64,000 bases of DNA from Parvimonas sp. oral taxon 393 str. F0440 (GTDB lineage: Bacteria > Bacillota > Clostridia > Tissierellales > Peptoniphilaceae). Below are positions 1 through 64,000 of the stretch, one piece after another; positions within the stretch are counted from its first letter, which is position 1; each line of letters starts with the position of its first letter. Made by a program: the position numbers and the translations under genes. The DNA is taken from assembly GCA_000223315.2 (NCBI GenBank), contig AFUS01000004.1:620001-684000 (forward strand), given 5' to 3'. The notes under the pieces were generated by a model. The model was not told where the DNA came from. It did no database searches and was given only the letters and a program-made list of their open reading frames with translations.

Positions 1-1177
1 CAGATGATAAATTATATATAAATAAAGAAATAATTTATTTTGAAAAAACAAAAACAACGAATCCTAAATTTAAATTTAGACAAGTAAATTTTAAAAATTA
101 TTTATTATATAATGGAGTCGTAACTGATAAGATTAACATTGATTCTGAGGACGTAATCGTAGTTTCAATAAGAGATGAAAGAAATTTTTATAAAGAATTT
201 ATAATTATTAACAAAAATAAAATTGCTACAATTCATAATAAAAAATACTATATGTATGAAAAAATTTCAGATGATGTTGATAAAAATAATATCGGTGAAC
301 TAAATTCTAATGACAATTCACAAAATTCAAAAAAAGATATTAGTTTTCTAATAGGAGTAAAAAGTGTAGGAACAAAAGATGTTGATTATGAAACTTTTCT
401 ATTTAGAAAAAACGGAGATGAAAAACCAACATTTAACAAGATAGAGGGACTTTTTATAAACAATAAGAATAAATTTTTTCTTGTAAATTCAACAAATGAT
501 GGGATTTATGTCAGTAATGACTATATAAATAATTCTAATAGAATTGAGTTAGCTATAAAAAATGCAACAATCAATTTTTTGAGTAAAAATTATATTAGTC
601 TTGAATCATATAATTCGGAGACAAATAAAAAAATTATTCAATATATAAAATTGATGGACTATCAGATGAAAAGCAAATATCGATTAAAGATATTGCTGGA
701 GATAGAGGAGAAAAAGCGTATTTTAATAATATAAGAAAACTTGGATATTCAAGTGATAACATTAATTTGTATGATATGAAAAATTTTGGCGTTAAAAGAA
801 GTAATTTTAACTGGATTTTTAAAGGAATATTGAGTAATTATTCACATGATAATTTTGTGTCGAGTGAAATTGATTTAGACTTAATTCCAAATGTTGACAT
901 CTTTTCTAATAAATCTAGCAAAATTTCTAAATTGAAAGTTAAAGAAAAAGTTCAAAATGTATTAGATTATTTTGTTTCTCCAGATGAGAATCTAATAGTA
1001 ATTTTAACAGCAGATGATATTTCTATGTATGAAATAAAAAATCAGGATATAGGAACATTACCAATTTTTACAGTTAGTTTAAAAAATAGAAGAGAAGTAG
1101 TTACTTTTCAATGGACTAATTCAATTAGTAGTGAATTGACATATACAGAGTTTTTGAAGATTAAACAAATAAATTAG
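1..1177 (+). CDS. Unrecognised protein, 5' end off the window, one frameshift
   Basis: The reading frame is open from base 3, so the gene starts upstream of the window and the ATG at 252 is internal. The frame ends at 734, but from about 650 the -1 frame reads on smoothly (IDGLSDEKQISIKDIAGDRG) to a stop at 1177. Adding one A to the A7 run at 627-633 joins the two parts. The visible product is about 390 residues and contains no transmembrane segment. Stretches such as the one ending at residue ~350 (DENLIVILTADDISMYEIKN) alternate polar and hydrophobic residues as in beta-propeller blades, but this is weak. A terminator follows at once. I do not recognise the family. Confidence 0.6.
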
Positions 1178-1183
1178 CGTAAC

Positions 1184-1217
1184 AAAAAATCTCTATGAAA
1201 ACCATAGAGATTTTTTA
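1184..1217. terminator. Bidirectional rho-independent terminator
   Basis: The stem AATCTCTATG / CATAGAGATT (1189-1212) has an A-run on its left and a T-run on its right. It can therefore end both the partial gene on the plus strand and the LysR gene arriving on the minus strand. Confidence 0.85.
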
Positions 1218-1230
1218 TTATCAAATATAT

Positions 1231-2163
1231 TTATATTAAATTAATATCTAATTCTTTTTTTAATTCATTAATTTCATCCATCATAAAATCTTTAAATATT
1301 TTATTTATATTTGAAAATTGTAAATTTTTATTATAAACAAAATAAAATTTTCTATTTAGATAAAGATTTTTTATGTTTAGTATTTTTACTTTATCTTTAA
1401 AAGGAGATATATTTAACATTCTTTGGGAGATAAAGCCACTTCCTACTCCTTTTGTAATAAGTTCTAAAATAGTATTAGTATCATGTATAGTTGCAACACT
1501 GTTAGAAATGACATTCAATGAGTTATTTCTTTTTAACTCATCTTCAACTATTTGTCTAGTACCTGAGCCAATTTCTCTAAGTAAAATTTTATCATTACTT
1601 AAATCTTCAATATTAATAACCGAATAGTTTTTTAAGTCGGGATATGCATCTTTATTAACAACATATACAATGTGATCATCCATAATTTGAGTATAAATCA
1701 ATTTAGGATTAGATATTTTTAGTCCTACAATACCAAAATCTGTTTCTCCAACTAGAATACTATCAATAACGGTTCTAGAATCATCATTACTAATATTAAA
1801 AGAAATATCAGGAAATAAATTTGAGAATTTTTCAATTAAATTTGGTAATATGATTTTTCTAGGAACGGAAGAAACACAAATATTTAAAGTTCCTTTTAAA
1901 TTTTGAGAATATATGTCTAAATCTCTTATAATTTCATCATAAGAAGCCAAAATATTTAAAGCATGTTTGTATACAATACTTCCTGCTTGAGTTAAAGTAA
2001 CACTTCTTCTTGTTCTGACAAAAAGAGAAGTGTTAAGTTCAGATTCAAGAGCTTGTATATGATTTGTAACAGATGGCTGAGTTATATATAACACATCAGC
2101 AGTTTTCGTAAAAGATTTTGTTTTTACAATAGTTATAAATGTTTCTAATTGTTTAAAGTCCAT
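1231..2163 (-). CDS. LysR-family transcriptional regulator
   Basis: Residues 1-60 form the LysR winged helix-turn-helix (DFKQLETFITIVKTKSFTKT, then QPSVTNHIQALE). The rest is a periplasmic-binding-like effector domain, giving 310 residues, the usual length. I chose the ATG at 2163 because GGAGG lies 6 bases before it; the ATG at 2175 lies upstream of that site. The gene is divergent from glyA across a 220-base gap, the classic layout for a LysR regulator and its target. Control of glyA or one-carbon and glycine metabolism is therefore a reasonable guess. The effector is not readable from sequence. The N-terminal pattern resembles the CysL/CbbR branch, but I would not assign it. Confidence 0.9.
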   Translation of the reverse strand: MDFKQLETFITIVKTKSFTKTADVLYITQPSVTNHIQALESELNTSLFVRTRRSVTLTQAGSIVYKHALNILASYDEIIRDLDIYSQNLKGTLNICVSSVPRKIILPNLIEKFSNLFPDISFNISNDDSRTVIDSILVGETDFGIVGLKISNPKLIYTQIMDDHIVYVVNKDAYPDLKNYSVINIEDLSNDKILLREIGSGTRQIVEDELKRNNSLNVISNSVATIHDTNTILELITKGVGSGFISQRMLNISPFKDKVKILNIKNLYLNRKFYFVYNKNLQFSNINKIFKDFMMDEINELKKELDINLI

Positions 2164-2331
2164 AAAATCCTCCAAATATGTATAAATCTAACTATAAAAT
2201 GTATATTTTATATATTTTTTATATTATAACATTTTTTTAACAAAAAGTAAATATAAATAAAATATTATAAATTTAAAATGATTTAAACGAGAAGAATTTT
2301 TTTAACAATTATGCCTATATTAGAAAACATA

Positions 2332-2360
2332 TTGACTAAATATTTAAAATATGATAATAT
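2332..2360 (+). promoter_or_regulatory. Promoter of glyA
   Basis: TTGACT at 2332-2337 and TAATAT at 2355-2360 are separated by 17 bases, just upstream of the glyA ribosome binding site (AGGGGGT). Confidence 0.65.
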
Positions 2361-2383
2361 ATTTGTGATAGGGGGTATTAGAA

Positions 2384-3622
2384 ATGTTTTCAAATGATAA
2401 TATAAGAAAAGTTGATCCAGCTATAGCTGAAGTGATTGACAAAGAATTAGAAAGACAAAATAGTCATATTGAATTGATAGCTTCTGAAAACTGGGTAAAT
2501 GATGCCGTTTTAGAAGCAGCTGGCAGTATATTAACTAACAAGTATGCTGAAGGATATCCTGGAAAGAGATATTATGGTGGCTGTGAAGTAGTAGATGAAG
2601 CAGAAAAATTAGCTATTGAAAGAGTTAAAGAACTTTATGGTTGTGAGTATGCAAACGTTCAACCTCATTCAGGTTCACAAGCTAACTTCGCTGTATTTTT
2701 TGCAGTTTTAAAACCTGGTGATACTTATATGGGTATGAACTTAAATCATGGTGGCCATTTAACACATGGAAATCCTATTAATTTCTCAGGTAATATTTAT
2801 AATCCAGTACCTTATGAAGTTGATGAAAATGGATTTATCGATTATGATGAAGTTTTAAGAATTGCTAAAGAATGTAAGCCTAAAATGATAATTGCAGGTG
2901 CTTCTGCCTATGCAAGAAAAATAGATTTTAAGAAATTTAGAGAAATTTGTGATGAAGTAGGAGCAGTATTAATGGTTGATATGGCTCATATTGCCGGTTT
3001 AGTTGCTGCAGGATTACATGAATCTCCAATTCCTTATGCTGATGTAGTTACTTCTACAACTCATAAGACATTAAGAGGACCAAGGGGTGGTCTTATTTTA
3101 GCAAGTGCTGCTGCAAATGAAAAGTTTAATTTCAATAGAGCTGTATTTCCGGGATCACAAGGTGGACCATTATTACACATAATTGCTGCTAAAGCTATTG
3201 CTTTCAAACAAGCTTTAGAACCTGATTTTAAAAAATATCAAGAACAAGTTTTGAAAAATGCTCAAGCATTAGCAAAAGGATTGATGGACAGAGGAATTAA
3301 ACTTGTATCTAATGGTACAGATAACCACTTAATGTTAGTTGATTTAAGAGATTGTGATATGAGTGGTAAGGAAGTTGAAAAAGCATTGGATTCAGTTCAT
3401 ATTACTTGTAATAAAAATACAATTCCAAATGATCCTAGATCACCATTTGTTACAAGTGGTATAAGACTTGGAACTCCTGCTATCACTACTAGAGGATTTA
3501 AAGAAGAAGAAATGGATTTAGTAGCTGAAGCAATTGCAGAAGTTATAAAGAATGGAGAAGAAGGAAAAGCGAAGGCATTAAGAATAGTTGAAGATTTAAC
3601 TAAGAAGATACCTTTAAAATAG
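2384..3622 (+). CDS. glyA: Serine hydroxymethyltransferase
   Basis: GlyA is the cytosolic PLP enzyme that converts serine and tetrahydrofolate to glycine and 5,10-methylene-THF, and the reverse. At 412 residues it is full length. Lys228 in [16 protein letters not shown] is the PLP Schiff-base lysine. The N-terminal IELIASENW and [12 protein letters not shown] motifs are typical. The start follows AGGGGGTATTAGAA. The gene is monocistronic, with its own promoter and a terminator after it. In this genome glycine is also the substrate of the glycine reductase encoded at 34-40 kb. GlyA therefore probably links serine catabolism to that energy pathway and supplies one-carbon units to PurN and PurH. 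Confidence 0.97.
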
Positions 3623-3633
3623 TTATTTAAATT

Positions 3634-3670
3634 TAAAAAAACGTCAAGTAAAATATGCTGACGTTTTTTT
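3634..3670. terminator. Bidirectional terminator between glyA and the phosphodiesterase gene
   Basis: ACGTCA (3641-3646) pairs with TGACGT (3659-3664), with A7 before and T7 after. It serves the convergent genes on both sides. Confidence 0.85.
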
Positions 3671-5427
3671 ATGGAACTAAAGAAAATATTTTATTAATTA
3701 TTATTTGCTCAAAATTAAAATTATTTTTTTCTAATTCCAAAATTTCTTTAGAAAGAGAAACTTCATCAGTTATTATTCCATCTGCACCACTCGTGAATGC
3801 TTTTACAATTTCATCATTAGTATTTGTAGTCCATATATAAACTCTCTTACCATTTTTTTGTATTTTTCTTATCATTTCATTTGTAACAATTTCTTTTTCA
3901 ATACAGAAAAAATCAACAAATTTTGCATTGTAAAAATTACCATAACTAAAAGCTAATATTAGTCCTGTTGAAATACTAGGCTCTATATCTTTAATTTCTT
4001 GTAAGGCTTTTGGAGATAAGGAAGAAACAATTACATCATATGGTTTATCCTTAATTAATTTTGCTACTTCTTGAGCTAATATTTTCTCGTTGTTTTTAAA
4101 TGGTTTTAATTCTATATTTAATTTTATTTTTCCTGAAGTTTTTTCAAGCACAGTTTTTAAATCGATAAAATTATATTCTTTAGAATTTTTTTCATCAATT
4201 ATTTTGTAATTTTTTAATTCTTCAAAATTTAAATTTTCAATATTAACTTTTTTTCCTGTAAGTCTTTTTAAATTATGATCATGTGATAAAACAACTACAT
4301 TGTCTTTCGTCAATACTACGTCTATTTCAGCAAATTCAGCTCCATTATGAATAGCTTCATTTATAGATTCTAATGTGTTTTCAGCAGAATTTTTTGTGCT
4401 TCCTCTGTGGGCCATAATATCCGGCTTTAGATTCCTGAAAGTATGGTAGAATTTTATTTCTTCATTTGAATTTCTATATTTACTAAAAATTCCGGCAAAA
4501 ATTAAAAATACCATTACAAGTGCCACTTTTAATTTAATTTTGTTTGTAGGATAAATATTTTTAGATAATTCTATATTACTAGAAGAATTAAAATAAAATT
4601 TTGATAAATCGTAAAAAGTAATAAAATTTGATAATACATTTGTAAAACTTTTAAAAATGTTGCAATACATAAATAAGCAATTATTCCGGCATTACTTAAT
4701 GTTTTATTATTTGTATGCATATAAAATATTAGTATTATTGAAATTAAACATATAAATTTTATAATTTGAATTAGTAAATTCTTTATTCCTAATATAATTA
4801 ATACTTTTATACTTTTAAAAATATTCTTTCTAATCCTACTAAAACTTATCTTTATACTTTCAAAAAAATTTTTATCTTCTAAAAAAATATATGGTAAATA
4901 AATAATAAAAGTATTGAAAAAACAATTGCTAATAGTATTACTATAATAAAAAATATTATTCCTGCAGTTGAATTTAAAATATAATCTGTAACAAAATTAG
5001 GAAGTTTTATTCCTTTGTGAATTGAAGTTGATACAGGTATGTTTATGGACACCAATATTAGAATCAAATAATTTTGTATATAACTTATTTTTGATTTTAT
5101 TTGTTTATATGAATTATTAAAAATTTCTAAAATTGAAACTTCATTATCTAGTCTTATTTGATTTGCAGTAAATATAAAACTACTTACTTCAAATAATTTA
5201 ACTATAGAAAATGAAAAAATAATTATTAAAACAGACCATATTTTTGCCGGAGATTTTGCGAAAATACTAGGACTTTCTATATAGAAAAAGCCAAATTTAG
5301 TTAATTTTAAAATATATGAAAAAAATTCTTTTGCAAAAGGTAATAAAATAACAATAAAAGCAAGTTGATATAATAAGTCAAAAACTAATAAATTTCTAAA
5401 ACTTTTCTTTTTTAACAGTTTAAACAT
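3669..5427 (-). CDS. Membrane-anchored glycerophosphodiester phosphodiesterase, two frameshifts
   Basis: The C-terminal part (3669 to about 4440) is a GDPD catalytic domain with the motifs MAHRGS, AEIDVVLTKDNVVVLSHDHNL and NIELKP. It hydrolyses glycerophosphodiesters to glycerol-3-phosphate and an alcohol. The N-terminal part (4880-5427) is the multi-pass membrane domain found on such enzymes in Firmicutes, with the LPNFVTDYIL region. The frame breaks at a T7 run (4881-4887, minus strand) and again near 4645-4655. One added base at each restores a single protein of 586 residues, normal for the two-domain family. The start follows AAAGGAGA. If the breaks are real this is a pseudogene, but the intervening stretch keeps coding character. 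Confidence 0.8.
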
Positions 5428-5538
5428 ATTATCTCCTTTCTAAAAAATATATAGATAATAATACCATAAATAGAGATAATTATAAAGTAAATAATGTTTT
5501 AAGAATTTATTTATGGTATAATTGATTTGGAGGATGCT

Positions 5539-6057
5539 ATGAGAATTAATTTAAAAAAAGAATTAGAAGGTGATATTTTAGATATTGGTGGTGGAGGAGA
5601 AGGAATAATAGGACGTCTATATACCAATCAGGTTATTTCAATAGACAATAGAAAAGAAGAGCTTGATGAAGCTCCTGATTTTTGTAATAAAATTTTGATG
5701 GATGCTACCAATTTAAATTTTAAAGAAAATTCATTTGATGTTGTAACATTTTTTTATTCATTGATGTATATGAATGAAGAAACTAAGAAAAAAGCTATAT
5801 TTGAATCCTTCCGTGTATTAAAAACAGGTGGTATTTTATGTATATGGGATACAGAGATAGAAAATATTTATCCTAAACCATTTTTAGTTGAATTGGATAT
5901 TCGTTTTGAAAATAATGAAGTTCATACAACTTATGGAGTAATAAGAAATGAAATACAAACGATTGATATGATAAAAAATCATGCAAAAGAATGTGGATTT
6001 AAACTAATTTTATCTGAATTTGAAGAAAGTATATTTTATTTAAAGTATTATAAATAA
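5539..6057 (+). CDS. Class I SAM-dependent methyltransferase
   Basis: Motif I is DILDIGGGGEG (residues ~14-24). It is followed by an acidic strand end (VISIDNRKEEL), an MDATNL motif near residue 60 and the post-motif VLKTGGILCIWD. These mark a small Rossmann methyltransferase of 172 residues. The ATG at 5539 has TGGAGG six bases upstream; the earlier in-frame TTG overlaps that site. An extended -10 (TGGTATAAT, ending at 5522) lies only a few bases before the ribosome binding site, implying a very short leader. The substrate is unknown. The gene stands alone before the purine leader. Confidence 0.85.
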   Translation: MRINLKKELEGDILDIGGGGEGIIGRLYTNQVISIDNRKEELDEAPDFCNKILMDATNLNFKENSFDVVTFFYSLMYMNEETKKKAIFESFRVLKTGGILCIWDTEIENIYPKPFLVELDIRFENNEVHTTYGVIRNEIQTIDMIKNHAKECGFKLILSEFEESIFYLKYYK

Positions 6058-6104
6058 TAAATTATGTAGAACAATTTATGATAAAATTATTTTTAAAAAT
6101 CATA

Positions 6105-6133
6105 TTGACAAAATACAATTTTCTTGCTATCAT
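6105..6133 (+). promoter_or_regulatory. Promoter of the purine operon
   Basis: TTGACA at 6105-6110, a 17-base spacer and TATCAT at 6128-6133, with the TG of an extended -10 just before it. Transcription would start near 6140, giving a leader of about 200 bases before purC. Confidence 0.75.
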
Positions 6134-6185
6134 TTAGTTGTAAGTTAATTATGATAACTTAAATGAAATAAAATTAATGAGAGAA

Positions 6186-6275
6186 AGAGTATCTAGGGTT
6201 CCGAATCTATTTGCTGGTCCGAGCGATACGAATACTTTTTAAGTATTACACCTAAGGGAGAAAAGCCCAGGAGGT
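6186..6275 (+). ncRNA. ykkC-family riboswitch, probably the PRPP-sensing subtype
   Basis: The segment contains the hallmark ykkC strings CTAGGGTTCCG (6193-6203), CTGGTCCGAGCGATAC (6214-6229), ACACC-AAGGG and GGGAGAAAAGCCCAGGAGG (6256-6274). It has a helical arm between them (AATACTTTTTAAGTATT). The ykkC superfamily splits into guanidine, ppGpp and PRPP sensors. The PRPP subtype is known for controlling de novo purine genes in Firmicutes. Position before purC makes PRPP the natural ligand here, but subtype is inferred from the neighbour and not from the ligand pocket bases. Confidence 0.88.
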
Positions 6276-6315
6276 AGGTTTCGCTTGAAGCCTACTTGCT
6301 GGGCTTATTTATTTC
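6263..6315 (+). terminator. Riboswitch expression platform terminator
   Basis: AAGCCCAG (6263-6270) pairs with CTGGGCTT (6299-6306). An inner stem pairs GTAGGTTT (6274-6281) with AAGCCTAC (6288-6295). A U-rich tail follows. The first arm is also the conserved GCCC element of the aptamer, so ligand binding and terminator formation would exclude each other. Confidence 0.8.
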
Positions 6316-6341
6316 TTATGTTTAATTTTAGGAGGTATTTT

Positions 6342-7055
6342 ATGGAAAAAATTTACACTGGAAAGACAAAAGATATTTACAAGAGCGAAGATGGAAATTA
6401 CGTTTTAAAGTTTAAGGATGATGTTACAGGAGAAAATGGAGTATTTGATCCTGGTGCTAACACTGTTGGTTTATCAATTGAAGGTGTAGGACATGAAGGT
6501 TTAAAGATTACTAAATATTTCTTCGAAATTTTAAAGGAAAAGGGAATTAGAACTCATTATATAGATTGTGATTTAAAAGAGAATACTATGACCGTAAAAC
6601 CTTGCAAAGTTTTTGGTAAAGGTATAGAGGTAATTTGTAGATTTAAAGCTGCAGGAAGTTTTATAAGAAGATATGGTTTATATGCAAAACCTAATGATGA
6701 TTTAGATACTTATGTTGAAATTACATTAAAAGATGATGAAAGATGTGATCCTTTAATTACTAAGGATGCACTTATTATGTTAAATATATTAACTGAAAAG
6801 GAATATGAAGACTTAGTAGCACTTACTAAAGAAATTTGTACTATTATTAGAGATGTTTTAAAAGAAAAGGGACTTACTTTATACGATATTAAGTTGGAAT
6901 TTGGTAAAGTTGATGGAGAAGTTGTATTAATTGACGAAATATCTGGTGGCAATATGAGAGTCTATAATGGAGATAAAATTGTTGCACCAACTGATTTATA
7001 TTCTTTTTGCTTAAATAATCATAGCCGGAGAATATTCCGGCTTTTTATATTGTGA
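6342..7055 (+). CDS. purC: Phosphoribosylaminoimidazole-succinocarboxamide synthase (SAICAR synthase)
   Basis: PurC joins aspartate to CAIR using ATP. It shows the N-terminal GKTKDIY motif, the central VICRFKAAGSFIRRYG and the C-terminal DIKLEFGKVDGEVVLIDEISGGNMR. It belongs to a divergent anaerobe-type PurC. The ATG at 6342 follows GGAGG; an upstream in-frame ATG lies inside the riboswitch and is not used. The raw frame runs to 7055 through the hairpin of a terminator. Adding one T to the T5 run at 7004-7008 ends the protein at 7018 (PTDLYSFLLK, 225 residues), just before that terminator, so the last ~20 residues are probably artefactual. Confidence 0.93.
   Translation: MEKIYTGKTKDIYKSEDGNYVLKFKDDVTGENGVFDPGANTVGLSIEGVGHEGLKITKYFFEILKEKGIRTHYIDCDLKENTMTVKPCKVFGKGIEVICRFKAAGSFIRRYGLYAKPNDDLDTYVEITLKDDERCDPLITKDALIMLNILTEKEYEDLVALTKEICTIIRDVLKEKGLTLYDIKLEFGKVDGEVVLIDEISGGNMRVYNGDKIVAPTDLYSFCLNNHSRRIFRLFIL
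7022..7049 (+). terminator. Terminator-like hairpin after purC
   Basis: AGCCGGA (7022-7028) pairs with TCCGGCT (7035-7041) and is followed by T5A. It sits between purC and purE and would attenuate read-through to the rest of the purine genes. It overlaps the raw purC frame only because of the suspected one-base error at 7004-7008. Confidence 0.75.
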
Positions 7056-7134
7056 AACTACAAGGCTTTTAGATGCCAACCAGGTGATAAGAATTGAGAA
7101 AGGGATTAATATTTAAAATAATTTGGAGGTAATT

Positions 7135-7614
7135 ATGAAAGTGGCAGTTATTATGGGCAGTATTTCTGATAAAGATATTGCTAAAAAAACTTGTGATATT
7201 TTAAAAAAATTTGGGATAGAATATGATGCAAGAGTTATCTCTGCTCATCGTTCTTTAGAATTTGCAATAGATTTTGTTAATAAAATGGAAGAAAATAAGA
7301 TTGAATTAATTATAGCATTTGCAGGTAAAGCAGCTCATCTAGCAGGTGTTTTAGCTGGAATTTCAACGGCACCTGTTATAGGTGTTCCAGTTAAAGCTTC
7401 AACACTTGATGGATTAGATGCTCTACTTTCAACTGTTCAAATGCCTAAAGGAGTGCCTGTTGCAACTGTAGCAATAGATGGAGCTGAAAACGCCGGTATT
7501 TTAGCAACACAAATTTTATCATTAAAATATGATGAGTTAAAAGTTAAACTTAAAGAATATAAGCTTGAGATGAAAGAACAAGTAAAAAAAATGGATAATG
7601 ATTTAGATATATAA
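7135..7614 (+). CDS. purE: 5-(carboxyamino)imidazole ribonucleotide mutase / AIR carboxylase
   Basis: PurE (159 residues) carries the GSISDKD loop, the SAHRS motif and the AGKAAHLAGVLAG and LLSTVQMPKGVPVAT segments. The ATG at 7135 follows GGAGGTAATT. In most bacteria PurE isomerises N5-CAIR made by PurK. No purK lies in this otherwise contiguous cluster. This enzyme may therefore carboxylate AIR directly in a CO2-rich anaerobic habitat, or purK may be elsewhere. The sequence is class I-like in the AHRS and AHLAG regions, so I do not claim class II. Confidence 0.95.
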   Translation: MKVAVIMGSISDKDIAKKTCDILKKFGIEYDARVISAHRSLEFAIDFVNKMEENKIELIIAFAGKAAHLAGVLAGISTAPVIGVPVKASTLDGLDALLSTVQMPKGVPVATVAIDGAENAGILATQILSLKYDELKVKLKEYKLEMKEQVKKMDNDLDI

Positions 7615-7629
7615 ATGGAGGATATTTTA

Positions 7630-8654
7630 ATGGCATTAACATATAAATCTGCAGGAGTAAATAAACATGAAGGATATAATGAAGTAAATTTAATAAAAAA
7701 ATTTATTAAAAACACATATACAAAAGGTGTTCTTTCTGATTTAGGCGGTTTTTCAGGACTTTTTGAACTTGGAAAAGATTTTAAAAATCCTGTTTTGGTT
7801 TCCGGAACTGATGGGGTTGGAACGAAAGTAAAATTGGCTCAAATGATGGATGTTCATAATACAGTTGGAATAGATTGTGTTGCAATGTGTGTTAATGATA
7901 TTTTATGTCAAGGTGCTAAACCTTTATTCTTCTTAGATTATATTGCTACCGGAAAACTTGTTGCAGAAAAAATGGCAAGTATTGTTGAAGGTGTTGCAGA
8001 AGGATGTATTCAATCAGGAAGTGCTTTAATTGGCGGAGAAACTGCTGAGATGCCAGGAATATATAAAGAAGAAGATTATGATATTGCAGGTTTCTGTGTA
8101 GGTGTTGTCGAAAAAGATAAAATAATTGATGGTAAGAAAAATGTAAAAAAGGAAATGTTATTTTAGCATTACCATCTTCAGGGGTTCATAGTAACGGTTT
8201 TTCTTTAGTCAGAAAGATAATTTTTGATTATAAAAACTTTTCATTAAACGATATGATAGAAACAGGAAAAACTTTAGGGGAAGAACTTTTGACTCCAACT
8301 AAAATTTATGCGAAATCAATAGTTAATTTGTTAGAAAAATTTAAGGTAAATGGTCTTTGTCATATAACAGGTGGAGGAATTTATGAAAATGTACCAAGAG
8401 TTTTAGGTGATGATGTTGATGCCAAAATTATTGAAAAAAATATTCCGCAAAAAGAAATTTTTTCACTTCTTCAAAAATGGGGAGAGATTTCAAAAGAAGA
8501 AATGTATGGCACTTTTAATATGGGAATAGGAATGTTAATTTTTGTAGAAAGAGAAGATGTTGAAGGAATAAAAGGCTTATTTAAAGAAATGAATGAGGAA
8601 ATTTACGAAGTTGGAGAAGTTGTAGAAGGAAATTCTAAAGTAATTTTATGTTAG
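7630..8654 (+). CDS. purM: Phosphoribosylformylglycinamidine cyclo-ligase (AIR synthetase), one frameshift
   Basis: PurM closes the imidazole ring, making AIR from FGAM and ATP. The first part has [25 protein letters not shown] and GGETAEMPG. The second has [29 protein letters not shown] and FNMGIGM. The frame breaks at the A6 run 8145-8150. One extra A gives [15 protein letters not shown] and a continuous protein of 341 residues, the family length. The ATG at 7630 follows GGAGG and purE stops 15 bases upstream. The gene lies in the expected order for the pathway. Confidence 0.92.
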
Positions 8655-8671
8655 TAAATTTTGGAGGAATT

Positions 8672-11600
8672 ATGGATAAGAGAATTTTTGTTAAGAAGAG
8701 AGATGGATATAATAAGGAAGCTTTAGATCTTAAAAACAATTTAAATATAGAATATAATTTAGGAATAAAAGATTTAGAACTTTATATTATATATGACATT
8801 TACAATATCAATGAAAAACATATGAATTAGCTAAAAATTCAGTTTTTCAGAAGTAATGATTGATGAAGTAGTTGAAAACATAATACTACAAGATGGAAGA
8901 TATTTTGCTTATGAAACATTACCTGCTCAATATGATCAAAGAGCTGATAGTGCAGTTCAATGTGTATCTCTTTTAGATAATAATTCAAAAATTACTGTAA
9001 GAAGCGGAAAACTTATAATTTTTGATAGAGTTTTAAATCAAGATGAAATGGATAAAGTAAAAAATATTTGGTTAATCCTATTGAATCAAGAGTTAAAGAT
9101 ATGAATATTTTGAGTTTTTCAATGAGTTCAGAAATGAAAAAAATGAAAGACTTAAAAGGCTTTTCTTCTTTTTCAAAAGATGAATTAATTGATTTAAAAA
9201 AGAAATGTCTCTAGCGATGAATATTGAGGATTTAATTTTCATTCAAGATTATTTTAGGAATGAAGGAAGAATACCTACTGAAACTGAAATCTACGTTTTA
9301 GACTGCTATTGGAGTGATCATTGTAGACATACAACTTTTGAAACTGTGTTAGATAATATTAAAATTGAATCTGAGCTTTTCCAAAAAGAAATGCAAAATG
9401 CTTTTGATATTTATTTAAATATTAGAAAAGAATTAAATATTACTAAGCCTATAACTCTAATGGATATGGCAAGTATATTCGGTAAATATCATAAAAGAGT
9501 ATTAAATGATCAAAATATAGAGGTTAGTGAAGAAATTAATGCTTGTTCATTTTTTACTGATATTGAAAATAATGGAGAAACAGAAAAATGGTTAATTCAA
9601 TTTAAAAACGAAACACATAATCACCCTACAGAGATTGAACCTTTTGGTGGAGCGAGTACTTGTGTTGGAGGAGCAATTAGAGATCCATTGTCCGGAAGAA
9701 GTTATGTTTATCAAGCAATGAGAGTAACAGGTTGTGGTAATATTTTACAAAAAAGAGAAGAAACTTTGAAGCATAAGTTACCTCAAGTTGATATTTCTAC
9801 AAAAGCCACAAGTGGCTACTCATCTTATGGTAATCAAATTGGACTTGCAACAACTTATGTAAAGGAACTCTATGATGACTCTTATGTTGCTAAACATATG
9901 GAAGTTGGAGCGGTTGTTGGAGCAGTCAAATACGGAGATTTCAAAAGAGAAACTCCTGTTAAAGATGATATTGTAATCTTAATTGGAGGAAGAACAGGTA
10001 GAGACGGTATTCAAGGAGCAAGCGGTTCAAGTTTAATTCATACAAATGATTCTCTTGAAACAGCATCAAGTCAAGTGCAAAAAGGAAATGCCATTGAAGA
10101 GAGAAAAATTCAAAGATTATTTAGAAAACCTGAAGTTACAAAATTGATTAAAAAATGTAATGATTTTGGTGCGGGTGGTGTTTGTGTTGCAATCGGAGAA
10201 TTATCTGATGGAATTGAAATTCATTTAGATAAAGTTTTATTGAAATATGAAGGGTTAAATCCGACAGAAATTGCCACAAGTGAGTCACAAGAACGTATGG
10301 CAATTGTAATATCACCAAATGATTATGAAATTTTTATAAAAGAATGTGAAAAAGAAAATATAGAATATTCTAAAGTAGCAACTATAACCGATAGAAGAAG
10401 ACTAGAGATGTATTATTATGATGATAAGGTTATGGATTTAAGCGCAGACTTTTTGGCAACAAGTGGAGTAAGACAACACTCAAAAGCATTATTATGCGAT
10501 AATAATGGAAGCAATCCTTTTGAAAATAAGCTTATTTCTAAAGAAAATGTATTAAATGAATTATCATCATTAAATGTAGCTTGTCAAAAAGGAATTGCTC
10601 AAAGATTTGATGCTTCAATAGGTGCAACAACCGTATTAATGCCCTTCTCAGGTAAAAATCAATTAACTCCTGTTCAAGCTGGTATTCAGGCATTACCTAC
10701 AATTCATTCAACAAGTGATACAGCTACAATTTTGAGTTATGGATTTATTCCAAAGATATCTCATTACTCACCATTCTTATCAGCTATTTATGCTGTTTTA
10801 GAATCTGTTGCCAAAGTTTATGCTGTTGGTGGAGATAAAAGTAATTTATATTTTTCTTTCCAAGAATATTTTGAAAAACTTGGAAAAGACAGTAAAAAAT
10901 GGGGAAAAGTTACTCAAAGCTTACTAGGAACTATCTATGCTCAAAATGAGATAGGATGTCCAAGTATCGGAGGAAAAGATAGTATGTCTGGAACATTTAA
11001 CGAATTAAATGTCGTTGAAACATTGATATCTTTTGCATGTACTCCTGTTAAAATTAAGAATGTAATTTCTCCGGAATTAAAAACAATTGGAAATTATATA
11101 TATTATGTTCCTATTGTAAAAAATTCGAAAGGATATCCTGAAATTAAGGAAACATTAAAAAGCTATGAACTGATAAATGAACTTATAAAATCAGGTAAAA
11201 TTTTATCAGCATATGTTCAGGAAGAAGGTAGTGTAGTAAGTTCTCTAGTAAAAATGGCAGTTGGAAATGGTTTAGGTTTTACAGTTAATAAGGAAAATAT
11301 TTTAAATTTTGATCCTGCATCAATTGTTGTAGAATCAAATTGTGAATTACATTTTGAAAAAATTGGAATGGTTAGTGAAGAAATATCTATAAATGGAATT
11401 AAATTTGATTATGATGAAATATATAATGCATATACAAAAACATTAGATAAAATCTATCCTTTATATCAAAATTTAGACTGTGGAAATTGTGAAAATTTAT
11501 CTAATTATAAAATTGAAAAAAAATATTTTAAAGAATATATTGAAAATGTAAATGTCTTAATTCCTGTATTTCCTGGAACTAATTGTGAATATGACGTAGA

Positions 11601-12335
11601 AAAAGCATTTATTGACGTAGGTGCTACAACAAAAACTGTTATATTTAGAAACAAAAAGGAAGATGATATTGAAAAGTCAATTGATGAATTGGTAAATGGA
11701 ATAAAAGATGCACACATTATTATGATACCAGGCGGATTTTCAAGTGGAGATGAGCCTGATGGAAGTGCAAAGTTCATAGTAAATGTTTTAAAAAACGAAA
11801 AAGTTAAAGATGCAATTCATAAACATTTAGATGATAAAAATTAATTTTGGGTATTTGTAACGGATTTCAAGCATTAATTAAGTCAGGACTTATACCTTAC
11901 GGAAGAATAAAGTCTTTAACTGAAGATGACTTGACATTATACAGAAATGACAGTTATCATCATATTTCAACAAGTGCTATAACTTGTGTTGCAAATGTGA
12001 ATTCTCCTTGGACTCAAGATTTTGAAATTGGACAATTGCATGAAATTATGTTTAGTCATGGTGAAGGAAAACTTGTTGGAAACAATATTGAGAAATTTAA
12101 GGATTTATGTGCCTTCCAATACTGTGATTTTGAAGGTAATGCAAGTAGCAATGGAAAATTTAATCCTAATGGTTCATTATATGCCATTGAAGGTATGATA
12201 AGTGAAGACGGATTGGTTTTAGGGAAAATGGGACATAGTGAGCGTTATGGAACCGGTTTATATAAAAATAAAACTATAAAAGAAATTCAAAATATATTTG
12301 AAAATGGTGTAAACTATTTTAAAGGAAATAAATAA
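8672..12335 (+). CDS. purL: Phosphoribosylformylglycinamidine synthase, single-chain type, five frameshifts
   Basis: This is the large one-chain FGAM synthase. It has an N-terminal domain, two AIR-synthase-like halves (CYWSDHCRHTTF, ETHNHPTEIEPFGGASTCVGG, IGGKDSMSGTF) and a C-terminal glutaminase (PVFPGTNCEYD, GICNGFQAL with the catalytic Cys, and a His in FSHGEG). It converts FGAR, glutamine and ATP to FGAM. The frame breaks at A5 8814-8818, T5 8843-8847, A6 9059-9064, A6 9195-9200 and A5 11836-11840. One added base at each gives a continuous 1222-residue protein. The start ATG at 8672 follows GGAGG. Five breaks in one required pathway gene argue for sequence error. Confidence 0.92.
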
Positions 12336-12409
12336 TATATATTAGCATAAAATTAATATTTTTATATAAAAATATTGATAATAAAAAAGATTTTTAAGGA
12401 GAATAACAA

Positions 12410-13855
12410 GTGCGTGGAATAAATGAAGAATGTGGAGTTTTTGGTGTCTGGAATCATAAAGATGCTTCAAAGTTAACATATTTTGGACTTCATAGTTTAC
12501 AACATCGAGGACAAGAAGGGGCAGGAATAATTAGTTCTGATGGAGAAAAATTATATAGTTATAGGAATTTAGGATTGGTTTCTGAAGTTTTTAAAGATAA
12601 AGAGCTTTTATATAGTTTAGTTGGGACATCTGCGATAGGACATGTAAGATATGCAACAGCGGGAGATAATAGTGTAAGAAATGTTCAACCATTTCTATTT
12701 GATTTTTATGATATGAGTGTTGCTATTTGTCATAATGGAAATTTAGTAAACGCTAAGAGCTTGAGAGTAGAGTTAGAAAAAAAAGGAGCAATTTTTCATT
12801 CTTCATCAGATACTGAAGTGTTAATTCACTTAATCAGAAGGAGTAAAAAAGAATCTTTCGAAGAAAAACTAAAAGAAAGTTTGAGTAAAATTAAAGGTGG
12901 TTTTACTTATTTAGTTCTAGTTAAGGATACTTTATATGGAGCAGTTGATCCAAATTCTTTAAGACCTCTAGTTATTGGTAAAACAGAAAATGGAACTTAT
13001 GTTATGACGAGCGAAACTTGTGCTATTGATAATATTGGTGTTGAATTTGTCTGCAATGTAAAAGCAGGACAATTGGCTATTATAAATAAAGATGGTCTTA
13101 GAATAGAAAATTACACTACTCCTGATAGAATTTCAATTGCTGCTATGGAATATGTTTATTTTGCAAGACCGGATTCTAATATTGCAGGAATTAATGTTCA
13201 TACTGCAAGAAAAAATACAGGAAGAACTCTTGCAAGAGAATGCCCTGCAGATGCAGATATAGTTGTTGGTGTACCTAATTCTTCACTTTCTGCAGCAAGT
13301 GGATTTGCAGAAGAAAGTGGTTTGCCTTATGAAATGGGATTGATTAAAAATCAATATATTGCAAGAACTTTTATTCAGCCTACTCAGGAGCTTAGAGAGC
13401 AAGGTGTAAGAATGAAATTATCTGCGGTTAAAGGGGTTGTTAAAGGAAAAAGAGTTGTTATGGTTGATGATTCAATAGTTAGAGGTACAACATGTAAAAG
13501 AATTGTTAAACTTTTAAAAGATGCAGGAGCATCTGAAGTTCATGTTAGAATTGCATCTCCTCCTTTTGCATTTCCTAGTTTTTATGGAATAGATATTTCT
13601 ACTTCAAGAGAACTTATTGCAGCTAATAAAACATTGGAAGAAATAAAAGAAATAATAGGAGCTGATTCATTAGGGTATTTGAGTGAGCAAGGACTTGTAG
13701 ATTCAATAGGTCTTAAATTTGATGCTCCATATAATGGATTATGTATGGATTGCTTTAATGGAGACTATCCTGCAGGATTGTACGATTATGAAGAGGATTT
13801 TAATAATTCTTTAACTGATATTCAAAGAAGAATTTTAGAAAGAAAAAATAAATAA
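12410..13855 (+). CDS. purF: Amidophosphoribosyltransferase
   Basis: PurF makes phosphoribosylamine from PRPP and glutamine, the committed step. It starts with GTG after AAGGAG and reads [12 protein letters not shown]. Cys8 would become the N-terminal catalytic cysteine after removal of a 7-residue propeptide, as in Bacillus PurF. The PRPP loop is [17 protein letters not shown]. Cysteines in VCNVK, ARECPAD and GLCMDCF match the [4Fe-4S] ligand pattern of the oxygen-sensitive Bacillus-type enzyme. It is 481 residues long and intact. Because PRPP is its substrate, control of the operon by a PRPP riboswitch makes sense. Confidence 0.97.
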
Positions 13856-13883
13856 TTTTAAATAATTTAAGGAAAGGTAAATT

Positions 13884-14507
13884 ATGTTGAATATAGCTGT
13901 TTTTATTTCCGGTGGAGGAACAAATTTACAAGCCATAATTGATGCTGTCAAAGAAAATAAAATTAATGGAAAGATAAAATTGGTTTTTTCAAACAGAAAA
14001 AATGCTTATGGGCTAATAAGAGCACAAAGTGAAAGTATCTATACATTTTATTTGAATAGAAAGAACTTTTTTAGTAATGAAGAATATGATGAAAGAATAC
14101 TTGAAGAGCTAGAAATAAATAACATTGATTTGATTGTACTTGCAGGTTATTTGAATATTTTATCTTCAAAGTTGGTTTCAAAGTATTCAAATAGAATTAT
14201 AAATATTCATCCATCTTTGATTCCTTCTTTTTGCGGAGACGGATTTTATGGAGAAAATGTTCATAAGGCAGTTATAAAATCAGGTGTTAAATTTACCGGA
14301 GCTACAACACATTTTGTTGATGAAAATGTAGACACCGGAGCTATAATATTGCAAGATGTTGTTCCGGTTTTTATAAATGATGACTTTGAAACTGTTGCTA
14401 AAAGGGTTTTAGAAATAGAACATGAAATATTGGTGAAGACAGTAAAGGCATTTTGTGATAATAAGATTGTTTTTAAAGATAATAGAGCATTCATAGTGGA
14501 GGAATAA
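13884..14507 (+). CDS. purN: Phosphoribosylglycinamide formyltransferase
   Basis: PurN transfers a formyl group from 10-formyl-THF to GAR. The N-terminal ISGGGTNLQAIIDA loop binds the phosphate. The catalytic Asn and His are in IINIHPSLIPSF and the Asp is in HFVDENVDTGAII. At 207 residues it is full length. A ribosome binding site (AAGGAAAGG) precedes the ATG, and the stop is one base from the purH start, so the two are translationally linked. Confidence 0.96.
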   Translation: MLNIAVFISGGGTNLQAIIDAVKENKINGKIKLVFSNRKNAYGLIRAQSESIYTFYLNRKNFFSNEEYDERILEELEINNIDLIVLAGYLNILSSKLVSKYSNRIINIHPSLIPSFCGDGFYGENVHKAVIKSGVKFTGATTHFVDENVDTGAIILQDVVPVFINDDFETVAKRVLEIEHEILVKTVKAFCDNKIVFKDNRAFIVEE

Positions 14508-14508
14508 G

Positions 14509-16038
14509 ATGTCAAAAAGAGTGTTAATAAGTGTTTTTGAAAAAGAAAATATTGTTGAATTTGCAAGTGAACTTGTAAAATTAGGATGGGAAATTATTTC
14601 AACTGGAGGAACTTATAAAATTTTAAAAGAAAGTGGACTTAATGTTATTGAAGTTGATGAAGTAACTAATTTCAAGGAAATTTTAAATGGTCGTGTTAAG
14701 ACTTTACATCCATTTATACATGGTGGAATTTTATATAAACGTAATGAACAAAGTCATGTTGAAACGGTTGATAATCTTGGTATTTCTTCAATAGATATGG
14801 TTGTAAACAATTTATATCCTTTTGAAAAAGTTTTAAATAGTGAAAATAAAACACATGAAGATTTAATTGAGAATATTGATATAGGTGGACCGTCAATGAT
14901 TAGAGCTGCTGCTAAAAACTATAACGATGTATCTATTGTTGTTGATCCTAAAGATTATTCTGAGATTATTGAAAGATTGAAGGAAGATAAATTGGATAAA
15001 GATTTTAGATTGTATCTATCTTGTAAGGCTTTTAATTATACTGCATACTATGATGCTTTGATTTCATCTTATTTCAATGATTTATTGAATATTGATTTTC
15101 CAGAAAAATTAACAATGACTTATAAAAAAGTTAATGATTTGAGATATGGGGAAAACCCGCATCAAAATGCTTCTTTTTACGAAAAAGTATATGTTAAGGA
15201 TGATGAAAAAGCTGATTTCAAGCAATTACATGGAAAAGAATTGTCATATAATAACTTAACTGATATGTACTCAGCTATTAAAATTGTTAAAGAATTTGAT
15301 GAACCTTGTGTAGTTGCGGTCAAACATAACAATCCTTGTGGACTTGCAATTTCAGATAATATTGATGATGCTTACGATAAGGCTTATGCTTGTGATTCAG
15401 TTTCGATTTTTGGAGGAATTATTGCTTTAAATAGAGAAGTGACTAAATATATAGCAGAAAAGATTAATAGTTTTTTTGTAGAAATTGTAATTGCAAATAA
15501 ATTTTCTAAAGAAGCTATAGAAATTTTAACTCAAAAGAAAAATATTAGATTAATTGAAGTAGGAAATATTTCAGATTTCAAACTTCCAAAAACAACAATA
15601 AAAGAAGTTTTAAATGGTATTGTTGTTCAAGACTATGATAATATTTTATTTAAAGAAAATTTAAAAGTTGTTACAAAGAGAAAACCAACTGAAGAAGAGT
15701 TAAAAAATTTAATTTTCGGTTTTAAAGCTTGTAAAACAGTTTCTTCAAATGGAATAGTAATAGTAAAAAATAATGCTACTATTGGAATAGGACAAGGAGA
15801 AGTTAGACGTTCTTGGGCTGTTGAAGAAGGATTGGAAAGATCAAAAGAAAATCTTAAAGATGCAGTTTTAGCATCAGATGCATTCTTTTTCGAAGATACT
15901 GTTGAATTATTAAAAGAGAATGGAATTAAAGCAGTAATTCAACCGGGGGGTTCTATAAAGGATGAGAACGTAATAAAATTATGTGATGAATACGGCATAG
16001 CAATGGTACTTACATCTACAAGGCATTTTAGACATTAG
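14509..16038 (+). CDS. purH: Bifunctional AICAR transformylase / IMP cyclohydrolase
   Basis: PurH performs the last two steps to IMP. The N-terminal cyclohydrolase domain (about 1-190) shows STGGTYKILKESG, GRVKTLHPFIHGG and NIDIGGPSMIRAAAKN. The C-terminal transformylase domain shows LRYGENPHQNASFY, VAVKHNNPCGLA and SDAFFFED. It is 509 residues long and intact. The GTGGAGG site lies inside the end of purN, so the genes are coupled. Formyl donors come from the one-carbon pool that GlyA supplies. Confidence 0.97.
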   Translation: MSKRVLISVFEKENIVEFASELVKLGWEIISTGGTYKILKESGLNVIEVDEVTNFKEILNGRVKTLHPFIHGGILYKRNEQSHVETVDNLGISSIDMVVNNLYPFEKVLNSENKTHEDLIENIDIGGPSMIRAAAKNYNDVSIVVDPKDYSEIIERLKEDKLDKDFRLYLSCKAFNYTAYYDALISSYFNDLLNIDFPEKLTMTYKKVNDLRYGENPHQNASFYEKVYVKDDEKADFKQLHGKELSYNNLTDMYSAIKIVKEFDEPCVVAVKHNNPCGLAISDNIDDAYDKAYACDSVSIFGGIIALNREVTKYIAEKINSFFVEIVIANKFSKEAIEILTQKKNIRLIEVGNISDFKLPKTTIKEVLNGIVVQDYDNILFKENLKVVTKRKPTEEELKNLIFGFKACKTVSSNGIVIVKNNATIGIGQGEVRRSWAVEEGLERSKENLKDAVLASDAFFFEDTVELLKENGIKAVIQPGGSIKDENVIKLCDEYGIAMVLTSTRHFRH

Positions 16039-16047
16039 GAGGAAGTC

Positions 16048-17289
16048 ATGAAAGTTTTAGTTATTGGTAATGGTGGAAGAGAAGATGCTATTTGTAAAAA
16101 AATATCTGAAAGTAATAAATGTACTGAACTCTTTTGTTCAAAAGGTAATGCAGGAACTCTTAGATATGCTAAAAATGTCGAATTAAATACAAATGAAGAA
16201 ATTTTTGAATTTTCAAAGAATAATGATATTGATTTAGTAGTTGTAGGACCGGAAGCTCCGCTTTGTGAAGGTATTGTTGATTTTTTTAAAGGTAGTAATA
16301 TAAGAGTTTTTGGAGCTGATAAAAAAAGTGCAAGACTTGAAGGTAGTAAAGATTTTGCAAAAGAATTTATGAAAAAATATGATGTTCCAACTGCAAAATA
16401 TGAAACTATAAAATCGATAGAAGAAGGAAAAAAAGCTATTGAGAATTTTTCATATCCAATAGTTATAAAGGCTGATGGACTTTGTGCAGGAAAAGGTGTT
16501 AGAATTTGTAATACTAAAGACGAAGTTTTAGATTATTTCAAAGAACTTTTTGAAGATAAGATTTTTGGAAAAGAAGGAACCACAGTTGTTATTGAAGAAT
16601 TTTTAAAAGGGAAAGAAGCTTCTTTACTTTGTTTTGTATCTAAAGGAAATTTAATTCCTATGGAAAGTGCAAGAGACTATAAGAGAATTTTTGATAATGA
16701 TGAAGGTGAAAATACAGGAGGTGTAGGCTGTTATTCGCCAAGTGAGTTATTTAATGAAGAATTAAAATTAAAAATTGAAAAAACTTTAGAAAAAATTTCA
16801 AATGGATTAAAAAACGAGCATTTAGAATATTCAGGAATACTTTTTATTGGATTTATGATTGATGAAGATGCTAAAGTATTGGAATTTAATGTAAGGTTTG
16901 GAGATCCTGAAACGGAAGTAGTTTTACCTAGAATGGAAAGTGATTTACTCTTAGCTATAGAAAAATCTTTAGATGGCAGTTTAGAAAAAGAAGATTTAAA
17001 ATGGAAAAAAGAAAAATGCTTAACAGTTATTTTAACTTCTAGAGGTTATCCTAAAAATTATGAAAAAGGAAAAGAGATATCTGGAATAGATTTAGTTGAC
17101 AAAGATATTTATGTTTATCATAATAATACTAAGGTTAATGGAAGTAAAATATTGACTGATGGAGGTAGAGTTTTATCAGTTACTGCGCTTGGTAACAGCT
17201 ATGATGAAATCAGAGAAAAAGTTTATAAAAACATTGAAAAAATATCATTTGAAACAAAACAATATAGAAAAGATATCGGAAAAATGTAG
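16048..17289 (+). CDS. purD: Phosphoribosylamine-glycine ligase (GAR synthetase)
   Basis: PurD ligates glycine to phosphoribosylamine using ATP. It has an N-terminal VIGNGGREDAIC motif, the ATP-grasp segment PIVIKADGLCAGKGV and the C-terminal EFNVRFGDPETEVVLPR. It is 413 residues long and intact, and begins nine bases after purH with AGGAGG. It closes the purine operon. Glycine consumed here competes with the glycine reductase encoded further on. purK, purB and purA are not in this window. Confidence 0.97.
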   Translation: MKVLVIGNGGREDAICKKISESNKCTELFCSKGNAGTLRYAKNVELNTNEEIFEFSKNNDIDLVVVGPEAPLCEGIVDFFKGSNIRVFGADKKSARLEGSKDFAKEFMKKYDVPTAKYETIKSIEEGKKAIENFSYPIVIKADGLCAGKGVRICNTKDEVLDYFKELFEDKIFGKEGTTVVIEEFLKGKEASLLCFVSKGNLIPMESARDYKRIFDNDEGENTGGVGCYSPSELFNEELKLKIEKTLEKISNGLKNEHLEYSGILFIGFMIDEDAKVLEFNVRFGDPETEVVLPRMESDLLLAIEKSLDGSLEKEDLKWKKEKCLTVILTSRGYPKNYEKGKEISGIDLVDKDIYVYHNNTKVNGSKILTDGGRVLSVTALGNSYDEIREKVYKNIEKISFETKQYRKDIGKM

Positions 17290-17305
17290 CATTCTATAAA
17301 TCTCT

Positions 17306-17354
17306 AAAAAATATATGTGATTTTTTAAGTAAAAACTTTACATATATTTTTTTT
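17306..17354 (+). terminator. Terminator of the purine operon
   Basis: AAATATATGT (from about 17309) pairs with ACATATATTT (17340-17349) and a T8-rich tail follows. The -35 box of the rpsF promoter lies inside the right arm. Confidence 0.65.
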
Positions 17355-17364
17355 GTGATATAAT
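17337..17364 (+). promoter_or_regulatory. Promoter of rpsF-ssb-rpsR
   Basis: TTTACA at 17337-17342, 16-base spacer, TATAAT at 17359-17364 with TG one base before it (extended -10). Confidence 0.75.
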
Positions 17365-17376
17365 ATATCGGTAAAT

Positions 17377-17411
17377 CCTTGCTCGATAAAAAGAGCCAGA
17401 GACCATAAGGA
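17377..17411 (+). promoter_or_regulatory. Possible autoregulatory leader of rpsF
   Basis: A hairpin GCTC (17381-17384) / GAGC (17393-17396) is flanked by CCTT (17377-17380), which can pair with AAGG (17407-17410) in the ribosome binding site. Bacterial rpsF leaders are often bound by the S6:S18 pair. The position fits, but I cannot confirm the consensus by eye. Confidence 0.35.
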
Positions 17412-17421
17412 GGTGAATGTA

Positions 17422-17706
17422 ATGAGAAAATATGAAGGAGTTTTTATTTTCAAACCAAATTTAGAAGATGAAGTAAGAAACCAAGCATTTGATAGAATTA
17501 AAGCTGCTATTGAAGCTAATGGAACTATTACAGAAATTAACGAATGGGGAAATAGAAAACTTGCTTATGAAATTAACTACATTAGAGAAGGATATTATAT
17601 TATAGTTAATTTTGAAGCTGCTGCTGAAGTAGTTGCTGAAGTAGAAAGAAGATCAAGAATATCTGATGCTGTCATTAGATATATGGTTGTTAAGCAAGAA
17701 GCTTAG
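17422..17706 (+). CDS. rpsF: Small ribosomal subunit protein bS6
   Basis: bS6 (94 residues) reads MRKYEGVFIFKPNLEDEVR, with the typical central NEWGNRKLAYEINYIREGYY. It binds 16S rRNA with bS18 in the platform of the 30S subunit. The ATG at 17422 follows AAGGAGGTGAATGTA; the in-frame GTG at 17413 lies within the ribosome binding site. The order rpsF-ssb-rpsR is the conserved Firmicutes arrangement. Confidence 0.97.
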   Translation: MRKYEGVFIFKPNLEDEVRNQAFDRIKAAIEANGTITEINEWGNRKLAYEINYIREGYYIIVNFEAAAEVVAEVERRSRISDAVIRYMVVKQEA

Positions 17707-17718
17707 TGGAGGAACTTT

Positions 17719-18170
17719 ATGAATAGTGTAATTTTAATAGGTAGATTAATTAAGGATCCAGAATTAAGATATACTCAAACATCTAGTAGCAGTTATGCTA
17801 GATTTACCATTGCAGTAGATAAGGGAATGTCTAAAGAAAAAAACAAGAATTAGAAGCTAAAGGTCAACAAACTGCTGATTTTATAAATATAGTAGTTTGG
17901 GGAAAACAAGCTGAAAATTGCCAAAAATATCTGCAAAAAGGTAGAAATGTAGCAATTCAAGGTAGACTTCAATCTGGAAGTTTTACTGCTCAAGATGGAA
18001 CTAGAAGATTTGTTACAGAAGTTTGGGCTGAAAGAGTTCAGTTTATTGACTGGGGAGATAGAGTTCAAAAATCTGCTACAACACAAGGATTTGGTTCATT
18101 TGATACAGGTATGGATGATGGATTCGATTTACCTTTTCAAGATGCATCAGATGAAGAAATTCCATTTTAA
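17719..18170 (+). CDS. ssb: Single-stranded DNA-binding protein, one frameshift
   Basis: SSB coats single-stranded DNA in replication and repair. It starts [20 protein letters not shown] with the OB fold (FTIAVDKG, then [16 protein letters not shown] and [12 protein letters not shown]). It ends in the acidic partner-binding tip DEEIPF. The frame breaks in the A7 run 17837-17843; one extra A gives [14 protein letters not shown] and a 150-residue protein. Because ssb is required, the break is almost certainly an error in the sequence. It sits between rpsF and rpsR with GGAGG before its ATG. Confidence 0.95.
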
Positions 18171-18190
18171 TTTTTAAAGGAGACAAAAAT

Positions 18191-18415
18191 ATGCAAAGAA
18201 AATTTAGACCAAGAAAAAAAGTTGTTGCATATTTCTCAGATAACAGTAAACCACTTGATTATAAAGATGTAAACACTCTAAAGAAATTTATTAGCGAAAG
18301 AGGTAAGATTTTACCAAGAAGAGTGACTGGTGCTACTGCTAAACAACAAAGAGAAATTACAGCAGCTATAAAAAAAGCTAGACAAGTTGCGCTATTACCA
18401 TATAGTGCAGAATAA
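18191..18415 (+). CDS. rpsR: Small ribosomal subunit protein bS18
   Basis: bS18 (74 residues) has the conserved [20 protein letters not shown] and [19 protein letters not shown] segments. It has no cysteines, so it is the zinc-free form. It pairs with bS6 in the 30S platform. AAAGGAG precedes the ATG and a strong terminator follows. Confidence 0.97.
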
Positions 18416-18423
18416 TAGATATT

Positions 18424-18450
18424 AAGGGGAGATGAAGTCTCCCTTTTTTA
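18424..18450 (+). terminator. Terminator after rpsR
   Basis: AGGGGAGA pairs with TCTCCCT across a short loop, followed by T6. Confidence 0.9.
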
Positions 18451-18486
18451 TTGTGATAATGGCACTTAATATTATTAGGAGAAGTT

Positions 18487-18906
18487 ATGAATACGAAAAA
18501 AAGAAATTTATTTATTATTGCAGGACTATTATGGTTATTTGCAGGAATAATGGTTATGAAAGTTGGAATACCTTTTTTAGTTAGTGATGATAAAATGTTC
18601 ATATTTGGATTATTGGGAGCAATAGCTATATTTTTAATATTTTACATAATGATATTTTCAAAATATGTACATAAGCACAAAAATAGGATTTTAAATGATA
18701 AAAGAGAACTAATGAAAATTTGGGAGTTTTTTGATAAAACAAGTTATATTTTGATGATCTCAATGATGACTTTTGGAATGGTATTAAGATTTAGTGGTTT
18801 GTTACCAAATTTTTTCTTTGAATTCTTCTATACAGGATTAGGATTTGCACTATCACTAAGCGGAATTTCATTTTTATTTTTAGCTTATAAATATATTGAT
18901 ATTTAA
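18487..18906 (+). CDS. Small four-helix membrane protein of unknown function
   Basis: The 139-residue product has four hydrophobic segments, at about residues 9-28, 38-58, 90-108 and 115-135. A basic cytoplasmic loop (KYVHKHKNRILNDKRELMK) lies between the second and third. AGGAG precedes the ATG. No enzymatic motif is visible and I do not recognise the family. It stands between the ribosomal operon terminator and the promoter of the XRE gene, so it may be read from its own weak promoter or by read-through. Confidence 0.75.
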   Translation: MNTKKRNLFIIAGLLWLFAGIMVMKVGIPFLVSDDKMFIFGLLGAIAIFLIFYIMIFSKYVHKHKNRILNDKRELMKIWEFFDKTSYILMISMMTFGMVLRFSGLLPNFFFEFFYTGLGFALSLSGISFLFLAYKYIDI

Positions 18907-18911
18907 ATCAA

Positions 18912-18940
18912 TTGACTTTTAAAACTATTAATGATAAAAT
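18912..18940 (+). promoter_or_regulatory. Promoter of the XRE regulator gene
   Basis: TTGACT at 18912-18917, 17-base spacer, TAAAAT at 18935-18940. Confidence 0.6.
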
Positions 18941-18996
18941 GAATGTATAATAAGACTTTAATTTGATAATATGCTTATTGAGAAAGAGGTGAGCTT

Positions 18997-19224
18997 ATGA
19001 ATAATAAATTATCCGTAAAGAATAATGTTGAAAAATTTAGAGTTGAAAAGGAATTTTCACAAAGGGAATTAGCTAATTTGATTGGAGTTTCAACTGATAT
19101 TATCGTTTCAATAGAAAATGGAAGTTTAATTCCTGACATAAGACTTGCTCTTACCATATCTACTGCATTAAATAAAAAATTTGGAGAGGTTTTCTTCTTC
19201 AATATTGATTGTAAAATATTTTAA
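18997..19224 (+). CDS. Small XRE-family helix-turn-helix protein
   Basis: The 75-residue protein is essentially one HTH_3 domain, with FSQRELANLIGVSTDIIVSI as the helix-turn-helix and NGSLIPDIRLALTISTALNK as the following helices. It resembles the stand-alone regulators of the YgzD/Cro-like group. AGAGGTGAG precedes the ATG. It is monocistronic, with its own promoter and terminator. No toxin or partner gene is adjacent, so an orphan housekeeping regulator is more likely than an antitoxin. Confidence 0.88.
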   Translation: MNNKLSVKNNVEKFRVEKEFSQRELANLIGVSTDIIVSIENGSLIPDIRLALTISTALNKKFGEVFFFNIDCKIF

Positions 19225-19226
19225 CT

Positions 19227-19256
19227 AAAGTACACTCGCATGAGTGTATTTTTTAT
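19227..19256 (+). terminator. Terminator after the XRE gene
   Basis: TACACTC pairs with GAGTGTA around GCAT, followed by T6. Confidence 0.88.
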
Positions 19257-19360
19257 ATAATAATAATTTTTAAAGTGTCTCTGATAAATAGCTTAGATTA
19301 TATTTGTTTTTATATATTATTTTATGATACAATTAAACTAGTATAAATTAAGGAGTTTTT

Positions 19361-20635
19361 ATGAATCAAAAAGTTATTACTGTTACTGTAAATATAGATA
19401 TGAATGAAAAGACTTTAGAAGATAAAGTCATTGAACTTGAAAAATTAGTTGAAGCGTTAGATGGGGAAGTGGTTTTAAGTTTGACTCAAAATAAATCCTA
19501 TGTAGATAAGGCTTTTTATATTGGAAAAGGAAAAGTAGAAGAGATTAAAGACTATTGCGAAAAATTAGAGGCAGAATTTGTAGTCTTTAATAATGAATTA
19601 ACAGGTTCTCAAGTAAAAAATCTTGAAGAAATTATAGGGATTAGAGTTATTGATAGAACTAATTTAATTTTAGATATTTTTAGTGAAAGAGCAAGGACTA
19701 AAGAGGCTAAACTTCAAGTTAAACTTGCAAAATTAAAATATACTTTACCTAGATTATCTGCACTTAGAAGTGGCTTTTCAAGACAACAAGGTGGAATTGG
19801 TGGTAAGGGTATAGGCGAGCAACAAATAGAATTGGATAGAAGAACTATAAATAGAGAAATTTCAAGTATCACTTCGCAACTTAAAGAGATTGAGAAAAAT
19901 AGAAATGAAATTAGAAAAAAAAGAATTAATTCAAAAGAGCCGATTATTTCTCTAGTAGGATATACAAATGCTGGAAAGTCAACTTTGATAAATAAGTTGA
20001 TTTCATATGGTAAAGATGAAAATTCTGAAATTAAAGAAGTTTTTGTTAAGGATATGTTGTTTGCAACACTGGATACTTTTGTTAGAGAAGGTTCACTTTT
20101 AAATGGTTCAAGAGTAATGTATGTAGATACTGTAGGATTTGTTTCAGATATTCCACATAATTTAGTTGAAAGTTTTAAAGGAACACTTGAAGAGATAAAA
20201 TATTCAGATTTGATTTTGCATGTTGTTGATATTTCAAATGTTAATGTGGATGAGCAAATTAAAATAACCAATGATATGATAAAAAAACTTGAATGTGAAG
20301 ATAAAAATGTAATTTATGTTTTTAATAAAGTAGATAAATTAATAGATGAAAATATTAAACTACAATATGCGAATATTGAAAATAAGGTATTTATAAGTGC
20401 AAAAAAAGAACAAGATATTGTTTTGCTTCTAAAAGAAATCGAGAAAAATTTGTTTTCATCATTAGTTAAAACAAGATTGTTGATTCCTTATGATAAGCAA
20501 AAAATTATGAGTAATATTTTAAATGTTTATACACCGGAGTTTGTTGAGCATGGGGAAAATGGTAGTTTTTTAGAAGTGTTTTTAAAAGCGGAAGACTATT
20601 CAATTTATAAAGGATATGAAGTAAATGGAAAATAA
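19361..20635 (+). CDS. hflX: Ribosome-associated GTPase HflX
   Basis: HflX rescues or splits stalled ribosomes using GTP. Residues 1-180 form the HflX domain (AFYIGKGKVEEI, VIDRTNLILDIFSERARTKEAKLQ and a glycine-rich GGIGGKGIGEQQIE loop). The G domain has G1 GYTNAGKST, G3 DTVGF and G4 NKVD. At 424 residues it is full length. AAGGAG precedes the ATG at 19361. The stop overlaps the next gene by 11 bases, so they form a two-gene unit. Confidence 0.95.
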   Translation: MNQKVITVTVNIDMNEKTLEDKVIELEKLVEALDGEVVLSLTQNKSYVDKAFYIGKGKVEEIKDYCEKLEAEFVVFNNELTGSQVKNLEEIIGIRVIDRTNLILDIFSERARTKEAKLQVKLAKLKYTLPRLSALRSGFSRQQGGIGGKGIGEQQIELDRRTINREISSITSQLKEIEKNRNEIRKKRINSKEPIISLVGYTNAGKSTLINKLISYGKDENSEIKEVFVKDMLFATLDTFVREGSLLNGSRVMYVDTVGFVSDIPHNLVESFKGTLEEIKYSDLILHVVDISNVNVDEQIKITNDMIKKLECEDKNVIYVFNKVDKLIDENIKLQYANIENKVFISAKKEQDIVLLLKEIEKNLFSSLVKTRLLIPYDKQKIMSNILNVYTPEFVEHGENGSFLEVFLKAEDYSIYKGYEVNGK

Positions 20636-21263
20636 CGAAACTTTTTTAAGTATTTATAGTAATCAATCATATAGTTTTATAGTAAATAAATCAGAATTTA
20701 TCGGACATGCTTTTTATGTTGAAAGTGTTGATGAGGCAGAAAAGTATATTTCTGAAATAAGAGATAAATATAAAGATGCAACTCATAATTGTTTTGCATA
20801 TATAATTGGAGTTGATAAGTTAATACAAAAATATTCTGATGATGGAGAGCCATCAGGAACAGCAGGGATTCCAATGCTGGAAGTTTTAAGAAAAAAAGAC
20901 CTAACTAATTGTTTGGTAATTTCTACAAGATATTTTGGTGGAATTTTACTTGGTGCAGGAGGTCTTGTTAGAGCATATACTAAATCCACTGTTGGGGCAC
21001 TGGAAGAATCAATAATTGTAAAAAAAGAACTTTTTTATAATATAGACATAATTTTAGATTATGTTTTTTGGGGGAAAATTGAAAATATTTTAAAAAATTT
21101 CGGACTTGAAATTATAAATATTGAATACCTTGAACAAGTTAAAATCAATTTGTCGGTTAAAAAAGAAAATTTTAAAAGGTTAAAAAATATTATTACTAAT
21201 GAAACATCGGACAATTGTATTATAAAGATTAATGGAGAAAGTTATGGCTCAGTTTTTATCTAA
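20625..21263 (+). CDS. YigZ/IMPACT-family protein
   Basis: The 212-residue protein shows the UPF0029 N-terminal domain with KYKDATHNCFAYIIG, KYSDDGEPSGTAGIPML and TRYFGGILLGAGGLVRAYTKS. A ferredoxin-like C-terminal domain follows. The family is related to eukaryotic IMPACT and is thought to act in translation control; its biochemical role in bacteria is not settled. Overlap with the end of hflX suggests coupling of two ribosome-linked proteins. Confidence 0.93.
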   Translation: MENNETFLSIYSNQSYSFIVNKSEFIGHAFYVESVDEAEKYISEIRDKYKDATHNCFAYIIGVDKLIQKYSDDGEPSGTAGIPMLEVLRKKDLTNCLVISTRYFGGILLGAGGLVRAYTKSTVGALEESIIVKKELFYNIDIILDYVFWGKIENILKNFGLEIINIEYLEQVKINLSVKKENFKRLKNIITNETSDNCIIKINGESYGSVFI

Positions 21264-21341
21264 TTATATATAAATATTTTACAAGTTGATTAAACAAGTG
21301 TTTGGTTATATATTATTTAATAAGATTTACATTATTATTCC

Positions 21342-21370
21342 TTGTATTAAAATAACTTTTATTGTATAAT
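21342..21370 (+). promoter_or_regulatory. Promoter of the nucleoside transporter operon
   Basis: TTGTAT at 21342-21347, 17-base spacer, TATAAT at 21365-21370. Confidence 0.65.
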
Positions 21371-21419
21371 ATCTAGTAATGATATAAAATTTGAATATTA
21401 TTTTGAGGAGGGTTTTGAC

Positions 21420-22958
21420 TTGTCTGATAACAAAACAAATGACAACATTGTAGTTATGAAAGGCATTACTAAAATTTTTGGCAAGAACAAAGTTTTAGAT
21501 GAAGTTGATTTTGAATTAAAAAAAGGAGAGATTCATGCTCTTCTAGGAGAAAATGGTGCCGGTAAAACTACTTTAATGAATATTCTTTATGGCTTATATT
21601 CACCAAATTCTGGAGAAATTTATATTAAGTCAAACAAATATACCAATATGACACCGAAGATTGCAGTTGAAAATGGTATTGGAATGGTTCATCAACATTT
21701 TATGCTAATAGAGCCTTTTACTGTTATCCAAAATATCGTTTTAGGAACAGAGGATACTAAAGGTTTGTTTATTGACCTTGAAAAATCACGTAAAAAAGTT
21801 CTTTCTATAATTGAAAAATATGGTTTTAATATAGATTTAGATTCTAAAATTCAGGATATTACAGTTGGTTCTCAACAAAAAGTTGAAATTTTAAAAGCTC
21901 TTTATAAAGGTGCTGAAATTATTATTTTTGATGAACCTACAGCTGTTCTTACACCACAAGAAATTGAGGAATTTATAAATATCTGTAATAATTTAAGAAA
22001 TGAAGGAAAATCTATTATAATAATTACACATAAGTTGGACGAAATTAAAAAGATGGCAGATTATTGTACAATTATTCGTCGTGGAAAGTTTATCGATAAA
22101 GTTACTGTTTCTGAATCTTCACAAAAAGAACTTGCTGAAAAAATGGTTGGTAGAGAAGTTAGTTTCAGTGTAAATAAAAAAGAAACTGAAATAGGGGAAG
22201 TTGTCTTAGATGTTAAAGATATTAATGTTCTTAACAATAGAGATTTACCAGCTTTAAGTGGATTGAGTTTAAATGTAAGAAAAGGTGAAATTTTAGGAAT
22301 AGCGGGGGTTGATGGAAATGGTCAATCAGAACTTATTGAAGCTATAACTGGTTTAAGAAAAGTAGAGTCTGGGAATATTTTTATTCTTGGAAAAGATATA
22401 ACAAACAAATCTGTTTATGATATTATTGAAAGTGGAATTAGTACAATTCCTGAGGATAGACATAAACATGGCTTAGTATTAGATTTTTCTGTTTCTGAAA
22501 ATATGATTTTAGAAAAAAGAGGTAAAGCTCCTTTTTCTAAAAAAGGAATTTTAAATTTTAAAGAAATTGAATCATATACTCAAAAAATGATTGATAAATT
22601 TGATATAAGACCGAATGATATTCATGCTACTGCAAGAGGACTATCTGGTGGTAATCAACAGAAAGTAATTTTAGCAAGAGAAATTGATAACAATCCCGAC
22701 TTATTAATAGCTGCACAACCTACAAGAGGTCTTGATGTTGGAGCTATTGAAATAATTCATAAATATATTGTAGAACAAAGAGATAAAGGTAAGGCTGTTC
22801 TATTAATTTCATTTGAATTGGATGAAGTTATGGACTTATCAGATAGAATCGCTGTTATCTACAAGGGAAAAATAGTTGGAGAAAGATTAGCAAAAGATGC
22901 CAACGAAAATGAATTAGGACTTATGATGGCTGGAGGTGTTATTAATAATGAACAGTAG
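21420..22958 (+). CDS. nupO: Nucleoside ABC transporter, fused ATP-binding protein (NupO/YufO type)
   Basis: The 512-residue protein has two ABC domains. The first has Walker A GENGAGKTT, signature TVGSQQKVEILKAL and Walker B IIIFDEPTAVLTP. The second has a degenerate Walker A (GVDGNGQSE) and signature LSGGNQQKVILARE. This arrangement is typical of the BMP-dependent nucleoside importers. It starts with TTG after GAGGAGGG. Two permeases follow with overlapping ends. The binding lipoprotein is not here; the BMP gene at the right edge of the window is the likely partner. Substrate is inferred as purine nucleosides. Confidence 0.93.
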   Translation: MSDNKTNDNIVVMKGITKIFGKNKVLDEVDFELKKGEIHALLGENGAGKTTLMNILYGLYSPNSGEIYIKSNKYTNMTPKIAVENGIGMVHQHFMLIEPFTVIQNIVLGTEDTKGLFIDLEKSRKKVLSIIEKYGFNIDLDSKIQDITVGSQQKVEILKALYKGAEIIIFDEPTAVLTPQEIEEFINICNNLRNEGKSIIIITHKLDEIKKMADYCTIIRRGKFIDKVTVSESSQKELAEKMVGREVSFSVNKKETEIGEVVLDVKDINVLNNRDLPALSGLSLNVRKGEILGIAGVDGNGQSELIEAITGLRKVESGNIFILGKDITNKSVYDIIESGISTIPEDRHKHGLVLDFSVSENMILEKRGKAPFSKKGILNFKEIESYTQKMIDKFDIRPNDIHATARGLSGGNQQKVILAREIDNNPDLLIAAQPTRGLDVGAIEIIHKYIVEQRDKGKAVLLISFELDEVMDLSDRIAVIYKGKIVGERLAKDANENELGLMMAGGVINNEQ

Positions 22959-24024
22959 AAAAAAGATATTAATGCTTTTATTTTCCGTATTGATTGGATT
23001 TGTTGTAGGATCTATTGTTATTATGATAGCCGGATTTAATCCTATTGAATATTATAAAATAATGATAGAAACAACTTTTTCAAGACCAAAATTTTTTGCT
23101 AGAACATTAGTAGATGCTGTACCTATAATAATTGGTAGTATAGGTGTTTCATTGGCATTTAAGACTGGTGCCTTTAATATCGGTGCAGAAGGTCAATTTA
23201 TAATTGGTTCTTTAACAGCTGCATTCTTTGGTTACTTTTTGAAATTACCTCCAATTATTCATCCTATAGTATGTATTATATTAGCTGGTTTAGCAGGTAT
23301 GGCTTGGGGTGGATTTGCTGGTTGGGTTAAATCAAAATTTGGAGTTCATGAAGTAATAACTACAATTATGTTGAATTGGATAGCATTATATTTTTCTAAT
23401 TTAGTTGTAACTTTTGGGAAGTTTTATAATGAAACAGGACAAACTTCAAATGATATTCAATCAACTGCAAGTATAAAAATGTTTCAAGGTTTAAAGAATT
23501 CTTCTATTCCGTTTATAAAAGATTTCTTTTCAGCTGATATAAATTTTGGAATTATATTAGCTATTATTTTAGCTTTTGCAGTTTATTATCTATTAAATAA
23601 AACTTCGAAAGGTTATGAATTAAAAGCTGTAGGCTTAAATCCAAATGCTGCAGAATTTGGTGGTATAAATGTTGGAAGCAATTTAGTTTTATCAATGGGG
23701 TTATCTGGAGCATTATGTGCCATAGCGGGAGCGGTTAAAGTACTTGGATTTGCGGGAAATGTTGCAAGATTGACTGTTGCTGAAGGTAATGGTTTTGATG
23801 CAATGTCAGTTGCTCTTTTAGCAAATAGTCATCCGATAGGATCAGTATTCTCAGGCTTCTTCTTTAGCGTTTTGAAAAGAGGGGGATTCAGGGTTCAACA
23901 ATTATTAGGTGTTCCTTATGAAATTGTTCAAATTATTATAGGTATTATTGTTTTATTCATTTCAATGCCTTTAGTTATAAAAATTATATCAAGTAAATTT
24001 AAAAAAATTGGAGGTAAAAAGTAA
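22948..24024 (+). CDS. nupP: Nucleoside ABC transporter permease (NupP/YufP type)
   Basis: This 358-residue permease of the branched-chain-type family has 8-10 hydrophobic spans. It carries the family's signature region KTGAFNIGAEGQFIIGSLTA. The ATG at 22948 follows GGAGGTGTTATTA inside the end of nupO (10-base overlap); the ORF's earlier start lies in the ribosome binding site. Together with NupQ it forms the membrane channel. Confidence 0.93.
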   Translation: MNSRKKILMLLFSVLIGFVVGSIVIMIAGFNPIEYYKIMIETTFSRPKFFARTLVDAVPIIIGSIGVSLAFKTGAFNIGAEGQFIIGSLTAAFFGYFLKLPPIIHPIVCIILAGLAGMAWGGFAGWVKSKFGVHEVITTIMLNWIALYFSNLVVTFGKFYNETGQTSNDIQSTASIKMFQGLKNSSIPFIKDFFSADINFGIILAIILAFAVYYLLNKTSKGYELKAVGLNPNAAEFGGINVGSNLVLSMGLSGALCAIAGAVKVLGFAGNVARLTVAEGNGFDAMSVALLANSHPIGSVFSGFFFSVLKRGGFRVQQLLGVPYEIVQIIIGIIVLFISMPLVIKIISSKFKKIGGKK

Positions 24025-24959
24025 TGAGTTTATTAAAAATAGCTTTATTTATATCTGATACATTATTATTTGCAACTCCATTATTATTTACTGCTTTAGG
24101 TGGAATGTTTACAGAAAAAGCAGGTGTTACTAATATCGGTTTGGAAGGTATGATGACGATAGGGGCTTTTGCTGGAGCTGCGGTTGGATATTTCACAAAA
24201 AGTGCATTATTAGGATTTTTGGCAGGTGGAATTGCAGCATCATTAGTTGCTCTTATTCATGCTATTGTTAGTATAACATTTGGTGCAGATCAAGTAGTTT
24301 CGGGGATTGCTATAAACTTCATTGGTCCAGGAGTTGCATTATTTATTTGTTCACTTCTATTTGATGGGGCAAAGCAAACTATTCCTGTAGCTGAAGGTGA
24401 AGGAAAAATGCTAAAAATATTTGATAATTTAACAGGTGTTGACTTTATAGATAAAATATTAGGACAATATGTTACTACTTATATAGCTTTAGGATTGGTT
24501 GTATTAATATCAATATATTTATATAAGACAAAATTCGGCTTGAGATTAATCGCAGTTGGAGAACATCCAAAAGCTGCAGAAACATTAAATGTTAATGTTT
24601 ATTTGTATAGATATTTTGCCGTAATAATTTCTGGACTATTAGCTGGATTTGGTGGTGCAACTATGAGTTTGGCTACTGTTTCAAACTTTTCACAGTCACT
24701 TGTTTCAGGACATGGATTTATAGCATTAGTTGCTGTTATTTTTGGGAAATGGAAACCATATGGTGTTTTAGGAGCATGCCTGTTTTTTGGTGCAGCTCAA
24801 GAATTGGCGATTTTATTGCCTGGATTAAATATTAATATTCCGGAGCCGATTTTACCAATGGTTCCATATATCAGTACATTATTGGTACTTATTTTCTTCG
24901 TTGGAAAGTCAAAAGGACCTTCTTCAGCGGGAGTTCCATATATAAAATTGGAAGATTAA
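24024..24959 (+). CDS. nupQ: Nucleoside ABC transporter permease (NupQ/YufQ type)
   Basis: This 311-residue permease is homologous to NupP, with EKAGVTNIGLEGMMTIGAFAG near its start and about eight membrane spans. The start codon overlaps the nupP stop (TAATG), showing tight coupling. It is the last gene of the operon and is followed by a terminator. Confidence 0.93.
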   Translation: MSLLKIALFISDTLLFATPLLFTALGGMFTEKAGVTNIGLEGMMTIGAFAGAAVGYFTKSALLGFLAGGIAASLVALIHAIVSITFGADQVVSGIAINFIGPGVALFICSLLFDGAKQTIPVAEGEGKMLKIFDNLTGVDFIDKILGQYVTTYIALGLVVLISIYLYKTKFGLRLIAVGEHPKAAETLNVNVYLYRYFAVIISGLLAGFGGATMSLATVSNFSQSLVSGHGFIALVAVIFGKWKPYGVLGACLFFGAAQELAILLPGLNINIPEPILPMVPYISTLLVLIFFVGKSKGPSSAGVPYIKLED

Positions 24960-24963
24960 TTAA

Positions 24964-24992
24964 GAAAGGCATACTGTTCGGTATGTCTTTTT
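24964..24992 (+). terminator. Terminator after nupQ
   Basis: GGCATAC pairs with GTATGTC around TGTTCG, followed by T5. Confidence 0.85.
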
Positions 24993-25076
24993 GTTGTGAA
25001 ATATAAATGTTTATATTTATATAAAATTTGTATTTAATAAAAATTATATATAGTTTATAAAAACAAGGAGATAATT

Positions 25077-25835
25077 ATGATAACAATAAAAAGTAAACAT
25101 GAAATAGAAGGTATGAAAAAATCAGGTGAAATTTTGTCAAAAATTCATATTGGTCTAAGAGATATAATAAAACCTGGTATTACAACTTTAGAAATAAATA
25201 AATTTTGCCATGATTTTATGTTAAAACATGGAGCCAAGCCTAAACAAATAGGATATCACGGATATCCTTATGCAACTTGTACATCTGTTAATGACGTAAT
25301 ATGTCATGGGTTTCCAAGTAAACAAGTTTTGAGATCGGGAGATTTAGTTACTGTAGATATGGTTGTAGATTTAAATGGTTATTTATCAGATAGTGCATGG
25401 AGTTATGCAGTTGGAGAAGTGTCTGATGAAGTTAAAAATCTTATGGATGTTACAAAGGAGGCAATGTATAGAGGAATTGAAGCTGCTGTAATTGGTAATA
25501 GGATTGTTGATATAGGAAAAGCGATTCAAAGTTTTGTTGAGCCTAAAGGATATTCAATAGTTAGAGATTTTTGTGGACATGGAATAGGAGTAGAAATGCA
25601 CGAGGATCCCCAAGTTCCTCATTATATTACTGCTACAAGAGGAGTTAGACTTGTTGAAGGTATGGTGATAACTGTTGAACCTATGATTAATACAGGTGAT
25701 TGGAGATGTACTATTGATGATGATGGTTGGACAGCAAGAACGATTGATGGTGGTCTTTCTTGTCAATATGAACATACATTTGTTATTACAAAAAATGGTC
25801 CTTTAATTTTAACAGATCAATCATTGTATGAATAG
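25077..25835 (+). CDS. map: Methionine aminopeptidase, type I
   Basis: Map removes the initiator methionine in the cytosol. The metal ligands are visible: two Asp in VDMVVDLNGYLSDSA, His in GHGIGVEMHEDP, Glu in VEPMIN and Glu in QYEHTF. At 252 residues it is the short type Ia form without an N-terminal zinc extension. AAGGAG precedes the ATG. It is a single gene between two operons. Confidence 0.97.
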   Translation: MITIKSKHEIEGMKKSGEILSKIHIGLRDIIKPGITTLEINKFCHDFMLKHGAKPKQIGYHGYPYATCTSVNDVICHGFPSKQVLRSGDLVTVDMVVDLNGYLSDSAWSYAVGEVSDEVKNLMDVTKEAMYRGIEAAVIGNRIVDIGKAIQSFVEPKGYSIVRDFCGHGIGVEMHEDPQVPHYITATRGVRLVEGMVITVEPMINTGDWRCTIDDDGWTARTIDGGLSCQYEHTFVITKNGPLILTDQSLYE

Positions 25836-25878
25836 TATGATAAATATTTAGTAATATATATAAAAATATTATTTATTA

Positions 25879-25907
25879 TTGCATTTTTTAAAAAATAGGA
25901 GTATAAT
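25879..25907 (+). promoter_or_regulatory. Promoter of the glycolytic operon
   Basis: TTGCAT at 25879-25884, 17-base spacer, TATAAT at 25902-25907, about 50 bases before cggR. Confidence 0.7.
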
Positions 25908-25960
25908 CATATTATAGATATTGTAAAATTAATGAAAAATATAATATAGGGACAAAAAAA

Positions 25961-26986
25961 ATGATGGGACAAAAAGATATAGATTATATAAAAAAGTTTG
26001 CTCCTGACTTAGTAGATAAATTTATTTTTAGATATAAAATTTTAGAATATATTTCACTAAACGCCCCTGTCGGGAGAAGAAATATATCAGCCTATTTAGG
26101 AGTTGGAGAACGTATAGTTAGAAATGAGCTGGATTTTTTTACTGATGAAAAAATTGTTGAAGTAATAAAATCAGGAACATTTATAACTAATCTTGGATTA
26201 TCTATGCTAGAAGAACTTAGAGAAATAATTAATATTTTCAATGAAAATCAAGCTATTGCAGATGATTTAAGAAAAAAATTAGAAATAAAGAAAGTTATAA
26301 TTTGTGATTCCTATGAGGACGAATTTCTTGGAAAAGAACAAATTGCTAAAGTTGCATCTGAATATTTCTTAAATATCATTTCTGAAAATGACGTTATTGG
26401 AATATCAGGAGGAACTACAGTTAAATCTTTTGTCGATATAATGAATGTAAAAAAATTCTTTAAAAATATTTCTGTTATTCCAGCTAGAGGAAGTCTAGGT
26501 AATGGATTGGAATATCAGTCAAATGTTGTGGCTAATAATTTATCAAAAAAGCTTGGTGCGAATTTTTTTGGAACTTTTTTACCAGATTATTTAGATGATT
26601 TAACATTTGATAGATTAAAGGATTTAGAAGAAGTAAAAACATTAATTGAGTATTTAAATAAAATAAATATATTAGTTTTTGGGATAGGAAGAGCTGATGC
26701 TATGGCAAAACGACGTTCTTTAACTGAAGATGAAATAAATATATTAAATGAAAAAAATGCGGTAAGCGAGGCGTTTGGAAATTACTTTGATATTGATGGA
26801 AATATAGTATATAGTTCAAATACTATAGGATTAGATATGGAACAATATTTAAAAATCAAAGAAGTAATTGCAATAGCAGGTTATGGAGAAAAGTATAAGG
26901 CGATAGTTTCTATTTGTAATATCAGAAAAGATATGACTTTAGTTACAGATAAAGAAACAGCTAAAAAGATTTTAAATATATTATAA
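25961..26986 (+). CDS. cggR: Central glycolytic genes regulator CggR
   Basis: The 341-residue protein has an N-terminal winged helix (YKILEYISLNAPVGRRNISA, then RIVRNELDFF). A SorC-type sugar-phosphate-binding domain follows, with VIGISGGTTVKSF, PARGSLGN and FGIGRADAM. In Bacillus, CggR represses the gapA operon and fructose-1,6-bisphosphate relieves it. Its place as first gene before gapA-pgk-tpiA-eno supports the same job here. No strong ribosome binding site is seen before the start, and the ATG at 25961 and the one at 25964 are equally plausible. Confidence 0.93.
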   Translation: MMGQKDIDYIKKFAPDLVDKFIFRYKILEYISLNAPVGRRNISAYLGVGERIVRNELDFFTDEKIVEVIKSGTFITNLGLSMLEELREIINIFNENQAIADDLRKKLEIKKVIICDSYEDEFLGKEQIAKVASEYFLNIISENDVIGISGGTTVKSFVDIMNVKKFFKNISVIPARGSLGNGLEYQSNVVANNLSKKLGANFFGTFLPDYLDDLTFDRLKDLEEVKTLIEYLNKINILVFGIGRADAMAKRRSLTEDEINILNEKNAVSEAFGNYFDIDGNIVYSSNTIGLDMEQYLKIKEVIAIAGYGEKYKAIVSICNIRKDMTLVTDKETAKKILNIL

Positions 26987-27023
26987 GCGAAAGCTTTTTA
27001 TAAAATTTTAAGGAGGAATCGAA

Positions 27024-28025
27024 ATGAAAGTTGCGATTAACGGATTTGGAAGAATAGGAAGATTGGCATTTAGACTAATGCATGATTTAGAAGGAGTTGA
27101 AGTTGTAGCTATAAATGATTTAACAGATGTAAATATGTTAGCTCATTTGTTAAAATATGATTCAACTCAAGGAAGATTTGAAAAGGAAGTAATTGTAAAA
27201 GAAGGATGCTTTTCTATAGATGGAAAAGAAATTAAAGTTTTCTCAGATGCAGATCCTAAGAATTTACCTTGGAAAGAATTGAATATAGATGTAGTATTGG
27301 AATGTACAGGTTTCTTTGTTGCAAAGGAAAAAGCACAATTCCATATTGATGCCGGTGCTAAAAGAGTTATTATATCTGCTCCAGGAAAAGGCGATATGAA
27401 AACTGTAGTTTATGGTGTAAATCATGATATATTGGATGGAACAGAACAAATTTTATCAGGAGCATCATGTACAACTAACTGTTTAGCTCCAATGGCTAAG
27501 GTGTTACAAGATAAATTTGGTATTGTTCAAGGTATTATGACTACTATTCATGCTTATACAGGAGATCAAAATACTTTAGATGCTCCACATAGAAAAGGTG
27601 ATATGAGAAGAGCAAGATCAGCAGCAATAAATATAGTTCCTAATACAACAGGGGCAGCTAAAGCTATTGGACTTGTTATTCCTGAATTAAAAGGAAAATT
27701 AGATGGTTCTGCTCAAAGAGTACCTGTTGCTACAGGCTCATTGACTGAATTGGTAACAGTTTTAGAAAAACCTGTTACAGTTGAAGAAATTAATAATGCG
27801 ATGAAAGAAGCATCAAGTGAGTCATTTGGATATACTGAAGATCCTATAGTTTCTACAGATGTAATCGGAATAAAATACGGTTCTTTATTTGATGCTACTC
27901 AAACTAGAATAGTTGAAGTTGACGGTAAACAATTAGTTAAAACAGTTGCATGGTATGATAATGAAATGTCTTATACTGCTAACCTAATTCGTACTTTCCA
28001 ATATTTAGTTAATCTTTCAAAATAG
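27024..28025 (+). CDS. gapA: Glyceraldehyde-3-phosphate dehydrogenase, type I
   Basis: GapA (333 residues) starts with the NAD-binding [15 protein letters not shown] motif and has the active-site [13 protein letters not shown] with Cys149. It oxidises glyceraldehyde-3-phosphate to 1,3-bisphosphoglycerate in glycolysis. AAGGAGG precedes the ATG. It lies 37 bases after cggR. A structured non-coding stretch separates it from pgk. Confidence 0.98.
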
Positions 28026-28031
28026 TTTATA

Positions 28032-28128
28032 AATAAGAATTTCCAAAATTTAATTATTTTTGCATCCAATGATGCTTTGGAATCTTATTATTTCATAATA
28101 ATATGAGGTGGAGATTTTCACCTCATAT
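28032..28128 (+). other. Two stem-loops between gapA and pgk
   Basis: An outer stem pairs AATAAGA-(2-base bulge)-TTCCAAA (28032-28047) with TTTGGAATCTTATT (28076-28089), enclosing a small hairpin GCATC/GATGC at 28062-28075. A second, perfect 10-bp stem pairs ATATGAGGTG (28101-28110) with CACCTCATAT (28119-28128). No U-tract follows, so neither is an ordinary terminator. They may set gapA and pgk mRNA stability or processing. Confidence 0.7.
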
Positions 28129-28147
28129 TGTATAGTAAGGAGTAATT

Positions 28148-29344
28148 ATGAATAAAAAAGTTATTACTGATTTAGATGTAAACTCAAAAAGAGTTATTGT
28201 AAGAGTTGATTTTAACGTTCCAATGTCAAAAACAGAAGAAGGTAAAATTACTGATAATGCTAGGATAGTAGCAGCATTGCCAACTATTAAATATTTAATT
28301 GAAAACAATGCAAAAGTAATATTATTATCTCATTTGGGGAGACCAAAGGGAGAAGCTAAGAAAGAATTTTCATTAGCACCTGTAGCTAAAGAATTATCTA
28401 AACTTTTAAATAAAGATGTTAAATTTTTACAAAGTAATTTAGTAGTAGATGATAATGTAAAAACGGAAGTTTTAAAATTAAAAGATGGAGAAGTTGCTCT
28501 ATTAGAAAATACAAGATTTAGAAACGAAGAAACAAAAAATATCGATGATTTTTCTAAAGAATTGGCTGAACTTGGTGATTTATATATTAATGATGCTTTT
28601 GGAACAAGCCATAGAGCACATTGTTCAAATGTTGGACTTTGCAAATTTTTACCATCAGCTGTGGGATTTTTAGTAGAAAAGGAAATTTCTATAATGGGAA
28701 AAGCTCTTTCTAATCCAGAAAGACCTTTTATAGCAATTTTAGGAGGAGCAAAAGTATCTGATAAAATTACTGTAATTGAAAATTTAATTGAAAAAGTTGA
28801 CAGTATAATAATCGGAGGAGGAATGGCATTTACATTCTTAAAATCTTTAGGTTATTCAGTAGGTAAAAGTTTATTGGAAGAAGATAAAGTTGATTTGGCA
28901 AAAGAGTTGATTGAAAAAGCAAAAAGTAAAAGTGTTAAGATATTATTACCAATAGATGTGGTTGTTAGTAAGGAATTTTCTAATGATTCTGAATTTAAAA
29001 CGGTTAGTATGGATTCAATTGGAGATGATTATATGGGTCTTGATATTGGTGAAAAAACAGTTAAACTATTTTCAGATGAAATTTATAATGCAAAAACTGT
29101 TGTTTGGAATGGTCCTATGGGAGTTTTTGAAATGTCAAATTTTGCAAAGGGTACATTTGAAATTGCAAAGGCTATTGCAGAAACTGATGCAATTAGTATT
29201 ATTGGTGGAGGAGATAGTGCATCCGCTGCAGAAAAATCCGGTTATAAAGATAAAATTACTCATATTTCAACCGGAGGGGGTGCATCTTTAGAATTTCTAG
29301 AAGGAAAGATTTTACCTGGAATTGATTCTATAGATAATAAATAG
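28148..29344 (+). CDS. pgk: Phosphoglycerate kinase
   Basis: Pgk (398 residues) has [10 protein letters not shown] at the N-terminus, the [10 protein letters not shown] motif, the interdomain [11 protein letters not shown] and the C-terminal nucleotide loop [10 protein letters not shown]. It makes ATP from 1,3-bisphosphoglycerate. AAGGAG precedes the ATG. Only 11 bases separate it from tpiA, so they are co-transcribed. Confidence 0.98.
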
Positions 29345-29355
29345 TTGGAGGTAAT

Positions 29356-31405
<2,050 letters not shown>

Positions 31406-31493
31406 TAAACTTTATTTAGCTCATTATTTATATAAATGCTAGGATTATTTCATAAAATTATTTTAAATAAATAATAAATTTAATTGGTTTTAT

Positions 31494-31501
31494 GGTATAC
31501 T
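31494..31501 (+). promoter_or_regulatory. Extended -10 promoter before the Na/Pi cotransporter gene
   Basis: TGGTATACT has the TG one base before TATACT (31496-31501). No good -35 is seen at the expected distance. Confidence 0.45.
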
Positions 31502-31570
31502 ATTATTGATATGTTTATATAAAATATATGAGCTAATATTTTGATTATTTTTAACAATTATGGAGGAAAT

Positions 31571-33175
31571 ATGTCTATTTTCATTTCTGTTTTAGGAGGT
31601 TTAGGTTTGTTCTTGTATGGAATGAATCTAATGGGATCAGGACTACAAAAGTCTTGTGGTGAAAGATTAAAAGGAATAATTGCTGCAATAACTAAAAATA
31701 GAATTTATGCTGTTTTGGTTGGTATTTTTGTTACAATGATTATTCAATCAAGTTCAGCAACTACAATAATGACAATTGGTTTTGTAAATGCAGGGTTTAT
31801 GACTTTAGCTCAATCTGTTGGAATAATAATAGGTGCAAATGTAGGGACAACTATTACTGCGCAAATTATTGCATTTGATATTGCAAAATATGCACCGTTG
31901 GTTATAGCCATAGGAGTTTTTCTATGGATGAGAGCTAAAAACGATAGAAAAAAAGATATATCTGAAATTTTAATTGGATTTGGTATTTTATTTTTAGGTA
32001 TGTCCATTATGAGTAATGGTTTAGCACCACTTGCTCAAGAAGAATGGTTTAAAGAGATACTTATGAAATTGAATAATCCTTTTGTAGGAGTGTTAGCCGG
32101 TCTGATGTTAACTACAATATTACAATCTTCATCAGCTTCAATAGGTTTATTGGAAGCGTTAGGAATGCAGGGAGCAATAAATATAAATCAGGCATTTGGT
32201 ATTCTATTTGGAGATAACATAGGAACAACTACAACCGCTATGATTTCAAGTATAGGAGCTAGCAAAAATGCTAAAAGGGCTGCGTTTATACATTTTCTAT
32301 TTAACTTAATTGGAACTTTAATATTTATGACTGTATTAAGAATACCTGTTCAATATTTAGTGGAATATATCTCGCCAGGAAATGTTCAAAGACAGATTGC
32401 TAATGCTCATACATTTTTTAATATAATTAATGTTTTAATTCAATTGCCTTTTTCAAATTTTTTAGTTAAAATTTCTCAATTAGTTATTAAGGGTGATGAT
32501 ATAGTTGAAGAACGCTATTCTGAACATTTGGACAAGAGATTTTTTGAAACACCAAGTATTGCAATTATTCAAGCACAAAAAGAAGTTATAAGAATGGGTG
32601 AAATTGTAATAGAATCTCTTGAAAAAACTATAGATGCATTTAAAACTAAGAGTAGTAAGAATATAGAGTTTGTTCTCAATAGGGAAAAGATGATAAATGG
32701 ACTTGAAAAAGAAATTATTGATTATTTAGTTCCATTAGCAGATAAAAATTTATCTGATGAAGAAAAGCATAAAGTCTTTGTGATGATGTATTCAATAAAT
32801 GATTATGAAAGAATTGGAGATCACTGTGAGAATATTATTGAGTTGATTCAGGAAATAAAAGATGAAAATTCAGTATTCAGTAAGACCGCTTTTGATGAAT
32901 ATGATAAAATATCATCAGATGTAATGAAAATAGTTGTTGATACAACAAATGCATATAAAGATAATGATCTTGAATTGGCAAAAAATTGTATAAATATAGA
33001 GGAAGAAGTGGATATCTTGGAAGAAAGTTATAGAAGAAATCATATGGATAGAATTAATAGAGGTATATGTGATACAAATTCAGGTGTAAAATTTTTGGAT
33101 ATATTATCTAACTTAGAAAGAATTGCAGACCACGGTGTAAATATTGCAAATTACACATTAGGAAAGGAATTATAA
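31571..33175 (+). CDS. Na/Pi cotransporter family protein with PhoU-like domain
   Basis: The N-terminal ~320 residues form the repeated Na/Pi transporter core. Each half has a QSSSA motif (VTMIIQSSSATTIMT and LTTILQSSSASIGLL) and a GxNxGTT or GDNIGTT loop. The remaining ~210 residues are a helical PhoU-like domain. The protein probably imports phosphate with sodium. GGAGG precedes the ATG at 31571; the upstream ATG of the longer frame has no site. It is 534 residues and monocistronic. Phosphate is a co-substrate of glycine reductase, but a link is only a thought. Confidence 0.92.
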   Translation: MSIFISVLGGLGLFLYGMNLMGSGLQKSCGERLKGIIAAITKNRIYAVLVGIFVTMIIQSSSATTIMTIGFVNAGFMTLAQSVGIIIGANVGTTITAQIIAFDIAKYAPLVIAIGVFLWMRAKNDRKKDISEILIGFGILFLGMSIMSNGLAPLAQEEWFKEILMKLNNPFVGVLAGLMLTTILQSSSASIGLLEALGMQGAININQAFGILFGDNIGTTTTAMISSIGASKNAKRAAFIHFLFNLIGTLIFMTVLRIPVQYLVEYISPGNVQRQIANAHTFFNIINVLIQLPFSNFLVKISQLVIKGDDIVEERYSEHLDKRFFETPSIAIIQAQKEVIRMGEIVIESLEKTIDAFKTKSSKNIEFVLNREKMINGLEKEIIDYLVPLADKNLSDEEKHKVFVMMYSINDYERIGDHCENIIELIQEIKDENSVFSKTAFDEYDKISSDVMKIVVDTTNAYKDNDLELAKNCINIEEEVDILEESYRRNHMDRINRGICDTNSGVKFLDILSNLERIADHGVNIANYTLGKEL

Positions 33176-33246
33176 AAGATTGTTAAATTTATATACAAAT
33201 ACTTAAAGTTATAAAAAAGTTTTATTATGATTTTACCAAAAAATGC

Positions 33247-33275
33247 TTTACAATTGGGTAAACATAATATATAAT
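33247..33275 (+). promoter_or_regulatory. Promoter of trxB-grdEAB
   Basis: TTTACA at 33247-33252, 17-base spacer, TATAAT at 33270-33275. An inverted repeat TTTACC (33232-33237) / GGTAAA (33257-33262) straddles the -35 box and could be an operator. Confidence 0.7.
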
Positions 33276-33294
33276 AATAAACGGATATGGTTTC

Positions 33295-33323
33295 ATTACA
33301 GTTTATTATTTTTATACTGTAAT
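33295..33323 (+). promoter_or_regulatory. Inverted repeat in the trxB leader
   Basis: ATTACAGT (33295-33302) and ACTGTAAT (33316-33323) form a perfect 8-bp stem ending three bases before the ribosome binding site. It could be an RNA hairpin limiting translation or a repressor site. Confidence 0.5.
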
Positions 33324-33335
33324 TGGAGGTAAATT

Positions 33336-34265
33336 ATGTACGATTGTATAATAATCGGTGCAGGCCCTGCAGGAATTAGTGCTGGAATATATGCAGCAAG
33401 GGCTAGTATGAAGACTATAATAATAGAGAGAGGTACACCGGGTGGTTTAATTGCTAAAACTGATGAGATAGCTAATTATCCCGGAGCAGAAGACGTACCA
33501 ACAGGACCAGAGTTAATTGAAAGAATGGTTAAACAAGCAAAATCTTTTGGAGCTGAATTTATTACTGATACTGTTATAGATGTTGATTTTTCGGGAACTA
33601 ATAAAGTGGTTTATGGTGAAAATAAAACTTATGAAGGAAAATCAGTAATTATTGCTACTGGATCTAATCCAAGATTATTAAATGTTCCTGGAGAAAAGGA
33701 GTTTACAGGTAAAGGTATAGCTTATTGTGCAACTTGTGATGCACCATTTTTTCAAGATTTAGATATTTATGTTGTTGGTGCTGGAGAAGCAGCTGTTGAG
33801 GAAGCAATGTATCTTACAAAATTCGGAAGAACTGTTACTTTGTTGGCTAGAAAAGATAAATTATCTGTTGCTAAATCAATTGAAGAAAAAGCATTAAAAT
33901 GTGAAAAATTAAATATCATGTGGAATGTTGAAGTTGAAAGTTTTGAGGGGACTGGTTTGTTGGGAGCTATGAACATAGTGAATAATAAAACTGGTGAAAA
34001 GACTAAAATTGTTCCTAGAGAAGGTGACATGATATTCGGTGTATTTATTTTTGTAGGTTACATTCCAGAAAGTACAATTTTCAGCGGAAAGATTGATACT
34101 GATAGAAATTATATTATATCAGATGAAACAATGAAAACTAGTGTTGAAGGTGTATTCGTCGCTGGCGATGTTAGAGTTAAAGAACTAAGACAAGTTGTTA
34201 CAGCGGTTAATGATGGAGCGATAGCAGCAATTAATGCTAGAAAATATGTCGAGAGTTTAGAATAA
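33336..34265 (+). CDS. trxB: Thioredoxin reductase-like flavoprotein
   Basis: The 309-residue protein has an FAD motif (IIGAGPAGISAGIYAARA), the redox-active CATC (Cys131, Cys134) and a C-terminal FAD motif (GVFVAGDVRVKELRQVVTA). It reduces thioredoxin, which in turn reduces the glycine reductase selenoproteins. The usual NADPH signature HRRxxFR is replaced by LARKDKLSV after GAGEAAVEE. The electron donor may therefore not be NADPH; ferredoxin-dependent relatives in clostridia lack this signature. In many Clostridia trxA follows trxB, but here grdE comes next, 52 bases on. GGAGG precedes the ATG. Confidence 0.9.
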   Translation: MYDCIIIGAGPAGISAGIYAARASMKTIIIERGTPGGLIAKTDEIANYPGAEDVPTGPELIERMVKQAKSFGAEFITDTVIDVDFSGTNKVVYGENKTYEGKSVIIATGSNPRLLNVPGEKEFTGKGIAYCATCDAPFFQDLDIYVVGAGEAAVEEAMYLTKFGRTVTLLARKDKLSVAKSIEEKALKCEKLNIMWNVEVESFEGTGLLGAMNIVNNKTGEKTKIVPREGDMIFGVFIFVGYIPESTIFSGKIDTDRNYIISDETMKTSVEGVFVAGDVRVKELRQVVTAVNDGAIAAINARKYVESLE

Positions 34266-34317
34266 TTGAATTTAATTCCGAAAGGATTAAATATATAAAT
34301 TTTAAGGAGGTGAGTAT

Positions 34318-35604
34318 ATGCGTCTAGAATTAGGAAAAATCTTAATTAACGATGTTAAATTTTGTTCAGAAACAAAAGTTGACAAAGGTGTTTTATACAT
34401 TAATAAAGAAGAGTTAATAGCTCATTTAATGGATGATGAACACTTAAAATCAGTAGACGTAGATCTTGCAAAACCAGGTGAAAGTGTAAGAATTACTCCA
34501 ATTAAGGATGTTGTAGAACCAAGAGTAAAGGTTAACGGAGCAGGTGGAGTATTCCCTGGAATGATTTCAAAAGTTGATGTAGTTGGTTCAGGAAGAACTC
34601 ATGTTCTTAAGGGAGCAGCAGTAATGACAGTTGGTAAAATAGTTGGTTTCCAAGAAGGTATTGTTGATATGCAAGGACCGGGGGCTGAATATACACCATT
34701 CTCAAAAACTAATAATATAGTATTGATTGTGGAACCAGCTGAAGGAGTTGCAACTCATGCTTATGAAAAGGCTGTTAGAATGGCTGGATTAAAGGCTGCT
34801 ACTTATTTAGGATTAGCTGGAAAAGAAGTTGAACCGGATGAAGTAGAAGTATTTGAAACTAAACCATTATTTGAACAAGCTGAAGAATTAAAACATTTAC
34901 CAAAAGTAGCTTATGTACAAATGTTACAATCACAAGGATTATTACATGATACATATGTTTACGGTGTAGATGCAAAACAAATAGTTCCAACAATATTATA
35001 TCCAACAGAATTAATGGATGGAGCTATCTTAAGTGGTAATTGTGTATCTGCTTGTGATAAGAATACAACATATCATCACTTAAATAACCCTGTTGTTAGA
35101 GCAATGTATGAACAACATGGAAAAGAAATTAACTTTGTTGGTGTTATTATCACTAACGAAAATGTATATTTAGCAGATAAAGAAAGATCATCAAACTGGA
35201 CTGCTAAATTATGTGAATTTTTAAATCTTGATGGAGCTATCGTATCTCAAGAAGGATTCGGTAACCCAGATACAGACTTAATAATGAACTGTAAGAAAAT
35301 TGAAGGTAAGGGCGTTAAAACTGTTATTATCACTGACGAATATGCAGGAAGAGACGGTGCTAGCCAATCATTAGCTGATGCTGACGTAGCTGCAAATGCA
35401 GTAGTAACAGGTGGTAATGCTAACGAAACTATCGTATTACCTAAGATGGATAAAGTTATCGGAACTTTAGACTATGTTGACATTATTGCTGGTGGATTTG
35501 ATGGATCATTAAGAGAAGATGGTTCAATCATGGTTGAATTACAAGCAATAACTGGAGCAACTAATGAATTAGGATTTAATAGATTATCAGCTACTGGCTA
35601 TTAA
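34318..35604 (+). CDS. grdE: Glycine reductase complex B, proprotein GrdE
   Basis: GrdE is the precursor of two subunits of the substrate-binding protein B. It is cleaved at an internal cysteine to form a pyruvoyl group that binds glycine as a Schiff base. Cys242, in ILSGNCVSACDKN, is at the known cleavage position. At 428 residues it is full length. It matches the glycine-type B protein, and the neighbours grdA and grdB agree with glycine rather than betaine or sarcosine. AAGGAGGTGAG precedes the ATG. Confidence 0.97.
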   Translation: MRLELGKILINDVKFCSETKVDKGVLYINKEELIAHLMDDEHLKSVDVDLAKPGESVRITPIKDVVEPRVKVNGAGGVFPGMISKVDVVGSGRTHVLKGAAVMTVGKIVGFQEGIVDMQGPGAEYTPFSKTNNIVLIVEPAEGVATHAYEKAVRMAGLKAATYLGLAGKEVEPDEVEVFETKPLFEQAEELKHLPKVAYVQMLQSQGLLHDTYVYGVDAKQIVPTILYPTELMDGAILSGNCVSACDKNTTYHHLNNPVVRAMYEQHGKEINFVGVIITNENVYLADKERSSNWTAKLCEFLNLDGAIVSQEGFGNPDTDLIMNCKKIEGKGVKTVIITDEYAGRDGASQSLADADVAANAVVTGGNANETIVLPKMDKVIGTLDYVDIIAGGFDGSLREDGSIMVELQAITGATNELGFNRLSATGY

Positions 35605-35677
35605 AATTTATTAAATACACGGAATATTATATAAAATTAAACGAAAATAAAATATATAGAAAGGATGTGTTAGCGAT

Positions 35678-36142
35678 ATGGCACTTTTTACAGAAAATAC
35701 AAAAGTAATCATAATCGGTGATAGAGATGGTATACCAGGACCAGCTATGGAAGAATGTGTCGCTACAACTCCTGCAGAAATAGTATTTTCAGCAACTGAA
35801 TGTTTTGTCTGAACTGCAGCAGGAGCAATGGACTTAGAAAATCAAAGAAGGGTAAAAGAATTAGCAGAAAAATACGGTGCAGAAAATTGTTTAGTTCTTT
35901 TAGGAGCATCTGAAGCAGAATCAGCAGCATTAGCAGCTGAAACTGTAACTACAGGAGACCCTACTTTTGCAGGTCCATTAGCAGGAGTTCAGTTAGGACT
36001 TAAAGTATATCACGCAGTTGAACCTGAATTTAAAGCAGAAGTTGATGAATCAGTTTATGATGACCAAATTGGTATGATGGAAATGGTTCTTGACTGTGAT
36101 GCTATCATTGAAGCTGTAAGTGAAATTAGAAATTCATTATAA
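35678..36142 (+). CDS. grdA: Glycine reductase protein A, selenoprotein GrdA
   Basis: GrdA carries the carboxymethyl group on selenium between proteins B and C and is itself reduced by thioredoxin. The start is ATG 35678 after AAGGATGTG. An in-frame TGA at 35810-35812 falls at codon 44 in [13 protein letters not shown], exactly the conserved CxxU selenocysteine site. The remainder continues in frame to TAA at 36142, giving 154 residues. A plain gene finder would report only the tail from 35828. The segment after the TGA must hold the SECIS element, but I see only weak stems there. Confidence 0.97.
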
Positions 36143-36195
36143 TTTGTAATTAAGAAAAAAATCATATATAAATATATGATAGAGAGGTGATTAGT

Positions 36196-37503
36196 GTGGA
36201 AAAATTAAGAGTAGTTCACTATATAAACCAATTCTTTGCTGGTATAGGTGGAGAAGAAAAGGCAGATTATAAACCAGAAGTCAGAGAAGAAAAAATTGGA
36301 CCTGGTTTAGCATTAAATGCCGGTTTTAAGGGTGAAGCTGAAATAGTTGCTACAGTTATCTGCGGAGACAGCTATTTTGGTGAAAATATGGACCAAGCTA
36401 AAGCAGAAGTTTTAGAAATGGTTAAAAAGTATAATCCAGATTTATTCATAGCAGGTCCTGCATTTAATGCTGGTCGTTATGGAGTTGCTGCTGGTACAAT
36501 TACTGAAGCTGTTCAAAATGAATTGGGTATTCCGGCTTTAACTGGTATGTATATTGAAAACCCAGGTGCAGATATGTTCAAAAAGAGCATATATATAGTT
36601 TCAACTAAAAATAGTGCTGCAGGTATGAAAGATGCTGTAAGCAAAATGGTTCCACTTGCAATGAAACTTGTTAAAGGAGAAGAAATTGGTTCTCCAGCTG
36701 AAGAAGGTTACATTGAAAGAGGAGTTAGAAAGAACATATTTAGAGAAGATTTTGGTGGTAAGAGAGCTGTAAATATGATGATTAAAAAGTTAAAAGGTGA
36801 GGAATTCGAAACAGAATTTCCAATGCCACACTTTGACAGAGTAGATCCAAATCCAGCTGTTAAAGATATTACAAAAGCTAAGATTGCTTTGGTAACATCA
36901 GGTGGTATTGTTCCACATGGAAATCCGGATCATATTGAGTCTTCATCAGCTTCAAAATATGGTAAATATGATATTGAAGGTGTAATGGATCTTAAAGAAG
37001 GCGAATGGGAAACAGCACATGGTGGTTATGACCCTGTTTATGCTAACCAAGATGCAGATAGAGTTTTACCTGTTGATGTTTTAAGAGAACTTGAAAAGAA
37101 GGGTGAAATTGGAAGTCTTCATAGATATTTCTATACTACAGTAGGAAATGGTACAGCTGTAGCTTCTGCAAAAGCATTTGCAGAAAAATACAGCAAAGAA
37201 TTGGTTGCTGATGGAGTAGATGCAGTTATATTAACATCTACTTGAGGTACTTGTACACGTTGCGGTGCAACGATGGTAAAAGAAATTGAGAGAGCTGGAA
37301 TTCCAGTAGTACATGTATGTACTGTAACTCCAATTTCATTAACAGTAGGAGCTAACAGAATTGTTCCTGCTATAGCAATTCCTCATCCATTAGGTAATCC
37401 TAAATTGAGCCATGAAGAAGAATATGCATTAAGAATGGGTATTGTTAAAAAAGCATTAAAAGCTTTATCAACTGAAGTTGATGGACAAACAATATTTGAA
37501 TAA
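36196..37503 (+). CDS. grdB: Glycine reductase complex B, selenoprotein GrdB
   Basis: GrdB is the selenium subunit of protein B, which cleaves glycine's C-N bond and releases ammonia. The start is GTG 36196 after AGAGAGGTG (MEKLRVVHYINQFFAGIGGE). An in-frame TGA at 37243-37245 is codon 350, in LTST-U-GTCTRCGATM, the conserved UxxC position. Translation continues to 37503, giving 435 residues. A perfect 6-bp hairpin (CGTTGC, loop GGT, GCAACG) at 37258-37272 lies 12 bases after the TGA, the place and shape of a bacterial SECIS. A terminator follows the gene. Confidence 0.97.
37258..37272 (+). promoter_or_regulatory. Candidate SECIS element of grdB
   Basis: CGTTGC / GCAACG with a GGT loop, 12 bases downstream of the UGA. 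Bacterial SECIS hairpins lie in the coding region just after the UGA and show G and U in the apical loop for SelB. Confidence 0.7.
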
Positions 37504-37512
37504 TTTTTAAGT

Positions 37513-37546
37513 AAAAAAAGGTGTCAGGTATTGACACCTTTTTAAT
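37513..37546 (+). terminator. Terminator between grdB and grdC
   Basis: GGTGTCA (37520-37526) pairs with TGACACC (37532-37538), with A7 before and T5 after. It would limit read-through from the selenoprotein genes into grdCD. Confidence 0.88.
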
Positions 37547-37559
37547 TTAGTGGTATTCT
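37531..37559 (+). promoter_or_regulatory. Promoter of grdC-grdD, overlapping the terminator
   Basis: A consensus TTGACA at 37531-37536 lies in the right arm of the terminator. TATTCT follows at 37554-37559 after 17 bases, with TG one base ahead (extended -10). Confidence 0.72.
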
Positions 37560-37634
37560 ATTATGTAAGGGTAGTTGGCTTATATGCAATACATACTGTG
37601 CTATCTGTTTTTTATATTAAAGGAGGTAATTAAG

Positions 37635-39176
37635 ATGAATTTTCCTGTATTAAAAGGAACTTCTTACGTATTAGTTCATGCGCCAGACATGATAATTCAA
37701 AATGGAACAACTCAAACTACTGAAAAGGCTTTAAATCCTAATTCAGAATATCTAAAAGAAATACCAAAACATATTAGAAAATATGAAGAAGTATTAAATT
37801 ATTTACCAAATCAAGTTTATATTGGAAATAAAAGACCTGAAGATTTAAAGGCTGTACCACAACCTTGGTCAGATAAAGAAAAATATTTGACTGATTCTCC
37901 AAGAGTTGGTAAATATGGTGAAATAATGCCTGAAAATGAATTCATTGGCCTTATGAAGATTTGTGATGCTTTTGATTTGGTCTATCTTAACAAAGAATTT
38001 ACTGAATCTGTAAAAGCTGATTTGGAAAAACACCCATTAGTAAGTGAAGCATTAGTAGCTAGATTAAAAGAAGGTGTTGAACAATCTGTACTTGAAGGAC
38101 ATATGGATAACCATGCTGAAGGTTTATATTTTGAAGATAAATTAGTAGGTGTAGTTACTAGAGCACATGATGTTGATGTTAACTTGTCAGCACATGTTAT
38201 GTTAGAAAATTTAGTTACTAAAGCATCTGGATTATTAGCTGCTTTACATTTAGTAGATAAAAATGATTTAGATCCTAATGATGTTGAATATATTATTGAA
38301 TGTTCAGAAGAAGCATGCGGAGATATGAACCAAAGAGGTGGTGGTAACTTTGCAAAATCTATAGCTGAATTAGCTGGATTTAATAGTGCTTCAGGTTCTG
38401 ATTTAAGAGGATTCTGTGCTGCTCCAACTCATACTTTAATTGCTGCATCTTCCCATGTTCATGCTGGAACATTTAAGAATGTTGTTATTGTTGCTGGAGG
38501 ATGTACAGCTAAGTTGGGTATGAATGGTAAAGACCATCTTAAAAAAGGATTACCAATACTAGAAGATTGTATCGGAGGATTTGCTGCATTAATTTCTGAA
38601 AACGATGGAGTTAACCCTGTATTAAGAACAGATATAGTTGGAAGACATACAGTAGGAACTGGTTCATCACCACAAGCTGTAATGTCTGCTTTAGTTACTG
38701 CACCATTAGAAAAAGCTAATTTAACAGTTAAAGATGTTGATAAATATTCAGCAGAAATGCAAAATCCTGATATTACTAAACCTGCAGGAGCAGGAGATGT
38801 TCCAAACGCAAACTTCAAGATGATTGGTGCATTAGGAGTAATGAAAAAACAATTAGAAAAAGCTGAAATTGCAAGTTTTATTGAAAATCATGGTATGGAA
38901 GGATGGGCTCCAACACAAGGACATATTCCTTCAGGAGTTCCTTATTTAGGATTCTGTCGTGAAGACTTAACTACAGGAGAACTAAATAGAGCTATGATTA
39001 TTGGTAAAGGTTCTTTATTCTTAGGAAGAATGACTAACTTATTTGACGGTGTATCAATTGTTTTAGAAAGAAATTCAGGTAAATTAGAAGACAACTCTGG
39101 AGTTTCTAAGGAAGAAGTTAAGAAATTAGTTGCTGAAGCAATGAGAAATTTTGCATCTTCTTTAATTGAAGAATAG
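37635..39176 (+). CDS. grdC: Glycine reductase complex C, subunit GrdC
   Basis: GrdC is the large subunit of protein C, which releases acetyl phosphate from the carboxymethyl-selenoether of protein A. It shows FabH/thiolase-like stretches, such as IECSEEACGDMNQRGGGNFA, GFCAAPTHTLIAASSHVHAG and SFIENHGMEGWAPTQGHIPS. It is 513 residues long. The ATG at 37635 follows AAAGGAGGTAATTAAG; the upstream frame start at 37575 has no site. It starts a separate transcription unit with grdD. Confidence 0.96.
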   Translation: MNFPVLKGTSYVLVHAPDMIIQNGTTQTTEKALNPNSEYLKEIPKHIRKYEEVLNYLPNQVYIGNKRPEDLKAVPQPWSDKEKYLTDSPRVGKYGEIMPENEFIGLMKICDAFDLVYLNKEFTESVKADLEKHPLVSEALVARLKEGVEQSVLEGHMDNHAEGLYFEDKLVGVVTRAHDVDVNLSAHVMLENLVTKASGLLAALHLVDKNDLDPNDVEYIIECSEEACGDMNQRGGGNFAKSIAELAGFNSASGSDLRGFCAAPTHTLIAASSHVHAGTFKNVVIVAGGCTAKLGMNGKDHLKKGLPILEDCIGGFAALISENDGVNPVLRTDIVGRHTVGTGSSPQAVMSALVTAPLEKANLTVKDVDKYSAEMQNPDITKPAGAGDVPNANFKMIGALGVMKKQLEKAEIASFIENHGMEGWAPTQGHIPSGVPYLGFCREDLTTGELNRAMIIGKGSLFLGRMTNLFDGVSIVLERNSGKLEDNSGVSKEEVKKLVAEAMRNFASSLIEE

Positions 39177-39186
39177 AGGTGATTTC

Positions 39187-40347
39187 ATGTCTGATATTAA
39201 AAAAGTAATTGGTAATGTCTTTGAAGAAATAGCTACTGGTTTAGAAACTGGAGCATTTGGAAAAAGACCAAGAATTGCTGTTACAACTTTAGGCAGTGAA
39301 CATGGATTAGATAATGTTGTTAAAGGAGCTGAATTAGCTCAATCAAGAGATAAAAGTGTTGAATATTGTATAATTGGACCTGAAGTTAATACTTCATTAA
39401 AACAATATGTTGTTGCAAATGAAGAAGAAGGTTACAAAAAAATGGAATCACTTTTAGATAGTGGAGAAATTGATGGCTGCGTTACAATGCATTATAGTTT
39501 TCCAATTGGAGTTTCTACTGTAGGTAGAGTTGTTACTCCGGCTGCTGCGAAAGAAATGATTATTGCAACTACTACTGGTACTTCTTCTGCACATAGAGTA
39601 GAAGGTATGGTTAAAAATGGTATTTATGGAATTATAGTTGCTAAAGCATTAGGAATTCAAAATCCAACAGTTGGAATTTTGAATGTTGATAATGCAGTTT
39701 CAGTTGAAAGAGCATTTAAAGAATTAAAAGAAAATGGATATGATATGAACTTTGCTGAATCTAATAGAGCTGACGGTGGAGTTTTAATGAGAGGAAATGA
39801 CTTATTACAAGGAGTTCCTGATGTTATGGTTAATGATACTTTAACAGGAAATCTATTGATGAAAGTATTCTCATCATACACTACTGGTGGTGGATTTGAA
39901 GCTATGGGTTATGGATATGGACCTGGAATTGGTGAAGGATACGAAAGATTAGTTCTTATAGTATCAAGAGCTTCAGGTTTCCCAGTAATTGCTAACGCAA
40001 TGACTTATGCCGGACAATTAGTTAAAGGTAATATCAAAGAAGTTTCAAAGAAAGAGTTTGAAAAAGCAAACAAAGCTGGTTTAAAGGCTATTTTAGAAAA
40101 AATAACTTCTGCTGGTGCTAAAAAAGCTGAACCAGAAGAAGAAGTTAAATGTCCTGCTGAAGAACAAGCTACTGCTACAATTGGTGGTATTGACATTCTT
40201 AAACTTGAAGATGCTAAGGTTGCTTTATGGAAAAATAATATATTTGCAAAAACTGGAATGGGTTGTACTGGACCAGTTGTAATGGTTAATGATGCAAATC
40301 TTGAAAAAGCCAAAGAAATCTTAACAAAAGAAGGTTATATTGCTTAA
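39187..40347 (+). CDS. grdD: Glycine reductase complex C, subunit GrdD
   Basis: GrdD is the small subunit of protein C and resembles the PlsX/phosphotransacetylase fold. Cys98 (DGCVTMHYS) and Cys360 (TGMGCTGPVV) match the two conserved cysteines, the latter thought to carry the acetyl thioester before phosphorolysis. It is 386 residues long. The ATG at 39187 follows GAGGTGATTTC, ten bases past grdC. A strong terminator ends the unit. Confidence 0.96.
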   Translation: MSDIKKVIGNVFEEIATGLETGAFGKRPRIAVTTLGSEHGLDNVVKGAELAQSRDKSVEYCIIGPEVNTSLKQYVVANEEEGYKKMESLLDSGEIDGCVTMHYSFPIGVSTVGRVVTPAAAKEMIIATTTGTSSAHRVEGMVKNGIYGIIVAKALGIQNPTVGILNVDNAVSVERAFKELKENGYDMNFAESNRADGGVLMRGNDLLQGVPDVMVNDTLTGNLLMKVFSSYTTGGGFEAMGYGYGPGIGEGYERLVLIVSRASGFPVIANAMTYAGQLVKGNIKEVSKKEFEKANKAGLKAILEKITSAGAKKAEPEEEVKCPAEEQATATIGGIDILKLEDAKVALWKNNIFAKTGMGCTGPVVMVNDANLEKAKEILTKEGYIA

Positions 40348-40351
40348 TAAA

Positions 40352-40384
40352 AAATAAAAAGAGAGTTTTTACTCTCTTTTTTGT
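40352..40384 (+). terminator. Terminator after grdD
   Basis: AAAGAGAGT pairs with ACTCTCTTT around TTTT, followed by T-run and a promoter immediately downstream. Confidence 0.88.
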
Positions 40385-40401
40385 TTGAAAATATTTAAAA
40401 G

Positions 40402-40410
40402 TGGTATAAT
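40402..40410 (+). promoter_or_regulatory. Extended -10 promoter of the peroxiredoxin gene
   Basis: TGGTATAAT at 40402-40410. A TTGAAA at 40385-40390 directly after the preceding U-tract is only 14 bases away, short for a -35. Confidence 0.5.
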
Positions 40411-40452
40411 AAATATGTCTTAGTAAAAAAGACAAATATAGGAGGTATTAAA

Positions 40453-41016
40453 ATGAGTTTAATTGGAAAAAAAATTGAAGAATTTCAAGTTCCTGCATAT
40501 TATGATGGGGATATAATAACAGTATCAAACAAAGATTTAGAAGGCAAATGGAGTCTTTTCTTCTTTTATCCAGGAGATTTTACATTTGTATGTCCAACTG
40601 AATTAGAAGATTTAGCATTAAGCTATGATAAATTTAAAGCAATAGGTTGTGAAATTTATTCAGTATCTACTGACTCTGAATTTGTTCATAAAGCTTGGTG
40701 GGATGCTTCTGAAACTATTAGAAAAATTCAATATCCAATGATTTCAGATAGAGCTTTAGCTCTTTCAGAACAATTTGGCGTATTAATTGAAGGCGAAGGA
40801 CAAGCTTTAAGAGGAACTTTCGTTGTAAATCCTCAAGGAGAAATAGTTCTTTATGAAGTAAATGCTAATGGTATTGGAAGAAATGCAAAAGAATTATTAA
40901 GAAAAGTTCAAGCTGCACAATTTGTTGCTAAACATGGTGATAAAGTGTGTCCTGCAAGATGGGAACCAGGTGATGAAACTTTAACTCCAGGATTAGACTT
41001 AGTAGGTAAATTATAA
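40453..41016 (+). CDS. Typical 2-Cys peroxiredoxin (AhpC-like)
   Basis: The 187-residue protein reads as AhpC. The peroxidatic Cys47 lies in DFTFVCPTELEDLA, the resolving Cys166 in GDKVCPARWEPGDETL, and ISDRALALSEQFGV is typical. It reduces hydrogen peroxide and organic peroxides. No ahpF follows, so electrons may come from the thioredoxin system encoded by trxB just upstream. Next to an oxygen-sensitive selenoenzyme cluster, a protective role is natural. AGGAGG precedes the ATG. Confidence 0.95.
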   Translation: MSLIGKKIEEFQVPAYYDGDIITVSNKDLEGKWSLFFFYPGDFTFVCPTELEDLALSYDKFKAIGCEIYSVSTDSEFVHKAWWDASETIRKIQYPMISDRALALSEQFGVLIEGEGQALRGTFVVNPQGEIVLYEVNANGIGRNAKELLRKVQAAQFVAKHGDKVCPARWEPGDETLTPGLDLVGKL

Positions 41017-41029
41017 TTATAAATTACTT

Positions 41030-41061
41030 TAGATCGGAATTTAATTTCGATCTTTTTTATT
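41030..41061 (+). terminator. Terminator after the peroxiredoxin gene
   Basis: AGATCGGAA pairs with TTTCGATCT (allowing one G-U), followed by T6. Confidence 0.82.
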
Positions 41062-41126
41062 GCGAAGCAACAAGGTTCCCGGGTACTCACCTGATGCGAA
41101 GCATCATGGAAGGGTGGGGTTCTTAT
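41058..41126. other. GC-rich island with two GCGAAGC mini-hairpins
   Basis: This ~65-base stretch is far richer in G and C than its surroundings. It holds TTGCGAAGCAA (41062-41072) and GATGCGAAGCATC (41092-41104), each with a GCGAAGC core, plus CCCGGG and a GGGTGGGG tract. It carries no open frame of note and lies between a terminator and the valS promoter. Function unknown; it may be a repeat or a structured element. It forms part of the 514-base gene-free gap 41017-41530. Confidence 0.6.
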
Positions 41127-41200
41127 TATATAATACTAATTTTTTAGAAATAGTTTGATTATAATTATACGAAAACATTCAAATTAATGACACTATTTTA

Positions 41201-41229
41201 TTGAAATTTAATTATTTTCGTGTTATAAT
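41201..41229 (+). promoter_or_regulatory. Promoter of the valS T-box leader
   Basis: TTGAAA at 41201-41206, 17-base spacer, TATAAT at 41224-41229 with TG one base upstream. Confidence 0.75.
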
Positions 41230-41275
41230 ATATCTAATATTTTTATGAATATAAAAAATTAAATATAGGCATATA

Positions 41276-41467
41276 AAAGAGGAGTAACTTAAAAGGAATT
41301 TTAAGAGAGAATTTGTTTGGTGTAAAAATTCAGTTTGTTTTTTGTGAAGGTAGCTTTTTAGCTTTGAAAAACGGGTAATTTCGTTATAAATTTAGAGAGT
41401 CATTTTATGAAAATTAGGTGGTACCGCGATAACTTCGTCCTATTTATTGGATGAAGTTTTTTTATTA
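41276..41467 (+). ncRNA. T-box riboswitch for valS
   Basis: The leader starts with an AGAGGAGTAA element, as in T-box stem I. It has the T-box proper GGTGGTACCGCG at 41417-41428. It ends in a terminator pairing AACTTCGTCC (41431-41440) with GGATGAAGTT (41449-41458), followed by T7. The putative specifier is GTA (valine) at 41350-41352 in GAAGGTAGC, which agrees with valS downstream. Uncharged tRNA-Val would bind and allow read-through. Confidence 0.92.
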
Positions 41468-41530
41468 CTATGAAATATTGTTATAAAAATAAAATGATTA
41501 TATCTATATTATTATTTTATAGGAGGTATT

Positions 41531-44156
41531 ATGAAAAATTTAGAAAAAATTATAATCCAAAAGATTTTGAAAAAAAATCTATGATAGTTGGTTAAATGAT
41601 AAAGACTTTGTTGCTAAAGTAAATCCAAATAAAATACCATATACAATTGTTATGCCACCTCCAAATGTAACAGGTAATTTACATTTAGGTCATGCTCTTA
41701 ATAATACGATTCAAGATATCTTAATTCGTTGGAAAAGAATGTGTGGTTTTGAAGCACTTTGGGTGCCTGGCACTGATCATGCATCTATTTCTACAGAGGC
41801 GAAAGTTGTTGAAAAAATAAAAAAAGATGGAAATTCTAAAGAAATACTTGGTAGAGATGGATTTTTAAAAGAAGCATGGGATTGGACTGCTAAATATGGT
41901 GGAAATATTAAAAATCAATTAAAAACTTTAGGAGTTTCTTGTGATTGGACAAGAGATGCTTTTACTTTAGATGAAAATTTATCTAAAGCAGTTGAGGAAG
42001 TTTTTATAAAAATGTATAATGATGGATTAATTTACAGAGGAGATAGAATAGTTAATTGGTGTTGTAATTGTGGTACAGCTATTTCTGATGCTGAGGTTGA
42101 ACATAATGATGAAGATGGAAATTTCTATCATATTAAATACTTTTTTAAAGATAGTGAAGAATATCTAACGATTGCAACTACAAGACCTGAAACAATGTTA
42201 GGTGACCTTGCAGTTGCTGTTCATCCTGATGACGAGAGATATAAAGACAAGGTAGGAAAAACTTTAATTTTACCTATTTTAAATATTGAAATTCCTTTGA
42301 TATCAGATGAATATGTAGATATGGAATTTGGTACAGGTTGTGTTAAGATTACACCTTCTCATGATCCAAATGACTTTGAAGTTGGAAGTAGACATAATTT
42401 AGGTCAAAAGTTAATTATGGATTATGATGGTAAGATTGCTGATGGCTTTGGTAAGTTTTCTGGTTTAGATAGAAATATTGCAAGAAAAGAAATCATAAAA
42501 GAACTTCAAGAAAATGGATATTTAATTAAAATAGAACCACATAATCATGCTGTTGGACATTGCGAAAGATGTAAGACAATCATAGAGCCAATTATTTCAA
42601 AACAATGGTTTGTAAAAATGGAAGATTTAGCAAAACCTGCTAAACAAGCCTATTTAGATGGAAAGTTAAATATTATTCCAGAACGATTTGGAAAAGTTTA
42701 TATAAATTGGTTAGATAATATAAAAGATTGGTGTATTTCACGTCAATTATGGTGGGGACATAGACTTCCTGTGTATTACTGTAGAGAAACAGGAGAAGTT
42801 GTTGTAAGTAGAACAGAACCAAAAGTAGAAGGCAAAACTTTTGTTAGAGATGAAGATACATTAGATACTTGGTTTTCTTCAGCTTTATGGCCTTTTTCAA
42901 CATTAGGATGGCCTAGTGAAACAGAAGACTTAAAATATTTTTTCCCAACTAATACTTTGGTTACTGGTTATGATATTTTATTTTTCTGGGTTATTAGAAT
43001 GATATTTTCAAGTTTATATAATCTTAAAGAAGTTCCTTTTGAGAATGTTTACTTTACAGGATTAATTAGAGACGAACTTGGAAGAAAGATGAGTAAGTCT
43101 TTAGGCAATGGAATTGATCCGATTGAAATAATAGATAAATATGGTGCAGATGCTTTAAGATTTACATTAGTTGGCGGTAATACTCCAGGAAATGATATGA
43201 GATTCTATGAAAAGAGAGTGGAATCTAATAGAAACTTTGCAAATAAATTGTGGAATGCATCTAGATTTGTTCTTATGAATTTAAATGATGATGAGTCTTA
43301 TGAAATTGATTTTAGTAAGATAGAAATAGAAGATAAATGGATTTTGACAAGATTGAATAGAACAATCAAAGAATTAACAGAGAATCTTACAAAATTTGAA
43401 TTTGGATTAGCTTCTGCAAAAATTTATGATTTTATCTGGAATGAGTTCTGTGACTGGTATATTGAGTTTTCTAAAACTAGATTATATGGAGATAATATTG
43501 ACAAAAAAACAGTTGCGAAATCTGTTTTAGTTTATGTTTTAAATAATATTTTAAAACTATTACATCCATTTATGCCATTTATAACAGAAGAAATTTATTC
43601 TTTTATGCCTAATGTAAATGAAAAATTGATTAATGCAAGTTTTCCTGTATATAATGAAAATAGTATGTTTATAGAAGAAGAAACAGAAGTTGAAAACTTA
43701 ATAGAAACAATTACTGCAATTAGAAATAAGAGAAGCGAAAAAAATATTCCACCTTCAAAGAAATCCGACTTGTATTTTGTTTCAAGTAGCGAAGTAACAA
43801 AAAAATATACTTCATCATTAGAACATTTATATAGATTTTTGGCTTCTTGTTCTAAAGTTATAGTAATGGATAAAGATGAAGAAATTACAAATTCTATGGT
43901 TGTGATTTGTAATAATCAAAAAATTTATATTCCATTAGATGGGCTTGTAGATTATGAAAAAGAATTAGAAAAACTAAATTTAGATTTACAAAAATATGAA
44001 TCAGAAATAAAAAGAGCATCTTCTAAGCTTTCAAATGAAAAATTTGTTAATAATGCTCCTGAAAAGGTTGTAAATGAAGAAAGAGAAAAACTGAAAAAAT
44101 ATCAAAATATTTATGATGAAATATTGTCAAGTATTGAAAAAATAAAGAATAATTAG
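41531..44156 (+). CDS. valS: Valyl-tRNA synthetase, two N-terminal frameshifts
   Basis: ValS charges tRNA-Val. It shows PPPNVTGNLHLGHAL (HIGH), the editing-domain TTRPETMLGDLAVAVHP, RKMSKSLGN (KMSKS), and a C-terminal coiled coil from about residue 805. Translation begins at ATG 41531 after AGGAGG. The first 35 codons are broken at the A6 run 41544-41549 and the A8 run 41570-41577. One A added to each gives MKNLEKNYNPKDFEKKIYDS and a continuous 875-residue protein. Because valS is essential these breaks are almost surely sequence errors. Confidence 0.95.
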
Positions 44157-44164
44157 GTGATTTT

Positions 44165-44290
44165 ATGAATATAGATTTTAATGTTATATTTATGACTTTT
44201 TTAATTGTAATACTTGTTAGTATTCAATATACTTTAAATAAAATATTGATAATTTTAAAGGAAATTAAGGATACTGAAAAGAAAAAATAG
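44165..44290 (+). CDS. Small single-span membrane protein
   Basis: A 41-residue frame begins MNIDFNVIFMTFLIVILVSI and ends in a lysine-rich tail (KEIKDTEKKK). One hydrophobic helix spans about residues 5-30. TAGGTGATTTT at the valS stop provides a ribosome binding site. It fits tightly between valS and hpt. I do not know a family. Its small size leaves some doubt that it is a real gene. Confidence 0.55.
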   Translation: MNIDFNVIFMTFLIVILVSIQYTLNKILIILKEIKDTEKKK

Positions 44291-44341
44291 AATTTGAAAA
44301 AAATAAAAATAATAAAAAAATTGCTAAGGGGGACTATTTTG

Positions 44342-44863
44342 ATGAACAAAAGAGAGGTTACTAGATTTACAAGAGAAGAAATTGCAAATAGGGTGAAAGA
44401 ACTTGGAAAACAAATTTCTAAAGATTATGCTGAAAAAGAGTTAGTTGCAATAGGTCTTTTGAGGGGTAGTTTCGTTTTTCTTGCGGATTTAGTCAGAGAG
44501 ATAGACAATCCGATAGTAGTTGATTTTATAACAACTTCATCTTACGAACATTCTGAAATTTCAACAGGTACAGTTAATATTATTTCTGATCTTAGAGAAG
44601 ATATTGAGGGAAAAGATGTTCTTATTGTGGATGATATTATGGATTCAGGAAATACTTTAAAAAATATTAAAGAATATCTATTAAAGAAAAATCCAAAAAG
44701 TGTTAAAACTTGTGTAATGCTTGATAAACCTTGTAGAAGAGAAGTAGATATAGTTCCGGATTATTTTGGATTTGAAATTGAAGATTGGTTTATAGTTGGA
44801 TACGGTCTTAACTATGGAAATAAGTATAGGAATATTCCTTACATTTTTTCTTATGAGGATTAA
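44342..44863 (+). CDS. hpt: Hypoxanthine phosphoribosyltransferase
   Basis: Hpt salvages hypoxanthine and guanine using PRPP. The PRPP loop is VLIVDDIMDSGNTL and the N-terminal LLRGSFVFLADLVR is typical. It ends with VGYGLNYGNKYRNIPYI. I chose ATG 44342 because AAGGGGG stands before it, giving 173 residues; a longer TTG start is less likely. It complements the de novo purine operon and the nucleoside importer. Confidence 0.95.
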   Translation: MNKREVTRFTREEIANRVKELGKQISKDYAEKELVAIGLLRGSFVFLADLVREIDNPIVVDFITTSSYEHSEISTGTVNIISDLREDIEGKDVLIVDDIMDSGNTLKNIKEYLLKKNPKSVKTCVMLDKPCRREVDIVPDYFGFEIEDWFIVGYGLNYGNKYRNIPYIFSYED

Positions 44864-44865
44864 AT

Positions 44866-45593
44866 ATGTACGATAAATTTTCTTATATTTATGATGAGCT
44901 TATGAAAAGGCAAGTAGATTATAATCTACTTGCCTCTAATGTTATACAAATATGTAATGATAATAATATTGATGTAAAAAATATTTTAGAATGCGGAATG
45001 GGTAGCGGGAATTTAACTGAACAATTTTTAGAAAGAAAAATTGATGTTGATGGATTTGATATTTCAGATAATATGTTATCCATCGCTTATAACAAATTGA
45101 TAGATTATAATAATGTTAATATTCTGAAGGGGGATATAAGAACCTTTGTATCTAATAAAAAATATAATTTAATATGTTGTTTTTTGATGTTTTAAATTAT
45201 ATAAAAAATCTGGATGAAATTGAGTTATTCTTACAAAATGCAAAAAAACAGATGAATGAGAATTCTATTTTAATGTTTGATGTGAATTCAGAATATAAAC
45301 TTAGAGAATATTTAGGAAACAATACATTTGTAGTTGAAGAAGATGATATTTATTATGTTTGGAGAAATTCTCTTTATAAAAAATATATAAATTTTGAAAT
45401 TGATTTTTTATAAAAAAGAAAAAATATCTATGAAAAAATTAAAGAAAGACAAAGACAGTACATCCATTCAGAAAATGATATATTAAAATTAATTGAGAAA
45501 AATAATTTTAAAATTTCAGATATTTTAGATTTTGAAACCTTTAAAAATAAGAGAAAAAACACTTATAGAATACTATATATCTTAAAAATTTGA
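44866..45593 (+). CDS. SAM-dependent methyltransferase, frameshifted
   Basis: The protein shows motif I (ILECGMGSGNLTEQF), the acidic strand GFDISDNMLSIA and the post-I strand NLICCFFDVLNYI. This is the type often annotated as a class I methyltransferase near hpt or sporulation genes. The frame breaks at T6 45180-45185. A stop at 45411-45413 is bypassed by adding one T and two As in the T6-A6-A6 cluster at 45402-45424. With these the protein is 243 residues and ends ILKI. The second cluster could instead be one true nonsense mutation. The start lies two bases after hpt. Substrate unknown. Confidence 0.75.
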
Positions 45594-45595
45594 GT

Positions 45596-45624
45596 TTGAC
45601 AAATATAATAGATGAGTATATAAT
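45596..45624 (+). promoter_or_regulatory. Promoter of the DUF819 permease gene
   Basis: A consensus promoter: TTGACA (45596-45601), 17-base spacer, TATAAT (45619-45624). Confidence 0.85.
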
Positions 45625-45672
45625 AAAGAAGGATGTGAAAAGCATTCCATATATTTTTAAGGAGGTATTTAT

Positions 45673-46938
45673 ATGTTATATTTTGCTCAAGAAGTGACAA
45701 AACAACAATATTGGTCACTTATTAAGACAGATAATACATTGGTGTTATTAGCTATTTTATGTGCAATAGCCGCTTTCAGTATTTATCTTGAACAAACTTA
45801 CAGCTGGGCTGGTAAAATTACAGGTTGTATTTTGGCATTAGCTTTTACAATGGTTTTATCAAATGCTAAAATTATTCCGGCAGAAGATACAAAAGCATAC
45901 GATATAGTATGGGGTTGGGTAGTTCCGCTTGCAATTCCTATGTTGCTATTTAAAGCGGACTTGAAGAAAGTTTGGAAAGAATCCGGAAGACTTATATGGA
46001 TTTATTTACTTAGTGGTCTTGGAACAATTTTAGGAGCATTTGCTGCATTTTTCCTATTAAAAAACTTTATTCCGGAACTTTATAAATTAAGTGCAATGAT
46101 GGTTGGTACTTATACCGGTGGTAGTATGAACTTAACTGCTATGGCAGATGCATTTCCTTTAGATGATAAAGGATTACTTGGTTCTGCAGTTGTAGCTGAT
46201 AACTTGTTTATGGGAATTTACTTTGTGAGTTTAACAATTATTCCTACAATGAAATTTTTTAGAAAACACTATTCTCATCCTTATGAAGATGAAATGGAAA
46301 AATTAGGCTCAGCCGGAGAAAACAAGGCAGCTCAATTTTGGTCAAAAAAGGATGTTTCTTTGTTGGATGTTGCAAAAGTAGTATCTTTTTCATTTGCAAT
46401 AGTTGCAATTTCTACAGAATTAGGTGCATATATTTCAGGATTTAAGCCTGATACTAATAGTATGGGTACAGGATTGAAATTTATAGTTGATTTATTCTTT
46501 GGTTTAATAGGTAGTAAATATCTGTTAATGACTACAATTACTGTTCTTTTAGCTACTTATACTAAAGTTCTAGCTAAGGTATCCGGTGCCGAAGAAATTG
46601 GAACATTTTTAATTCATATTTTCTTTGGAGCTATCGGAGCACCTGCTTCAATTGAAATTATTTTAAAGAAAGCACCTTGGTTATTAGTATTCTGTATTCT
46701 TATTGTAGTTATAAATATGCTTGTTTCATTTATTTTCGGTAAGATTTTCAAATTTTCAATTGAGGAAGTTTGTATTGCATCAAATGCTAATATTGGTGGC
46801 CCAACAACAGCTGCTGCACTTGCTATAGCGAGAGGCTGGAATCAATTAGTTGTTCCTGCAATGTTAGTTGGTATTTTAGGATATGTTATCGGTAACTATT
46901 ACGGTGTATTTATTGGTAACATATTGAAGTTGTTCTAG
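45673..46938 (+). CDS. DUF819-family membrane protein (YjcL-like)
   Basis: The 421-residue protein has about eleven hydrophobic spans. Conserved family stretches are present: WGWVVPLAIPMLLFKADLK, MVGTYTGGSMNLTAMADAF and the C-terminal ASNANIGGPTTAAALAIA. The family is annotated as DUF819 and is expected to be a transporter; its substrate is unknown. AAGGAGG precedes the ATG and a strong promoter lies 50 bases upstream. An OsmC-like gene follows after two bases and is coupled to it. Confidence 0.9.
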   Translation: MLYFAQEVTKQQYWSLIKTDNTLVLLAILCAIAAFSIYLEQTYSWAGKITGCILALAFTMVLSNAKIIPAEDTKAYDIVWGWVVPLAIPMLLFKADLKKVWKESGRLIWIYLLSGLGTILGAFAAFFLLKNFIPELYKLSAMMVGTYTGGSMNLTAMADAFPLDDKGLLGSAVVADNLFMGIYFVSLTIIPTMKFFRKHYSHPYEDEMEKLGSAGENKAAQFWSKKDVSLLDVAKVVSFSFAIVAISTELGAYISGFKPDTNSMGTGLKFIVDLFFGLIGSKYLLMTTITVLLATYTKVLAKVSGAEEIGTFLIHIFFGAIGAPASIEIILKKAPWLLVFCILIVVINMLVSFIFGKIFKFSIEEVCIASNANIGGPTTAAALAIARGWNQLVVPAMLVGILGYVIGNYYGVFIGNILKLF

Positions 46939-46940
46939 TT

Positions 46941-47366
46941 ATGATTTGTAATATAGGATTAGATAAAAATGGAGAGATGATTTTATCCAGTAATGGACAG
47001 GAGATAATAACACATAGTTTAAAATGTAAAGAAATAAATTCCGGATATATGTCACCGGGTGCTATGTTTATGGGAGCCCTTGCAGGCTGTAAGGTTTTAA
47101 CTTTTATGAAATCTGCAAAGTATTATAAAATTAAATTTGAAGATTTAAATATTGAAGTTGAAGCTTATGTTGTAAGTACTGATAATATAGGAGATACTCC
47201 ATTTAAAAATCAAGAATATTCAGAAATAAGAACAAAATATTCTTTGAAAACAGATGCAAGCATCGATCAACTTGATAGAGTAATTAATCTTGCAAATAAA
47301 ATATGCACCGTAAATTTAGCTGTTGATAAGAATATAAAACAGTTTCATACAATTGAATTATTATAA
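46941..47366 (+). CDS. OsmC/Ohr-family protein
   Basis: The 141-residue protein has the OsmC fold. The two conserved cysteines lie in GALAGCKVLTFM and LANKICTVNLAV. Such proteins reduce organic hydroperoxides by a thiol mechanism. The N-terminus is short compared with classical OsmC. It has no clear ribosome binding site and starts two bases after the permease stop, so it is probably translated by coupling. A terminator follows. Confidence 0.88.
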   Translation: MICNIGLDKNGEMILSSNGQEIITHSLKCKEINSGYMSPGAMFMGALAGCKVLTFMKSAKYYKIKFEDLNIEVEAYVVSTDNIGDTPFKNQEYSEIRTKYSLKTDASIDQLDRVINLANKICTVNLAVDKNIKQFHTIELL

Positions 47367-47369
47367 ATT

Positions 47370-47405
47370 TAAAAATCACAGATAAAATATTCTGTGATTT
47401 TTTTA
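47370..47405 (+). terminator. Terminator after the OsmC gene
   Basis: AAAATCACAGA pairs with TCTGTGATTTT, followed by T-run. Confidence 0.88.
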
Positions 47406-47420
47406 TAAGATGTTTTAATC

Positions 47421-47449
47421 TTTACAATAGTATTTATTAATGGTATAAT
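47421..47449 (+). promoter_or_regulatory. Promoter of the secreted protein gene
   Basis: TTTACA (47421-47426), 17-base spacer, TATAAT (47444-47449), with TG one base before. Confidence 0.75.
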
Positions 47450-47475
47450 ACTCGTATATAGGACTGGAGGAAAAT

Positions 47476-48936
47476 ATGAAAAATAAATTTTTACTCATGA
47501 TAACGTTACTTTGCTTTTTATTGAGCAATTCTTACATAACTAAAGCTGAAGGAAGTAATTTAACTGATAACTATAGAATTTATGAACCCTTTAATTTATC
47601 TGATACTAAAAATTTAGAATTAACTGGAGATTCAATAATAGATTTTTCAAATGCAAATTCAAATGAAAATAAATTAGATGGAATATATAAAGCAAATTAT
47701 ACTCTTAAAAGTACAAATAATGGAAATTCAACTTTAAAAATGGGATTAACATTTAATAGTAGCATCGAAAAGCTAAGTAATTTTTCAATTAAAATAGATG
47801 GAGCAGAGGTACCATATTCTTTTAAATTTTTAAATGATAAATTTAAGACGCCAACAGGAAGTGAATTTTATAAAGAAATAGTTAGTAATATAGATTCTCC
47901 AATTTATGAACCTGTTAATTTTAAAAAAGAAGATGTTGGAACTCTTAGAAAATTTAATTTAGAGTCAAGCAATGCAGAAAATTTAAAATATGAGATTACT
48001 ATTAAATATTCAACTGATAAAACAAAGTTGTTTTTGTCAGGTGGTGAAGATGTCAAAGTTGAAGAAAATAAAAATAATAAAACTTTAATATTAACGCATG
48101 AGTTTAGCGGTAAAAGCAAAACTCCTATTTTATATACAATTGGAAATGATGTAAATATAACAACAAAGGTATTTTTAGGAGATAAACAAGTTAACTCAGG
48201 ATATAAAGAAAATATTGAAAAATCAACAATTAATGTTGAAAATTTTTTAAAGACTATTTTTTTAGGAGAAGTTCCTGAAAATGTTCGACAAAGATTTTCA
48301 GAGGATAATTTATATGAAATATTTGTTGAAAATTTTGATAAAATTTTAGGTGGTAGTGGATATGACAGTTTAGGAGTTTTGAAATCAACTGCAGATAAAC
48401 AAATTGTTGTAACTTTTGAAACTTCAATTGAACCTAAAGTTGAAAAAAAATTAAGTGTTGAATATCCAATTTCAGCGACTCTTACAACTGTAAATAATAT
48501 TAATGTAATGAAATTAAATTTAGAAAGTTCTTCACTTTCTACTTTTGATAATTTTAAAAGTTTTAAATATAAATTTTTAGGTAATGATGATTACAAGTAT
48601 ATTATAAATTCAAATACAAAATATATTAATACTAAAAACGGTTCAGAAATAACATTAAAAAAGTCTAATTTAGAACTTATTACAAACTTAATTTATAAGG
48701 AAAAATATGTAAAAGGAATTAGTGAAAAAGATGCAAAATCTTATACTAATTATGCATTAATCATATTAGGAATTTCTGAAGTGGTTGGAGTTTTGTATTT
48801 AAAGAATATGTATTTTAAAGATAAAAAATTAATAGAAGAAAAAGATAAAATCGAAATTCATTTTCGATTTTTTTTCTTTTTATTGCATTTGCAACATAAA
48901 ATAAGTAAAAAATATAGTAATATAAATATATTATAA
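47476..48936 (+). CDS. Secreted, C-terminally anchored protein of unknown function
   Basis: A signal peptide (KNKFLLMITLLCFLLSNSYI, cut near AEG) is followed by ~400 residues of beta-rich, asparagine- and lysine-rich sequence. A C-terminal membrane span (YALIILGISEVVGVLYL) and a short basic tail come last. There is no LPXTG motif or cysteine-rich repeat. The raw frame runs to 48936 through the terminator hairpin. Adding one A to the A5 run at 48839-48843 ends it at 48848 (457 residues), which is more believable. GGAGG precedes the ATG. I do not recognise the family; the topology suits a surface adhesin or binding protein. Confidence 0.8.
   Translation: MKNKFLLMITLLCFLLSNSYITKAEGSNLTDNYRIYEPFNLSDTKNLELTGDSIIDFSNANSNENKLDGIYKANYTLKSTNNGNSTLKMGLTFNSSIEKLSNFSIKIDGAEVPYSFKFLNDKFKTPTGSEFYKEIVSNIDSPIYEPVNFKKEDVGTLRKFNLESSNAENLKYEITIKYSTDKTKLFLSGGEDVKVEENKNNKTLILTHEFSGKSKTPILYTIGNDVNITTKVFLGDKQVNSGYKENIEKSTINVENFLKTIFLGEVPENVRQRFSEDNLYEIFVENFDKILGGSGYDSLGVLKSTADKQIVVTFETSIEPKVEKKLSVEYPISATLTTVNNINVMKLNLESSSLSTFDNFKSFKYKFLGNDDYKYIINSNTKYINTKNGSEITLKKSNLELITNLIYKEKYVKGISEKDAKSYTNYALIILGISEVVGVLYLKNMYFKDKKLIEEKDKIEIHFRFFFFLLHLQHKISKKYSNINIL
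48848..48886 (+). terminator. Terminator after the secreted protein gene
   Basis: AATCGAAA pairs with TTTCGATT around TTCAT, followed by T8. It lies inside the raw frame only because of the suspected one-base error. Confidence 0.82.
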
Positions 48937-48946
48937 GGAGGTAAAT

Positions 48947-50164
48947 ATGAATAAAATAAATTTTGATGATAAATTATATAATATTTTAAATGGAAATGAA
49001 AAACTTTTACAATTTTTTATTAATAATGGTTTTGATCAATTAAAAAATGAAAAAATGTTAAAAACAATGGGTAAAATGGTTTCTTTAAATATGGCTTTAA
49101 AAGTTAGAGGAATTAATAAAGCTGCTTTCGAAGAAAAGCTAGATTTGTTTTTGAATGACGAACATAGTTCTGTTGATAAATCACTTGAAGAAGAAAACTC
49201 ATTAACAGGGGATGTTATTGTAAAAGGTGTTTTACCATGTCCTTTAAAAATTCCTATTCTAGATGCTCTTGATAAATTTGTTGAAGATGAAAAGACGAAA
49301 GATTTAACAATTGGATATGAACTAAAGTCAGCAAATTTAGGTTTAGATTGGATTGAAAATGATATTGATTCCGGAGATATTAATAAGGTTGCAGATATTA
49401 TGATTTCAGCAGGTTTTGAGTTATTTTTTGATAAAGATAAATTTGGGAAATTTTTTGAAGAGGATAAATTTTATATAGAAAATAAGCAGATGAATAAAGA
49501 CTTTGATAATGAAAAAATCTGTTTAAGAGATCCAAAAAATATCTACAATATTATTGCAGTAGTTCCTTGTGTATTTTTAGTGAATGAAAATAATCTTAAT
49601 GGAAGAAAAATTCCTACTTCTTGGGAAGATTTACTTTTTAGCGGAGATTATATTGATAGTGTAGCGATACCGTTATCTGATTTAGATATGTTTAATGCTT
49701 TAGTTGTAAACATTTATGCAAAATGGGGAATTAAAGGAATCAAGGCATTGGCAAAAATATATAAGAAAAGTTTACATCCTGCAGAAATGGTTAAGAAAAA
49801 AGGAGATTCAAAAAATAATCCACTTGTTAGTATAACACCATATTTTTTTACACAAATGGTATCAAGAAGTTCTGCACTAAAAGTTGTTTGGCCAAAAGAT
49901 GGTGCAATTGTCAGCCCTGTGTTTATAATGGCTAAAAAGGATAATGAAAAAGCTCAAAAAGTTGTTGAATTTTTTAGAAATGAAGATGTTGGAAAATTAC
50001 TTTCTTCAAATGGAAAATTTCCTACTACAGTTTATGGTGTAGATAATATGATGAATAAAGACTATGGATTTTTATTCTGTGGTTGGGATTATATTCATAA
50101 TAATGATATAGTAAAGGTTATGGAAGAATCTGAAAGGATTTTTAATGAAGAAATATTAAAATAG
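48947..50164 (+). CDS. Cytosolic solute-binding-like protein with an N-terminal DUF1858-like domain
   Basis: The first ~70 residues (LYNILNGNEKLLQFFINNGF, then MLKTMGKMVSLNMALKVRGI) resemble a DUF1858-type helical domain. The remaining ~330 residues resemble class II periplasmic solute-binding proteins of the iron/spermidine type (IPTSWEDLLFSGDYIDSVAI, GAIVSPVFIMAKKDNEKAQK). There is no signal peptide or lipobox, so it should stay in the cytosol, which is unusual for this fold. AAGGAGG precedes the ATG. It is 405 residues and intact. It is first of a three-gene cassette with a GTPase and an ABC ATPase. Function unknown. Confidence 0.85.
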   Translation: MNKINFDDKLYNILNGNEKLLQFFINNGFDQLKNEKMLKTMGKMVSLNMALKVRGINKAAFEEKLDLFLNDEHSSVDKSLEEENSLTGDVIVKGVLPCPLKIPILDALDKFVEDEKTKDLTIGYELKSANLGLDWIENDIDSGDINKVADIMISAGFELFFDKDKFGKFFEEDKFYIENKQMNKDFDNEKICLRDPKNIYNIIAVVPCVFLVNENNLNGRKIPTSWEDLLFSGDYIDSVAIPLSDLDMFNALVVNIYAKWGIKGIKALAKIYKKSLHPAEMVKKKGDSKNNPLVSITPYFFTQMVSRSSALKVVWPKDGAIVSPVFIMAKKDNEKAQKVVEFFRNEDVGKLLSSNGKFPTTVYGVDNMMNKDYGFLFCGWDYIHNNDIVKVMEESERIFNEEILK

Positions 50165-50172
50165 AGGTTTAT

Positions 50173-50874
50173 ATGAATTTAGTAGTATTTTCAGGTCCTC
50201 CTTCATCAGGGAAGACCAGTGTAATAGTAAAGACAATTGAAAACTTAAAAAATAGAGGTATTAAAGCAGGAGTAGTTAAGTTTGACTGTTTATATACTGA
50301 TGACGATTTAATTTATAAAAAAAATAATATTTTAGTTAGAAAAGGTCTTTCGGGCGCCTTATGTCCGGATCACTTCTTTGTTTCAAATATTGAAGAGGTT
50401 GTTCAATGGGGAATTAGTAATGAATTGGACATTTTAATAACAGAATCAGCTGGACTTTGCAATAGATGTTCACCATATATTAAAAATATAAAAGCTGTTT
50501 GTGTTATTGATAATTTATCTGGTATAAATACACCTAAAAAAATTGGTCCAATGTTAAAAAGTGCGGATTATGTTGTTATAACAAAAGGAGATATTGTTTC
50601 CCAGGCTGAAAGAGAAGTTTTTTCTTCAAGAGTTGCTTCTGTTAATCCAAGTTCTATAGTTATGAATATAAATGGACTTACAGGACAAGGAACTTATGAA
50701 TTAAGTACTTTATTGTATGATGAAAAGAATTCAATAAATACAGTTAATGGTATGGAATTAAAATTTGCGATGCCGACTGCATTGTGTTCTTACTGCTTGG
50801 GAGAGAAGAAAATAGGAGCAAAATATCAAATGGGAAATATCAAAAAAATGAAATTGGAGGATAAAAATGCGTAA
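50173..50874 (+). CDS. G3E-type (HypB/UreG-like) P-loop GTPase with two CxxC motifs
   Basis: The 233-residue protein begins with Walker A SGPPSSGKTSVI and has a Walker B-like ILITESAGLCNRC, similar to the ENVGNLVCP region of HypB and UreG. It has VITKGDIVS where G4 specificity lies. The paired cysteines CNRC (residues ~97-100) and CSYC (near 207) could bind a metal. This family inserts metals into enzymes such as hydrogenase and urease, but neither enzyme is encoded nearby. It starts 8 bases after the upstream gene and overlaps the ATPase gene by 8 bases, so all three are coupled. Confidence 0.85.
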   Translation: MNLVVFSGPPSSGKTSVIVKTIENLKNRGIKAGVVKFDCLYTDDDLIYKKNNILVRKGLSGALCPDHFFVSNIEEVVQWGISNELDILITESAGLCNRCSPYIKNIKAVCVIDNLSGINTPKKIGPMLKSADYVVITKGDIVSQAEREVFSSRVASVNPSSIVMNINGLTGQGTYELSTLLYDEKNSINTVNGMELKFAMPTALCSYCLGEKKIGAKYQMGNIKKMKLEDKNA

Positions 50875-51874
50875 TCTAAAAATTGAAAAATTAATTGAAA
50901 AATATCCTTTTGTTGAAGTTTTTTTTGAAGAAAATAACTTTGATATTTCAAATAGTAAACATTTATCATTTGCAGAGTATTTACATTCATTTTCTGAAGA
51001 AGAAAAAGAAGAACTTGCGATAGACGAAGAACTGCTTTGTGATTCATTAGAAATATATATAAATCAAATGAAAAGTTTTTTAGGACTAGAAGATGATGAA
51101 GTAAATTCAATAACTCTACTTGCCGGTACAGATAAGTTCGGTAATAGAGAAAACTATGATGAATTTAAAATTAATAAATCAGAAATAGTTTCAATAGTTG
51201 GACCAACAGGAAGTGGAAAATCAAGACTATTAGGAGATATTGAATGGGTAGCAGATAGAGATACTCCCACTAATAGAAAAATTTTAATAAATGGGAAAGA
51301 CGCTGATAAGAAATGGAGATTAAGTGCTAATAATAAATTAGTATCTCAACTTTCTCAAAATATGAATTTTGTTATGGATTTATCCGCTTATGAATTTATA
51401 GAACTTCACGCTAAAAGTAGAATGGTTGAAAATGAAGAAGAAGTTATTAATAAAATCATTGTAGAGGCGAATAAATTAGCAGGAGAAAAATTTGACTTAA
51501 ATACTCCTATTACTTCATTAAGTGGTGGGCAGTCAAGGGCATTAATGATTGCAGATACAGCAATTTTAAGTTCATCTCCGATTGTTTTGATTGATGAGAT
51601 TGAAAATGCAGGAATTGATAGGAAAAAAGCTTTAGATTTACTAGTAAGTGAAAATAAAATTGTTTTAATGGCAACACATGACCCGATATTAGCTTTGATT
51701 GCTGATAAGAGAATTGTAATAAATAATGGAGCTATAGTTGCGATACATAAAACAACTGAAAAAGAAAAGGAATTACTTTTAGAACTTGAAAAAATGGATA
51801 ATGTTATTCAAGATTTAAGAAAAGAATTAAGATATGGCAACTCACTTTCCAATTTTAAAATAAATTCTAAATGA
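50867..51874 (+). CDS. Soluble ABC ATPase with an N-terminal DUF1858-like domain
   Basis: Residues 1-65 look like a DUF1858-type domain (KIEKLIEKYPFVEVFFEENN, FAEYLHSFSEEEKEE). An ABC domain follows with Walker A GPTGSGKSR, signature LSGGQSRAL, Walker B IVLIDEIENAG and H-loop ATHD. It has no membrane span, and no permease is in the operon. The N-terminal domain matches in kind the one on the binding-protein-like gene two positions upstream, suggesting the two act in one complex. It is 335 residues, with GGAGG before the ATG inside the GTPase gene. Confidence 0.85.
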   Translation: MRNLKIEKLIEKYPFVEVFFEENNFDISNSKHLSFAEYLHSFSEEEKEELAIDEELLCDSLEIYINQMKSFLGLEDDEVNSITLLAGTDKFGNRENYDEFKINKSEIVSIVGPTGSGKSRLLGDIEWVADRDTPTNRKILINGKDADKKWRLSANNKLVSQLSQNMNFVMDLSAYEFIELHAKSRMVENEEEVINKIIVEANKLAGEKFDLNTPITSLSGGQSRALMIADTAILSSSPIVLIDEIENAGIDRKKALDLLVSENKIVLMATHDPILALIADKRIVINNGAIVAIHKTTEKEKELLLELEKMDNVIQDLRKELRYGNSLSNFKINSK

Positions 51875-51903
51875 TTGACTTTTTTAATTTGCTGTATTAT
51901 AAT
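51875..51903 (+). promoter_or_regulatory. Promoter before the two small membrane protein genes
   Basis: TTGACT (51875-51880), 17-base spacer, TATAAT (51898-51903). Confidence 0.75.
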
Positions 51904-51949
51904 ACTTTTATAAAGTATACATTGTACAGTGAAATAGGAGGAAATTATT

Positions 51950-52365
51950 ATGAAATCGAGAACAATTTCTGTTTTAAGCATATTTTTGTTTATAATATCA
52001 TTTTTTCTTTTAGAAAATATAATGTTAAATCAAGAGTTTACATTTAATTATTATAGATATATATTAATTAATATTTTTAGAGTGAATAAGATATTGTCAC
52101 CACCTGAATATGGTTTGACTCATATATTTTTTACAGCATATTACTTTATTCGATTTTAAATTTAATTTTCTGTTCAAACAAAATATATTTAATTATAAAT
52201 CAAATATTTTTGAGTATATATTTTATTCTCAATATATATCCAATAACTATAGGACGTGCCGGTTTTGAAGATAATATTTCAATGATGTATTTTTTTACAA
52301 ATATATTGATAATAATTTTGCTACATCTTATTAATTTATACCAATTTAAACATCTTAAAAATTAA
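51950..52365 (+). CDS. Small four-span membrane protein A, one frameshift
   Basis: The frame starts MKSRTISVLSIFLFIISFFL after AGGAGG and stops early at 52159. One T added to the T6 run 52127-52132 gives HIFFYSILLYSILN and a 138-residue protein. It has about four hydrophobic spans and ends NLYQFKHLKN at 52365. The third and fourth spans flank LNIYPITIGRAGF. It has the same length and a similar LIIN...YP...G pattern to the next gene. No known family recognised. Confidence 0.65.
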
Positions 52366-52404
52366 GTTTTAATAAATAACAGATTTTATATTGAGGTGTT
52401 GGTT

Positions 52405-52820
52405 ATGAATATTGCTAAAAATTTTTTATAAAATATTTATGGATTGTAAATTTTGTTATATTTATTGTTCTGATGTTTATGCTGGATTATGTCGATTTAA
52501 ATAATGAGTATATATACAGTGTTGATAAATATTTATTTCTAATGGTTTTGCCGATAATTGATGAACTTAATGGAGGGACATTCATTGTCATACTCTTATT
52601 ATATATGACATTTTCAATTTTGTATAAGATAAATTATAAATTTTTAATTATAAATTTATGCTATTTAATATTTCAATTATTAGTAATATTGTATCCAGTT
52701 GTATTCGGGAAAGTCGAATTATTAGGCTCTAAATCAATATTCTTGTTTATAATTATAATAATAATTCATTTTATTTTGATTTTTATTAATACATTTCTTA
52801 TAAAATTTAATTATGATTGA
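52405..52820 (+). CDS. Small four-span membrane protein B, one frameshift
   Basis: The true start is ATG 52405 after GAGGTG (MNIAKNFF). The frame stops after eight codons unless one T is added to the T6 run 52422-52427; it then reads FFIKYLWIVNFVIFIVLMFM through to 52820, again 138 residues. About four spans are seen. LIINLCYLIF and VILYPVVFGK align with the matching region of gene A, so the pair may be tandem paralogues. Function unknown. Confidence 0.65.
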
Positions 52821-52825
52821 ATATT

Positions 52826-52858
52826 TTAAAAGGAGGAATTTTAATTTCTCCTTTTATA
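52826..52858 (+). terminator. Terminator after the small membrane protein pair
   Basis: AAAAGGAGGA pairs with TTCTCCTTTT (one mismatch), followed by a short T-rich stretch. Confidence 0.7.
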
Positions 52859-52932
52859 TTGCAAAAAATGTGGTATAATAATCATATCTTTACACATTTT
52901 ATGAAGATATATTTTTTATTGTGAGGGATTTT

Positions 52933-55292
52933 ATGTTTGAACTTTTATCTCCGGCGGGTTCTATGGAATCCTTGAAAGCCGGAATTCAAAATGGAGCAGA
53001 TGCTATTTATCTAGGTGGTAGCAGTTTTGGAGCAAGAGCTTCTGCAACAAATTTTGACAATGATGAGCTTATAGAAGCTGTAAAATATGCAAAACTTAGG
53101 AATGTATATATATTTGTTACTGTTAATACATCTATTAAAGAAACTGAAGTTGAAGAATTGATTTCTTATACAGATTTTTTATATAAAATTGGTGTGGATG
53201 CAATAATTTTATCCGATATTGGAGTTGCAGAAGTTTTAAGAAAAAGATATCCAAATATGGAACTTCATGCATCAACTCAAATATCTGCACATTCATTAAA
53301 TGACGTTTTAGAATTAAAAAAAGTTGGATTTGATAGAGTAGTTCTTGCAAGAGAACTTAGTATAGAAGAGATTAAGGAAATCTGTGATAATGTTGATATA
53401 GATATTGAGGTATTTATTCACGGAGCTATCTGTGTAAGTTACTCAGGACAATGTCTTATGAGCTCAATGATTGGAGATCGTTCAGGAAACAGAGGTCGTT
53501 GTGCTCAACCTTGTAGACAAAGTTATAAATTGATTAACAAAACAACAGGAAAGGCAATTGATGTAAATGGAAGTTACTTATTGAGTCCAAAAGATTTATG
53601 TAGTATAGAAAATATCGAAAAAATATTAGATACGGGTGTTAAATCTTTAAAAATTGAAGGAAGAATGAAAAGACCAGAATATGTAGCAGTTGTTACATCA
53701 AGATACAGAAAAACTATAGACAATTACATAAATAATAAAATTACAGATGATAAAAAGGCTTTAAAAGAAGATTTAGAAGCTATTTTTAATAGAAAATTCA
53801 CATCAGGATACCTTATGAGTAAAAACGGTTCTGATATTATTAATTTAGATAAGCCTAATAATGTTGGAGTTAAAGTAGGAGAAGTTTTAAATTTCAATAC
53901 CAAAAAAAGAAATTGAAAATAATATTATCCGGTAAACTTTCAAAGGGAGACGGCATTAATTTAGGTGGAGGAAATATTGGTAGAATAATTAAAAATGGAG
54001 AAAGTTTTGACTTTGGAGTAGCTGGAGAAATAATAGAAATTGATTTCTTAAAAGATATAAAGCCAAAAACTCCAGTTTACAAAACTTCCGATAAATTACT
54101 AGTAGATAGTGCTAATAAATCATTTAGAGAAGGAATTGAAAATAAAAAAATAAATTTAAAATGTGAAATTTTTATAAAAGTTGGTGAAAAAGCAAGGTTT
54201 GTTTTAGAAAATATCGAAGTTTATTCAGATGAAAAAATAGAAAAATCAAAGAATAAAGAAGTTGAAATAGATAAGATTATTGAAAAATTATCTAAAACTG
54301 GAGGAACACCTTATATTTTTGTTTTTAAGAATATTTGTATCGATAAAGATGCCTTTATTCCGGTTTCAGTATTAAATAATATGAGAAGAAAAGCAGTTGA
54401 AAAATATGAGGAATATAAACTGAATTTTTCAACAAAAAGAATTATATGTCCTTCTCAAAATTTTAGTTATCAAAATGGTAAAAAGGTATTTAATAAAAAG
54501 ATTACATTAAAAGTACGTAAAAATACTCAACTGGAAAAAATTATTGAAAATCCAAATATATCAGAATTTATAAAAGAAATTTACACTGAAGATTTTACTT
54601 TGCTTGAAAAATATTATAATAAATTTAAAACTATGGGGATAAATATAATTTACAGTGCTCCAGGTGTTATAAGAAACGAAGAGTATTCTCTATTAGAAAA
54701 ATATTTATCCAAAATAAATGATGAAATTTTTAATAAAGTTCAAATATCAACTTGGGGTTCAAAAAACTTTTTTAAATCAAAATTTGGTACTAAAAAATTT
54801 AATATAGACACATATTTTAATATCTATAATTCATATTCATTGAAATTTTTTGAAAAATATTTTGATGCTGAAGATATAACAATTTCACAAGAAATAAATA
54901 AATTTGAAATAAAAAACTTGTTGGATAAGTCAAAAGAAAGAAATTCAAATGTCGATATGATTATTTATGGACATACAAGATCAATGCTTACAGAATATTG
55001 TGCAATGGGAGTTTTGACAAAAGATTGTCATAAAGATAGACGTTGTGCTGAATGTGCAAGAAGTGATTATGTTTTAAAAGATATGGAGAATAGAAAATTT
55101 AGACTATTTCAAGATATGTTTTGCAGAACTGAAATAAGAAATCATATTGCGCTGGATTTAAGAGAAAATATAAAAGAAATATTTGAATTGGGAGTTGACA
55201 GAGTAAGACTTGATTTTACTTATGAAGATTCTGATATGCTCTATAAAATTTTAAAAGAATGTATTGAATGTATAAAATATTCAAAAAAATAA
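52933..55292 (+). CDS. U32-family protein (RlhA/TrhP-type, with DUF3656), one frameshift
   Basis: The N-terminal U32 domain shows ELLSPAGSMESLKAGIQNGA, MELHASTQISAHS, VFIHGAICVSYSGQCLMSS and GNRGRCAQPCRQSY, with the cysteines proposed to bind a cofactor. Though named peptidases, relatives such as RlhA and TrhP hydroxylate RNA bases. The frame breaks in the A7 run 53902-53908. One added A gives NTKKKKLKIILSGKL and a 786-residue protein whose second half looks like DUF3656 plus a repeat of the U32 fold (TEYCAMGVLTKDCHKDRRCA). The start ATG at 52933 follows GTGAGGGA. An RNA-modifying role is inferred from family knowledge. Confidence 0.88.
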
Positions 55293-55344
55293 AAGATACA
55301 AATGCTTTTAAAGGCCATTATATAAATTCAGTTAACTAATACAA

Positions 55345-55382
55345 AGGTAGTATTTTTAAAATTTTAAATACTACTTTTTTTA
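55345..55382 (+). terminator. Terminator after the U32 gene
   Basis: GTAGTATTTTTAAA-like arms (GTAGTATTT / AAATACTAC) close a hairpin followed by T7. Confidence 0.85.
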
Positions 55383-55618
55383 TTGAATGATAACAAAACA
55401 ATTAGTTACTTATAATATGGAAAACCGGTATTAAGTAAAAAGTAATATTTTAATAAAAATGGACTATGTTTTATGAAAAAATTTTTAAAACATTGAAAAA
55501 TGGATAAATTTTTGATAAAATTAATGTCAAGGTGAAAAGTATACCTTTTTAAGATATGTTTTATAAAGTATGTAATTAAAGAATTTTGTGATTTTATAAT
55601 AAAAATAGGGAAGTGTAT
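55383..55618. other. AT-rich gap without a recognisable gene
   Basis: Between the U32 terminator and the NusG-domain gene I see only short, stop-rich frames. A possible -10 (TATAAT, 55595-55600) lies just before the next gene. The minus-strand frame here is low-complexity and unlikely to be a gene. Confidence 0.6.
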
Positions 55619-55986
55619 ATGAAAAAAGGAGATATTATTGTTATTTTTAGTTTGATTATTATTTTTTCTTTTCATTTGTATATATAAATAAAAGTTTTAT
55701 AACAACTGAAGATAAATATATAAGTGTTCAAGTAAACGGAGAGGAAATTAAACAGATAACATTTGGCAACGAAAAGAAAGTTTACCCTATAAGAACATCT
55801 TTTGGAATTAATGTTTTAGAAGTTGACAATGACGGGGTTAGAGTTATTGAGGCAAATTGTCCTGATAAACTGGATGTTAAGTTTGGTAAAATTAGTAAAG
55901 TTGGACAGGCAATTATTTGTATGCCTAATAGATTGGTTATACAAATTAAATCAAGACAAAATAATGATTTGGATGTGGTAAATTAA
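55619..55986 (+). CDS. NusG domain II-containing protein, one frameshift
   Basis: The protein starts MKKGDIIVIFSLIIIF with one membrane span. It continues with the NusG_II-type beta domain (YISVQVNGEEIKQITF, IEANCPDKLDVKFGKI, SKVGQAIICMPNRLVIQI). The frame breaks at T6 55662-55667; one T added gives IIIFFFSFVYINKSF and 122 residues. Such proteins commonly sit beside a Gx transporter, as here: the next start codon overlaps this stop. The pair is often linked to Rnf or ApbE genes, not visible in the window. Function unknown. Confidence 0.85.
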
Positions 55987-56486
55987 TGAATGTAAAAAAA
56001 GTTATTTTAATTTCTTTGTTTGTTTCAATTGCTTTAGTTGTATCTTTGCTTGAGTATTATATTCCAATACCCATTCCAAATGTAAGATTGGGCTTATCAA
56101 ATGTAATAATTATAAACTCAATTATACTTTTCGGTTTTAAAGAAACATTTTTTATTTCGTTTTTAAAGGCGGTTTTATTGGTAATAATATTAGGTAATCC
56201 GGTAAGTTTTATATACAATTTTTCAGCGGGATTTACAAGCATTGTTACTATGTATATATCAAATAAGTTTTGTAGTAGATTTTTAAGTTTAATAGGAATA
56301 AGTGTTTTAGGGTCTGTTTCTCATGTTATGGTTCAAATATTAGTTTCTATGATACTTTTAAATACAAATACTTTGGTTAATTTTATTCCTTTCCTAGGTA
56401 TAATAGGAATTTTTACCGGAATTTTAGTTGGGATTATTTCTAATTATATGTATAAAATTTTAAGAGGTAATTATGTCAAGCTATAA
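55986..56486 (+). CDS. Gx transporter family protein
   Basis: The 166-residue membrane protein has about five spans. It has the typical YIPIPIPNVRLGLSNVIIIN near the N-terminus and GNPVSFIYNFSAGFTSIVTM in the middle. The family resembles ECF-transporter S components and is often annotated, from old data, as heptaprenyl diphosphate synthase component I. Its ligand is unknown. The start overlaps the previous stop and radC starts inside its 3' end. Confidence 0.85.
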   Translation: MNVKKVILISLFVSIALVVSLLEYYIPIPIPNVRLGLSNVIIINSIILFGFKETFFISFLKAVLLVIILGNPVSFIYNFSAGFTSIVTMYISNKFCSRFLSLIGISVLGSVSHVMVQILVSMILLNTNTLVNFIPFLGIIGIFTGILVGIISNYMYKILRGNYVKL

Positions 56487-57336
56487 TTATGAAGATTTTT
56501 TAAAAGATTTAAAAATATTTTTGAATGATGAGAAACTAAAAGATAAAAAAATATTTGAAAAAGAAATCAAAGAAGAAGGGTTGTCTTTTGTAGATAAAAC
56601 TGTAAATGAAGTTAATAGTGTAAAAAATATAGAATATAAAGATATAGATACTTTTACTATTTCTATAAAAGAATTACAAGAAACTGATAAACCAAGAGAA
56701 AAACTTTATAAATTCGGATCTGAAAAATTAAGTGAATACGAGCTTATAGCAATTTTAATTCGTAGCGGATCAAAAAAAGAGGATGTTTTAACTCTTTCAA
56801 AGAAATTATGGCAATATATGAATAAATTTCATAGGATAAGTGAAATTACAATTAATGATTTGATGAAAATAGACGGAATAGGATTGTCTAAGGCATGTTC
56901 TATAATTTCTGCATTGGAGCTTTCTAAAAGACTGAATATGAGAGAATGTGTTGATAATTTTTCATTTTGTTCTCCAAAAAGTGTTGCAGATATTTTTATG
57001 AATATATTAAGGGATGAAATGAAAGAACATTTTTATGTTCTTTTGCTAGATACTAAGAATAAAATAATTTCTTGGGACGAAATATCAAAAGGTGATTTAA
57101 ATTCATCAATAGTTCATCCTAGAGAAGTTTTTAAATATGCTTTGAAATACAGTGCAAACAGTATTATTTGTTTGCATAATCATCCAAGTGGAGATCCAAC
57201 TCCAAGTTCTCAAGATATAGATATAACAAAAAGATTGGAAGAGGTCGGAGATTTGGTAGGAATAAGATTGTTGGATCATATTATAATCGGATATAATAAA
57301 TATATAAGTTTAAAAGAAAAGGGATTAATGAGATAA
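56473..57336 (+). CDS. radC: RadC-family protein
   Basis: The 287-residue protein has a helix-hairpin-helix region (LMKIDGIGLSKACSIISALE). It ends in the JAMM metal motif (HNHPSGDPTPSSQDIDIT) of the MPN domain. An N-terminal extension of about 75 charged residues precedes the UPF0758 core, longer than the usual ~230-residue form. RadC was once linked to DNA repair, but its role is unsettled. It lies directly before mreB, a conserved Firmicutes neighbourhood. Confidence 0.93.
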   Translation: MSSYNYEDFLKDLKIFLNDEKLKDKKIFEKEIKEEGLSFVDKTVNEVNSVKNIEYKDIDTFTISIKELQETDKPREKLYKFGSEKLSEYELIAILIRSGSKKEDVLTLSKKLWQYMNKFHRISEITINDLMKIDGIGLSKACSIISALELSKRLNMRECVDNFSFCSPKSVADIFMNILRDEMKEHFYVLLLDTKNKIISWDEISKGDLNSSIVHPREVFKYALKYSANSIICLHNHPSGDPTPSSQDIDITKRLEEVGDLVGIRLLDHIIIGYNKYISLKEKGLMR

Positions 57337-57349
57337 GAGAGGTAGAAAA

Positions 57350-58372
57350 ATGGGTTTTTCGTGGATTTTAGGGGAAGATTTAACTTTAGATTTAGGTACA
57401 TCTAACACTCTGATATACTCAAAAAGAAAAGACGGTAAAGTTATTGAACCTTCTGTTGTTGCTGTCGATTTGAATAATTATGAAATAGTTGCAGTTGGGG
57501 AAAAGGCAAAAAGTATGGAGGGAAAAACTCCTGATAATATAATAACATTAGCACCTATTAAGGGAGGAAAAATAATAAACTTTGAGATTGCTCAAGTAAT
57601 GCTTACAAATTTATTAAAAAAAGCAAAGTCAAGTTTTTCAATTTTTCATCCAAAGGTGCATATTGCAATATCAAGTGGAATTTCTGAAGTTGATAGAAGG
57701 GCTATTGAAGATTGTGTAATATATTCTGGAGCTAGAAGTGTTGAATTTATTCCCAGTGCAGTTGCATCTGCAATAGGAATGGGACTTCCTGCTTTAGATC
57801 CTTCAGGAAATATTGTTGTAAATATAGGTGGAGGAACTGTAGATGTTTCATTGGTTAGTTTAGGTGGGGTCGTTGCATCTAAATTTGTAGATATTGGGGG
57901 AGATTCTATTGATTATGATATCGTAAATATTGTTAAAAATAAATATGAGTTAATGATTGATAAAGAAACTGCCGAATTTATAAAAATAAATTTATCTTCA
58001 TTTATTAGTAGTAATATCAGTAATAATCTATCAATTTTTGGCAGAGATATAAACAGTGGAATGCCAAGAAATGCTATGATATATGGTAAAGATATAACAT
58101 CTTCATTATTTCCACTTTTTAATGCTGTATCTGATGCAATAAAAGTTATTTTGGAGAAAACACCACCTTCAATGGCAGGAAATGTTTTAAGAAATGGAAT
58201 ATTTTTAACTGGAGGTTGCTCAAAAATAAATGGTTGTGTTGAATATTTACAAAATGAGTTAAGAATAGGGATTAATGTGTCCGAAAGTCCACTGACTTGT
58301 ACCTGTGAAGGAGCAAGTATTTTAACTAATAATATGAAAGGTAAAAGTAATAGGAGAAAGAATAATGAATAG
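57350..58372 (+). CDS. mreB: Rod shape-determining protein MreB
   Basis: The 340-residue actin-like ATPase shows LTLDLGTSNTLIYSK (phosphate 1), VNIGGGTVDVSLVSLGG (phosphate 2) and FLTGGCSKINGC (adenosine motif). It organises cell-wall elongation under the membrane. AGAGAGG precedes the ATG. mreC and mreD follow with short overlaps, and PBP2 comes next. Finding mreBCD in what may be a coccoid anaerobe is notable. Confidence 0.95.
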   Translation: MGFSWILGEDLTLDLGTSNTLIYSKRKDGKVIEPSVVAVDLNNYEIVAVGEKAKSMEGKTPDNIITLAPIKGGKIINFEIAQVMLTNLLKKAKSSFSIFHPKVHIAISSGISEVDRRAIEDCVIYSGARSVEFIPSAVASAIGMGLPALDPSGNIVVNIGGGTVDVSLVSLGGVVASKFVDIGGDSIDYDIVNIVKNKYELMIDKETAEFIKINLSSFISSNISNNLSIFGRDINSGMPRNAMIYGKDITSSLFPLFNAVSDAIKVILEKTPPSMAGNVLRNGIFLTGGCSKINGCVEYLQNELRIGINVSESPLTCTCEGASILTNNMKGKSNRRKNNE

Positions 58373-59228
58373 ATTTAGAAATATTAAATCCCGTAAAAAG
58401 AAAATCTCTTTTTTTACAACAGTAATAATTTTAAGTTCTATAATTTTTTTCAGTAACAATTCTTCTATTATGAATATAGGAGAAAATGCGATAGGGACTG
58501 TTACAAGTTCAATTTCAAGGATTGTATATTCTTCTATTGCAAGTTCAAAAGAAGTTTTTAAAAACATTTTTGGATCAAGAACTATTAGAGAAGAGAATGA
58601 AAAATTAAAAATTGAAAATGCAGAACTAAAAGAAAAGAATGTAAGTATGGAAAATATAATAGCAAAAGAAGATTTTTTGAAAAATGAATATAATTTGTAT
58701 TTAAAAAACAAAGAAAATTTGTTGAGTGCTAATGTTATTGCTTTAGATAATAATAATTTGTTAATAAGATTTAATATTAATAAAGGAAGTAAAGATGGTG
58801 TAAAAGTTGGAGATATTATAGTACAGGGAACTGTTGGTGATAAAGAAAATACTTATATAACTGCTGTTGTAGGAAAAGTTGTAGAGGTTGGTTATAATTG
58901 GAGTAAAGTTTCAAGTTTACTGGATTCAACGAGTAATGTTTCTTTTAATGTCGTGAGAACCCAATCATATGGAGCTATAAATGGTCAAGAAAACAATTTT
59001 TTATCAGGTTTTATGTACAAATCGGATGCAGATGTTGTAGTCGGAGATAAGTTGGTTACTTCCGGTAGAGGCGGAGTTTTTCCCGGAAATTTATATATTG
59101 GAGAAGTTACAGAAGTAAAATCTTCAGATAATAATTTGGAAAAAAAGGTTAGTGTTAAATCTCCTGTTGATTTTACAACTTTATTCAGAGTATTTGTCTT
59201 AAAAGGAAATGGTGGAGCTAATGAATAG
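58365..59228 (+). CDS. mreC: Cell shape-determining protein MreC
   Basis: MreC (287 residues) has one N-terminal membrane span (~21-38). A coiled coil follows (IREENEKLKIENAELKEKNV). The extracellular beta domain shows NINKGSKDGVKVGDIIVQG and VTSGRGGVFPGNLYIGEV. It bridges MreB to the PBPs. Its start overlaps the mreB end by 8 bases and AGGAG lies just upstream. Confidence 0.93.
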   Translation: MNRFRNIKSRKKKISFFTTVIILSSIIFFSNNSSIMNIGENAIGTVTSSISRIVYSSIASSKEVFKNIFGSRTIREENEKLKIENAELKEKNVSMENIIAKEDFLKNEYNLYLKNKENLLSANVIALDNNNLLIRFNINKGSKDGVKVGDIIVQGTVGDKENTYITAVVGKVVEVGYNWSKVSSLLDSTSNVSFNVVRTQSYGAINGQENNFLSGFMYKSDADVVVGDKLVTSGRGGVFPGNLYIGEVTEVKSSDNNLEKKVSVKSPVDFTTLFRVFVLKGNGGANE

Positions 59229-59718
59229 ATTAAAAGTTGTATTGATGTTTTTTGCAAGTATAATGATACAAACAGCTATATTGCCAAATTTTAGTATATT
59301 TAACTCTAAAGCTAATATGAGTATAGCACTTGTTGTAGCGATAGCTATGAATTTTGGATCTTATGTTTCTGGATATTGTGGAATTGTACTTGGATTTTTT
59401 GAAGATATTCTATTTTCTAGAGTAATTGGAATAAGAGCGTTGATATATTATATGATAGGCTTCATAGTCGGGTATAGTGAAGATTCTATAAATAAAGGAG
59501 ATATACGTTCAGGTTCTATAATTACTATTGTAGCAACATTATTTTATTGGATTATGAATACAATAATTTATATGTTTTTGGAAAATTCTTCTGTAAATGT
59601 TCTTATAAAATATTTAAAAGGTCCAATAGTTATAGAGTTGATTTTAAATGTTTTATTATATTTGGTATGTAATTATGCTTTGAAAAAAGTATTTAAAAAG
59701 AGAAAATTTAGATTTTAG
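59221..59718 (+). CDS. mreD: Rod shape-determining membrane protein MreD
   Basis: MreD (165 residues) is an all-membrane protein with about five spans. It shows the family pattern NMSIALVVAIAMNFGSYVSG near the N-terminus, then GFFEDIL. The ATG at 59221 follows GGTGGAG within the mreC end; the longer frame start is in that site. The overlap with mreC is 8 bases. Confidence 0.88.
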   Translation: MNRLKVVLMFFASIMIQTAILPNFSIFNSKANMSIALVVAIAMNFGSYVSGYCGIVLGFFEDILFSRVIGIRALIYYMIGFIVGYSEDSINKGDIRSGSIITIVATLFYWIMNTIIYMFLENSSVNVLIKYLKGPIVIELILNVLLYLVCNYALKKVFKKRKFRF

Positions 59719-59729
59719 TAGGTAATTAT

Positions 59730-62700
59730 ATGAAAATTTTTGATAAGAATAAATTAGAGAAAATTAATGATAGACAATTGAGATATAAGATAGTTTATTC
59801 TATTTTATTTTTTTTGATGGGTGCACTTGTTCTAAAATTATTCCATTTAACAATAATAAATGGAGATGATTATAGAAATAAAGCAGATAATAATAGACTT
59901 AAAGATGTAAAAATAACTGCTCCGAGAGGTAATATTTATGATAGAAACGGTAAATTATTAGCGGGAGTAAAAACAAGTCCGGCTGTTCAAATTTTAAAAG
60001 ATGAGTTTAATAGATTGAGTAAAGATGAAAAGATTGAAAAAATTGAAGAATTAACTAAAATACTTAATAAAGATGGAGCGAGTTGGGATACTGATGATTA
60101 TTTTTTAGGAATTAATTACTTTGTATATTCTTCAGATGTTGATTATTTCACAGAATTAAAATCTCCTAAAGAAAAAGTTTTGGATATAATTTTGGAAAAC
60201 AAATTAGTCGAAGATATTTTAAAACTAAGAATTGAAAAAAATTCTTCTTCTAATTTTCCTACTATATCATAAAAAAAGTTATAAGAGATTTACAACTTAA
60301 AGGAATATATGTTCCAAGTGATTTCTTTGATGTAGATAGTGGAGACATCACCTTTACTAAAGGAGATAAATATAATGAATACGCAAAGGATAAAGATCTT
60401 TCTAAAGGGATTTATTCACATGTCGCAAATTTAGTAAAAGACGATAAGTCAATAATAAGAAAAATATTAGATCAACCTTTGGCTAGAAAATTGGTTTATG
60501 AGGAATTGAAAAGTAGAAACCTTTTGAAAAATATTGAATTAAGACCATTAGTAGATTTAAATAGATATAATTTGTTGTTAATAAAGTCGGAATTAAATAA
60601 ACAGAATTCAAAAGTAACTTTGGAAACTGATGCAAAAGATGATTTTTATAATATGGTAAGAAAATTTACTATGGATAAATTATTGAGTTATGTTAAAGTT
60701 GATAAAAATGGAAATAAAGTAATTCCGGCAGAGGTTTTATTAAAAAAATTAGAAGAAAAGAATATAGATGCAAATGTTGAATATACTTTAGTTAAAGATG
60801 AAAAAGACAAAGAAACAGTACAATTTAATTATAAAGATAATGAGAAAAAAGATATTGAACCTTTAACTCATTTAATTTCTATTGCAGAAGAAAATAATCT
60901 ACTTTATGATTTTGTTCTATCTGATGATATTAAGTTTGTTGCTCAAGAAGTAAATACTGAAAATAATATTATTTTAAGAATTTCTATAACGAGTAAATCA
61001 TTTGACTATGTTTATAATATCAATAGGACAGAAATAAAAAATAGATATAAAATAAAAGAAGATTATACAGCTGAGAGCTTATTTTCAACATTAAAAAAGA
61101 CATATTCTATTGATAATTTAGATGATTATATTGCATATAGTTATTTAGTTTTAAATAGAAAAGTTGAGTTGCAAGGTGATAAGGCATATATTCCTATTAC
61201 TCTAACTTATGGAATATCTGAACCTTGTATATCTCATATAAAAGAAAAATTTGAAAATAATAATGGATTTACTGTTTCTATGGAGCCCATAAGATACTAT
61301 CCTAATGGTGAATTAGCATCACATATCTTAGGATATATAGGGAAAATTTCACAACAGGATGAAATTGATAAATATACAAAAGATAAAGGATACTCATCAG
61401 ATAGTTTTATTGGAAAAACTGGAGTTGAAGAAAGTCAAGAAGTTTCACTAAAAGGAAAAGATGGCTTTAAAAAAGTAATGGTGGATAATAGAGGAAATAG
61501 GACTGAAACAATTTCGGAAACTCAGGCAGTTCCGGGAAAAAATGTCTATTTGTCTATCGATTCGAATTTACAAAAAGTTGCTGAAGAGTCTTTAAAGAAT
61601 ACTTTGGAATCTATAAGAAATGGAAGTGAGTACAAGAGTAAATGGGGAAGCTATACACCGCATGAAAGACATAGAAATGCAACAAGTGGGGCGGTAGTAG
61701 TTCTTGATGTTAAAACTGGAAAAGTTTTAGCACTTGCAAGTTATCCGTCTTATGATCCAAATCTTTTTGTAACAGGTATTTCAAACAGCGATTGGATAAG
61801 TTTATTTCCTGAAGATCCAAGAGATTTTCTTGCTCCTAGACCGCTGTATAATATCGCAACACAAAGTGTTTCTCAACCTGGTTCTACATTCAAGCTCGCA
61901 AGTGCATTAACAGCCCTTGAAAAAGGATTAAATCCTAATGAAAATATTAATTGTCAAGGGATTATGGATGTTGGAGATACTAAATTTGGATGTTGGATAT
62001 GGAATCAGTATCAAAGAACACATGGTAATGAAAATCTGAGAACGGCATTAAGAGATAGTTGTAACTATTATTTCTATGCTTTGGCTTTAGGAGAAAATCC
62101 TAAATCAAATAAGAAAACTGGAACAAAAATAACTATTGAAGATTTATCCAAAACTGTAAAGGAATTAGGTCTTGGAGAAAGAACAGGTATAGAAATTAAT
62201 GTACCTAGAGAAAGCAAAGGGGTTGTACCAGATTCTAATACAAAAAAATCTTTAACGAAAATTATGTTAAAAAATAAATTGGAAAAAGAAATCGAAAAGT
62301 ATATTTTAGATGATAAAAACAAGGAAGATTATGACTTTAATAAAATAATTGATACTATAGTAAATTGGACTGAAGAAGAATCAGTTCCATCAAGAACAGA
62401 AGTAATTAAAAGATTAAAACAAATGGAATTAAATGCTGAAGAACCAATTGGTAATTCAAAAGTTTCTTTAGCTGATATGATAAAATTCGACTATTTAAAT
62501 CAAGCTTCTTGGTCTAATGCGGATTCATTAAATACTGTAATTGGACAAGGTCAAAATGCCTATACTCCAATTCAAATGGCAAGATATATGGCGATGATTT
62601 CTAATGGTGGTCAAAAAGTAAAAACTTCAGTAATTGAAAAGATTGTAAGTTATGATAATAAAACTGTTTCATTTCAAAACAATCCTGAAACTGAAAAATC

Positions 62701-63085
62701 AACTTTTAATCCTAAAAATTTGAAATATATTTTAGAAGGAATGAATATGGCTTCTAAAACTTCAGAAAATGCTAAAATCTTTAAAAATTTACCAATAGAA
62801 ATCGGTATAAAAACAGGTACTGCACAAAAAAGTGGAACTAATCCGGTTACTGGTCAAGCGTATGATAACTATGCTTGGAATGTTTCATTTGCACCTTATA
62901 ATAATCCTGAAATTGCTATAGCGACAGTAATATTTCAAGGTGGAGCTGGTGCTTTTTGTGGACCTATAGTAAGAGATATTGTTGGACAATATATTGATAA
63001 TAAAGCTGAATCAGGTCAAAATATTCAATCAGATAAACAAAATGACAATAATTCAGAAAATAATGATAATTTAATAGGAGATTAG
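59730..63085 (+). CDS. mrdA: Penicillin-binding protein 2, elongation transpeptidase, one frameshift
   Basis: The N-terminal membrane span (about 20-40) is followed by the class B PBP dimerisation motif ITAPRGNIYDRNGKLLAG. The transpeptidase domain has SQPGSTFKLAS (SxxK, Ser719), SCNYYFYAL (SxN) and IGIKTGTAQKSG (KTG). It cross-links peptidoglycan in the elongasome with MreBCD. The frame breaks around 60254-60259. One added T gives NFSYYIIKKVIRDLQLKGIY and an 1118-residue protein. This is long for PBP2 (usually 600-700) because of large insertions in the pedestal region and after SxN. A weak ribosome binding site precedes the ATG at 59730. Confidence 0.93.
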
Positions 63086-63096
63086 CATAAAAACTA

Positions 63097-63125
63097 TTGA
63101 AATTTTAGTTATTATGATATATAAT
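63097..63125 (+). promoter_or_regulatory. Promoter of the BMP lipoprotein gene
   Basis: TTGAAA (63097-63102), 17-base spacer, TATAAT (63120-63125). Confidence 0.75.
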
Positions 63126-63156
63126 GTACTAGACTAAATAATTTAGGAGGTTTTAT

Positions 63157-64000
63157 ATGAAATTTAAAAAGGCTTTCGCAGCACTTTTAGTTGGTGCTAT
63201 GATTTTAACAGGTTGTTCTTCTAAACCTAGTGAAAAAACAGAAGAAAATAAGGGAAATACTAAAAAACCAATCAAATATGCAATGGTAACTGACACTGGT
63301 GGTGTTAATGACCAATCATTTAACCAATCTGCTTATGAAGGATTAAAAGAATTACAAAAAGAAGGTATAATTGAAAAACCTATTTATGTTGAAAGTAAAC
63401 AAGCTTCTGATTACAAAACAAATTTAGAAACTTTACTTGATGCTAAACATGATTTAATTGCAGGTATAGGTTTTGCATTAAAAAAAGATATTGAAGCGGC
63501 AGCAAAAGCTAATCCGGATCAAAAGTATGTAATTATTGACTCTGCTTTTGAAAATACTCCAAAGAACTTAATTGGAACAATTTTTGCAGATAATGAAAAC
63601 TCATTTTTAGTTGGATATTTAGCTGGAGCATTAACTACTTCAAACAAAGTTGGTTTTATTGGTGGTATTACATCTCCATTAATCAAAAAATTTGAAGCAG
63701 GTTTTAGAGCCGGTGTTGAACAAGCAGCAAAAGACAACAATAAAAAAGTAGAAGTTGTTGCTCAATATGCTGAAAGTTTTGGAGATGCAACTAAAGGTAA
63801 AGCTATTGCAAATAGTATGTACTCTTCAGGGGTTGATATGATTTTCCACGCATCAGGTGGTACAGGTAATGGTGTTATCGAATCAGCAAAAGAAAATAAA
63901 AAATTTGTATTCGGTGTAGATAGAGATCAATCTTACTTAGCACCGGAATATGTTGTAGCTTCTACAATCAAAAAAGTAAATGAAGCTATTAAGAGCGTTG
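63157..64000 (+). CDS. BMP-family nucleoside-binding lipoprotein, 3' end off the window
   Basis: The gene starts at ATG 63157 after AGGAGGT and is still open at the right edge. The signal peptide ends in the lipobox LTGC with Cys20. The mature part shows YAMVTDTGGVNDQSFNQSAY and HASGGTGNGV, typical of the BMP (PnrA/TmpC/Med) family. These bind nucleosides for ABC import. No permease genes are visible beside it, so it probably serves the nupOPQ transporter at 21-25 kb. About 281 residues are visible out of a likely 350. Confidence 0.93.
   Translation, partial: MKFKKAFAALLVGAMILTGCSSKPSEKTEENKGNTKKPIKYAMVTDTGGVNDQSFNQSAYEGLKELQKEGIIEKPIYVESKQASDYKTNLETLLDAKHDLIAGIGFALKKDIEAAAKANPDQKYVIIDSAFENTPKNLIGTIFADNENSFLVGYLAGALTTSNKVGFIGGITSPLIKKFEAGFRAGVEQAAKDNNKKVEVVAQYAESFGDATKGKAIANSMYSSGVDMIFHASGGTGNGVIESAKENKKFVFGVDRDQSYLAPEYVVASTIKKVNEAIKSV

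Follow-up and report, generated by a model that had tools for sequence, protein, structure and literature searches.

A Parvimonas operon for selenium-dependent glycine reductase that lacks trxA

How is a glycine reductase supplied with electrons when the thioredoxin gene is missing from its operon? Descriptions of glycine reductase give thioredoxin as its reductant, and in other organisms oxidised GrdA is re-reduced through the chain NADPH-TrxB-TrxA. The question is raised by a locus of Parvimonas, a mouth bacterium, where the genes trxB-grdE-grdA-grdB-grdC-grdD follow each other at 33336-40347 on the plus strand of the 64-kb stretch of DNA that was analysed (the window).

Identity of the complex and its two UGA codons

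The locus contains the following features.

31541..33175, +: Na/Pi cotransporter-PhoU protein, upstream (NF037997, 220.4 bits, cut-off 50)
33247..33275, +: sigma-70-like promoter before trxB, TTTACA-17-TATAAT (11/12 consensus matches)
33336..34265, +: trxB, thioredoxin-reductase-type flavoprotein, 309 aa (TIGR03143 and TIGR01292 matches, both below cut-off; motif alignment)
34266..34317, +: gap of 52 bp between trxB and grdE, the place of trxA in other grd operons (read directly; no trxA remnant)
34318..35604, +: grdE, proprotein of protein B, 428 aa (NF040793 match; identity to homologues)
35678..36142, +: grdA, selenoprotein A, 154 aa (NF040748; translation)
35807..35812, +: GTC-TGA, grdA Sec codon 45 with its conserved 5' neighbour codon
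36196..37503, +: grdB, selenoprotein B, 435 aa, GTG start (TIGR01917; translation)
37243..37245, +: grdB Sec codon 350
37246..37283, +: SECIS_4 element after the grdB UGA (Rfam RF01990, 64.8 bits, gathering score 38; frozen synonymous sites)
37515..37543, +: terminator-like or attenuator-like hairpin between grdB and grdC (fold z -4.91; 0/200 shuffles as good)
37635..39176, +: grdC, protein C beta subunit, 513 aa (NF040746)
39187..40347, +: grdD, protein C alpha subunit, 386 aa (NF040747)
40453..41016, +: ahpC, peroxiredoxin with Cys (TIGR03137, 287.8 bits, cut-off 272)

The first-pass annotation read this locus as a selenium-dependent glycine reductase with two UGA selenocysteine codons, and curated family models, conservation of the UGAs, the SECIS_4 element and the Sec machinery of the genome all agree with it. 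GrdB scores 759.8 bits with TIGR01917 (cut-off 602.2), the glycine type with Sec-x-x-C; GrdA reaches 263.4 bits with NF040748 (cut-off 130) and carries the C-x-x-Sec motif, while GrdC and GrdD give 821.8 bits with NF040746 (cut-off 450) and 593.8 bits with NF040747 (cut-off 350). Identities as sarcosine or betaine reductase were rejected, as GrdB stays below the cut-offs of the GrdF model (727 bits, cut-off 800) and of the GrdH model (577.1 bits, cut-off 775). GrdE matches NF040793 over its full length with 683.8 bits, a score below the cut-off of that sarcosine model (780), and is 61-80% identical to Peptoniphilaceae homologues outside Parvimonas; we take Cys242 in its GNCVSAC motif (35041-35043) to be the expected, putative pyruvoyl cleavage site. 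Searching by sequence for solved structures of GrdA or GrdB gave chance-level matches only.

The reaction steps of glycine reductase are established for the enzyme family, and phosphate is one of its substrates. In Parvimonas, protein B (GrdB with Sec350, together with GrdE) would remove the amino group from glycine, the remaining two-carbon unit would pass to the selenium of GrdA (C-x-x-U), and GrdC/GrdD would release it as acetyl phosphate, leaving GrdA oxidised. Judging from its sequence, the complex is probably active, and by analogy with the enzyme family the putative benefit is energy gain from glycine through acetyl phosphate.

Both UGA codons lie where they had been placed. The TGA at 35810 is the grdA Sec codon in a CxxU motif (C-F-V-U), codon 45 with Met counted and 44 without, with 109 residues beyond it; the TGA at 37243 is grdB codon 350 in a UxxC motif (U-G-T-C), after which the frame runs on for 85 residues. 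Once three duplicate contigs had been dropped, the position was TGA in 72 of 72 readable loci for grdA and in 75 of 75 for grdB, which therefore is not chance (with the duplicates included, the grdA match was missing from the fetched stretch in 4/79 loci and a readable grdB in 1/79). GTC stands directly 5' of the grdA TGA in 64 of the 72 loci, whereas it makes up 548 of the 11895 Val codons found across the grd genes at these loci. Plain gene calling had been expected to cut both genes and report tails at 35828 and 37273 as separate genes; the list of open reading frames does contain a tail of 104 aa at 35828 and a truncated GrdB that stops at 37245, but the tail at 37273 is under the 80-aa limit of that list.

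Synonymous sites just 3' of the grdB UGA are frozen, and the top-scoring 8-site window of grdB lies there (mean z 10.8 versus a gene mean of 1.8). No SECIS was found for grdA by Rfam at E 10, by single-strand folding (z +0.79), by alignment folding or by synonymous-site constraint after the UGA. Alignment folding detects no covariation in grdB either, despite the SECIS_4 there, because the sites are frozen, so this approach has little power. A search of the genome for selA, selB, selC and selD, proposed together with the original reading, found selD-selA-selB clustered at C1:25657-29995 and a tRNA-Sec with a TCA anticodon, and thus the absence of selABCD that had been named as refuting evidence does not hold. 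A decaying operon, with UGAs that are real stop codons or products of misassembly, is exceedingly improbable. Other genes of the same assembly (purM, purL, glyS) do look broken by eye, but both UGAs are kept in every readable locus, the proteins are conserved past them, SECIS_4 and the Sec machinery are present, and Parvimonas glycine reductase transcripts are raised in periodontitis according to a metatranscriptome study (PMC11041396).

Sigma-70-like sites are no commoner than in shuffles (53 found versus 58.5 expected), so the promoter evidence is weak. The hairpin between grdB and grdC is present in all six Parvimonas, and ahpC follows grdD at 4/6 loci of Parvimonas; the 30 other Peptoniphilaceae loci that extend far enough all lack it there. 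Of the 39 family loci, 15 have the Na/Pi cotransporter-PhoU gene upstream of trxB; in two of the 39 the upstream side is truncated.

Absence of trxA from the operon and the search for thioredoxin

The set trxB-grdE-A-B-C-D had been called complete. All six genes are indeed there, but trxA, which most other surveyed grd operons have, is missing. The complex is a known kind of enzyme, and what stands out is the missing thioredoxin part. In all 32 named non-Parvimonas loci with trxB, a CxxC protein of ∼105 aa (trxA) adjoins it. Across the 39 loci of the family survey, trxA is present in 26, neither gene lies upstream in one, and in 12 trxA is absent and trxB abuts grdE; these 12 come from six Parvimonas genomes and six genomes of three other genera, and the loss amounts to two changes on the GrdE/B/C/D tree. 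Genome G000 is 89.68% complete, and the single-contig 99% genomes G001 and G003 show the same deletion. On the six-frame translation of the window a trxA profile gave nothing above 5.5 bits, with positive controls at 170 and 147 bits, and no remnant or relocated copy of trxA turned up there or at 11 grd loci lacking the gene.

Genome-wide, we searched with PF00085 (E 0.1 within Parvimonas, E 0.01 outside the genus), with PF00462 and, in Parvimonas alone, with a profile of 18 trxA sequences. PF00085 finds a match of at least 67 bits in a frame of 103-149 aa in all 27 grd genomes without the deletion (26 with trxA, plus G082), and no canonical soluble thioredoxin in the 12 trxA-less genomes. The best match per genome in the latter has 28-51 bits in a frame of at least 187 aa; by eye, 11 of these 12 begin with an N-terminal hydrophobic anchor, and the one in G092 has masked bases there. 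The trxA profile at E 0.1 has no match in four of six Parvimonas genomes, and its sole match in the other two has an in-frame TGA at the place of a membrane-anchored UxxC thioredoxin-like selenoprotein.

These searches were limited to PF00085, PF00462 and a genus-only profile; a thioredoxin outside those families may have escaped them, and a divergent soluble thioredoxin might serve GrdA as a canonical system with a displaced trxA. One weak soluble thioredoxin-like protein was in fact seen in G003, one of the 12 trxA-less genomes (119 aa, 27.7 bits, above Pfam's cut-off). We hold this explanation to be unlikely, as the same PF00085 search succeeds with soluble-sized matches in every genome without the deletion, and the trxA profile returns nothing in Parvimonas except the TGA-containing match. 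The Microaceticoccus paper states that trxA-B is present in AMB_02; contrary to this, only anchored or membrane thioredoxin-like proteins were found in G091, taken as that organism. It is probable, as a joint claim that does not extend to the carrier, that an active glycine reductase is fed here without a canonical soluble thioredoxin.

TrxB and the candidate carriers to GrdA

Since the operon lacks trxA and the genome searches revealed no canonical soluble thioredoxin, TrxB must reach GrdA otherwise. The protein matches TIGR03143 with 392.3 bits over the first 310 of 555 positions (cut-off 687.65) and TIGR01292 with 338.0 bits (cut-off 343.45); the latter model gives 340.3 bits on P. micra TrxB and 364-389 bits on all five trxA-plus relatives tested. 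Its CATC active site is kept, and HRRDxLRA has become ARKDKLSV at the NADP-binding motif. The last R of HRRxxxR, presumably the nucleotide-binding motif of NADPH thioredoxin reductase, is gone in 12/12 trxA-less family loci and retained in 40/46 trxA-plus loci. With this motif lost, a ferredoxin-dependent TrxB was considered as one possibility; GxGxxA is kept (as GAGEAA). TrxB has diverged faster in trxA-less lineages: its identity falls from 0.705 among trxA-plus pairs to 0.547 between Parvimonas and trxA-plus, at equal Grd identity (0.70-0.75), and the same drop occurs in the second trxA-loss lineage (g29). It is the only thioredoxin reductase seen with TIGR03143 in the window's genome (next match 55 bits).

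We are inclined to believe that glycine reductase was uncoupled from thioredoxin at least twice in Peptoniphilaceae, with GrdA reduced by a glutaredoxin-like protein or by TrxB itself. Our best guess for a replacement carrier, a tentative one drawn from analogy, is a 76-residue YruB-type glutaredoxin-like protein, to which TrxB would pass electrons destined for GrdA, as in the Clostridium pasteurianum system. That system, as reportedly described by Reynolds, Meyer and Poole in 2002, joins an NADH-dependent TrxR-like protein, a glutaredoxin homologue and AhpC. Parvimonas resembles it in having a TrxR-like flavoprotein, a glutaredoxin homologue and AhpC, with ahpC directly after grdD; it differs in that its glutaredoxin-like gene is unlinked to the grd locus and that cofactor and partner are putative. 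The C. pasteurianum system is not, to our knowledge, known to feed a glycine reductase. The candidate, of 76-78 residues and nearest to the YruB family, is kept in 12/12 trxA-less genomes; it also occurs in 26 of the 27 genomes without the deletion and is therefore not specific to the trxA-less ones. No clear signal of its co-divergence with trxA loss was seen in the 27 of 39 genomes used.

Direct reduction of GrdA by TrxB, with GrdA in the docking place of thioredoxin, competes with the glutaredoxin step and leaves the thioredoxin-free reading as it is. We consider it doubtful. CATC and the FF pair after it, which we take to be the thioredoxin-docking pair of E. coli TrxB, are kept in every trxA-less lineage, and TrxB diverges faster wherever trxA was lost. 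In the AlphaFold2 model of GrdA (mean pLDDT 90.7) the Cys42-Sec45 loop is the least certain part (pLDDT 68, residues 41-50), which may mean that it is flexible. Against this, we know of no case of direct TrxB-GrdA transfer, and GrdA around CxxU appears unchanged by eye in trxA-less species. GrdA might also be a thioredoxin-fold protein able to stand in for TrxA; among the 50 matches listed by either program for the GrdA model no thioredoxin appeared, whether with Foldseek (no match at E 0.001 or better) or with VIA-align (best Z 7.4). A supply of GrdA by the anchored UxxC selenoprotein and a CcdA-like partner is very unlikely. At E 0.1 this selenoprotein is the sole PF00085 match in 5/6 Parvimonas genomes, and in the genome of the window it lies next to a membrane protein of DsbD/CcdA type, but its short positive N-terminus, single hydrophobic stretch and long linker suggest that the redox domain is outside, away from cytosolic GrdA, and CcdA proteins usually move electrons outward.

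Comparison with known systems and implications

The Parvimonas operon shares trxB, grdE-A-B-C-D, two Sec codons and the protein families with the grd operons of Clostridium sticklandii and Clostridioides difficile. Unlike these, which have their own trxA/trxB, it has no trxA, and the place of grdX, from the Na/Pi gene to trxB, is without an ORF of at least 80 aa. C. difficile also has a glycine riboswitch, whereas none was found in the 64-kb window at the Rfam gathering score. According to a C. difficile study, grd operons systematically include trxA3/B3 (PMC10880999). For Brachyspira, a grd cluster without trxA has already been published, in genomes that carry thioredoxins at other places: the list grdX-trxB-grdE-grdA-grdB for B. 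pilosicoli and B. murdochii names no trxA, and thioredoxins with predicted Sec lie outside the grd cluster (PMC2897892). The two groups appear to have the trxA-less cluster in common, but in 5/6 Parvimonas genomes PF00085 finds only the anchored protein. In a literature search made mostly at title level, with subscription papers outside its scope, no title on a thioredoxin-free glycine reductase was found.

The UGA-containing grdA and grdB are an example of how automatic annotation can overlook an energy pathway. If our reading is true, there are bacteria that possess a thioredoxin reductase while lacking any canonical soluble thioredoxin, and their TrxB would become dedicated to energy metabolism and to defence against peroxide. 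A group of anaerobes that includes human-associated ones would then keep glycine reductase without thioredoxin, which makes the real electron carrier directly testable.

The glycine reductase operon and its selenocysteine codons

The operon was read from its open reading frames, with two in-frame TGA codons translated as selenocysteine (Sec).

33336-40347 (+): trxB, grdE, grdA, grdB, grdC and grdD
35678-36142 (+): GrdA, 154 aa; Sec at codon 45 (44 without the first Met), motif CFVU
36196-37503 (+): GrdB, 435 aa; Sec at codon 350, motif UGTC
37246-37283: Rfam SECIS_4, immediately 3' of the grdB UGA, 64.8 bits (gathering score 38)

The first-pass annotation had named this a selenium-dependent glycine reductase, and family models, Sec codons and Sec machinery bear the name out. 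GrdA, GrdB (glycine type), GrdC and GrdD all exceed curated NCBIfam cut-offs, while GrdE matches the NCBIfam sarcosine-reductase GrdG model at full length with a score under that model's cut-off. As had also been anticipated, an ORF list made without Sec decoding cuts both grdA and grdB. Among named records, GrdB is most similar to that of Parvimonas micra SYY and Parvimonas parva (95%), followed by Tissierellia bacterium KA00581 (94%); Parvimonas belongs to Peptoniphilaceae. In the same assembly purM, purL and glyS each appear in two pieces (window 7615-8654 and 9205-12335; fetched stretch L195, 1520-2910; named by eye from translations). Assembly indels or genuine breaks may be the cause; the grd genes, unlike these, are intact. 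At E 1e-100 this genome (G000) has a single GrdE-like gene. The other Parvimonas genomes, G001-G005, carry additional GrdE-like genes (46-49% identity), probably of sarcosine or betaine type.

Both UGAs encode selenocysteine, as first proposed, on five lines of evidence: conservation, the downstream protein, SECIS_4, frozen synonymous sites and the Sec machinery. We surveyed 40 named GrdB relatives, 38 own-family loci picked via GrdE, and the window, dropping three duplicate contigs before counting; in both sets the picking was independent of the UGA. Among readable loci, TGA stands at the grdA position in 72/72 and at the grdB position in 75/75, and sequence conservation of both proteins continues past the UGA. 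Synonymous sites at the grdB SECIS_4 are frozen (CGT, TGC and GCA, each 75/75), and the best 8-site synonymous window of the gene has a mean z of 10.8 versus a gene mean of 1.8. For grdA no SECIS was found by four tests (Rfam, single-strand folding, alignment folding and synonymous-site constraint). GTC lies directly 5' of its UGA (window 35807-35812) in 64 of the 72 readable loci; across the grd genes of the surveyed loci it makes up 548 of 11895 Val codons.

Absence of selABCD had been named as the result that would refute this reading. G000 (1.48 Mb, 5 contigs, 89.68% complete) has selD, selA and selB adjacent at contig C1:25657-29995, each above its own family cut-off, and a tRNA-Sec (70.7 bits, anticodon TCA), so that objection falls. 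Its selD itself holds one in-frame TGA.

Other features flank or interrupt the operon.

31541-33175: Na/Pi cotransporter-PhoU protein, upstream of trxB in 15/39 family loci
37515-37543: strong hairpin with T run in the grdB-grdC gap, 6/6 Parvimonas
40453-41016: ahpC, after grdD
41263-41445: T-box leader preceding an ORF at 41652, 100.4 bits

Glycine reductase uses phosphate as a substrate. The hairpin may set the ratio of selenoproteins to GrdC/D; the same gap in nine other loci, folded without a control, also has hairpins, of different sequence. The ORF at 41652, named by eye, looks like valyl-tRNA synthetase.

Absence of trxA and divergence of TrxB

In all 32 named non-Parvimonas loci having trxB, a CxxC protein of ∼105 aa follows it; in the remaining five no trxB was seen. 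Eighteen of these proteins were aligned (active sites e.g. CEPC, CEIC, CAPC). In the window trxB and grdE are 52 bp apart, and no trxA remnant was found between them. Among 130 family genomes, 41 gave a GrdE-like match at E 1e-100, and 39 loci were read (38 fetched plus the window), omitting G068 and G069, whose GrdE-like matches are distant. The thioredoxin gene trxA is present in 26/39 (trxB does not adjoin in G059, G060 and G080) and absent in 12/39, namely Parvimonas (G000-G005), G078, G088-G090 and G091-G092, where trxB and grdE are 56-96 bp apart by BLAST ends. The remaining locus, on the cut contig of G082, has neither gene upstream. A GrdE/B/C/D tree of 48 rows (short search, SH-aLRT support only) requires two changes in trxA presence, the first in the ancestor shared by Parvimonas, G078, G091 and G092, the second in G088-G090, both nodes starred with support 100. 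With trxA present in the outside rows, we take both as losses.

No second thioredoxin reductase was found in G000, the next match to the same model scoring 55 bits. The window TrxB keeps CATC and GxGxxA, with ARKDKLSV replacing the HRRDxLRA of most relatives. The last arginine of that motif is absent in 12/12 trxA-less family loci and kept in 40/46 loci with trxA. Its histidine is also lost in several genera with trxA, so the HRR motif cannot by itself serve as a diagnostic. At Grd identity 0.70-0.75, mean TrxB identity is 0.705 between loci with trxA (102 pairs), versus 0.547 for Parvimonas (62 pairs) and 0.552 for G078/G091/G092 (22 pairs) against them, the pairs sharing ancestry and hence not being independent. 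The separate loss in G088-G090 is accompanied by the same drop: 0.505 (3 pairs) and, at Grd identity 0.75-0.80, 0.567 (5 pairs) versus 0.771 between loci with trxA. The shift in GrdA identity is far smaller (0.773 versus 0.801). The drop is consistent with TrxB having changed its partner or come under relaxed constraint.

Thioredoxins elsewhere and candidate electron carriers

We searched the 39 genomes with PF00085, at E 0.1 in the six Parvimonas and E 0.01 in the other 33. All 27 genomes without the deletion (the 26 with trxA, and G082) gave a match of at least 67 bits whose frame is 103-149 aa long; the search is therefore sensitive. In each of the 12 trxA-less genomes the best match lies in a longer frame, of at least 187 aa, and reaches only 28-51 bits; in 6/6 Parvimonas it carries one in-frame TGA. 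By eye, 11 of these 12 start with a hydrophobic anchor, from which a linker leads to the UxxC or CxxC domain; in the G092 match, bases near the start are masked. In G000, G004, G091 and G092 the matched protein adjoins a DsbD/CcdA-like membrane protein, backed by a Pfam match in G000 only.

L060 (stretch of G000 contig C3) 1360-1971 (-): anchored thioredoxin-like selenoprotein, U-G-A-C
L060 678-1370 (-): adjoining DsbD/CcdA-like protein
L072 (stretch of G003) 1474-1833 (-): soluble thioredoxin-like protein, 119 aa, CAPC, 27.7 bits, above the Pfam cut-off
G000 C1:265554-265784: glutaredoxin-like protein, 76 aa, CTYC, nearest to the YruB family, under its cut-off

The soluble protein of G003 is an exception; PF00085 detects none like it in the other five Parvimonas genomes. 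A profile of the 18 grd TrxA proteins had no match at E 0.1 in 4/6 Parvimonas genomes, and in the other two it matches the in-frame-TGA site where PF00085 places the anchored protein. The absence is not an effect of G000 being incomplete, since G001 and G003 each consist of one contig with a completeness rating of 99%.

What, then, reduces GrdA? The leading but tentative candidate, somewhat short of an even chance, is the glutaredoxin-like protein, present in 12/12 trxA-less genomes (76-78 aa in the copies read, counted from the first Met). However, it also occurs in 26/27 others, and no rate change in it matches trxA loss. In Clostridium pasteurianum, a TrxR-like protein that depends on NADH reportedly works with a glutaredoxin homologue to reduce AhpC; ahpC follows grdD in 4/6 Parvimonas loci and in 0/30 other family loci reaching far enough. 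Direct reduction of GrdA by TrxB seems unlikely. Less likely still is supply by a thioredoxin that escaped our searches.

Glycine reductase in Parvimonas is not new, since a metatranscriptome meta-analysis reports raised transcripts in periodontitis (PMC11041396). A C. difficile thioredoxin study describes trxA3/B3 as a systematic part of the grd operons in the Clostridia it compared (PMC10880999). Nor is a cluster lacking trxA entirely without precedent, as the Brachyspira genome paper lists trxB then grdE with no trxA named; Brachyspira differs in having thioredoxins with predicted Sec outside the cluster (PMC2897892). Our literature search found no lineage keeping glycine reductase without a canonical soluble thioredoxin in the genome. 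A contrary published statement assigns trxA-B to Microaceticoccus formicicus strain AMB_02 (PMC12079837); in G091, taken to be this strain, PF00085 matches only a membrane protein of 214 aa besides the anchored one. The enzyme is of a known kind, and the new part is an electron supply departing from the canonical one.
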